Below, in pieces: positions 1-33,819 of a stretch of DNA of 33,819 nucleotides (position 1 is its first letter; every line of letters starts with the position of its first letter). The stretch spans positions 1 to 33,819 of the forward strand of contig CAIWHK010000012.1 of assembly GCA_903912525.1 (NCBI GenBank), written 5' to 3'. The stretch comes from an uncultured bacterium. Its GTDB lineage: Bacteria; Krumholzibacteriota; Krumholzibacteriia; LZORAL124-64-63. Below the pieces are notes generated by a model. That model had not been told where the DNA came from, did not search any database, and saw only the letters and a program-made list of their open reading frames with translations. Made by a program: the position numbers and the translations under genes.

Positions 1-60
1 GCGAAGCGCCGAGGACTGCCGGCCATGTTCGTTGTGCCTGACGGCCTGGCCGAGGCGCTT
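1..60. other. Downstream flank of the leftward operon
   Basis: This short stretch lies just after the stop codon of the last leftward gene. Read leftward it contains a small GC-rich near-palindrome (CGGCC-A-GGCCG). A 7-bp inverted repeat also sits at its two ends (AAGCGCC at 4-10 and GGCGCTT at 54-60). There is no T-run, so it is not a convincing intrinsic terminator. No gene is seen here. Confidence 0.3.
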
Positions 61-504
61 CTAGTGCAGGATCAGGATCGAGTTCTGCCCCCCGTACCCG
101 TCCGTCTCGCCGAGCGGGTTGTTCTGGTCCTGCTCCCATTTACCCACGCCCCAGTCGAGCGCGAACTTGTACAGGTAGCGGCCGGGCTTCAGGGGCACCA
201 CGCACTCCCAGACGCCGTCCTTGTCGTCGTCCTGCATGGCGCCGATCGCGTTGTCGAAGCGGCCGGCGGCCATCGTGCCGCACCAGCCGTTCTCGTCCCA
301 GTTCCCGCACAGGTTGACGTGGCGGGCCTGCGGCGCCTCGTAGACGAAGCGGACGGCGTGCTCGAAGTCGTCGACGCGATGGGGGGTCGGCAGCCGGTTG
401 CGCAGGATGCGCGAGTATCCGCAACCGGTTACCGCGACCATGACGGCCACGGCCAGCAGCGCGGATGCGAAACGGCCCCGGCGGATGATGGTGTGCGAAG
501 TCAT
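61..504 (-). CDS. Lipoprotein with a single glycogen-binding (CBM48/AMPK1-CBM-like) domain
   Basis: This 147-aa protein starts at the ATG ending at 504, preceded by an AGGGGG ribosome site that overlaps the stop region of the upstream gene; the upstream stop lies 11 bp away. Residues 1-28 form a lipoprotein signal with lipobox VTGC, so Cys28 is the probable lipidated residue. Residues 48-146 resemble an isoamylase-N/AMPK glycogen-binding beta-sandwich: a strand followed by NWDENGW (compare the xDFNGW turn of the family), a DxDxDGVWE turn, LKPGRYLYKFALD, and a closing NNPLGETDGYGGQNSIL strand. The same domain occurs twice in the next gene upstream, so the two products may work on the same polysaccharide. 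The protein has no catalytic domain. A longer frame upstream is only the antisense-like shadow of the neighbouring gene. Role inferred: membrane-anchored alpha-glucan binding or chaperoning to the transporter. Confidence 0.82.
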   Translation of the reverse strand: MTSHTIIRRGRFASALLAVAVMVAVTGCGYSRILRNRLPTPHRVDDFEHAVRFVYEAPQARHVNLCGNWDENGWCGTMAAGRFDNAIGAMQDDDKDGVWECVVPLKPGRYLYKFALDWGVGKWEQDQNNPLGETDGYGGQNSILILH

Positions 505-515
505 GTTCGTGCCCC

Positions 516-2963
516 CTAGAACTGCATCTGCGCGCGCAGGGTGATGACGCGGGCCTTGGCCAACTGGTCCTCGGCGTCCAGGGCCGTGGCCGTCGGGTTC
601 TCGAACAGCCAGCGCTGGCGGTACCACCAGCGGCCGGTCTGCCGGCCGTCGTAGGCGATCGAGAAGTCGACCGGGTCGACACCCCACCCGGCCACCAGAT
701 CGAGCCGGCGAACCGGCGTGTAGCGGACGCCGAGGAACGGCGCGAAGAAGTCGCGGTCGAGGTCGGCGCTGCCGTCCTGCTCGCGGTGGTAGCGGATCCA
801 GCGCAGGTCGGCGATCAGGCCCGTCGCGCGGGTGATGTCGCGATCCCAGCGCAGGATACCCTCGAAAGTGCGGTCGTTCAGGCCGGCCACGCCCTGGTCG
901 ATGCGGTTCAGGCCCCATTCCAGTTCGAAGTGGCCGTACTTGTCGGCGGGCAGGCCCTTGGTGGCGCGGCCCGCGAAGTAGGCGCTGTCCCGGCGGTGCG
1001 AACCGAGCGTCGTGTCGGCCGGCGCCCTGCGCCCGACGGCGGCATAGTCCATCTCGACGCTGGAGCGGCGCACCCACAGGGTCAGCGACTGGTCGCCCTG
1101 CTTCCAATTGAGGGAGAGCTCGGTGGAGTCGAGCGTGGCGACGGCGGGGCTGGGCAGGTCCGTGTACTGGACCCGGTTGCTGGCCGTGGCTTGCGGCAGG
1201 AACGAGATCGCCACTTCGCGCTCGGTGCCGGTGCCGCCACTCGTCGAATCCCACATGTGACGCAGGCGGCCGTCGAGGCCCTCGCGCGGCGTCCAGTCGG
1301 CCTCGACCTGGAAGCGCATCTGCGTGCGGTCCAGGAAAGGCACGTCCATGGCGCCGTTCGTGCCGTTCTGCCCGTACTTGTTGCCGGTGACGAAGCGCTG
1401 CATGCGATCGACGGCAACGCCTTCGACGCCCAGCAGCCACTGGTTATTGGCGCGGTAGCGGGCGTCGAGCCCCAGATTGTAGACGTGGTTCTCGACCTCG
1501 TACCACTCGCTGCCGTCGCTCGTGGCGGCGCGGTGTTCGTCCAGCGAGGGGAAGCCTGTCGAAGGCTGGCCCACCCGGGTGGCGAAGTCCATCCAGATCA
1601 TCCAGCGCTCGGCCCACAGGGGCAGGCCCAATTCAAGCTTGCCGACCTTGCGGGACAGGCGCAGGCCGATGCGGTCCTCGCCCGTGTTGTCGAAGAGGTC
1701 GGGGTCGTTGTAGAAGTCGTGGTTGTGGACGTTCGCGAAGAACGCGTCCATGTGCACGCCGACGGGATCGGCCGCGAACAGCGCACCCGCGGTGCCCTTG
1801 CCGTAGTTCAGGTGGTCGGGCAGGATGGTGCCCGGCAGGTCCAGGTCGCCGCCCATCCGCATCAGGTCGCCGCCCGTGAACGTCTCCTGGTTCCAGAACG
1901 CCCGCAACATGAAGCTGGCCGGGTGGGTGGTCAGCGAAGCCTCGTCCAGGAACGCCGCGATGTTGTTCTGGATGATGGCCTCGTTGGAATCCAGCCGCAT
2001 CCGCACCGAGGCGTCGGTCAGGTCGGAGATCTTCGCGTCGAAGTTCAGGTCAACCGACTGCGAGGGGCGCTGGAGGCGGAAACGCGGGTCCGAGCGCAGG
2101 TTCTTCGCGAACTCGAAGCGCGTCAGGTAGCGGCCGCCGATGTTGACCTTGGGGCTCAACGTCGTGTTGGACGTCGGGCGGCTGCTCTCCGGAGCTGCGC
2201 CGGCCGCGACCAGTTTGCCGTCGGCGCCCACCGTCACCAGCGAGTTCGTGCCGCCGTAGGGGTCGGGCGAAGTCTCGGGGTTCGCCGTGTCGGCGAACCA
2301 CGAGCCGTCGACGACGAACTTGTACTCGTGCTTGCCCGCCGGCAGCTTCTGCACGATGACCCAGTTGCCCTTGCCGTCATTGACCAGCGGCAGCTGGTCG
2401 GCATTCCAGCCGTTGAAGGTGCCCGCGAGGGTGACCTTGCCGGCGTCGGGGTTGTGGTAGGTGAACTGGATGCCGCCGTCGACCGCGTGGGGCGCGCCGA
2501 CCGTGAACTTCGCAGGGGCGCTCTTCGCCTTGTCGGCGGCCGGCGCGGGCGCTGCGACCGGCGCGGCTGTCACGACCGGCGTGCCGTCCTCGGCAACGGT
2601 GACCAGCGAGTTGCTGCCGCCGAACGGGTCGGCCTTCTTGCGCGGGTTGTCCGCGTCCTCCTGCCAGGCGCCGTCCACGACGTACTTGTATTCGTGGTCG
2701 CCGGGCGTGAGGGCGACGGTCGCGCTCCAGGCGCCGTCCTTGTCGAGCGCCAGCGCCTGGGCGGTGGCGCTCCAGCCGTTGAAGTCGCCGGCCAGGAACA
2801 CCGCCTTGGCCGACGGCGCGCGGCAGGTGAACGTGACGCCGTTCTTGCCGGCTGCGACGCCGGCCAGCGCTCCGGACGCGACCGCCAGGGTCAGGGCCAG
2901 CACGGTCAGCATCGTGAGCGCCCGGCGCAGGCGCGGGCTCGGGGAATTGCAGTACGCGGTCAT
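516..2963 (-). CDS. Outer-membrane beta-barrel with two N-terminal glycogen-binding domains
   Basis: This 815-aa protein has a hydrophobic signal segment at about residues 15-35. Two tandem domains of the CBM48/AMPK1-CBM type follow, at about 40-125 and 155-247. Each shows the family's turn (GDFNGW at 59-64, GTFNGW at 181-186), the core YKYVVDGAW or YKFVVDGSW strand, and a closing GGSNSLVTV or GGTNSLVTV strand. They are joined by an Ala/Pro-rich linker. Residues 265-815 alternate in the way of amphipathic transmembrane strands and end in QMQF; a terminal Phe is the usual last residue of outer-membrane barrels. The ATG at 2963 has a GGGAG site about 6 nt upstream. The gene is fourth in a five-gene leftward operon. 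A glycan-binding domain pair fused to a barrel suggests a specific alpha-glucan porin or surface receptor; pore function is inferred, and I do not recognise the barrel family. Confidence 0.85.
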   Translation of the reverse strand: MTAYCNSPSPRLRRALTMLTVLALTLAVASGALAGVAAGKNGVTFTCRAPSAKAVFLAGDFNGWSATAQALALDKDGAWSATVALTPGDHEYKYVVDGAWQEDADNPRKKADPFGGSNSLVTVAEDGTPVVTAAPVAAPAPAADKAKSAPAKFTVGAPHAVDGGIQFTYHNPDAGKVTLAGTFNGWNADQLPLVNDGKGNWVIVQKLPAGKHEYKFVVDGSWFADTANPETSPDPYGGTNSLVTVGADGKLVAAGAAPESSRPTSNTTLSPKVNIGGRYLTRFEFAKNLRSDPRFRLQRPSQSVDLNFDAKISDLTDASVRMRLDSNEAIIQNNIAAFLDEASLTTHPASFMLRAFWNQETFTGGDLMRMGGDLDLPGTILPDHLNYGKGTAGALFAADPVGVHMDAFFANVHNHDFYNDPDLFDNTGEDRIGLRLSRKVGKLELGLPLWAERWMIWMDFATRVGQPSTGFPSLDEHRAATSDGSEWYEVENHVYNLGLDARYRANNQWLLGVEGVAVDRMQRFVTGNKYGQNGTNGAMDVPFLDRTQMRFQVEADWTPREGLDGRLRHMWDSTSGGTGTEREVAISFLPQATASNRVQYTDLPSPAVATLDSTELSLNWKQGDQSLTLWVRRSSVEMDYAAVGRRAPADTTLGSHRRDSAYFAGRATKGLPADKYGHFELEWGLNRIDQGVAGLNDRTFEGILRWDRDITRATGLIADLRWIRYHREQDGSADLDRDFFAPFLGVRYTPVRRLDLVAGWGVDPVDFSIAYDGRQTGRWWYRQRWLFENPTATALDAEDQLAKARVITLRAQMQF

Positions 2964-2975
2964 CGTCTACTCCCT

Positions 2976-2995
2976 GGCGGGCGCCGGGGCCCGCC
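2976..2995 (-). other. GC-rich hairpin in a 40-bp intercistronic gap
   Basis: A perfect 7-bp inverted repeat (GGCGGGC at 2976-2982, GCCCGCC at 2989-2995) with a 6-nt loop fills most of the only sizeable gap inside the leftward operon. It lies just upstream of the ribosome site of the glycogen-binding barrel gene. There is no T-run. It could be an RNA-processing or stability element that sets unequal expression of the two barrels. Confidence 0.4.
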
Positions 2996-3003
2996 GCACG
3001 GCG

Positions 3004-4623
3004 TCAGAACCAGGATTGCAGCGCCAGCTTGAACCGGTCGCGCAGGTTGTCGTTGTTGCCATCGTTGAGGAACCAGTCGGTGTAGGCCAGGTTGTCGGAC
3101 TGGCCCGCGTCACCGTATTCGAAGAAAATCTGCGACCCCATGCCGAGGTCGTACTTGAGCTGCGCGAAGAGCGTGTTGCGGGCCTCGGTCTCCTCGTTCA
3201 CGTTCAGCGCGCGCAGGTAGCCCTTCAGGCGTTCGGTCAGGTTCACGTTCATGTCGAAGCCCATGGCTGTCACCTGGCGGAACGTGCCGGCGTCCTTGAC
3301 GCGGGCCTGCAGGCGGATCTTGGCCAGGAAGTTTTCGACCGACACCTCGCCGAACCAGTCGGGATACGTGTAGAAGTCGTTGATCTCCAGTGATCCGTCG
3401 TAGCCGTGCCAGCGCTTGTAGGCGAACCGGGCCTTGAAACCCTTGACGAACTCCATGTAGAGCTCGCCGTAGAACTCGTTGGTCGGCCGCAGGCCGCCGC
3501 CCACCTCGTCGGCGAACCGCTTGTGATAGGTGTCGTACGCGACCTTGGCGGTGATGGCCTTGCGCGGCACCAGCCAGATGCCTTCGACATGCTTCTGCAC
3601 GCGGTTGTATTCGCGGTTCGACATGTACGAACGGAAATGCTCGCCCGTGTCGCGGTACCAGGAGTGCACCGTCAGCGCGCCGATATGCATGTCGCGGGCC
3701 TCGATGGCCAGGGCGTGCGCCTTGGCCGTCGGCTCGCTGAAGACACGCTGGTCGTAGGGGCGACGGCTGAGCGCGGCCTCCACGGTCAGCCGCGACTGCT
3801 CCAGGTTCAGCGGCCCGAGCCTCAGGCCGGTGCGGGTCAGGTTCCGCGGGCTGAAGGCGGCGTCCACCGACGCCACGTCGTTGTGCATCAGGGAGGTCAG
3901 GTCGCGCCACTCGGTGAGCGACGTGTTCGTCCAGTCCTTGCGCAGGAACATCGCGCCGGATTCGATGCGGCCGCCCCAGGCCTTGTGGCGCAGACGCATG
4001 ATCAGGGCGTTGTCGCCGTTGGGCACGTCCACGCCGTTGTCGTTGTAGGTGCCGCCGTTGTCGCTGACGATGAACGTGCCGCCCAGGTTGCGCACACCCA
4101 TGAACCAGCCGTCCCAGAACTCAAGGCGGATGCCCTGCGCCTTCGGGCCCCAGTCGTCGTTCTTGAGCGTGTTGTCGTCGATCAGCCTCAGGAGCGGCTC
4201 GTCGTTGATGTAGAACCGGTTCTGGCGATAGAACAGGTACGCCTCCGACTTGCTCCGCTTCAGCTTGATGTGACCCTCGCCGTTGATCCACCGCGGGTGG
4301 TAATAGTCGACCTCTGCTGTCTGGCCGTCGTCCCGGTTGGAATTGGCCCACAGCTTGGAGAAGATCTCCACCTTGTCGCTGGGGCTGGAGTAGAGCTTCA
4401 GGTCGGAATAGAAGGAAGGCATGCCGTTCGCGCCGGGTGAACCGACGTGCCAGCGGCTGTCATCCTTCTGTGCGGCCAGCTCGGTCGAGAAATAGCCCTC
4501 GAGGCGCGTGGCGGCCCCGGCAGGGGCCACGAAAAGCAGCCCGAGCAGGGCGCCGGTCGCGGCGGCGCGGGCACGACCGGGCAGCGGCTTGGGGAAACGG
4601 GTGAATCGCAGGCGCACGATCAT
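3004..4623 (-). CDS. Predicted outer-membrane beta-barrel protein
   Basis: This 539-aa protein starts at the ATG ending at 4623, which overlaps the stop of the upstream PorV-like gene as ATGA, a mark of translational coupling. Residues 1-37 form a signal peptide ending in AGA. The mature part is rich in alternating aromatic and polar residues, has many Tyr/Trp/Asp/Asn-containing turns, and ends in LALQSWF, fitting the C-terminal barrel signature. It has no recognisable enzymatic motif. Its length would fit a barrel of 18 or more strands, but I could not assign a family. Its place between a PorV-like protein and a barrel carrying glycogen-binding domains suggests an outer-membrane role in glucan capture or passage; this is inference from context. 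The frame continues upstream of the chosen ATG only as a shadow of the neighbouring gene. Confidence 0.8.
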   Translation of the reverse strand: MIVRLRFTRFPKPLPGRARAAATGALLGLLFVAPAGAATRLEGYFSTELAAQKDDSRWHVGSPGANGMPSFYSDLKLYSSPSDKVEIFSKLWANSNRDDGQTAEVDYYHPRWINGEGHIKLKRSKSEAYLFYRQNRFYINDEPLLRLIDDNTLKNDDWGPKAQGIRLEFWDGWFMGVRNLGGTFIVSDNGGTYNDNGVDVPNGDNALIMRLRHKAWGGRIESGAMFLRKDWTNTSLTEWRDLTSLMHNDVASVDAAFSPRNLTRTGLRLGPLNLEQSRLTVEAALSRRPYDQRVFSEPTAKAHALAIEARDMHIGALTVHSWYRDTGEHFRSYMSNREYNRVQKHVEGIWLVPRKAITAKVAYDTYHKRFADEVGGGLRPTNEFYGELYMEFVKGFKARFAYKRWHGYDGSLEINDFYTYPDWFGEVSVENFLAKIRLQARVKDAGTFRQVTAMGFDMNVNLTERLKGYLRALNVNEETEARNTLFAQLKYDLGMGSQIFFEYGDAGQSDNLAYTDWFLNDGNNDNLRDRFKLALQSWF

Positions 4624-5516
4624 TTCCTCACGGTGAAGGACAGCATGTAGACGTTGCCGAGCTTGCGGTCTGTCTCGACGGCGAAGTCGGCTTCCCAGCG
4701 CTTGTCCTGCAGGCCGGCGCCCATCGTGACCAGGCCGCGGTCCAGGCCCGAGCGCAGGACGAGCGCATTGAAGAACCAGATCTCGGCGCCGCCGTGCACG
4801 ACGACGTTCGTGGTCTGGCCGTCGCGGTTGCGCAGGTCGGCCGTCACCAGCAGCGTCTTGCGGAACAGCCAGCTGCCGCCGGCCGCCCATTCGGTGAAGA
4901 CCGGGTCCGGATCCGAGGTGTTGTTCAGCAGCTGCAGCTTCGTCTGGTGCAGATTGTAGACGACGGCGCCCAGCGTCCAGGGGGCGCCCGTGTCGTAGAG
5001 GACGCCGACGTCGGCCGAGAATCCGTGGTCGCCGCCGTTGTAGTTGGGGTCGTTGTACTGCTCGTAGCCGGGGGCGGCCAGCAGGAACATCTTCCCCGTC
5101 ACGCCCACGGACAGGCCCGGGGCGAACGACAGCTCGCGGGCGACGGCCAGGTTGATCGTGTCCTCCGAATAGGAATTGTCGATGCCGACGCGCACCCAGC
5201 TGGCCCCGAAGTGCCAGTTGCGCCAGGTTGGCACCTCGAGCGCCAGATAGTCGTTCTCGAGGTCCGACGTGCCGTACATCCAGGCCCGCGTGGCCATCAG
5301 CGCCAGGCGATTGCTGCGCGTCAGTCCGGCCGGGTTCCAGTAGGCGGCGTTGGCGTCGTCGGCCAGCGAGACGAACGCCGAACCCATGGACTTTGGCCGG
5401 GCGCCCATGTACTGGTGGCGGAAGTCGGCCCGGGCTTCGCCCGCCGCCCCCGTTACGCAGGCCGCCATGGCCAGTGTGGCGCACCACCGCGCCATCTTCA
5501 CGCGCGCGCGCTTCAT
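4620..5516 (-). CDS. PorV/PorQ-like outer-membrane protein (FadL-related barrel)
   Basis: This 298-aa protein has a signal peptide at 1-30 (EARA then D). The first mature segment contains GARPKSMGSAFVSLADDANA followed by AYWNPAGL. The GARxxxMGxAF...ADDxxAxxxNPAGL pattern is the hallmark of the PorV/PorQ and UPF0164 group within the FadL-like barrels. The rest alternates like membrane strands and ends FTVRK rather than in Phe. In Bacteroidota, PorV carries C-terminal-signal cargo at the exit of the type IX secretion channel. Here the gene overlaps by ATGA both the upstream gene for a giant protein with a FlgD-like tail and the downstream barrel gene. The context therefore suggests a dedicated partner in export or surface attachment of that cargo. 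The family call is firm; the cargo role is inference. Confidence 0.83.
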   Translation of the reverse strand: MKRARVKMARWCATLAMAACVTGAAGEARADFRHQYMGARPKSMGSAFVSLADDANAAYWNPAGLTRSNRLALMATRAWMYGTSDLENDYLALEVPTWRNWHFGASWVRVGIDNSYSEDTINLAVARELSFAPGLSVGVTGKMFLLAAPGYEQYNDPNYNGGDHGFSADVGVLYDTGAPWTLGAVVYNLHQTKLQLLNNTSDPDPVFTEWAAGGSWLFRKTLLVTADLRNRDGQTTNVVVHGGAEIWFFNALVLRSGLDRGLVTMGAGLQDKRWEADFAVETDRKLGNVYMLSFTVRK

Positions 5517-8500
5517 CGGATCACCGCCACGGAATGGTTGCTGCGGATCGTTCGCGTGCCGCCGGCCTGATTGTAGGTCGCGATCACGCGCAGGATGTAG
5601 ATGCCGTACGGCACATAGTCGCCACGGCCGTTCCGGCCGTCCCAGATCAGGCCCGGCACGCGCCTGGGCGTCGGATCGTTGAGGTCCGCGCCGCTGTAGG
5701 GGAACGTCTCGGACAGGATCGTCTGGCGCACGCCGGAGATGTTGTAGATCTCGACGGTCACCGTGGCCTCGCCGCTCAGGTAGAAGCTGATGTTGGTCTC
5801 GTCGTAGAGCCCGTCGCCGTTCGGCGAGAACGGGTTCGGCGAGACCGTGATGCCCGACAGGACCTCGCCGCCGGCAGCCGCCACGGCGTCGGTCAGGAAC
5901 AGGCCGTAGCTGCCGGCGCGCTTGACGGTGGCCTTCACGTTGTTGCCGGTCGAGGTGACGTTGCCGCCGACCAGCAGCCAGCGTCTCGCGGCCGCGTTGT
6001 ACTGGTAGAGGGCCACGAGTTGTTCGGCGCCGCCGGCGGGTACCCAGTCCTGCGGGTAGTGCAGGCTCAGTTCCATGGTGCCGGGCAGCTCGCCGTCGTA
6101 GGCCAGGCCGCCGCCGAGCGAGTCCGCGGTGGCGAGGCCGATGTCCCGGAACACGCCCAACGGCACGCCCTCGGGGACGGCCGGGTCGGTGGTGATGCCG
6201 GCGGGCGTCGTGCCGATCTCCCAGTCGATCGCGATGTGGGCGCCCATCGTGTCCACCGTCGCGGCCCCGCCGGTCCAGGCCTGCGTCAGGTGGCGGGCCA
6301 CCATTTGCGCGCGCAGCGGCTCCGATAGCGTCACTTGCGAGCCGTCCACTTGCAGGAGGTTCACGTTCGGCCCGGCAAGCGTGTTCGACACCTTCCGGGA
6401 ACTTGCCGTCGGCGTGATCTCGAGCGTGGTGACCGGAGACACTGTCGGCTCGTTATTTGCTTGAGGGCTGTCGTCTGCCTCGATCTCGAACTCGAGGTAG
6501 CGCGTTCCTTCGATCGGCGAGACGGCCAGCGTCTCCAGGTACGGCGGCAGGATGTCGACCACCCAGATGTCGTTCCCGAGGTAGCCCATGGCCACCTCCT
6601 GGTCCCAGCCGGCGCCCGTGAAGTTGGTCGAGCGGTAGCGGAACGTCGCCGAACTCACGCGGTCATCGTCCGTGATGCGGAAGGCCAGCGCCAGCGGCGC
6701 GTCGGCCAAGGGTTCGACGCGCGTGACGACCGAACCCTTGCCGCCCGTGTCGATGACCGGCGGGCCGGTGTCCTCGAAGGCCGACATTTCGATGGCGACG
6801 GGCGTCAGACGGTCGGTCAGGCGCTGCTGGGCAGCCGCGGACTCGTAGTCGAGGATCTCCTCCTGCGTCTTGCCCGGCGCGTGACCAATGCCCGGCACCA
6901 GCAGCAGGTCGATGAGGTTCGCATCGCGGTCGCCGTTCGCCCCGCCGCCCAGGTTCCATTCGCTGCGTGACTCGTTGATCCAGCGGATGCCGCCGAGCAC
7001 TTCCTCGCCGCCGCTGTCGTGGCTCGACATGCACACCGCGATGTCCCACGCGCGGATGGCCTCGGGCGTCGGGTCGCCGAGCGCCGCCTTCGAGACGAAG
7101 GCCGTCACGGTATTGGCGTCGGGATCGCCGATGATCAGGATGTCCTTGTCCGTGCGAAGCGCATTTGCGCGCCAGGAGTCGAGCGTATTCTGGCTGAACG
7201 AGGGGATGAGCGCCTTGTACCAGCCGTCCATGATGACGGCGTAGTCCCAGGCGTCCCAGCGCTGGAATGCTGCGCCGCGGTTGGGCAGGCTGGAGGTGGC
7301 CCCGCCAGGCCCGTTGTCGATCAGGATGTCGATCTTCTCGATGTTGAGCTCGCCGTAGAGCGGGTTCCAGTCCGCCATGCCGGGGTCCGCCGGGTTCGGC
7401 AGGTCGCCGATCGCGACCTGGAAGGCGATCATCGGCACCGTGACGCCGCCGACCGTCGCCACGGTCTCGTACACCGTCAGCCCCGTCAGGTCGAAGGCGC
7501 CCGGCACGAAGACAATGTTGGTCGGGTAGGTGACGTACTTGCGCTGGCTGCCCTGCAGGTTGGGGCCATGGTCGTCGCCGGCGGGATCGCTCGTCTGGAT
7601 GATCGGATCGACTATGGCGGTGACGTCGACGGTCAACGTGTCAGCCGAGGCCAGTTCATTGCCGGCGTCCCAGGCCCGGAACACGAGGTCTTGGGCGCCG
7701 CCGGGGTTCCCCAACGGGACCAGGAGAACGTTTCCGAAACGCCCGTCACCGGCGGCCGCATCGCCGTGCCCGGACAGGCCATCATCGTACAGGCGCAGCG
7801 CGTCGTTGCCGCCGAGGGCCGACAGGTCGACCAGCACGTCGCCGATGCCGTCGCCAGCGTCGGTCGCCAGCACCGAGACGGTCACCGGTTGTCCGGCTGT
7901 CGGTGCCGCCGGCGTCGCCGTGGCTTCGGTGAGCGCCGGCGGTGTCGGAAAATCCTTCTTTACGACGTACGTGGGACTCCACGCCTGCAGGACTGTGGGC
8001 CCCAGCGCGATCGCCCAGTCGTCGGGTCCGGGGTTGTTGTAGTCGAACGTCAGATTGAGCGTCGCGTCCTGCGGCGCCGAGTCGAAGGCGGCCCGCTTGA
8101 CCCCGTCCTCCTGCGTCAGGTAGACCTCCATGCGCAGCGAGTCGGGTACGGTGCCGAACGGCGTCCAGGGCACGCGGATCACCACGCGGTCGGCCAGCTT
8201 GCGTACCCACACGGGCTGGATGTTGTAGGTGCCGCCGTCGACCGTGCTGTAGGCCTGCGCGGCCAAGTCCCACCATTCCCAGCGAGCAGCCGGAACGGCC
8301 GATGTGTTCCAGCGCCGGAAGTCGCCGTAGTCATTCGCCGAGTACTTCGTGACCAAGGCGAAGTCGGGCTTGTTCGCATGCGCGTAGGTGACCGGCTGCA
8401 GGAATGGGTCGTCCGTCGCACCAGCAGCATCGAAATTCGTCTCAAAGATGACGTGCAATTGGAGGCCGTTCCAAGAACTGACGAACGGGATCTCGAGGTT

Positions 8501-11284
8501 TAGCCCGCCCGGGTCGTTGTCCACAACCAGGGCCGTCAGGTCGGTCGTGTCAAACGTGCGGTGGTCCAGGGGCTCGTCGCTCCATGGCGCGTCGGGGATG
8601 ACCGAAACGTCGCGCAACTGCAGGTTGGCGCTGGCTGGTTCCAGGCCCTCGCCGGACACTCCCAAGGTGACCAGCCCGGCCAGGCCGGACGGCTGGAAAT
8701 CGGCGACCGCCCGACCGTGGCCGTCGGTCATCGCCGTGGCCGGCGAGAAGCCTCCGTGCGTGGACGGTTCAGTCGTGAACTGCGCCGTCAGGTTACTGTC
8801 GCCCGTGTCGTTGCCCCAGGCGTCGATCGGCATCGCTGTGATTGCGACTGGGGAATGCAGGTCGCTGACAGTCGTGGGCAGTGACAGCCGCCAACCGGCA
8901 GTGGGACCCGGTACAACGGTGATCGGCAGGTGGTCCAGGCCGCTGTCGAGCGATTCGCCGCGCACGTCCAGTGTGCGGTTCTGAACGATGGCCGCGGCCG
9001 TCACATGCACGGGACCGGCGCCGGTGGCCGACAGTACGCCTATCGCCCGGCCCTCGCCGTTGGTCAGCACCGTGGCGGATTCGAAGCGGCCGATGCCGGC
9101 GAAGCCCGGCACCTGCGCAAACGAAATCGGCACGTCCGGCAGCTGACTCCGGTTCCGGGCCGAGTCGTAGAGTTGTGCCTCGATGCGGATGGACTCGACC
9201 CCGCCTGCGACCAGCGTGTCGCGAGCGGCCGTCAGGACCACGGTCACCGGTTGCGGATCCTGGAACGCCACGATGATGCGACCGGCGATCGGTGCCTTGG
9301 CCGGCTGCGCCAGGTACACGCGCAGGACCTCGACTGCGGAGTTGCTCATCCAGAACTCGGCGCGTCCGTTCGTGAACGAGACCGTCGAGTCCACATCCGT
9401 CTGCAACGGTCCGTGGTAGAAGACCGGCGTGCCGCGAGTCGGCGAGACGTCGTCCATCTTTCGGGCCGACAACCGGAAGTTCGTGAGCCGGCCGTCTATG
9501 TCGTAGAGGTCGTCGTGGCCGGCGTCGTCGCGGGCCGCCAGCAGCACGCGCGTTGAAGTAAACGGGTGGCGTTCCGGGTCGTAATACGTGGCTCGCACTT
9601 CCGACTGTCGAGCGCCCTGATCGTCGATGATCTCCAAGTGCGTCGCACGCACCAGGGTCAAATCGAAGTCAAGGTTCGTCACATCCTGCCCGGCGATCAC
9701 GGTGAAGGTGGTGTCGACCTGGGCATAGACGGCCGGCAGTGTCGCGATGCTCAGCGTGAACGTGCCGCTCACCGGCGTGAAGAACTCGTAGTCGCCGCCG
9801 TTGTAGGGGAAGCCGCCGATGTCCAACTGGCGGCCTTCGCCGTCGCGGAACCAGATGGTGCCCGGCTTGCCGAGGCCGCTGACGAGTTCGGCAAAGCCGA
9901 TGCGGCCGGCGATGCGGGTCTGGCTGAGCAGCGTGACGACGGCGCCCGTGTAGTCGACGCCCGCAGTCACGTTGATCGGCGATTCGGTCGGCAGGTAGGT
10001 CGCCGCCGTGGCCGCCAGGACGTAGGCGCCGCCCTCCTCGACGAAGAACGCAAACGTCGTGTCGGTCGCCGTGAAGGCGCGCGAGTCGAGTACGGCGCCG
10101 CCGGAAGCGCGCAATTCGATGGTGCCGGCGCGGCCCTCGCGCGTGGCGAAGCGCACGGCGCCGCGGATGGCCGTCGACTTGCCCAGCACCTGGTCGACCC
10201 CCGTCAGGGCCTGGCCAGAGGTGACGCCGACCGTGGTGGATTCCGAAAAGTACCCGTTGGCGCTGGTCGTCACGAGGTAGCTGCCGGCCGGCAGGCGGGG
10301 CAGCGTCCACGTGCGCACGCCGGCCGCCGGCGTGACGGTGCTGACCGGGGAACCGATGGCCCGGCCCGCGAAGTCGAGCATCTCGGCCGTGATCGTCAGG
10401 CGCGTCAGCCCGTCGTCCGCGGGCAATGTGGCCGTGCCGCTGACGCTCGCATTGGCGGCGTCGGGAATGCCGTCGCCCGTGACGTCGATGACCGAGGCGT
10501 GCATCGCCGACACGGTGGCCGTGGCCGTCGTGTTGTCGAAACTCGTGTTGTTAGGCGCGGGGTCGATGCCGTTGCGGGCCGCATCCGCGTGGCCCACGAA
10601 GGCGAGGGCCTTGATGACCGCGTGCGTCGGCACCTCGCCGCCGAGGTCGGGATAGAGCACGTTCCAGGGGATCGCGATCTCGACGGTGTTCCAGAACGGC
10701 CACAGGGCCTTGGCATCGGCGGCCGTCCCGGTGTCGTTGGCCTGCGCCATCGTCACCTGGCCGAAGACGGGGGACACGGTTCCGGTCCCGTCGGTGACCA
10801 GGTAGGCGCGCGGCTTGAGCCCCGGGTAGACCTGGGCGGCCTGGCGGCCGATCACGAAGTCGACGTGATGGCCGGCGGGCAGCATCACGTTGGCGGGGAG
10901 CGAGTCGAGCAGCGCCGCGTTCGTCGGCCCGACGCCGCGGTCGAGGTCGAGGTAGACGCTGAGCCCGTCGTCGGCCGAGTAGTCCTGGTAGGTCAGGCCG
11001 AGGTAGAGGTTGCCCGCGTCCCACGTCATCCACATCCGGCGCACGTTCGACTGGCGTGTCGCCGTGTTGTCGTCGGCGATATCGTCGACAACCTTGTCGG
11101 CGAGGTCCCAGTCGGCGGCATCGACGGTGATGATCCCGTTGAGGGTCGGCGTGTCGAACGGCACGGCGCGAGCCGTCGGGGCCGCGAGCGCGGCCAGCAG
11201 GAGGACGACGGCGACGGTCACGAGAAGGCCCCCGAGGGGGGCCGCGGGGGGCGTCGGCCACCCCTTGGGCTTGTTGGTGTTCAT
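5513..11284 (-). CDS. Giant secreted protein with glucodextranase-C-like module and FlgD-like tail
   Basis: This 1923-aa protein has a signal peptide at 1-40 (long hydrophobic run, PTARA then V). In order it shows a CBM9/DOMON-like domain (about 44-245), carboxypeptidase-regulatory-like beta domains (about 295-545), invasin-type Ig-like domains (about 660-895), and a second CBM9-like domain (about 908-1095). An Ig-like segment comes next, then a region at about 1231-1500 matching the glucodextranase C-terminal binding module (PF09985-like: DPAGDDHGP, the FVPGAFDLTGLTVYE strand, QVAIGDLPNP). A FlgD Ig-like tail (SPNPFSPNGDG ... GLIWDGRNGRGDYVPYGIY) ends at 1923. No catalytic domain is evident, so it is probably a surface glucan-binding or scaffold protein. 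The chosen ATG has no Shine-Dalgarno; a TTG at 11329 in the same frame would add 15 residues and sits too close to an AGGAGG. It is the first gene of the leftward operon. Confidence 0.85.
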   Translation of the reverse strand: MNTNKPKGWPTPPAAPLGGLLVTVAVVLLLAALAAPTARAVPFDTPTLNGIITVDAADWDLADKVVDDIADDNTATRQSNVRRMWMTWDAGNLYLGLTYQDYSADDGLSVYLDLDRGVGPTNAALLDSLPANVMLPAGHHVDFVIGRQAAQVYPGLKPRAYLVTDGTGTVSPVFGQVTMAQANDTGTAADAKALWPFWNTVEIAIPWNVLYPDLGGEVPTHAVIKALAFVGHADAARNGIDPAPNNTSFDNTTATATVSAMHASVIDVTGDGIPDAANASVSGTATLPADDGLTRLTITAEMLDFAGRAIGSPVSTVTPAAGVRTWTLPRLPAGSYLVTTSANGYFSESTTVGVTSGQALTGVDQVLGKSTAIRGAVRFATREGRAGTIELRASGGAVLDSRAFTATDTTFAFFVEEGGAYVLAATAATYLPTESPINVTAGVDYTGAVVTLLSQTRIAGRIGFAELVSGLGKPGTIWFRDGEGRQLDIGGFPYNGGDYEFFTPVSGTFTLSIATLPAVYAQVDTTFTVIAGQDVTNLDFDLTLVRATHLEIIDDQGARQSEVRATYYDPERHPFTSTRVLLAARDDAGHDDLYDIDGRLTNFRLSARKMDDVSPTRGTPVFYHGPLQTDVDSTVSFTNGRAEFWMSNSAVEVLRVYLAQPAKAPIAGRIIVAFQDPQPVTVVLTAARDTLVAGGVESIRIEAQLYDSARNRSQLPDVPISFAQVPGFAGIGRFESATVLTNGEGRAIGVLSATGAGPVHVTAAAIVQNRTLDVRGESLDSGLDHLPITVVPGPTAGWRLSLPTTVSDLHSPVAITAMPIDAWGNDTGDSNLTAQFTTEPSTHGGFSPATAMTDGHGRAVADFQPSGLAGLVTLGVSGEGLEPASANLQLRDVSVIPDAPWSDEPLDHRTFDTTDLTALVVDNDPGGLNLEIPFVSSWNGLQLHVIFETNFDAAGATDDPFLQPVTYAHANKPDFALVTKYSANDYGDFRRWNTSAVPAARWEWWDLAAQAYSTVDGGTYNIQPVWVRKLADRVVIRVPWTPFGTVPDSLRMEVYLTQEDGVKRAAFDSAPQDATLNLTFDYNNPGPDDWAIALGPTVLQAWSPTYVVKKDFPTPPALTEATATPAAPTAGQPVTVSVLATDAGDGIGDVLVDLSALGGNDALRLYDDGLSGHGDAAAGDGRFGNVLLVPLGNPGGAQDLVFRAWDAGNELASADTLTVDVTAIVDPIIQTSDPAGDDHGPNLQGSQRKYVTYPTNIVFVPGAFDLTGLTVYETVATVGGVTVPMIAFQVAIGDLPNPADPGMADWNPLYGELNIEKIDILIDNGPGGATSSLPNRGAAFQRWDAWDYAVIMDGWYKALIPSFSQNTLDSWRANALRTDKDILIIGDPDANTVTAFVSKAALGDPTPEAIRAWDIAVCMSSHDSGGEEVLGGIRWINESRSEWNLGGGANGDRDANLIDLLLVPGIGHAPGKTQEEILDYESAAAQQRLTDRLTPVAIEMSAFEDTGPPVIDTGGKGSVVTRVEPLADAPLALAFRITDDDRVSSATFRYRSTNFTGAGWDQEVAMGYLGNDIWVVDILPPYLETLAVSPIEGTRYLEFEIEADDSPQANNEPTVSPVTTLEITPTASSRKVSNTLAGPNVNLLQVDGSQVTLSEPLRAQMVARHLTQAWTGGAATVDTMGAHIAIDWEIGTTPAGITTDPAVPEGVPLGVFRDIGLATADSLGGGLAYDGELPGTMELSLHYPQDWVPAGGAEQLVALYQYNAAARRWLLVGGNVTSTGNNVKATVKRAGSYGLFLTDAVAAAGGEVLSGITVSPNPFSPNGDGLYDETNISFYLSGEATVTVEIYNISGVRQTILSETFPYSGADLNDPTPRRVPGLIWDGRNGRGDYVPYGIYILRVIATYNQAGGTRTIRSNHSVAVIR

Positions 11285-11292
11285 AGCGGGGC

Positions 11293-11322
11293 AAGGTAAG
11301 CGATGAGGGGGGTGTAATTCAA
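11293..11322 (-). promoter_or_regulatory. Candidate promoter of the leftward operon, possibly leaderless
   Basis: Read leftward, TTGAAT (11322-11317) is followed after 18 nt by TACCTT (11298-11293). Only 8 nt separate this -10-like hexamer from the ATG at 11284, so transcription would start at or next to the start codon. The absence of a Shine-Dalgarno at that ATG agrees with this. The match to the sigma-70 consensus is modest. Confidence 0.35.
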
Positions 11323-11349
11323 TCCCCAAGCCCTCCTAAATGTCCCCAA
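11323..11349. promoter_or_regulatory. Direct repeat, possible regulator site in divergent promoter region
   Basis: The heptamer TCCCCAA occurs at 11323-11329 and again at 11343-11349, exactly 20 bp apart, so both copies face the same side of the helix. They lie between the divergent operons. A shared activator or repressor is plausible, but nothing in the window identifies it. Confidence 0.3.
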
Positions 11350-11389
11350 TCCATGCGGGATTTCCGCAGCCGTCTTTTCGGTTGGGTGG

Positions 11390-11418
11390 TTGTTGGGAGC
11401 GCCGATCCGGTGTAAGGT
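11390..11418 (+). promoter_or_regulatory. Candidate promoter of the malEFG operon
   Basis: TTGTTG (11390-11395) is separated by 17 nt from TAAGGT (11413-11418). The -10-like hexamer ends 8 nt before the malE ATG, the same distance as in the leftward operon. If used, the transcript would be leaderless or nearly so. The same bases also read as an AAGGTG ribosome site, so the two interpretations compete. Confidence 0.38.
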
Positions 11419-11426
11419 GCGCTCCC
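11395..11426 (+). promoter_or_regulatory. Inverted repeat abutting the malE start codon
   Basis: GGGAGCGC (11395-11402) and GCGCTCCC (11419-11426) form a perfect 8-bp inverted repeat with a 16-nt loop. The right arm ends directly before the ATG, and the AAGGTG ribosome-site candidate straddles the edge of the loop. It could be an operator, or an RNA hairpin affecting translation start if transcription begins upstream. Confidence 0.4.
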
Positions 11427-12704
11427 ATGGATACCTGTCGCCATTCCCGTCACCCCGGCCGCCTTCGCCGGACCGGGCGCGTTTTCGCGCCAGTCCTGCT
11501 TCTGCTGGCGTTCCTGGGCGGTTGCAGCCGATCTGATCGCGCCCGCTCGGTGGTCATCTGGGAGCAGATGGACCCCAAGGAGCAGGAGCTGTTCGACGTC
11601 CATGTCGCCCAGTTCCGCCAGCAGCACCCCGAATTCGGCTCCTTTTCGATCGAGCGGGTCCACTACCGCGTCGAGGACCTGCAGACCCAGTTCCAGACCG
11701 CGGCCCTGGCCTTCGGCGGTCCCAGCCTGGTCTACGGGCCTTCCGACAAAATCGGCCCCTACTCGATCATGGGCCTGTTGATGCCGGTCGACGAGCTGCT
11801 GCCGGCGTCCGAACTGGCGCGCTTCCAGCCCGGAACCCTGCCGGAACTGCAGGGCCGCGTCTGGGGGCTGCCCGACCAGGTCGGCAACCACCTGACCCTG
11901 GTGGCCAACCGCGCGCTCGTCGATACGGTCGCCACCGACACCGACACCTGGCTGCGGCAGCTGAAGGAACTGACCATCGACAAGGACGGCGACGGCAAGC
12001 CCGAGCAGTACGGGCTGGTGTTCAACCTGCTCGAGCCGTTCTGGCTGGTGCCCTGGGTGGGCGGCTACGGCGGCGTCGTGATGGATGACCAGTCGCGGCC
12101 CACGCTCGACACGCCGGCGATGACGCAGGCGCTGGGCTTCCTGTCCGAACTCAAGCGGGCGCATGTCGTGCCGCTCGAGTGCGACTACCCGCTGGCCGAC
12201 ACCATTTTCAAGGAAGGCCGCGCTGCCTACCTGATCAACGGCCCCTGGTCGTGGCAGGGCTACCGCGACGGCGGCATCGACATCGCGCTGGCCCCGTTGC
12301 CGATGGTCAGTGCGACCGGCCAGTGGCCGGCGCCGCTCATCTCGGCCAAGTGCTACAGCATCAATCGCTACCTGGACCCGGCGACGAAGGAATGCACCGC
12401 CGCGCTGCTGGCCTGGCTGACCGGCCCCGAGGTGCAGTTGGACCTGGCGCGCAAGCTGGGCGTGCAGCCGGGCGACCTGACGGCCGCCGCCGCGCCCGAA
12501 CTGAAGGACGACCCGTTGATGATGGCCAGCCGCGAGCAGATCGCCCGCGGCCGCCTGATGCCGATCGTGCCCGAGATGCGCGCCATCTGGGACGCGATGC
12601 GCCCGTCGTACCAGAGCGTGATGAACGGCGAGCTGACGCCGGCTGCCGCCGCTGCCGCGATGCAGAAGCAAGCCGTCGAGTCGATCGAGGTGATGCACGA
12701 ATGA
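11427..12704 (+). CDS. malE: Maltose/maltodextrin-type ABC transporter substrate-binding lipoprotein
   Basis: This 425-aa protein has a lipoprotein signal with lipobox LGGC, so Cys33 is the probable anchor. The mature part follows the family 1 extracellular solute-binding pattern: VVIWEQMDPKEQELFDVHVAQ near the start, a buried LVYGPSDKIG segment, the VWGLPDQVG strand, a helical lobe with NLLEPFWLVPWVGGYGG, and IFKEGRAAYLINGPWSWQGY, equivalent to the 'GKAAMxINGPW' signature of MalE. DKDGDGKPEQYGL is a typical calcium-like insertion. The ATG at 11427 puts the lipobox in place; an earlier in-frame ATG at 11340 would add 29 residues that look non-coding. The stop overlaps the next gene as ATGA. 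The substrate is inferred as maltodextrin from sequence style and from the glycogen-binding neighbours; another oligosaccharide is possible. Confidence 0.88.
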   Translation: MDTCRHSRHPGRLRRTGRVFAPVLLLLAFLGGCSRSDRARSVVIWEQMDPKEQELFDVHVAQFRQQHPEFGSFSIERVHYRVEDLQTQFQTAALAFGGPSLVYGPSDKIGPYSIMGLLMPVDELLPASELARFQPGTLPELQGRVWGLPDQVGNHLTLVANRALVDTVATDTDTWLRQLKELTIDKDGDGKPEQYGLVFNLLEPFWLVPWVGGYGGVVMDDQSRPTLDTPAMTQALGFLSELKRAHVVPLECDYPLADTIFKEGRAAYLINGPWSWQGYRDGGIDIALAPLPMVSATGQWPAPLISAKCYSINRYLDPATKECTAALLAWLTGPEVQLDLARKLGVQPGDLTAAAAPELKDDPLMMASREQIARGRLMPIVPEMRAIWDAMRPSYQSVMNGELTPAAAAAAMQKQAVESIEVMHE

Positions 12705-13624
12705 ACGGTCGCCGCGGGCTCGTCCTCTGGTTCCTGTTGCCGTCGCTGCTGGTGCTGGCCGGGGTGGTGGCCTACCCGTTCGTGTTCAACCTCTGGATCT
12801 CGATGACCAACTGGAACATGTTCCACTTCCAGCATCCGCAGTTCCAGGGCCTGGGGCACTACGCCAAGATCGTGCGCATGATCGGCGAGCCGTTTGCCCG
12901 CCCGCTGTCGCAGTGGCCGGCCGCGTTTGCCGCCAACGAGTTCTATCACATCTTCGGCAAGACCTTCGCCTGGACCGCGGTCAACCTGGTCTTCCACTTC
13001 ACGCTGGGCCTGGGCGCCGCGCTGCTGCTGAACCGCAAGCTGCCCGCGCGCGGCCTCTACCGCGCGCTCCTGATCCTGCCCTGGGCGATGCCGCAGTACA
13101 TCAGCGCGCTGACCTGGCGCGGGATGTTCAACACCGAGTACGGCGTCATCAACCAGTTGCTGGCCAAGGTCGGCGCGGCGCCGATACCCTGGTTCAGCTC
13201 GGAATTCTGGGCGTTCATGGCTCCGACCATCACCAACATCTGGCTGGGCTTCCCGTTCATCATGGTGATCGCGCTGGGCGGCCTGCAGAGCATCCCGCAG
13301 GAGCTGTACGAGGCCGCGCGCATCGACGGCGCCGGCCCGGTGCGCCGCTTCTTTCATATCACGCTGCCGATGCTCAAGCCGGTGCTGCTGCCGGCGCTGG
13401 TGCTGGGCACCATCTGGACGTTCAACAACCTGAACGTCATCTGGCTGGTCACCGACCAGGGCCTGCCCGCCGACAAGACGCACATCCTGGTCACCTACGT
13501 CTACAAGGCGGCGTTCTTCTACTACCGCTACGGCTATGCGGCGGCATTCAGCGTCTTCATCTTCCTGGTGCTGATGTTCATCGTGCGCGGCTACGACCGC
13601 GTGGCCAAGCAGGAGGTCTATTGA
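12701..13624 (+). CDS. malF: Maltodextrin-type ABC transporter permease, MalF-like
   Basis: This 307-aa inner-membrane protein has about six hydrophobic segments, the first at residues 8-32 and the last at about 275-297. The EAA loop that docks the ATPase is clear at about 204-223: EAARIDGAGPVRRFFHITLP. Its start overlaps the malE stop by ATGA and its stop shares one base with the malG start, so the three genes are translationally coupled. It lacks the large periplasmic P2 loop of E. coli MalF but keeps a short insert between the first two segments (residues 34-85), as many bacterial MalF proteins do. It pairs with the next gene to form the transmembrane channel. Confidence 0.9.
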   Translation: MNGRRGLVLWFLLPSLLVLAGVVAYPFVFNLWISMTNWNMFHFQHPQFQGLGHYAKIVRMIGEPFARPLSQWPAAFAANEFYHIFGKTFAWTAVNLVFHFTLGLGAALLLNRKLPARGLYRALLILPWAMPQYISALTWRGMFNTEYGVINQLLAKVGAAPIPWFSSEFWAFMAPTITNIWLGFPFIMVIALGGLQSIPQELYEAARIDGAGPVRRFFHITLPMLKPVLLPALVLGTIWTFNNLNVIWLVTDQGLPADKTHILVTYVYKAAFFYYRYGYAAAFSVFIFLVLMFIVRGYDRVAKQEVY

Positions 13625-14469
13625 TGAACAGCAGGCGTCGCGCCGCAAAGGCGTGGGAGATGGTCTGGGTCCATGCGCTGGTCTGGCTGCTGGTGCTCTT
13701 CGCCGTGTTCCCGGTGCTGCAGGTGATCGGCATCAGCCTGCGGCCGGGCGACCAGCTCTATTCGACGAAGCTGGAACTGGTGCCGCCGCACGCGACCCTC
13801 GACGCCTACCGCATCATGCTGACCGAGAAGCCGTTCTTCCACTGGCTGGGCAACTCGCTGCTGGTCTCGCTGGCCACGGCGCTGGTGGGCGTGGCGCTGG
13901 CCAGCCTGGGCGGATTCGCGCTGTCGCGCGGCCGCTTTGCCGGCCGAGGCGCGGTGCTGCAGGGCATCCTGATGACGCAGATGTTCCCGGCCACGATGCT
14001 GCTCCTGCCGCTGTACCTGCTGATGCGCAAGCTGCACCTGGTCGACACCCTGGGCGGCGTGGTCATCGCCTACGTGGCCACCGCGCTGCCGTTCTGCATC
14101 TGGACGATGAAGGGCTACTACGACACCATCCCCGCCGCGCTGAACGAGGCCGCGCTGATCGACGGCTGCACGCCGCTGAGCGCGTTCATACGGGTGACGC
14201 TGCCGCTGAGCGCGCCGGCGCTGGTCATCACGGCGCTGTTCAGCTTCATGACGGGGTGGAGCGAGTTCATGGTCGCGCGCGTGCTGCTGGCCAGCCAGGA
14301 CCTGATGACGCTGCCCCTGGGGCTCGAGTCGCTGTTCACCACCTACCAGACCGAGTGGGCCAACTATGCGGCCGGCTCACTGCTGGTCTGCATTCCCGTC
14401 GTGGCGCTGTTCCTGGCGCTGAACAAGTTCCTGATCTCGGGGCTGACGCTCGGCAGCGTCAAGGGCTGA
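13624..14469 (+). CDS. malG: Maltodextrin-type ABC transporter permease, MalG-like
   Basis: This 281-aa protein has six predicted membrane segments and the EAA motif at about 175-194 (EAALIDGCTPLSAFIRVTLP). Typical MalG features are SLRPGDQLYSTKLELVPPH after the first segment, AYVATALPFCIWTMKGYYDTIP before the EAA loop, and a C-terminal GLTLGSVKG. A clear AGGAGG lies 7 nt before the ATG, inside the end of malF. It is the second channel subunit. No ATPase gene follows, so the importer must borrow an energy-coupling subunit encoded elsewhere, as known for MsiK-type shared ATPases. Confidence 0.92.
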   Translation: MNSRRRAAKAWEMVWVHALVWLLVLFAVFPVLQVIGISLRPGDQLYSTKLELVPPHATLDAYRIMLTEKPFFHWLGNSLLVSLATALVGVALASLGGFALSRGRFAGRGAVLQGILMTQMFPATMLLLPLYLLMRKLHLVDTLGGVVIAYVATALPFCIWTMKGYYDTIPAALNEAALIDGCTPLSAFIRVTLPLSAPALVITALFSFMTGWSEFMVARVLLASQDLMTLPLGLESLFTTYQTEWANYAAGSLLVCIPVVALFLALNKFLISGLTLGSVKG

Positions 14470-14481
14470 CGGAAGGGCGCG

Positions 14482-15051
14482 ATGAAGCTGGACCTCGGCT
14501 GCGGGCAGAACAAGAAAGCGGGCTTCACCGGTCTGGACCGGCTGGCCATGCCCGGCGTCGACCTCGTCTGCGACCTGGACCGCGAGCCCATTCCCCTGCC
14601 CGACGACAGCGTCGACGAGATCTTCACGATGCACTTCCTGGAGCACACGGCCGACCTGCTGGCCGTGATGCAGGAGGTCTGGCGCGTCTGCCGCGACGGC
14701 GCGCGCGTGTCGATCGCGGTGCCCTACTTCAACTCGATCGGCGCCTTCCGCGACCCGACGCATCGCCGCTTCTTCACCTGGGAGACGTTCGAGCATTTCA
14801 CCGACAGCGGCAACGTGCCGTCGTTCTACGCCGACGCGCGGTTCCGCATCGCGCGGCGGCGCCTGCTCTTCTGGCCGGCGAACTCGAACTGGAAGGGCCA
14901 CGTCCGTTTCGGCTACCTGTGGCCGCTGCAGGCGCTGGCCAACGCGTTCCCGTACTTCTACGAGCACTCGCTGCTGCGCGGCATCGCCGCCAGCGACCTG
15001 CAGGTGGAACTGGTCGTCGTCAAGAAGCCGGGCGCCGTCCCGCGGTCCTGA
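14482..15051 (+). CDS. SAM-dependent methyltransferase, class I
   Basis: This 189-aa protein opens directly with the SAM-binding glycine loop LDLGCGQ (residues 3-9). An acidic residue follows at the end of strand 2 (GLD, about 17-19), then DDSVDEIFTMHFLEH and the EVWRVCRDGARVSIAVP strand. These fit the Methyltransf_11 group. The region after residue 85 (DPTHRRFFTWETFEHF) resembles small-molecule or sugar-modifying methyltransferases often found near polysaccharide genes. It starts 12 bp after malG with a GGAAGGG ribosome site and is probably on the malEFG transcript. The methyl acceptor is unknown. A link to glucan use could be methylated oligosaccharides, but co-transcription is the only evidence. 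Confidence 0.85.
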   Translation: MKLDLGCGQNKKAGFTGLDRLAMPGVDLVCDLDREPIPLPDDSVDEIFTMHFLEHTADLLAVMQEVWRVCRDGARVSIAVPYFNSIGAFRDPTHRRFFTWETFEHFTDSGNVPSFYADARFRIARRRLLFWPANSNWKGHVRFGYLWPLQALANAFPYFYEHSLLRGIAASDLQVELVVVKKPGAVPRS

Positions 15052-15069
15052 TTCCGCGAAACGGCGCCC
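15030..15069 (+). terminator. Strong hairpin over the methyltransferase stop codon
   Basis: Arms at 15030-15045 and 15054-15069 pair along 9 bp (GGGCGCCGT with ACGGCGCCC) and then, after a 2x2 internal mismatch, along 5 more bp (CGCGG with CCGCG), around an 8-nt loop. The TGA stop lies at the loop edge. No T-run follows, so it may be a Rho-aided terminator or a 3' end stabiliser. It sits between convergent genes and could serve both. Confidence 0.5.
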
Positions 15070-15090
15070 GTGCTGTCCGACAGTATCCTG

Positions 15091-15120
15091 CGACCGCTCA
15101 CACGACCGGTCGTTTCCTTA
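15091..15120 (+). terminator. Second, weaker terminator-like hairpin
   Basis: CGACCG (15091-15096) and CGGTCG (15107-15112) can pair around a 10-nt loop and are followed by TTTCCTTA. It lies in the 66-bp gap between the convergent methyltransferase and lipoprotein genes. The short T-rich tail makes rightward termination more likely here than at the larger hairpin upstream. Confidence 0.42.
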
Positions 15121-16431
15121 TCGCATGGACTTCATCGGGTAGATCGAGTCGACCACGGCCACCGGCAGCTCCTGCGTGAAGCCGTCCGGCCCGTTGAGCA
15201 CCAGGACCAGGCGTCCCGGCCCGTACTGCTGCAGGTAGCGCTCGTACAGCGGCAGCAGGTCGAAGCCCACGTTCTGCGTGAAATAGGCGTCGCACATCTC
15301 CTGCGTCTCGTGCACCAGCGTCACGACCGCGCGCGGGGGCGACGTTTCCTGGAACCCGCCGGACATCCACAGCGAGAACGCATGGTCGGGCCCGCAGCCC
15401 GAGTAGCCCACCTGCAGCGAGAGCAGCGGTCCCCACTGGTCCGAGCCCAGCAGCGTCCACGGCGCAACGTGCAACTGGCCCGGCCGGCGGTCGGTGAACT
15501 GGATGGCGCCCGGCGCCGGGGGCGGCGTCCAGCCGCGCGCGATGCCGAAGTCGGCGCCGAGCCAGCCCTGCGGTTCGCCGTCGGGGCCGGCCGGGATCAC
15601 CACGCTGAGCGGGTTGGGTGTCGTCAGCTCGACCGGCAGCGGGGACATCGACAGCGACATGAAGAACGCCTCGTAGAGGCCGGGCACGGCCACGTCGACC
15701 GTCCAGCGGCCGTCGGGGCCGGGCATCGCCCAGGTGACCGTGCCGTCGGGGCCGGTGACCTGCACGCCGCCCGCGAAGAACGGGGGCTCATCCGGGTCCG
15801 CGGCGCCGTCACCGTCGGTGTCGACGAAGCACAGGCCGCCCAGCTGCGCGCCGGGCGCCGGGTCGCCGCACGTGATGTCGGCGCTGAACGAGAACGCGCC
15901 CAGCGAGGCGTCGCTGAAGATCCACGTCTTCGCCGCGGTGACGTCACCCGCCGGCAGGCGTCCGCCGTCGAGCAGGCCGGTGTAGTCGAAGCCCCAGGCG
16001 GAGGCGTCGGGCGGCACGATCGTCGTGTCCGTCGTAGCGAACTTGTCGGGCAGCGGCGGGCCGAAGTCGGCGTTCAGCGGCACGACATCCGCCGGCCGCA
16101 GGTCGCGCAGCCAGACAACCAGCGGCGCGGTCACGTCGCGGTCGGACAGGTTGCGCACCTGCACCGACAGCGAGACCGTGCCGGTGGCCGGGTCGGACTG
16201 CAGGTCCGAGCCCTCGAGGCGCAACAGCATGTCCGCGCCACCGGTGCCGGGCAAAGAGATGTCCTTGAGCGTGAAGGTGCCGTTGGCCGGGTCGAGCTGG
16301 TTGCCGTTGTCGGCGGGCGGGCTCACCGAATCGGAGCACGCGCCCAGCAGCAACGCGATGACGACCAGGGCGACGGCCGTGAACCGCGTGAAGGCCGGGC
16401 GGCGGCGCGGCGACGGAACGTGGGCAGGCAT
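15118..16431 (-). CDS. Predicted lipoprotein with SdrD B-like/prealbumin-like domain, function unknown
   Basis: This 437-aa protein has a lipoprotein signal with lipobox LGAC, so Cys32 is the likely anchor. A GGAGGT ribosome site lies just before the ATG. Residues about 45-110 look like an Ig-type strand set (FTLKDISLPGTGGADMLLRL). At about 196-250 lies a segment CFVDTDGDGAADPDEPPFFAGGVQVTGPDG, split here as CFVDTDGDGAADPDE and GGVQVTGPDG, resembling the calcium-loop-bearing SdrD B/Cna B-like fold. The C-terminal part (about 300-437) is alpha/beta and has no motif I recognise. It is monocistronic and divergent from the esterase gene. A cell-envelope location is well supported; function is not. 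Confidence 0.75.
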   Translation of the reverse strand: MPAHVPSPRRRPAFTRFTAVALVVIALLLGACSDSVSPPADNGNQLDPANGTFTLKDISLPGTGGADMLLRLEGSDLQSDPATGTVSLSVQVRNLSDRDVTAPLVVWLRDLRPADVVPLNADFGPPLPDKFATTDTTIVPPDASAWGFDYTGLLDGGRLPAGDVTAAKTWIFSDASLGAFSFSADITCGDPAPGAQLGGLCFVDTDGDGAADPDEPPFFAGGVQVTGPDGTVTWAMPGPDGRWTVDVAVPGLYEAFFMSLSMSPLPVELTTPNPLSVVIPAGPDGEPQGWLGADFGIARGWTPPPAPGAIQFTDRRPGQLHVAPWTLLGSDQWGPLLSLQVGYSGCGPDHAFSLWMSGGFQETSPPRAVVTLVHETQEMCDAYFTQNVGFDLLPLYERYLQQYGPGRLVLVLNGPDGFTQELPVAVVDSIYPMKSMR

Positions 16432-16484
16432 GGCCTACCTCCGGGATGGCGGGCGGTTGATCCAGGGGTGTGGACTCGTCCAAC

Positions 16485-16514
16485 AGGATACGCCAACCGG
16501 CCGCCGGCTGGCAA
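16485..16514 (-). promoter_or_regulatory. Candidate promoter of the 437-aa lipoprotein gene
   Basis: Read leftward, TTGCCA (16514-16509) and TATCCT (16490-16485) are spaced by 18 nt. The -35 hexamer and the spacing are the same as in the strong candidate promoter at 21059-21088. The 5' leader would be about 50 nt. Confidence 0.5.
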
Positions 16515-16540
16515 TCCCCGGGCCCGGGCAGGGGCTACCG

Positions 16541-16570
16541 CTGGCCGCGCACCCCCGCCCGTGCTAGCTT
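16541..16570 (+). promoter_or_regulatory. Possible promoter of the esterase-moaD-moaE-moeB unit
   Basis: A TG-C-TAGCTT extended -10-like element ends at 16570, with CTGGCC 18 nt upstream of the hexamer. The -35 match is poor and the area is very GC-rich, so this is tentative. It lies about 65 bp before the esterase start. Confidence 0.28.
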
Positions 16571-16636
16571 CCCCGGTCCAACGGGCGCGGGTGCGTATCG
16601 TCGCGCCGGCGGGTCGCAGGAAGTCCGGGGGCGGGG

Positions 16637-17380
16637 ATGAAGACGTTGAAACCACTGGTCATCGGGGCCCTGCTGGCCGTCGCCGGGAGCACGGCTGCCG
16701 CGGGGCCGGTGCTGCGGGAGGTTCTCGTGGACGGGACTGCCCATCGCATCGCCGTCCGTGTGCCGGACGACTACGACCCGGCGCGCGCCTGGCCGCTGGT
16801 GGTGTTCCTGCACGGCTCGGGCGAGTGCGGGACCGACGGCGTGAGGCAGACGCAGGTCGGCCTCCTGCCGGCCGTCAACGCGCGGCCCGACCTGTGGCCG
16901 TGCGTGGTGTTGATGCCGCAGAAACCCTCGTCCGACGAGGAGTGGGAAGAGCACGAGAACCTCGTGCTGGCGGCGATCGCCGACGTGCGCGCGCAGTGGA
17001 ACATCGACCCGGCCCGCATCGCACTGACCGGCCTGTCGCAGGGCGGGCACGGGACATGGATGATCGGCTCGCGCCATCCCGAGCTGTTCTCGTGCCTGGC
17101 GCCGGTGTGCGGCTACGGCCGCGTGCGCACGGTGGCGTCGCACGCCGCCCGGTTCCCGGTCTGGGCGTTCCACGGCCTGCGCGACGACGTGGTGGACCCG
17201 GAGGACACCATCGCGATCATGCAGGAAGTGCGGCGCCTGCGCCGCGAGGCCGGGGGCGATGACGGCGACGCGCGCCTGACCTTGTACCCCGAAGCCGGCC
17301 ACAACAGCTGGGACGCCGCCTACGCCGAGTCCGAACTGCCGGGCTGGCTGCTCGGCCACACACGCCCGGAAGGCGAATGA
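16637..17380 (+). CDS. Secreted alpha/beta hydrolase, esterase-like
   Basis: This 247-aa protein has a signal peptide at 1-22. The alpha/beta-hydrolase core shows the oxyanion-loop HGSG at 59-62, the nucleophile elbow GLSQGG with Ser134, an acid candidate in HGLRDDVVD (Asp183 or Asp184) and the catalytic His222 in EAGHNSW. This layout matches the polyhydroxyalkanoate-depolymerase/feruloyl-esterase-like or prolyl-oligopeptidase-like secreted esterases (Esterase_phd/DLH group). The substrate is not readable from sequence. A G-rich site precedes the ATG. The stop overlaps the moaD start (ATGATGA), so this secreted enzyme is placed on the same message as the cytosolic molybdopterin synthase genes, probably by chance gene order rather than by shared function. 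Confidence 0.83.
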   Translation: MKTLKPLVIGALLAVAGSTAAAGPVLREVLVDGTAHRIAVRVPDDYDPARAWPLVVFLHGSGECGTDGVRQTQVGLLPAVNARPDLWPCVVLMPQKPSSDEEWEEHENLVLAAIADVRAQWNIDPARIALTGLSQGGHGTWMIGSRHPELFSCLAPVCGYGRVRTVASHAARFPVWAFHGLRDDVVDPEDTIAIMQEVRRLRREAGGDDGDARLTLYPEAGHNSWDAAYAESELPGWLLGHTRPEGE

Positions 17381-17619
17381 TGAACGTCAGGGTCCGTTAC
17401 TTCGCGCAGCTTCGCGACGCCGCCGGCACGGGCGCCGAGGACGTCACCGGCGAGTTCCGCACGCCGGCCGACCTGTGGACGCACCTGTGCGCGCGCCACG
17501 TGTTCCCGCTCGGCGCGGGCGACCTGCGCGTGAGCGTGAACGCGGCGTACGTGCCGTTCGATGTTCTGCTCGGCGACGGCGACGAGGTCGCCTTCATTCC
17601 GCCCGTATCGGGAGGCTAG
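17380..17619 (+). CDS. moaD: Molybdopterin synthase small subunit MoaD
   Basis: This 79-aa ubiquitin-like sulfur carrier begins VRVRYFAQLRDAAG and ends FIPPVSGG. The C-terminal Gly-Gly is the residue pair that is adenylated and thiocarboxylated by the MoeB-type enzyme and then donates sulfur to precursor Z within MoaE. Two adjacent ATG codons exist at 17377 and 17380. The GGAAGG site is 3 nt from the first and 6 nt from the second, so the second is preferred, giving a one-base overlap with the esterase stop. Length and ends match the family. Confidence 0.9.
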   Translation: MNVRVRYFAQLRDAAGTGAEDVTGEFRTPADLWTHLCARHVFPLGAGDLRVSVNAAYVPFDVLLGDGDEVAFIPPVSGG

Positions 17620-17620
17620 G

Positions 17621-18058
17621 GTGTTCCTGCTGCAGTCCGAGCCGTTGCCGTCGCCGGAAGACCTGCTGCCGTTGGCTGACCACGCCTGCGGCGGCGTCGT
17701 CACGTTCGAGGGCCGGGTGCGCGACCACCATGAGGGGCGCGCCGTGACGGCGCTCGAGTACGAAGCCTACGAAGCGCTCGCGCTGGCCGAGGGCGCGCGC
17801 ATCCTCGAGGAAGCCGCCGAGCGGTTCTCGCCGGTGCGCGTGGTTGCGGCGCACCGTCACGGCCGCCTGGGCCTGGGCGAGGCCGCGGTCGTCGTCGTCG
17901 CGGCGTCGGCCCACCGCCAGGAGGCGTTCGCGGCCTGCCGCTGGGTCATCGACGCCATCAAGGACCGCTTGCCGGTGTGGAAGCGCGAGCACTACGCCGA
18001 CGGGACGCGCGCCTGGGTGGCTTGCGGTTGTCATCACCATGGGACAGAGGCGCCATGA
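17621..18058 (+). CDS. moaE: Molybdopterin synthase catalytic subunit MoaE
   Basis: This 145-aa protein starts at a GTG one base after the moaD stop, with GGAGG 5 nt upstream; an ATG at 17561 lies inside moaD and would add a spurious leader. Family signatures are GGVVTFEGRVRDHHEGR (24-40), LEYEAYEALA, the AHRHGRLGLGEAAVVVVAAS strand pair, and the catalytic lysine segment KDRLPVWKREHY. In that segment Lys114 and Lys121 correspond to the E. coli MoaE active-site lysines. It forms the heterotetramer with MoaD that converts cyclic pyranopterin monophosphate to molybdopterin. The stop overlaps the moeB start as ATGA. The tail is His-rich (CHHHG), which is uncommon and may be incidental. Confidence 0.92.
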   Translation: MFLLQSEPLPSPEDLLPLADHACGGVVTFEGRVRDHHEGRAVTALEYEAYEALALAEGARILEEAAERFSPVRVVAAHRHGRLGLGEAAVVVVAASAHRQEAFAACRWVIDAIKDRLPVWKREHYADGTRAWVACGCHHHGTEAP

Positions 18059-19161
18059 GTTCTGCATCCGACGCATCGTTCACACCGGAAGATCGTTACC
18101 GCCGCCACCTGCAGCTGGCCGAGGTCGGCGAGGCGGGGCAGGCGCGCCTGCGCGGCTCCTGCGCGCTGGTCGTGGGCGCCGGCGGCCTCGGTTGCGCGGC
18201 GTTGCCGTACCTGGTGGCCGCGGGCCTGCGCCAGGTGATCATCTGCGACGGCGATCGCATCGAGCCCTCGAACCTGCCGCGGCAGGTGCTCTACGGCGAT
18301 GGCGATGTCGGGCGCGCGAAGGCGGATGTCGCGGCCGAGCGGCTGGCCGCGCTCAACCGCGACTGCGCAGTGACACCGGTGGCGATGTCGCTGACCGCGG
18401 CCAACGCCGACGCGCTGGTCGGGCGCGCGGCCATCGTGCTCGACGCCACCGACGACTTCGCATCGCGCTACCTGCTGCACGACGCCTGTCGCCGCAACAA
18501 GCGCCCGTTGGTGACCGCCGCAGTGCACCACGATGACGGGCAACTGGCGGTGCTGCGTTTCGATCGCCCCGACCCGGGCCCGTGTTGGCGCTGCCTGTGG
18601 CCGGCACCGCCGGCGGCAGCCGCCTGCGGGAGCGGTTGCCGCGACCAGGGCATCCTCGGCCCGGTGCCCGGCGTGCTGGGCGTGATGCAGGCCGACCAGG
18701 CGTTGCGCGTGCTGCTGGAGGCCTCGCCGCTTGAGCCGGGCACGCTCGTCCACGTGGACCTCCCGACGCTCTCGACATGGCGCTCGACCTGGGAGATCTC
18801 GCCGACGTGCCCGCTGTGCGGCATGGGCGAAGCGGTGCCCGGCGCGGGCCCGGCGCCCGGGGGTGGCGCCGAGGAGGCGCGCTGGGAGGACCTGCACGCG
18901 CCCGAGGCGTTCCTGTGGATCGATGCGCGCACCGACGCCGACCAGGCCGCCGATCCGCGGCCATCGGCGCTGGGTGAACTGTTCACCTGTTCGTGGCGGC
19001 AATTCGGCGCGGCTGGGCCGCCGCCGGGTCGCCACTGCCTGGTCTTCTGCGGGCACGGGGTGCGTTCGCTGGAACTGGTGCGCCACTGGCGCGGCGCGGG
19101 CTGCGCGCACGTGACCAGCCTGAGCGGCGGCCTCGCTGCTCAGCGCATGCGCCGCACCTGA
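18055..19161 (+). CDS. moeB: MoeB-type adenylyltransferase fused to a rhodanese-like domain
   Basis: This 368-aa protein has an E1-like ThiF/MoeB domain: ATP loop GAGGLG (41-46), DGDRIEPSNLPRQ, the DATDDFASRY loop, zinc-binding CxxC pairs Cys177/Cys180 (CWRC) and Cys252/Cys255 (CPLC), and a Cys195 just before the conserved GILGPVPGVLG segment. After a Gly/Pro/Ala linker (about 258-275), residues 283-365 form a compact rhodanese-like domain whose loop CGHGVRS places the persulfide Cys332 where MOCS3/Uba4-type enzymes have it. The product should activate the MoaD Gly-Gly end and also supply sulfur. Its direct overlap with moaE and the adjacent moaD support MoaD as partner. The 3' end overlaps tag on the other strand by 22 bp. 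Confidence 0.92.
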   Translation: MSSASDASFTPEDRYRRHLQLAEVGEAGQARLRGSCALVVGAGGLGCAALPYLVAAGLRQVIICDGDRIEPSNLPRQVLYGDGDVGRAKADVAAERLAALNRDCAVTPVAMSLTAANADALVGRAAIVLDATDDFASRYLLHDACRRNKRPLVTAAVHHDDGQLAVLRFDRPDPGPCWRCLWPAPPAAAACGSGCRDQGILGPVPGVLGVMQADQALRVLLEASPLEPGTLVHVDLPTLSTWRSTWEISPTCPLCGMGEAVPGAGPAPGGGAEEARWEDLHAPEAFLWIDARTDADQAADPRPSALGELFTCSWRQFGAAGPPPGRHCLVFCGHGVRSLELVRHWRGAGCAHVTSLSGGLAAQRMRRT

Positions 19162-19712
19162 GCGTGGCGGAAGCAGCCCTTCTCGTGGTCGTTCACCAGT
19201 CCTGAGGCCTGCATGAAGGCGTAGCAGATCGTGCTGCCGACGAATGTGAACCCTCGGCGCTTGAGGTCGCGGCTCAAATCGTCGGATTCGGTCGTGCGTG
19301 TCGGCAGGCCGGAATGGCCGCGCCGGTCGGACTGCAGAGGCTCGCCACCGACAAAGGGCCAGACGTAGGCGTCGAAGCTCCCGAACTCGCGCTGGATCTC
19401 CAGGAACGCGCGCGCGTTCGTGACGGCGGCGGCGACCTTCAGGCGATTGCGGACGATGCCCGCGTCCTGCAGCAACGCCGCCTGCTTGCGCGCGTCGTAG
19501 AGCGCGACCTTCGCGGGGTCGAACCCGTCGTAGACCTCGCGATAGTGGTCGCGCTTGCGCAGGATCGTCGACCAGCTCAGGCCGGCCTGCGCGCCCTCGA
19601 GGATGAGCAGTTCGAACCAGCGCCGGTCGTCATGCACCGGCACGCCCCATTCCTTGTCGTGGTAGGCCAGGTCCGCCGGGGACCCTGCCTGGACCCATCC
19701 GCATCGGCTCAC
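19140..19712 (-). CDS. tag: DNA-3-methyladenine glycosylase I
   Basis: This 190-aa base-excision repair enzyme removes 3-methyladenine from alkylated DNA. It keeps the Tag zinc ligands (Cys4, His18, His176, Cys180), Glu39 and the LSW tryptophan (Trp47) of the base pocket, and the helix-hairpin region. I chose the GTG at 19712 over the ATG six bases upstream: AGGAG lies 7 nt before the GTG but only about 1 nt before the ATG, and the GTG start gives MSRCGWV, closely matching the MERCGW start of E. coli Tag. It is monocistronic and convergent with moeB, overlapping its 3' end by 22 bp. Confidence 0.93.
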   Translation of the reverse strand: MSRCGWVQAGSPADLAYHDKEWGVPVHDDRRWFELLILEGAQAGLSWSTILRKRDHYREVYDGFDPAKVALYDARKQAALLQDAGIVRNRLKVAAAVTNARAFLEIQREFGSFDAYVWPFVGGEPLQSDRRGHSGLPTRTTESDDLSRDLKRRGFTFVGSTICYAFMQASGLVNDHEKGCFRHAQVRRMR

Positions 19713-19971
19713 GAGCATTCTCCTGCGTAAGGTTTTGTGGTTTGGTTTCAGGGTAAGGCGCCAGGGAATGGAGTGCCAGAGCTGATTTCAAGTGCATGCA
19801 GGCCAGCGTATTGCGTGCAATTGAATAGTGTTTGATTATTTCCATGGCGGCCGTTGTCGAGATGTGACATAATAATAATGCAAAAAATATCCGGGCGATC
19901 GGGCTTGCTTGTGGTAATCTGTAGCTCAGGTCGCCAGCCGATGAGCCCCGCGACAATCAGGAGGTCGTCCC
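19713..19971. promoter_or_regulatory. AT-rich divergent intergenic region
   Basis: This 259-bp gap separates tag from the 132-aa secreted protein gene and is much richer in A+T than its surroundings. It contains TAATAATAAT at 19870-19879, an A-run, and a TAATCT hexamer at 19915-19920 that could be a -10 for the rightward gene, though no good -35 is in place. AATTGAATAG (19819-19828) recurs at 21098-21107. No gene is seen. Confidence 0.45.
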
Positions 19972-20370
19972 ATGCGTGCCGTCCTGTCCATCCTCGTCCT
20001 GGTTCTTGTTGCTTCCACTGCCTTCGCCGGCAACAAGCCGCCGACCGAACCGGCCAGCCCCCTCATCCCGCAGGCCCGATTGAAGACACAGGGCAACGCC
20101 CTGTTGCAGCTGTCGCCGATGTACGCCGAGATCCGCGATTCGCTCGCGGTGGCGGACGCACGCCAGAAGCAGCTGCTGGTCGAACTGACGGCGGCTGTGG
20201 ATGAGGCCGGCGCCGACGCGACCGTCCGCCAGCTCGAAGCCTTGCCGCTCGAGACCCTGCTGACCATCCTGAGGATCCAGTTGCGCTACGCACACGACGC
20301 GCAACGCACGGACCTGGAACGGCAGATCGAGCTGCGCATGTTGGAACTGACGGCCAGCGGCAGGATCTGA
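19972..20370 (+). CDS. Small secreted helical protein, function unknown
   Basis: This 132-aa protein has a strong AGGAGGT ribosome site and a signal peptide at 1-19 (STAFA then G). The mature part opens with a Pro-rich stretch and is then almost entirely alpha-helical, with two long charged helices (LVELTAAVDEAGAD... and ALPLETLLTILRIQLRYAHDA). No Cys or catalytic motif is visible. It resembles small periplasmic helical proteins without an assigned role. The STAS-domain gene lies 177 bp downstream on the same strand, but with a repeat-bearing gap between them, so an operon is uncertain. Confidence 0.75.
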   Translation: MRAVLSILVLVLVASTAFAGNKPPTEPASPLIPQARLKTQGNALLQLSPMYAEIRDSLAVADARQKQLLVELTAAVDEAGADATVRQLEALPLETLLTILRIQLRYAHDAQRTDLERQIELRMLELTASGRI

Positions 20371-20547
20371 GCGCGGTTGCGCGGCGGCGCGCCCGGCGCA
20401 ACCAACGGCTTCGGCCGGCGTATGGATGCCGGCGCGCGGGCCTGTGCGCCCGGTGCGCCGATCGTGGCCCGGTCGCGTCCGGCAACCCCGCCGCGTCCGG
20501 CAGCCCCGCCGCGGCCTACAACCCCGCCGAGGAGATACCGGAGTACG
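20371..20547. other. Intergenic stretch with GC-rich repeats
   Basis: This 177-bp gap is very GC-rich and carries the three 18-bp repeats listed separately. An in-frame ATG at 20377 would extend the STAS protein by 57 residues of Gly/Arg/Pro-rich sequence. That extension has no recognised fold and lacks a ribosome site, so I treat it as non-coding. Confidence 0.45.
20475..20528 (+). repeat. Three tandem copies of an 18-bp repeat
   Basis: Units at 20475-20492, 20493-20510 and 20511-20528 share the pattern GCGTCCGGCARCCCCGCC; the third has drifted in its middle. The length is a multiple of three, and if translated with the downstream gene the repeats read RPATPP, RPAAPP, RPTTPP, a Pro-rich linker. 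They lie directly upstream of the STAS-domain gene. Confidence 0.75.
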
Positions 20548-20988
20548 ATGAACACGTCCGACGCCCGGCCCCAGGGCCAGCGCCCGCAGGCGATCCTTGT
20601 GATCAGGCCTGTCCTGAAGATCGCCGGCGGCACGATCCACCTGGCCTGGTGGGACGGTGTGGCGGCAGAGGAGCCTTGTGGCTCGCTCCCGGTTGATGGC
20701 GAGCCGGATCATGACTGGCCCGGGCTCGCGACCGAGGTCGAGGCCGCGCTCAAGGCCGGCTGCCGCCGTTTCATCCTCGACCTGGATCGTGTGCCCTGGA
20801 TGAACTCGCGGGGGCTCGGCCGCCTGGTGGCGCTCTGGCGCTCGCTCGATGGGGCCGGTGCGCGGCTGGTTGTGGTGTGCGCGAGCGATCGCATCGCGAA
20901 TATCCTGCGCATCTCACAGCTCGACGAGATTCTGCGGCCGTTCCCGACGCTGGCTGATGCTTCCCGGGAGTTCCCTGCGCGTTCCTGA
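20548..20988 (+). CDS. STAS-domain protein, anti-sigma factor antagonist-like
   Basis: This 146-aa protein has, at about residues 62-140, the STAS fold seen in SpoIIAA and RsbV: FILDLDRVPWMNSRGLGRLVALW followed by ARLVVVCASDRIANILRI, then LDEILRPFPTLADA. Ser87 in NSRGLG sits where the phosphorylatable Ser of the DS(S/T)GLG motif lies, but the Asp is Asn and the second Ser/Thr is Arg. The N-terminal 60 residues are less typical. GGAG lies about 4 nt before the ATG. Such proteins switch anti-sigma kinases by partner exchange. No kinase, phosphatase or sigma factor is adjacent, so the partner is unknown. It may regulate the surface-protein genes downstream, but that is only proximity. Confidence 0.8.
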   Translation: MNTSDARPQGQRPQAILVIRPVLKIAGGTIHLAWWDGVAAEEPCGSLPVDGEPDHDWPGLATEVEAALKAGCRRFILDLDRVPWMNSRGLGRLVALWRSLDGAGARLVVVCASDRIANILRISQLDEILRPFPTLADASREFPARS

Positions 20989-21058
20989 AGCTCCCCATCA
21001 TGTCGATCCCTGCCACTTGCCGACCGCGCCGTCATGGCTACTTTGTCGAATAAGACTC

Positions 21059-21088
21059 TTGCCAAGTGGATGTTACCAAATGTATAAT
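21059..21088 (+). promoter_or_regulatory. Strong candidate sigma-70 promoter
   Basis: TTGCCA (21059-21064) and a perfect TATAAT (21083-21088) are spaced by 18 nt, within an AT-rich island in otherwise GC-rich DNA. It should drive the 1987-aa protein gene, leaving an untranslated leader of about 185 nt. Confidence 0.68.
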
Positions 21089-21101
21089 TACCGGAGTAAT
21101 T
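21086..21101. promoter_or_regulatory. Inverted repeat over the -10 box, operator candidate
   Basis: AATTAC (21086-21091) and GTAATT (21096-21101) form a perfect 6-bp inverted repeat around CGGA. It overlaps the end of the TATAAT box and the expected transcription start, the classic place for a repressor site. Confidence 0.42.
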
Positions 21102-21279
21102 GAATAGATAGTTGTTTGTTGACGGTATGAATTGAGGACTTGCCCGATCCGCGGGGGACGCGTTCGGGCGGCCTGATGCGACAGTCGTGATCGGAACAAG
21201 GTGCGCCGCCACACGGGTGGCGCGCCGGGCGGTCGCCCCGCTGGTCACGTCGCCAGGCAATAGGAAGGACTCCCATTTC

Positions 21280-24200
21280 ATGTCCACCTCGCTCGCCCGT
21301 TTTCCGCTGCGCGGACTGCTGCGCCAGGTCGCCCTCGCCGCCTGCGTAGTCCTCGCCGGTTTCTCGGCCGCTCGCGCCCAGGTCATCGCCGATGACTTCC
21401 ACGCCTGCGCCGTGGATTCGGCGTGGACGTTCGTCGACCCGCTGGGTGACGGCGGCAGCGCCTCCATCACCGGCGGTTACACGGGCGACGCCCACCTGGC
21501 CCTGTCCGTGCCGGGCGGTGTCGAGCACGAGGCATGGGCTGGTGCGGTCAACGCGCCGCACCTGTCGCGCCCGCTGGCCGACGCCGACTTCACGACGACC
21601 GTGAAGTTCGCCTCGGCGCTGCCTGCCGGGTGGGCCCAGGAAGGCCTCTTCATCCGCGAGGGCGCGTCGCAGTGGCTGCGCCTGGAATTCTATCGCGATG
21701 CGGCGGGCTACTTCCACGTCGCGGCCATCGGGTCGCCGACCACGGTCTTCTACGACACGTTCCTGGAGCCGAGCGTGCCGTCGCCGTTCTACATGCGCGT
21801 CACGCGCACCGGCGATTCGTGGCTGGTCGAGTGGTCGAACGACGGCGTCGCCTGGACCACGGCCGGCCCCGCGTTCACGTTTGCCTTCCACCCCGACCGG
21901 CTGGCCATCTATGCCGGCAACCGCGGCGAGACGCCGCCGGCGCACACGGTGCAGGTCGACTGGATCGGCACGGACGGCGCCGGGGACGACGTCGAGCGCA
22001 ACACCCTGACGACGTCGGTCAGCGGCGGCGGCCTCGTGGCGCGCGGCCCCGAACTGTTGAATTACGCCTGCGGGCAGACGGTGACGCTGACGGCGGTCGA
22101 GGAGCCGGGCTGGGCGTTCGCCGGCTGGAGCGGCGCGGTCACCGGCACGCAGAACCCGGTGACGGTCACGATGAGCGGTCCGGACTCGGTCCTGGCCACG
22201 TTCGCTCCGGTGCCGGTCGACACGCTGGTGACGGCGGTCAGCGGCGGCGGCTCGATCAGCCTGTCGCCCCCGGGCGGCATCTACAATCGCGGCACGGTCG
22301 TCACGGTGACGGCCGTCGACGGCCCGGGCTGGGCGTTCGACGCGTTCACGGGCGACCTGTCGGGCAGCGTCAACCCGCAGACGATCACGATGACCGGCAA
22401 CCGCGCGGTCACGGCGGCGTTCACGTCCGTCGCGCAGTACACGGTTACGGCGAGCGTCGACCCGGCCTCTTCCGGCTCGGTCACGCTGAACCCGGCCGGC
22501 GGCACCTACAACGCGGGCACCAAGGTCGTCGTGCGGGCGATCCCCGCGCAGGGCTGGATCTTCTCGGGCTGGAGCGGCGACCTCGCGGGCGTCTCGACCC
22601 CCGACTCGCTGGTGGTCGACGCCGACAAGGTGGTCACCGCGGCGTTCACGGCGCTGCCGTTGCGCGTGCTGACGACCACGGTCAGCGGCTCGGGCACGAT
22701 CGTCCGCGCGCCGGACCAGGCGCAGTACCTCGACGGCACGAAGGTCGTGCTGGCGGCGGTGCCTGACGCCGGCTGGCGCTTCACGGGCTGGAGCGGCGAC
22801 CTGGCGGGGACGGCCACGCCGGACTCGCTGGTGATGAGCGCGGACCACGCCGTGGCCGCGACGTTCGAGGCCATCCCGCCGGTGATCGCCTCCGACGACT
22901 TCAACCGCTGCGACCTGGGCGCGGCGTGGACCGTCGTCGATCCGTTTGCCGACGGCGGCACGGCGCAGATGACGGGCGGCTACACGAACGACGCCGGCGT
23001 GGCGATCAGCGTGCCGGGCGGCTTCGAGCACGAGATCTGGGCGGGCCAGATCGGTGCGACGCACATCCTGCAGCCGTCGCCGGACGTGGACTTCACCATC
23101 GAGGCGAAGTTCGACGCCGACCTGCCGGGCAACTTCGCGCAGGAAGGCATCGTCATCAAGGAGAGCGAGGCGCGCTGGGTGCGCGCGGAGATCTTCCGCG
23201 ATGACACCAATCGCCTGCGGGTCGCGGTCGACCGCGGTCCGAACATCCTGACGCACGACGTGTACCTGCCCGAGGGGCTGACGGCGCCGATGTGGATGCG
23301 CGTGACGCGCACCGGCGACACGTGGGTGCAGTCGTGGTCGTCGGACGGCGTGAACTGGACCGTGGCCGGTGGGCCGTTCACCTACGACATGACCGTGACG
23401 GCGACCGGCCTGTTCGCCGGCAACCGCGGCAGTGCGCCGCCGGCGCACACGGTGGTCGTCGACTACATCCGCAACACCGCGGGCGCGCCCGTGGGCGAGG
23501 ACGCCGACCGGGCCCCGTTGACCGTGACGGTGGACGGGACGGGCGTCGTGAACCGGACCCTGGACCTGCCCAGCTACGGGTGCGGCCAGGTGGAGACGTT
23601 GACGGCCGTCGGTCAGCCGGGCTGGGCGTTCAGCAGCTGGAGCGGCGCGGCTACCGGCACGCAGAATCCCGTGACGGTGCCGATGAACGGCCCGGGCGCG
23701 GTCCTGGCCACGTTCGTTCCCGTGCCGGTCGACACGCTGGTGACGGCGGTCAGCGGCGGCGGCTCGATCAGCCTGTCGCCTCCGGGCGGCATCTACAATC
23801 GCGGCACCGTCGTGACGGTGACGGCGGTCGACGGCCCGGGCTGGGCGTTCGACGCGTTCACGGGCGACCTGGTGGGCAGCGTCAATCCGCAGACGATCAC
23901 GATGAACGGCAACCGCGCGGTCACGGCGGCTTTCACTTCGGTGGCCCAGTACACGGTGACGGCGAACGTGGACCCGGCCTCGTCGGGCACGGTCACGCTG
24001 AACCCGGCCGGCGGCACCTACAACGCGGGCACCAAGGTCGTCGTGCGGGCGATCCCCGCGCAGGGTTGGGTCTTCACGGGCTGGAGCGGCGACCTCGCGG
24101 GTGTCGCGACGCGCGACTCGCTGGTGGTCGACGCCGACAAGGTGGTCACCGCGGCGTTCACGGCGCTGCCGTTGCGCGTGCTGACGACGACGGTCAGCGG

Positions 24201-27200
24201 CTCGGGCACGATCGTCCGCGCGCCGAACCAGGCCGATTACCTGGACGGCACGAAGGTCGTGCTGGCGGCGGTGCCGGATGCCGGCTGGCGCTTCCTGGGC
24301 TGGAGCGGCGACCTGGCGGGGACGGCGACGCCGGACTCGCTGGTGATGAGCGCTGACCACGCGGTGGGCGCGACGTTCGAGATCATCCCGCCGGTCATCG
24401 CGTCGGACGACTTCAACCGTTGCGACCTGGGCGCGACGTGGACCGTCGTCGACCCGTACGGCGACGGCGGCACGGCGCAGATGACGGGCGGCTACACGAA
24501 CGACGCCGGCGTTGCGATCAGCGTGCCTGGCGGCTTCGAGCACGAGATCTGGGCGGGCCAGATCGGTGCGACGCACATCCTGCAGCCGGCGCCGGACGTG
24601 GACTTCACCATCGAGGCGAAGTTCGACGCGGACCTGCCGGGCAACTTCGCGCAGGAAGGCATCGTCATCAAGGAGAGCGAGGCGCGCTGGGTGCGCGCGG
24701 AGATCTTCCGCGACGACTTCAACCGGCTGCGGGTCGCGGTCGACCGCGGTCCGGACATCCTGACGCACGACGTGTACCTGCCGGAAGGCCTGACGGCGCC
24801 GCTGTGGATGCGCGTTACGCGCACGGGCGACACCTGGGTGCAGTCGTGGTCGTCGGACGGCGTGACCTGGAACGTCGCGAGCGGTCCGTTCACGTACCAC
24901 ATGACCGTCACCGCGGCGGGCCTGTTCGCCGGCAACCGCGGCAGCGCGCCGCCGGCCCACACGGTGGTCGTCGACTACATCCGCAACACCGCGGGCGCGC
25001 CCGTGGGCGAGGACGCCGACCGCGCTCCGTTGACGGTGACGGTGGACGGGACGGGCGTCGTGAACCGGACCCTGGACCTGCCGAGCTACGGGTGCGGCCA
25101 GGTGGAGACGTTGACGGCCGTCGGGCAGCCGGGCTGGGCGTTCAGCAGTTGGAGCGGCGCCGTGACCGGCACGCAGAACCCCATCGCGGTCACGATGTCC
25201 GGGCCGGCCACCGTCGTGGCGCATTTCACGGTCCTGCCGCAGTACGCGCTCAGTGTCGGCACGGCTTCCGGGCAGGGCTCGGTGCAGGTGAGCCCGGCGG
25301 GCGGCCTCTACTACGAAGGGACGCGGGTCGCGGTCACGGCCGTGCCCGACTTCGGCTGGTCGTTCTCCGGTTGGGGCGGCGACCTCAGCGGGATCGCCAA
25401 CCCCGATACGCTGGTGATGTCCGGCGCGCGCTCGGTCACGGCATCGTTCGTGCAGCTGCCGACGCCGAATTTCGTCAGTATCGCGGCGCCGGCGGGCCAG
25501 AGCCTCTCGACGATCACGTCGTGCCTCGACAGCATCGCCGTGCGCCTGGACCGCCTCGAGTCCGACCCGATCCACTCGTTCAGCCTCGGCCTGAAGCTCA
25601 CGAACCTGGCGCTGTGCAGCGGCGCCGCCTCGGTCCGTGAAGGCGGCTACCTGGGCGCCCACGGCAGCGTGTCGTTCGTCGTCACGCAGACCAGCGACAG
25701 CACGCTGACCGTCGACGGCACGCTCCTGAGCGGCCCGTGCGGCGCCAGCGAGCCCGCCGGCGTGCTGGCCTGGCTCGACGTGTCGGCGCTCATCAGCGAC
25801 GGCACCGGCTCGGTCACGGTCACGTCGGTTCAGCTGCGCGGCTGCGACGACCTGCCCCGCATCGTCGAAGCCACGGGCCCCGGCACGGTGACGATCGACA
25901 ACACGCCGCCGGCTCCTGCCACGGGGCTGACGGCCGCGACCTTGATGTCCGGCAACGCCGCCGGTTCGTTGACGGCGATCAACGTGGCCTGGACCGCCGT
26001 GCCTGCGCTTGACGTCCAGTCGATCGAGGTGTGGCGCAAGGGCTTCGGTGCGCAGCCCGAGTTCTCCGATGGCGGCGGCGCCGTGCCGGCGATCCCTGCG
26101 GCCGGCACCGACCCGGCCAGTGTCGGCTGGCAGCTGGCGGGCGTGCTTGGCGGCAGCGCCGCAGGGGTGCTCGACCACCCGGTGACGCGCGACTACTGGT
26201 ACTACCACGTCCGCACGGTGGACGCCGCGGGCAACCGCGCCGTGACGCCGACCCTTGCCGTGGCCCTGGATTACCTCCTCGCGGATGTGGCAGGCGGCGT
26301 GGGCAACGTGGGCGACGACATGGTGGGTGGGGCCGATGTCGCGGCCTTCTCCGGCGCGTACGGCTCGCTGGACGGCCAGCCGTCCTACCGCAACGGTTGC
26401 GATGTGGGCCCGACGGCGGATGCCGGGCCGTTCTCGCTGCCGACGACGGACAACCGCATCGACTTCGAGGACCTGATGATCCTCAGCCTCAGCCACGGCC
26501 TTGACGCCGTGGGCGGGGCCTCGTCCCTGGCGTCCTCGCCGGCGCCGGCCGGCGGCAATGCGCTGATGCTGACCCCCGACACGCTGCCGGGAGTCGGGTC
26601 GACGTTCCCGGTCACCATCGTGATGGCGGGCGACGGCACCGTGCAGGGCCTGAGCATCCCGCTCACGTGGGACAACGCCGTCGTGACGCCGGTCGCGGCA
26701 GTCTCCGGGGCGCTGCTGTCGGGCCAGGGCGGTTCGTCGCTGGTCTTCATGCCGCAGCCGGGGCTCATCGATGTGGCCCTGCTCGGCCTGCGCGAGCGCG
26801 GCATCTCGGGCGCGGGCGCCCTGGCCGTGGTCACGTTCGAGGTCGTCGGCACGGGGCAGCCTCGGTTCGGTTTCGGCACGGTCACGGCGCGCAGCCGTGA
26901 GAACGCCGCGGCGGCCGTGACCATCAACGGCGTCTCGGACGCTCCTGACCTGCCGGCCACGCCGGTGATGACGGTCCTGCACCAGAACAAGCCGAACCCG
27001 TTCAACCCGCGGACAACGGTGTCGTTCGACCTGGCGCGTCCGGGGCAGGTGCGGCTGATGGTCTATGGCGTGGACGGTCGTCTGGCGCGTGTCCTGGCCG
27101 ACGGCTCCCTGCCGGCCGGCAACCATGCCTACACCTGGGACGGCACCGACGAGGGCGGCCGACGCCTGGCCTCGGGCGTGTACCTGGTGCGGTTGGTCAC

Positions 27201-27243
27201 GCCGGACGGCATTCGCGATGTCCGGATGACCATGCTCAAGTAA
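21280..27243 (+). CDS. Giant secreted repeat protein with DUF1349-like, InlB-repeat, cohesin/dockerin-like and FlgD-like parts
   Basis: This 1987-aa protein has a signal peptide at 1-33 (AARA then Q). In order it shows a DUF1349/concanavalin-like domain (about 36-230), four divergent InlB B-repeats (about 242-530), a second DUF1349-like domain (535-735), four more InlB repeats (746-1035), a third DUF1349-like domain (1039-1238), and two to three InlB repeats (1249-1395). A cohesin-like domain (about 1397-1540) and a fibronectin III-like domain (about 1541-1665) follow, then a dockerin-like pair of loops (ADVAGGVGNVGDDMVGGADV and CDVGPTADAG...DNRIDFEDLMILS, about 1664-1745) and a second cohesin-like domain (1760-1890). 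A FlgD Ig-like tail closes it (NKPNPFNPRTTVSF to VRMTMLK). It is probably a surface adhesin or scaffold. No catalytic motif is seen. The gene has its own promoter and terminator. Confidence 0.87.
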   Translation: MSTSLARFPLRGLLRQVALAACVVLAGFSAARAQVIADDFHACAVDSAWTFVDPLGDGGSASITGGYTGDAHLALSVPGGVEHEAWAGAVNAPHLSRPLADADFTTTVKFASALPAGWAQEGLFIREGASQWLRLEFYRDAAGYFHVAAIGSPTTVFYDTFLEPSVPSPFYMRVTRTGDSWLVEWSNDGVAWTTAGPAFTFAFHPDRLAIYAGNRGETPPAHTVQVDWIGTDGAGDDVERNTLTTSVSGGGLVARGPELLNYACGQTVTLTAVEEPGWAFAGWSGAVTGTQNPVTVTMSGPDSVLATFAPVPVDTLVTAVSGGGSISLSPPGGIYNRGTVVTVTAVDGPGWAFDAFTGDLSGSVNPQTITMTGNRAVTAAFTSVAQYTVTASVDPASSGSVTLNPAGGTYNAGTKVVVRAIPAQGWIFSGWSGDLAGVSTPDSLVVDADKVVTAAFTALPLRVLTTTVSGSGTIVRAPDQAQYLDGTKVVLAAVPDAGWRFTGWSGDLAGTATPDSLVMSADHAVAATFEAIPPVIASDDFNRCDLGAAWTVVDPFADGGTAQMTGGYTNDAGVAISVPGGFEHEIWAGQIGATHILQPSPDVDFTIEAKFDADLPGNFAQEGIVIKESEARWVRAEIFRDDTNRLRVAVDRGPNILTHDVYLPEGLTAPMWMRVTRTGDTWVQSWSSDGVNWTVAGGPFTYDMTVTATGLFAGNRGSAPPAHTVVVDYIRNTAGAPVGEDADRAPLTVTVDGTGVVNRTLDLPSYGCGQVETLTAVGQPGWAFSSWSGAATGTQNPVTVPMNGPGAVLATFVPVPVDTLVTAVSGGGSISLSPPGGIYNRGTVVTVTAVDGPGWAFDAFTGDLVGSVNPQTITMNGNRAVTAAFTSVAQYTVTANVDPASSGTVTLNPAGGTYNAGTKVVVRAIPAQGWVFTGWSGDLAGVATRDSLVVDADKVVTAAFTALPLRVLTTTVSGSGTIVRAPNQADYLDGTKVVLAAVPDAGWRFLGWSGDLAGTATPDSLVMSADHAVGATFEIIPPVIASDDFNRCDLGATWTVVDPYGDGGTAQMTGGYTNDAGVAISVPGGFEHEIWAGQIGATHILQPAPDVDFTIEAKFDADLPGNFAQEGIVIKESEARWVRAEIFRDDFNRLRVAVDRGPDILTHDVYLPEGLTAPLWMRVTRTGDTWVQSWSSDGVTWNVASGPFTYHMTVTAAGLFAGNRGSAPPAHTVVVDYIRNTAGAPVGEDADRAPLTVTVDGTGVVNRTLDLPSYGCGQVETLTAVGQPGWAFSSWSGAVTGTQNPIAVTMSGPATVVAHFTVLPQYALSVGTASGQGSVQVSPAGGLYYEGTRVAVTAVPDFGWSFSGWGGDLSGIANPDTLVMSGARSVTASFVQLPTPNFVSIAAPAGQSLSTITSCLDSIAVRLDRLESDPIHSFSLGLKLTNLALCSGAASVREGGYLGAHGSVSFVVTQTSDSTLTVDGTLLSGPCGASEPAGVLAWLDVSALISDGTGSVTVTSVQLRGCDDLPRIVEATGPGTVTIDNTPPAPATGLTAATLMSGNAAGSLTAINVAWTAVPALDVQSIEVWRKGFGAQPEFSDGGGAVPAIPAAGTDPASVGWQLAGVLGGSAAGVLDHPVTRDYWYYHVRTVDAAGNRAVTPTLAVALDYLLADVAGGVGNVGDDMVGGADVAAFSGAYGSLDGQPSYRNGCDVGPTADAGPFSLPTTDNRIDFEDLMILSLSHGLDAVGGASSLASSPAPAGGNALMLTPDTLPGVGSTFPVTIVMAGDGTVQGLSIPLTWDNAVVTPVAAVSGALLSGQGGSSLVFMPQPGLIDVALLGLRERGISGAGALAVVTFEVVGTGQPRFGFGTVTARSRENAAAAVTINGVSDAPDLPATPVMTVLHQNKPNPFNPRTTVSFDLARPGQVRLMVYGVDGRLARVLADGSLPAGNHAYTWDGTDEGGRRLASGVYLVRLVTPDGIRDVRMTMLK
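22060..25210 (+). repeat. Long in-frame direct repeat with a 1512-bp period
   Basis: Inside the giant gene the sequence matches itself at an offset of exactly 1512 bp (504 codons). For example the stretch beginning TGCCGGTCGACACG is at 22211 and 23723, and GACTACATCCGCAACACC is at 23461 and 24973. One period is a DUF1349-like domain plus four InlB repeats. There are about two full periods, with the first DUF1349-like domain (from 21376) more diverged. Many stretches are identical over tens of bases. Confidence 0.9.
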
Positions 27244-27268
27244 TCTGGAGCTTCCGGCTCGTTCCCCG

Positions 27269-27304
27269 GAAAGCAGTCGGGCTCCCAGGGGTCCGGCTGC
27301 TTTC
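27269..27304 (+). terminator. Rho-independent terminator after the giant gene
   Basis: A 12-bp stem (27269-27280 with 27293-27304, one T-G pair) with a 12-nt loop lies 25 bp after the stop codon and is followed by TTTGG. The stem base is A/T-rich on the correct side (GAAAGCAG with CTGCTTTC), so the T-run is partly inside the 3' arm. Confidence 0.75.
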
Positions 27305-27351
27305 TTTGGTCAGATGGCCGAGCGTGATGAAACACAAGAGGTTAGCACCGC

Positions 27352-27375
27352 TTTTCTGCCGAATTGGCAGGAAAA
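27352..27375. promoter_or_regulatory. Inverted repeat just upstream of a promoter
   Basis: TTTTC-TGCC (27352-27360) and GGCA-G-GAAAA (27366-27375) pair with a single bulged base around a 5-nt GAATT centre. It ends 3 bp before the -35 box of the GH57 operon, where an activator or repressor would be expected to bind. Confidence 0.4.
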
Positions 27376-27378
27376 CAC

Positions 27379-27408
27379 TTGTTGTGGATGGTTTCTTTGC
27401 TGTATGAT
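27379..27408 (+). promoter_or_regulatory. Candidate promoter of the GH57 operon
   Basis: TTGTTG (27379-27384) and TATGAT (27403-27408) are spaced by 18 nt in an AT-rich stretch. The predicted leader to the ATG at 27501 is about 85 nt. The same TTGTTG -35 is found in the malE promoter candidate. Confidence 0.55.
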
Positions 27409-27500
27409 TTCATATGCCCTACATTTCGTCCGCCAGCGCCCTGTTGCCTATGATCGGCGACGGGGTGCTTCGCGGCATGTCCGGATCGAAGGATGAGACC

Positions 27501-30500
27501 ATGCGTGCTCGCCCCTGGCCGCTGCGCTTCGCCTGCCTGTCGCTGGTCGCCCTGTTGTCTACGGCCGCGTTCGCCGCTGCGCCTTCCATGATTTCCCCGG
27601 CGCAGAAATCCGGCCTCGTGCTTGACCAGGTTCTCGCGGTTGATCGCGTCGGCGAGTCTCTCACGCTGGCGCCCGCGGCCGACATCCTGGCCGCCGAGCT
27701 GTACCACCGCAGCGCCGATGGCGCGTCGGTCCTGAGGATCAGCTTCCTTTCGCTTGCCCCGGCGGGAGTGCCTTCGCTGGTGGCTGCCGAGGCTGCCGCG
27801 GGTCGCCCCGCTGCGGTCGAAGTGTCGGTTCGCGCGCCGGGCGTCGACGCCGCGGCCACGCTGCGTCGCGACGGCGACCGCTGGCTTGCCGACCAGGCCG
27901 TCGACCCGGCCAAGCGCGGCACGTCGTCGTGGTACACCGTCGAGGGTGACGCGGATGCGCTCTATCTGGTGTTGCCGGCCGACCCTGCGAAAGCGGGCGG
28001 CACGTGGCCGGTCGCCATTGCGACAACTGCGGCCGCTGGCGGCGACCGCATGGATGCGACCTATCCGGCCGACAAGGCCTACGAGGCGAACTGTGCGCTG
28101 GTGCTGCACGGCAACCAGGGCCTCGGCTACACCGATGTGCTGCACGGCACCAGCAGCAACCTCGAGGGCAGCGGTTTCGACGAGGCGCTGCAGGTCCACC
28201 AGGGCACGGGCGTGCCCGGCAACTTCCACATGAGCGGCACGCTGATGACGGCGGCCGAGTGGGCCGCCAACAACGGCGACCCGGTCGACTTCAATGCCTG
28301 GCTGTCCGCCGGCGTCACGGCCGGCTGGGCGGGGATGATCTCCTCGGCCTACGCACAGCACATCATGCCGTTCGTCAACAATGCGATGAACGACTGGGCC
28401 GTCGAGACGCAGGCCCAGATGGTCGCCTCGCGCTACGGCACCACGCCGCGCGTCGCGTGGGTGCCCGAGCGCGTGTGGCTGAACACGTCGGGTTACCCGA
28501 GCAGCGGCGTGAACGACTGGATCGGCGACAACTGGCAGTCGCACGGCATCAACGGCGTCATCCTCGACGACGACGTGCACCTGGCCGGCCATGACAACCA
28601 CCGCATCCACACGTTGAACACGAACGGCCTGCGCCTGATCCCGCGCGACCGCACCTTCACCGGGAACATCGTCGGCGGCAACGGGCAGGGCTCGCTGGAC
28701 ATCCTCACCGGCCTGGCCGGCAGCGGCCTGGGCACCTACCGCATTGCCGTGCTGGCCGAGGACTGGGAAGCCATCAGCGAGATGGGCGGCTGGGCCACGA
28801 TCACGCCGAACGCCAAGGAGACCTACGACTGGTTCGTGGGCAAGTGCGCCACCGAAAGCGCCTGGCTGCACACCTGGAAGCTGGCCGACGCGCTGAGCAA
28901 CGCCAATTTCAACGGCGACTCGATGAGCGTGGCGCCGGGCACCTACGGCGAGATCGGCGGCACGGCCGGCTACGGCGGCGGCGACAACGGCTGGTACACG
29001 CACTGGGCCGGCTATGTGCCGTTCGCCAACGGCGGCAACGGCAGCGGTTCGTGCGGCGCCATCGGCGGCAACTGCAAGAACTACGGCGCGCTGTGGAGCG
29101 ATGCCTACAACGCCCTGATGGCGGCCCCGGACAACAACGTTTCGCAGGCCGGCTGGTACGTGCTGATGACGAACCTGCACGAGACCGCCTGGCACGACGG
29201 GATGGGCGGCGCCATCAGCGGTTGGCAGCACAAGTACTCGGCCCACATGAAGAACGCGATGGTCTACGCGGCCGCGTCGCACTGGGCCGCGGGCGAGTAC
29301 GCGACGACGACGAATGCCTACCTGGGCGACATCGACAATGACGGCTACCAGGAGGCGGTGCTGCACAACGACCGCCTGTTCGCCGTGTTCGAGGGCAACG
29401 GCGGCCGGTTGACGCACCTGTTCGTGCGCGGCGCCGGCTACGACGACACGGCCATCGGCGTGGACAACGCCTACTGGTCGGACACCGAGGGCGACTTCAA
29501 CGACGCGAACCATGTCACCGGCCTCAGCGACGTCTCGCCCGACTACCAGCACCTGGGCTACTCGATGACGCCGTCGGCCTCGGGTGGCAACGCTTCGATC
29601 GTGCTCCAGCACGCCGAAGTGACGAAGACCGTCTCGCTGGCGACCGGTGATCCTTACTGCGCGATCACCTACAGCGTCGGGCCGGCCACCCACTGGATCA
29701 AGGCCGGCTTCTCGCCCTCGCTGGTGGACCTTGTGTGGAATGCGCAGATGGACCGGGTGTGGGTGGGCGACGCCTCCTACATGGGCTTCCGCAACCCGAA
29801 CACGGGCGTCGCGGCGGCGTTCGTGCTGGGCGGCGGCGGCGCGCTGCACCAGCAGGAGATCAGCGGCACGTTGATGCGCGGCGACGAGATCCGCGGCGCC
29901 GGCGTCTTCCAGTGCCTGCTCTATGCCGGGACGACGTCGGCCCCGGGCGCTGGCGGCGAGATCGCCGAGTTGCGCACGCTGGCGGACAACCTGTTCGATA
30001 CCATCGGGCCGGCGGCGCAGGCGGCCGCGTGGTACCCGCAGACCAAGCGACTGGTGCTGGGTTTTGACCAGGCCGCGCAGCTGGTCTCGCCGGCGGGCAT
30101 CTCCATCGCCGGCCTGGGTGCCACCGTGGCGCTGCCGGCCGGGACGACAGTGGTCGGCAGCCAGCCTTCGGTGTCGCTGACGCTCGCGGTCGACCCGGCC
30201 ACGGCGGCGCTGATCGACGCGCAGACCGCCCTGGGCGCCGTCACGCTGCGCCTGAACGCCGGCGCTGTCACCGACGCCGGCGGCAACGGGAATGCCGCGT
30301 TGGGCGCGCCGGGCCTGGCGGTGTCGGTGCTCGGCACCAGCGTGATCATCGACGGTCGCGTCGACCCGACCGAGTGGGCGGGAGCGCAGGTCCTGGACGA
30401 CGCCTCCGACTCCGGTTGGGGCGCGGCCAACGAGATCGACCGCCTTCTGGTCAAGTGGGACGCCCAGTACCTGTACGTCGCCATCGACGGCCAGGTCAGC

Positions 30501-31307
30501 GGCAACAGCTGGCTGCTCTATCTGGACCGCGACCCGGGGACAGCCAACGGGCAGACCAACCTGACGGCCATCAATGCCTGGGAGCGCGGGGCGACGTTCA
30601 CGGCGGCGGGCTTCGCGCCCGACTTCCAGTACGGCTGCTACCAGCACCAGACGCAGTTCGACGGCGACGGCTTCTGGCAGCTGCTGTCGCCGACCACGAC
30701 GCTGGTCCGCAGTTCGGAGATCGCCAAGGCCTTCGACTCGTTCCACAACTTCGGCAGCGCCAGCGGCAGTGAGTTGGCCATTCCCTGGAGCGTCATCTAC
30801 GGGCTGGGGGCGGGGGTCGTGCCGGCGGGCGCCAAGGTGGCCCTGGTCGCGTCGGTGTGCTGGGATCCCGAGCCGGCCGGCGTTCTCGGCGGCGATTCGG
30901 CGCCCAGCAACCTGGCGGCGGCCCTGCCCGCTGTCGACCGCGCCTGGACCGTGACGGTGGACGGCAACAACGATGGTCGCCCCGACGGGACCTGGACGTC
31001 GGACGTGCCGCGGGCCGATGCGGCGGGAATCCGGCTGCTGCCGAACCAGCCGAACCCGTTCAACCCGTCGACGAACCTCGTCTTCGAGATCGACGGGCAG
31101 GACAGTGCCGATGTCAGCTTGTCCGTGTACGATATGGGCGGTCGCCTCGTGCGCACGCTCGTCGCCGAACGCCTGGAGCCGGGGCAGCATCGCCGGGTCT
31201 GGGATGGCCGCGATGCGCAAGGGCGCGCCGTGGCCGCCGGCACCTATTTCGCTCGTTTGTCCGCACGCGGGCTGGTTTCGACCCGTCCGCTTTCGCTCGT
31301 CAAGTAA
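27501..31307 (+). CDS. Secreted GH57-type alpha-glucan-active enzyme with CBM9-like and FlgD-like domains
   Basis: This 1268-aa protein has a signal peptide at 1-26 and AAGGA 7 nt before the ATG; the frame upstream is untypical. Residues about 195-590 fit glycoside hydrolase family 57. HGNQGLG (203-209) stands where the family has HxHQPLG, and SGTL at 245-248 is in place. WVPERVW puts Glu323 at the nucleophile position of region 3, and LAEDWEAISEMGGW puts Asp421 at the acid/base position of region 4. HETAWHDG (560-567) is a region 5 candidate. Then DIDNDGYQEAVLHND ... GGRLTHLFVR resembles the beta-rich domain that follows GH57 barrels (DUF1926-like). A CBM9-like domain (about 1010-1175) and a FlgD Ig-like tail (PNQPNPFNPSTNLVF to LSLVK) complete it. 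Members hydrolyse or transfer alpha-glucans; which reaction occurs here is not readable. Most GH57 enzymes are cytosolic, so export with a surface tail is notable. Confidence 0.83.
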   Translation: MRARPWPLRFACLSLVALLSTAAFAAAPSMISPAQKSGLVLDQVLAVDRVGESLTLAPAADILAAELYHRSADGASVLRISFLSLAPAGVPSLVAAEAAAGRPAAVEVSVRAPGVDAAATLRRDGDRWLADQAVDPAKRGTSSWYTVEGDADALYLVLPADPAKAGGTWPVAIATTAAAGGDRMDATYPADKAYEANCALVLHGNQGLGYTDVLHGTSSNLEGSGFDEALQVHQGTGVPGNFHMSGTLMTAAEWAANNGDPVDFNAWLSAGVTAGWAGMISSAYAQHIMPFVNNAMNDWAVETQAQMVASRYGTTPRVAWVPERVWLNTSGYPSSGVNDWIGDNWQSHGINGVILDDDVHLAGHDNHRIHTLNTNGLRLIPRDRTFTGNIVGGNGQGSLDILTGLAGSGLGTYRIAVLAEDWEAISEMGGWATITPNAKETYDWFVGKCATESAWLHTWKLADALSNANFNGDSMSVAPGTYGEIGGTAGYGGGDNGWYTHWAGYVPFANGGNGSGSCGAIGGNCKNYGALWSDAYNALMAAPDNNVSQAGWYVLMTNLHETAWHDGMGGAISGWQHKYSAHMKNAMVYAAASHWAAGEYATTTNAYLGDIDNDGYQEAVLHNDRLFAVFEGNGGRLTHLFVRGAGYDDTAIGVDNAYWSDTEGDFNDANHVTGLSDVSPDYQHLGYSMTPSASGGNASIVLQHAEVTKTVSLATGDPYCAITYSVGPATHWIKAGFSPSLVDLVWNAQMDRVWVGDASYMGFRNPNTGVAAAFVLGGGGALHQQEISGTLMRGDEIRGAGVFQCLLYAGTTSAPGAGGEIAELRTLADNLFDTIGPAAQAAAWYPQTKRLVLGFDQAAQLVSPAGISIAGLGATVALPAGTTVVGSQPSVSLTLAVDPATAALIDAQTALGAVTLRLNAGAVTDAGGNGNAALGAPGLAVSVLGTSVIIDGRVDPTEWAGAQVLDDASDSGWGAANEIDRLLVKWDAQYLYVAIDGQVSGNSWLLYLDRDPGTANGQTNLTAINAWERGATFTAAGFAPDFQYGCYQHQTQFDGDGFWQLLSPTTTLVRSSEIAKAFDSFHNFGSASGSELAIPWSVIYGLGAGVVPAGAKVALVASVCWDPEPAGVLGGDSAPSNLAAALPAVDRAWTVTVDGNNDGRPDGTWTSDVPRADAAGIRLLPNQPNPFNPSTNLVFEIDGQDSADVSLSVYDMGGRLVRTLVAERLEPGQHRRVWDGRDAQGRAVAAGTYFARLSARGLVSTRPLSLVK

Positions 31308-31319
31308 GGAGGAGTCCCA

Positions 31320-33716
31320 ATGCGTGCTCGTTACAGCCTGCCGCGCCTGCTGGCGGTGGCCCTGTTGATGGTCGTGGCGACGGTCGGTTGGTCCTGGGCC
31401 ACCACGCCGCAGACGATCGTCATCGACGGGGTCAATGACTTCCTGCCCGCCAACCTCGTCGATGCCGACGGCGCCGACACCCAGTTCCCCAACATCGACC
31501 TGGGTGACACCTACGCGACCAACGACGCGGTCAACCTGTTCCTCGGCCTGACGCAGAATCCGGCCGGCTGGAGCGGCGTGCAGCTCGGCATCGCGATCGA
31601 CGTGAACACCGCCGCCGGCGGCGCCGTCGACCCGTGGGGCCGCAAGCTGGAGTGGAGCCTGGCGCCGTACATGCCGGACTTCATGTTCTACGTCAACCTG
31701 AGCAACAATTGGCAGGCCGGATACCAGTGGAACGGCACCGGCTGGACCGGTATCGGCGCGGCCGGGCCCGGCGGGCTGGGCTGGAGCACCACGACGGGCT
31801 TCAAGGAACTGCCCATCCTGCTGTCGACCCTCGGTGTGACGGCCGGCAGCACGATCCGCTGGGAAGCCTGGGTCACCCAGGACGGCGCCACCAAGGGTCC
31901 GCTCGACGCGATGGCCAACGACGGCTCGCAGCTGTCGACCCCGACGCTCACGCTGTGGGACACCCCGTCGGCGATCCCGATGATCGACATGACGACCTAC
32001 ACGGTGCAGTCGGCGGCCGACCCGAACCCGCCGTACGTGACCGGCGTCCAGGCCACCGGCTATCCCATCACGAACCTGTTCGACGTCGTGTTCAACGAGC
32101 CCGTGAAGGCCTCGAGCGTGCTGGCCAACGGCAGCCAGTTCGTGTTCAGCGGCGGCGCCACGGCGACGGCCGCTACCGTAGCGGGCAACGTCGTGCACCT
32201 GACGCTGGCGGCAGCCCCTGCCGCTTCCGCCTCGCTGTACTCGGTAACCGTGACCGGCGTGACCGACCTGGCCGGCAATGCCGTGCCGGCGGACAACGTC
32301 CTGAACCGGGCCTGTTTCGGCTTGAAGGACGTCACCTTCCGCGGCAAGTTCAGCCAGTTCCTGGCCGGCCAGGGCGCCGGGCCGCACGCCTTCTCGGTCG
32401 AGGGCGACCAGGCCCCGCTGACGTTCGACCCGCTGTGCGACACCGGCGTCATGACCGACACCGGCAGCGGCGGCGTGTGGGAGTACGCGGTGAAGATGCT
32501 GTACGGCGGCAACTGCGCGGCCGGCACGGGCACGGATACCTTCGAGTTCAAGTGCAACTACAACTGCGGCACGTGGGAGCCCCTGTCCAGCAACCGCACG
32601 CACACCCTGGACATCGCCAACGGCGCCGCGGACCTGGTGGAGTTCTGGTGGAACAACGAGGACCCGACCGTCTTCACGACGCGCGCGGTCGACGTCGTCT
32701 TCCACGTGGACATGAACCTGACGGGCTTTGTGGTCGCCGATTCGATCGGCATCAACGGCAACGTCCTGCCGCTGAACTACACCCGGCCGACGACCAACCT
32801 GCTGCATGACGACGGCCTGGCCGGCGACACGGCTGCCGGCGACGGCGTCTTCGCGGGGACGATCTCGTTCCCGACCGGATCGCGGCGCGACGTGGCGTAC
32901 AAGTTCCTCAAGAACTCCGTCTACGAGTGCCTCGGCCAGGGTGACCGCACCGTGTACCTGAACGACACGCTGTTCGGCAACGGCAGCAACGGCGGCCCGG
33001 CGCTGGACCTGCCTGTGGTGAAGTACGACTTCTGCTCGAAGATCTGGCGCGACGTGGCCGTGGTCTTCAGCGTGGACTTCAACAGCACCGCGTGGGCCGG
33101 CGTCAAGCCGGGCGACCTGGTGAGCGTCGATGGCACGCCGAACTTCGACAACACGTTCAACTGGGACGTGCCGTCGCTGAACAACCTGCTCGACAACGGC
33201 GTGGCGCCGGACCTCGTGGCGGGCGACAAGATCTTCACGGGCAAGGTGACGTTCCCGGCCGGCAGCGACCAGAACGTCTCGTACAAGTTCCTCTACAAGA
33301 GCGTGTTCGAGTGCATCGGCGAGAGCGACCGCAGCTTCTCGATCAACTGCGACACGTACACCGTCGCCAGCCCCCAGGTGCTGGCGGTGGACCGCTTCCA
33401 GGCCTGCCCCGTGTCCGGCGTTCCGTCGGCACAGGTCAGCGGCCTGGTGCTCGAGCAGAACAGTCCGAACCCGTTCAACCCGAAGACCGTGATCAGCTTC
33501 ACCGTGGCCAGCGAAGGCCGCGGCACCCTGCGGGTGTTCAACCTGCGCGGCGAACTGATCCGCACGCTGCGCGACGGCACCTTCGCCGCCGGCCAGCAGT
33601 CGGTCGAGTGGGACGGGCGTGGTGACAACGGTGTCCTCGCGGGCAGTGGCGTCTACCTGTACCGCCTCGAGGTCGCTGGCGAGGCGATCAGCCGGCGGAT
33701 GATGCTGCTGAAGTAA
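31320..33716 (+). CDS. Secreted multidomain protein with probable starch-binding modules and FlgD-like tail
   Basis: This 798-aa protein starts 12 bp after the GH57 gene with GGAGGAG in place, so the two form an operon. Both leaders begin MRAR and were probably copied or matched. A signal peptide covers 1-27. Residues 31-225 are a beta-rich CBM9/DOMON-like domain. About 231-331 is an SbsA-type Ig-like domain (FDVVFNEPVKASSV ... VTDLAGNAVPADN). Three related modules follow at about 334-454, 457-570 and 578-692. The last two share VVFHVDMN or VVFSVDFN openings, a dDGLAGD or DNGVAPD turn, and YKFLKNSVYECLGQGDRT or YKFLYKSVFECIGESDRS cores, resembling CBM20/SusE-type starch-binding folds. The tail (QNSPNPFNPKTVISF to RRMMLLK) is FlgD Ig-like. 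It probably holds substrate for the GH57 enzyme; the binding specificity is inferred. Confidence 0.82.
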   Translation: MRARYSLPRLLAVALLMVVATVGWSWATTPQTIVIDGVNDFLPANLVDADGADTQFPNIDLGDTYATNDAVNLFLGLTQNPAGWSGVQLGIAIDVNTAAGGAVDPWGRKLEWSLAPYMPDFMFYVNLSNNWQAGYQWNGTGWTGIGAAGPGGLGWSTTTGFKELPILLSTLGVTAGSTIRWEAWVTQDGATKGPLDAMANDGSQLSTPTLTLWDTPSAIPMIDMTTYTVQSAADPNPPYVTGVQATGYPITNLFDVVFNEPVKASSVLANGSQFVFSGGATATAATVAGNVVHLTLAAAPAASASLYSVTVTGVTDLAGNAVPADNVLNRACFGLKDVTFRGKFSQFLAGQGAGPHAFSVEGDQAPLTFDPLCDTGVMTDTGSGGVWEYAVKMLYGGNCAAGTGTDTFEFKCNYNCGTWEPLSSNRTHTLDIANGAADLVEFWWNNEDPTVFTTRAVDVVFHVDMNLTGFVVADSIGINGNVLPLNYTRPTTNLLHDDGLAGDTAAGDGVFAGTISFPTGSRRDVAYKFLKNSVYECLGQGDRTVYLNDTLFGNGSNGGPALDLPVVKYDFCSKIWRDVAVVFSVDFNSTAWAGVKPGDLVSVDGTPNFDNTFNWDVPSLNNLLDNGVAPDLVAGDKIFTGKVTFPAGSDQNVSYKFLYKSVFECIGESDRSFSINCDTYTVASPQVLAVDRFQACPVSGVPSAQVSGLVLEQNSPNPFNPKTVISFTVASEGRGTLRVFNLRGELIRTLRDGTFAAGQQSVEWDGRGDNGVLAGSGVYLYRLEVAGEAISRRMMLLK

Positions 33717-33740
33717 CGCGCCGTCGCCTGGCGACAGGGC

Positions 33741-33816
33741 GTTCACAAACAACTGGTGGCGGGCAGTCCTCGCGCCTTCGGCGCTGCGGATAGCCCGCCA
33801 CCAGTTGTTTGTGAAC
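33741..33816. repeat. Perfect 24-bp inverted repeat at the window end
   Basis: The arms 33741-33764 and 33793-33816 are exact reverse complements (outer GTTCACAAAC, inner GGTGGCGGGC). The 28-nt centre holds its own 5-bp stem GCGCC-TTC-GGCGC (33772-33784). It begins 25 bp after the stop of the last gene. It may be a bidirectional terminator, a REP- or MITE-like element, or an assembly foldback. Confidence 0.8.
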
Positions 33817-33819
33817 ACC

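Follow-up and report, generated by a model that had tools for sequence, protein, structure and literature searches.

A beta-barrel protein with fused glycogen-binding domains in a conserved operon of uncultured Krumholzibacteriota, a candidate outer-membrane alpha-glucan uptake system

An uncultured freshwater bacterium of the phylum Krumholzibacteriota encodes an outer-membrane-type barrel protein (the target) that carries two glycogen-binding domains in front of its barrel. The target lies in the window, which is the whole stretch of 33,819 nucleotides analysed here (contig CAIWHK010000012.1, Table 1). The fusion, the intact glucan-contact residues of the fused domains, a gene order fixed across the class, and the adjoining maltodextrin ABC genes and multi-CBM48 amylases were all established in this work. 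Alpha-glucan uptake is the most economical reading of this arrangement and a probable one, its direction and substrate being taken from the neighbouring genes only. With less assurance, we also lean towards the joint reading, in which conserved outer-membrane uptake of alpha-glucans (glycogen or starch dextrins) is combined with glycogen-binding domains that face the periplasm.

Table 1. Position and basis of the features discussed, in coordinates of the window.
Feature	Coordinates	Strand	Basis and remarks
CBM48 lipoprotein	80..504	minus	VTGC lipobox, one divergent CBM48; starts 11 bases past the target stop
Target CDS, 815 aa	2963..516	minus	ORF; signal peptide ~1-35 (by reading the sequence), CBM48 #1 ~39-125, linker, CBM48 #2 ~160-248, predicted ~22-strand outer-membrane barrel 272-815
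Barrel segment of the target, residues 272-815	519..2150	minus	AlphaFold2, Foldseek; no known family
Barrel-proximal AMPK1_CBM/CBM48 domain, residues ~160-248	2220..2486	minus	Pfam
Distal AMPK1_CBM/CBM48 domain, residues ~39-125	2589..2849	minus	Pfam
Second outer-membrane barrel, 539 aa	3004..4623	minus	Structure prediction, ~24 predicted strands; ends WF; no known family
PorV/PorQ-like outer-membrane protein, 298 aa	4620..5516	minus	NF033709 match below cut-off; 4-base overlap with each neighbour gene
Giant secreted protein, ~1,925 aa	5513..11284	minus	Ig-like regions, Glucodextran_C, FlgD/CHU_C-like C-terminal domain; start ATG 11284 or TTG 11329
MalE-like solute-binding protein	11340..12704	plus	Best NCBIfam model MalE; divergent from the operon
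MalF-like permease	12700..13624	plus	Best NCBIfam model MalF; approximate start
MalG-like permease	13630..14469	plus	Best NCBIfam model MalG; approximate start

The first-pass annotation had described two CBM48/AMPK1-CBM domains, with GDFNGW and GTFNGW turns, before a barrel of about 550 residues ending in QMQF, had named no strand, and had stated that no standard porin family is known to have this layout. The ORF lies on the minus strand, both motifs are present, the C-terminal end reads RAQMQF, and Pfam recovered the two AMPK1_CBM stretches (PF16561, E 2.8e-29, score 101.6 bits, cut-off 26.8) as well as CBM_48 (E 2.8e-22). Residues ~265-815 of the target (~545 residues) matched nothing in Pfam, in NCBIfam or among PDB sequences. 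When all 28 members of the target family were scanned, no credible barrel-family match was found in any of them; the CBM families were matched by 27, the remaining member being truncated at the contig start. The fusion of two glycogen-binding domains to an outer-membrane barrel is confirmed as real. Its layout fits none of the standard porin families, and it was not described in the open-access literature searched.

Known outer-membrane identities were considered for the target and rejected. LamB maltoporin (PF02264) had no match in the target or in its own genome (the E. coli control was positive). SusC and other TonB-dependent receptors were discarded because neither the PF00593 barrel nor the plug matched the target; the genome encodes 10 such receptors, all on contigs other than that of the window. 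The SusE/SusF model (PF16411) scored 17.7 bits in the target against a cut-off of 27.5.

AlphaFold2, run on the 28-sequence alignment of the target, returned two CBM sandwiches followed by ~22 strands in residues 272-814 (mean pLDDT 79, pTM 0.62). The gaps after odd strands had a mean length of 19 residues and varied strongly among relatives, while those after even strands had a mean of 3.7 residues and hardly varied (p ~1e-4 for mean length and for variability alike). Strand amphipathicity was above that of shuffled sequences (14/2000 for the single sequence, 1/500 for the family), and phenylalanine was the terminal residue in every complete family member. The target therefore carries the marks of outer-membrane beta-barrels: a signal peptide, an even number of amphipathic strands, alternation of long and short loops and a terminal aromatic residue. 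The top PDB matches found by Foldseek were TonB-dependent and other outer-membrane barrels, with E values down to 9e-10 and TM-scores of only ~0.2-0.35, which support the fold class but not barrel closure or the exact strand count. Assignment of the C-terminal segment to the outer-membrane barrel class is well supported by these predictions, with closure and exact strand count less certain, and the barrel of the first-pass annotation is upheld to that extent.

The first-pass annotation had left open whether the CBMs face outwards or the periplasm. Its proposed structure prediction placed them N-terminal of strand 1, and the loop pattern favours the second option. Because an N-terminal domain precedes strand 1, the strand count is even, the long loops follow odd strands and the protein ends in F, both termini, and hence the CBMs, are probably in the periplasm, as judged from the model. 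The opposite orientation, with CBMs that would bind glycogen or starch outside the cell like SusE/SusF, is improbable. Surface capture is the usual role of starch-binding outer-membrane lipoproteins, and the giant neighbour appears to be surface-exported, both of which would suit outward CBMs; however, the features just listed point to the periplasm, and surface exposure would need threading of the domains through the barrel.

The residues W100, K126, W133 and N150 (AMPK beta1 numbering), which contact sugar in AMPK, did not vary in any of the 40 domain copies in the target family (27/27 first copies, 13/13 second copies). In 27 aligned entries of the lipoprotein, W100, K126 and W133 were also invariant and N150 was kept in 26, with a gap in one. 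With its contact positions intact, the CBM48 pair of the target is a putative glucan-binding unit. Two CBMs were present in 13 relatives (window included) and one in 14, and none of the 27 relatives with an intact N-terminal end lacked the barrel-proximal domain. In a tree of the CBM domains, single CBMs grouped with the barrel-proximal copy (support 0.85) and the distal copies formed their own group (support 0.96), suggesting that the distal domain was likely gained once, inside the family of the window, although this is a tree of short sequences with an arbitrary root. AMPK1_CBM domains also occur elsewhere in the genome: a ParA/MinD-type ATPase (AAA_31, E 9e-49) on contig C32 (88610-89696, minus; L010:8611-9696) carries one at its C-terminus (E 1e-11), forming an ATPase-glycogen-binding-domain fusion, and a 134-aa protein on contig C8 (L011:4663-5064) consists mostly of this domain.

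The giant and PorV-like genes overlap by 4 bases, as do the PorV-like and second-barrel genes, and the gaps that follow are of 40 and 11 bases. This spacing indicates that the five genes probably form a single transcript. A profile search of this phylum detected the target barrel in 28 of 80 genomes (18 of the 46 high-quality ones) and gave no detectable barrel in the other 52. The search for the same fusion that the first-pass annotation had proposed thus found the barrel, with one or two CBMs, conserved in 28 genomes. Wherever the contig extends, all 28 loci run from the giant through the PorV-like gene, the second barrel and the target to the lipoprotein; the second barrel was seen in 27, the lipoprotein in 25, the PorV-like gene in 24 and the giant in 22 (one a weak match), the rest being lost to contig ends. 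A scan of genome contigs returned only three close relatives, all uncultured-bacterium MAGs. The plasmid protein search gave CBM-level matches alone (7-11% coverage) and no barrel, and viral contigs scanned with the second barrel gave no match.

The PorV-like protein matched NF033709 with E 3.3e-16 and 59.8 bits, below the cut-off of 90. The giant protein contains Glucodextran_C (E 3.1e-26), and its tail matched the T9SS sorting domain TIGR04183 weakly (18.2 bits, cut-off 23). SprA, the T9SS translocon, was matched in all 78 genomes of the phylum searched, including that of the target. These matches make export of the giant by T9SS plausible. They would also agree with another role for the operon, namely export or assembly of a glucan-rich surface layer, or secretion of the giant in the manner of a T9SS accessory, in which case the CBMs would bind glucan made by the cell itself: the operon includes a PorV-like gene and a giant with a CHU_C/T9SS-like tail, and SprA occurs throughout the phylum. 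But MalE/F/G, MalK and the amylases serve catabolic import and hydrolysis, the loci read showed no glucan synthase, and we consider this role improbable. Two further large genes lie on the plus strand of the window. The product of 21187-27243 (2,018 aa) carries ten InlB B-repeats (PF18998), three DUF1349 stretches and, at its C-terminus, a FlgD-like domain; that of 27414-31307 (1,297 aa) has a FlgD_ig domain at its C-terminus and a weak GH57 match that narrowly misses the cut-off.

Structure prediction of the second barrel gave ~24 strands (pTM 0.70), and its PDB fold matches included TonB-dependent barrels and pilus ushers. In hhalign it was distantly similar to the first part of the target's barrel (E 7.7e-5, probability 62). 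Its mean column identity was higher than that of the target (51% vs. 39%), and conservation was higher on its polar than on its apolar face (p = 4e-6), a difference that the target did not show in the same comparison. These two differences make the second barrel probably the better pore candidate, and the target may not act as the pore. They also favour an alternative in which the CBM-barrel serves as an anchor or scaffold. It would keep the CBM48 domains, and perhaps an amylase or the lipoprotein, at the outer membrane and leave transport to the second barrel. We regard this alternative as possible but unlikely: the target barrel is full-size (~540 residues) with a length conserved across the class, whereas an anchor could be much smaller.

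In the window, MalE, MalF and MalG were each the best NCBIfam model for the divergent genes yet stayed below the equivalog cut-off; the carbohydrate ABC type is clear. Among the 28 loci, MalE was visible in 10 and multi-CBM48 GH13 genes in 14, and the loci of relatives carry GH13 genes with 2-5 CBM48 copies, lipoprotein GH13 genes, CBM20 proteins and MalK. In the genome of the target, contig C59 carries MalK and a GH13 amylase that bears four CBM48 domains and adjoins a GH13 lipoprotein (L009:3062-6460 and 6656-8605). As the window contig ends just past the lipoprotein gene, these genes, now on another contig, may once have been neighbours of the operon.

The main evidence for function lies in the five-gene operon, the second barrel, the CBM lipoprotein and the maltodextrin ABC genes, none of which the first-pass annotation had described. 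Uptake of alpha-glucan, the favoured reading, could proceed as follows. The target would be one subunit beside the second large barrel, the PorV-like barrel, the giant secreted surface protein and the CBM48 lipoprotein. Its barrel would insert with both ends periplasmic, and the CBM48 pair would hang beneath the pore on flexible linkers. There the pair would bind glucan chains as they emerge from the pore, and chain binding would favour net inward movement. The glucan would then be handed to a CBM48-bearing periplasmic amylase and to MalE/MalFGK. The 539-aa barrel would be the probable main pore and the CBM-barrel a partner or second pore. Several observations weigh against this reading: the modest pTM and low TM-scores of the target, the lack of extra conservation on its polar face, the 52 genomes with no detectable barrel, and the location of the amylases of its genome on a different contig. 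A bolder version is offered tentatively, as we hold it to be doubtful in full: a TonB-independent utilisome in which two plug-less novel-family barrels, the PorV-like barrel, the T9SS-exported surface protein and the CBM lipoprotein form one complex, and the CBM48 domains in the periplasm work as a passive ratchet that draws long chains of alpha-glucan through the outer membrane.

Among known systems, the Bacteroidota Sus system or outer-membrane utilisome (SusCDEFG; PMC7618045 for the utilisome concept) is close. Like it, the proposed machinery would be a multi-protein outer-membrane system for alpha-glucans, with its barrels, its binding lipoprotein and its amylases encoded at a single locus. 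By contrast, the operon locus has no TonB-dependent barrel and its barrels match no family, the CBM48 domains of the target are fused to a barrel and probably periplasmic, and the inner-membrane step would use a MalFGK-type ABC transporter. Pairing of an outer-membrane channel with a maltodextrin ABC transporter recalls LamB with MalEFGK, but the target has ~22 predicted strands instead of 18, fused CBM48 domains and a five-gene operon. The AMPK-beta glycogen-binding domain belongs to the same domain family and has the same glucan-contact positions, although the PDB matches show it in kinases, phosphatases and GH13 enzymes and in no membrane barrel. The SLH-porin SlpA (PDB 8agd), which is among the fold matches, also has an extra N-terminal domain ahead of its barrel. 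SLH domains bind the cell wall, while the N-terminal domains of the target are of the glucan-binding type.

How large glucans move across the outer membrane is largely open outside Bacteroidota and Enterobacteria, and the phylum is seen here solely through uncultured genomes. With its new barrel families and its glycogen-binding domains joined to a barrel, the conserved operon would offer a testable alternative to LamB diffusion and to TonB-driven SusCD uptake.

Follow-up and report, generated by a model that had tools for sequence, protein, structure and literature searches.

A dispersed family of long hairpins downstream of genes, with a fixed tip and co-changing arms, that probably act as terminators

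The window, which is the whole stretch of DNA that was analyzed (33,819 nt), is the entire contig C12 of a 4.29 Mb genome in 72 contigs (G000). At its right-hand end, the stop codon of a protein-coding gene ends 24 nt ahead of the left arm of a long hairpin. The features at this locus are:

31320..33716, + strand: upstream gene, 798 amino acids, with Big_5 and FlgD_ig domains and a C-terminal RRMMLLK
33738..33819, + strand: whole hairpin, counting the two extra pairs beyond one mismatch; 33819 is the last base of the contig
33741..33764, + strand: left arm, with an A-rich outer part (ACAAACAAC) and a G+C-rich GGCGGGC adjoining the core; fully complementary to the right arm
33765..33792, + strand: conserved apical core, AGTCCTC-GCGC-CTTCG-GCGC-TGCGGATA
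33793..33816, + strand: right arm, 24 bp, with a U-rich stretch (GTTGTTTGTG)

The arms are a perfect inverted repeat of 24 bp (33741-33764, GTTCACAAACAACTGGTGGCGGGC, and its exact reverse complement at 33793-33816), and beyond one mismatch outside the arms there are 2 further pairs. The predicted RNA fold has an energy of -66.3 kcal/mol, versus -28.7 (standard deviation 3.35) for 200 shuffled sequences, none of which was as stable (z = -11.2). Also, in 400 kb of Markov control sequence all arms were shorter than 17 bp. The long perfect hairpin that an earlier note on this DNA described is therefore real. The centre (28 nt) was said to be structured, and it does hold an inner hairpin of its own: an A/A mismatch, GUCC paired with GGAU (with one G.U pair), a short inner stem, and a CUUCG loop. 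The count of four bases outside the repeat was wrong, as there are three (33817-33819). We ruled out a known RNA family: a search of 33000-33819 against Rfam gave five weak matches, all far below the gathering scores.

The upstream gene has orthologs in three sister genomes (90% identity in G002, 87% in G001, and 77% in G003, up to the hairpin), and each of them is followed by a hairpin of its own. The arm sequence differs by species, and the arms are 24 bp long in G000 (where the contig end truncates them), 34 in G001, 36 in G002, and 40, with one mismatch, in G003. In G002, the left arm closes one contig and its perfect complement opens another; about 180 nt further along the second contig is a second, facing hairpin, which belongs to a convergent gene (gene B). 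In G000, gene B is at the start of contig C41, and C41 begins within a core of the opposite orientation. Therefore, it is very probable that C12 and C41 adjoin each other across two facing hairpins, and that the hairpin repeat is what breaks the contigs there. The gene B hairpin is present in G000 and G002 and absent from G001 and G003.

The hairpin is not unique. An 85-bp query had strong further matches in its own genome, and most of them span only the centre and a few arm bases. A covariance model had 32 matches in G000, and it found the element in 30 of the 38 examined genomes from the same family and in none of the 42 examined genomes from other families of the class (the phylum-level search covered the same 80 genomes as the class-level search, all within one class). 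A search of G000 with a pattern for the tip gave 40 hits, as compared to 2 for the backward control. By eye, 32 of the 40 look real and 8, which lack the inner stem, were judged to be chance; adding two truncated copies at contig starts (C21 and C36) gave a set of 34 copies for this genome.

What the copies share is the tip: A-GTCCTC, a 3-4-bp inner stem with a CTTCG-type loop, and TGCGGAT-A. The inner stem differs among copies, usually still paired. The arms are specific to each locus, yet left and right mirror each other, and nearly all complete copies have long arms (19-78 bp, median 34, in the 53 copies that have both sides and pass a minimum arm score); some copies have poor arms, namely L050, the minus-strand copy of L089, L095, and L099. 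About 28-42 nt are common to the copies, and outside this core and a few adjoining bases there is no shared sequence. The proximal bases of the arms follow the core type. We aligned 45 of 46 reference copies (L159 is not a hairpin and was dropped), and 95.3% of cells were paired, versus 61.6% in shuffles. Both-side changes numbered 409 and one-side changes 4. Since many of the 45 rows are paralogs, these counts show matching of the arms at each locus and not their mode of evolution.

Because the tip was itself part of the pattern used to choose rows for the alignment, its invariance is in part built in. However, when 378 kb of G009 was scanned with no pattern, 8 hairpins had arms of 16 bp or longer, and 7 of the 8 carried the tip. 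The arms of these eight were 24 bp or longer; a similar sample of G015 had two arms above 30 bp, one with the tip. The sample of G000 had no arm above 18 bp outside of the tip family, and the full tip was missing from all three arms of 18-30 bp in G047, which is from another family. We considered whether long hairpins are a general habit of the class, and this pattern-free census of four genomes led us to reject the idea. Long hairpins that lack the tip do occur in relatives (L166, L224, and L239). Also, two perfect hairpins in G047, 30 and 20 bp long (L239:19451-19569 and L248:13633-13697), have different spacers, one of which contains AGTCCTCGCGC; it is possible that these are distant relatives of the element.

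The window's copy is 3 bases from a contig end, and roughly 24 of the 34 copies in G000 are at contig ends (counted by hand, with the core at most 60 nt from an end), so a foldback created by assembly or library preparation, which the earlier note raised, had to be considered. One contig start may be of this kind: L191:1-540 (G034 contig 369) folds back over 254 bp with 22 mismatches, through a copy of the hairpin and into an acetate-kinase-like gene (named from its translation, not from a family search). L191 may contain two convergent gene copies, or it may be an assembly foldback that joined strain variants. For the family as a whole, we reject an artefact, which we consider extremely improbable: in this genome and in sister assemblies, as well as in a genome of just 4 contigs (L161), there are internal copies that are flanked by unrelated sequence on either side, and independent assemblies contain orthologous hairpins. 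The causation is the opposite: the repeat breaks the contigs. As the element breaks metagenome contigs at the ends of genes, it matters for assembling this lineage.

After de-duplication there were 87 copies, 77 of which have a callable upstream gene. In 72 of these 77, the gene is on the same strand as the copy, and 5 have no same-strand upstream gene (our gene calls are mechanical, from ORF length and codon-position G+C, and a few may be wrong). The upstream stop codon is 29-58 nt ahead of the core in 64 of the 72 same-strand copies. For 37 of the 87 copies, the downstream gene is convergent with a same-strand upstream gene. We scanned 10 of the host genes for protein families, and 9 had matches, which were diverse: FlgD_ig secreted proteins, IF-2, glutamine synthetase, OmpA, cytochrome c assembly, and others. 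This rejects the idea that FlgD_ig genes are the only hosts.

The right arm is T-rich at 9-24 nt past the core. In 23 of 53 copies, the right arm includes an 8-nt window with 5 or more T, compared with 10 of 212 downstream control windows. In the other 30 copies the U-rich stretch is weak, and beyond the right arm there is no T-run (mean of 1.5 T in 10 nt, 53 copies). At the window locus, the GTTGTTTGTG stretch would be the terminator tract of the transcript. A scan of the window for canonical terminators found 7, as compared to 7.5 expected by chance, and is therefore uninformative.

The arms change together. At eight loci, 47 of 55 substitutions in the left arm between orthologs are mirrored in the right arm (from 13 pairwise comparisons, six of which compare the four species of the window locus with one another and so are not independent). 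Differences in arm length between orthologs are also mirrored in the opposite arm. We left out ortholog groups E, F, G, G2, and J, in which the right arm of at least one row is cut by a contig end or, in L099, unpaired; L099 may be a misjoined contig, although this is a guess. In 42 copies (excluding three rows with poor arms), there are 839 arm pairs: 816 Watson-Crick, 2 G.U, 8 A.C, and 13 others. Thus, only 2 of the 23 mismatches are G.U, while G.U is reported as the commonest intermediate in terminators of Bacillus cereus (PMC5381666). If the stem were compensated step by step at the RNA level, then G.U intermediates should remain, yet here they are not favored. Also, L002 from G000 and L048 from a sister species lie between the same two convergent genes, and their cores are oriented oppositely. 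L004 and L095 are probably another loop-inverted pair.

Homogenization of arms and inversion of spacers are both described as outcomes of template switching (PMC8604942), and template switching can create and maintain RNA hairpins (PMC8794818). We suggest that during DNA replication, one arm would be copied in inverted form from the other (template switching, or quasipalindrome correction), which would keep the arms nearly perfect. This inverted copying, rather than stepwise compensating mutations, would keep the two arms alike, and now and then it would also flip the loop. We infer template switching as the agent from the pattern of sequence changes; gene conversion between the arms would leave a similar pattern.

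We think that the observed structure, dispersal, position at 3' ends, orthology, co-changing arms, and loop flip are best explained together: this is probably a family-specific hairpin at the 3' ends of genes that serves as an intrinsic and often bidirectional terminator, and whose arms are made and repaired by inverted template copying. During transcription of the upstream gene, RNA polymerase would be copying the U-rich portion of the right arm as the conserved tip and the G+C-rich proximal arms fold behind it. Because the whole unit is a palindrome, it could serve convergent genes from either side. Among the readings in the earlier note, a bidirectional terminator is the best supported (by where the copies lie and how they are oriented, by the convergent genes, and by right arms rich in U), with termination itself inferred from position and base composition. 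Against it are the weak U-rich stretch in 30 of 53 copies, the lack of a T-run past the arm, the 5 of 77 copies that lack a same-strand upstream gene, and the few copies with poor arms. Also, a terminator needs neither 34-bp arms nor a fixed tip sequence, so termination leaves the tip unexplained. Either a bound factor or the descent of a copying unit might account for it.

If the hairpins were ordinary intrinsic terminators, with perfect arms held by selection on RNA pairing alone, then the placement at gene 3' ends and the enrichment of U would be expected, and terminator hairpins in Streptomyces are likewise long and covarying (PMC12207403). However, the arms are near perfect over 30-40 bp, which is well past the needs of termination, G.U intermediates are not favored, length changes occur in both arms, and the loop inverts. 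We consider this explanation improbable. It is also doubtful, though a little less so, that the hairpin is a protein- or RNA-binding element whose tip would be the site of a lineage-specific factor (for protection or processing of the mRNA 3' end, or for aided termination), with the arms as a stalk. This would fit with a tip that is fixed while the inner stem and arms vary with compensation, with a core that, read in the gene's sense strand, has a G.U pair in 42 of 45 copies, and with the restriction to one bacterial family among the class genomes examined. On the other hand, loop flips move the tip to the other strand at some loci, and part of the tip's invariance is due to how copies were chosen, even if 7 of 8 hairpins in the pattern-free scan of G009 have it.

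Whether the element moves is a related question. There are 12 pairs of facing hairpins that are 119-2078 bp apart (L178, L182, L187, L194, L087, L088, L089, L116, L028, L073, L183, and L227), and they are not all independent, as L028/L073 and L088/L116 are orthologous sets. Every opposite-strand pair on one contig faces inward, and 10 of the 12 have the same inner stem, which suggests that the facing neighbors arose by local duplication. A mobile or selfish repeat, in which a core of 28-42 nt spreads and its insertion duplicates the flank in inverted form to make the arms, would account for these pairs, for the dispersed copies, for the variable presence of the gene B hairpin, and for the association of core type with proximal arm bases. 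Yet the copies are orthologs and not newly scattered, as the same genes carry them in four species, with two of the loci also found in another genus; the copies are placed tightly past stop codons and in the orientation of the gene; and beyond the core and a few bases no sequence is common to them. Furthermore, the REP-type Y1 transposase (PF01797) had no matches in G000, while 5 of 14 control genomes were positive, so we rejected a RAYT/REP system. REP families are typically alike through the stem. Here the tip alone is shared, and MITE-like terminal inverted repeats common to the copies are not found, as the arms are locus-specific. Of the REP/MITE-type repeat that the earlier note suggested, the dispersal holds up, but we view a mobile repeat as unlikely. 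A dedicated 3'-end module is only slightly easier to credit: a factor would recognize the fixed tip, and the arms would be actively rewritten to mirror, in inverted form, the end of the local gene. A new copy would arise when a tip is placed behind a gene and the flanking sequence is copied across it, and facing neighbors with the same tip would be such duplications.

Several known systems resemble the proposed terminators in part. Like bidirectional intrinsic terminators, these hairpins are closely past stop codons, are often between convergent genes, and have a G+C-rich stem by a tract that is U-rich in some of the copies (23 of 53), with a matching A-rich tract on the opposite side; A-tracts mark bidirectional terminators (PMC12207403). 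Unlike them, this family has arms with a median of 34 bp, a U-tract that is buried in the arm, a fixed tip, and arms that evolve as mutual copies. The uptake-signal terminators of Neisseria and Pasteurellaceae also have a genome-wide fixed sequence within terminator hairpins (PMC1852404), but there it is the stem and is very frequent, while here it forms the tip (32 model matches) of stems that differ from locus to locus. REP/RAYT-associated repeats and other stem-loop families are short dispersed intergenic palindromes too (PMC2267715), with the differences given above. Hairpins corrected by template switching have perfected arms and inverted spacers, but they were described in yeast coding DNA and in RNA genes (PMC8604942 and PMC8794818), and the present case is a dispersed gene-end family with one conserved tip.

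We found no description of this element in the literature that we searched. A 2026 survey of inverted repeats reported that, for perfect repeats within bacterial species, arms are conserved and spacers variable (PMC13155455); in this family the rule is the opposite, as the arms change together and the tip is fixed. Long perfect stems are hard to account for by single stepwise mutations. With dozens of loci, and orthologs across sister species and genera, the family offers a natural setting in which to test whether hairpins are maintained by templated copying.

We also noticed other repeats. Another recurrent palindrome (ACTTGCGCCGGCGCAAGT, whole or partial) is present at several places in G000 and the sister genomes (L095, L125, L142, L149, and, downstream of the hairpin, L040). 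At L140:3311-3380 and L095:1908-1976, in G000 and G003, there is an inverted repeat of 18 bp (16 bp), GTTGACCTATCAACCA, whose arms are 34-37 nt apart, and which is perhaps a separate small repeat family. Within the window, a 2018-aa ORF (21187-27243) contains a repeated module spaced by 1512 nt (repeat families D1, D2, D3, and D7).
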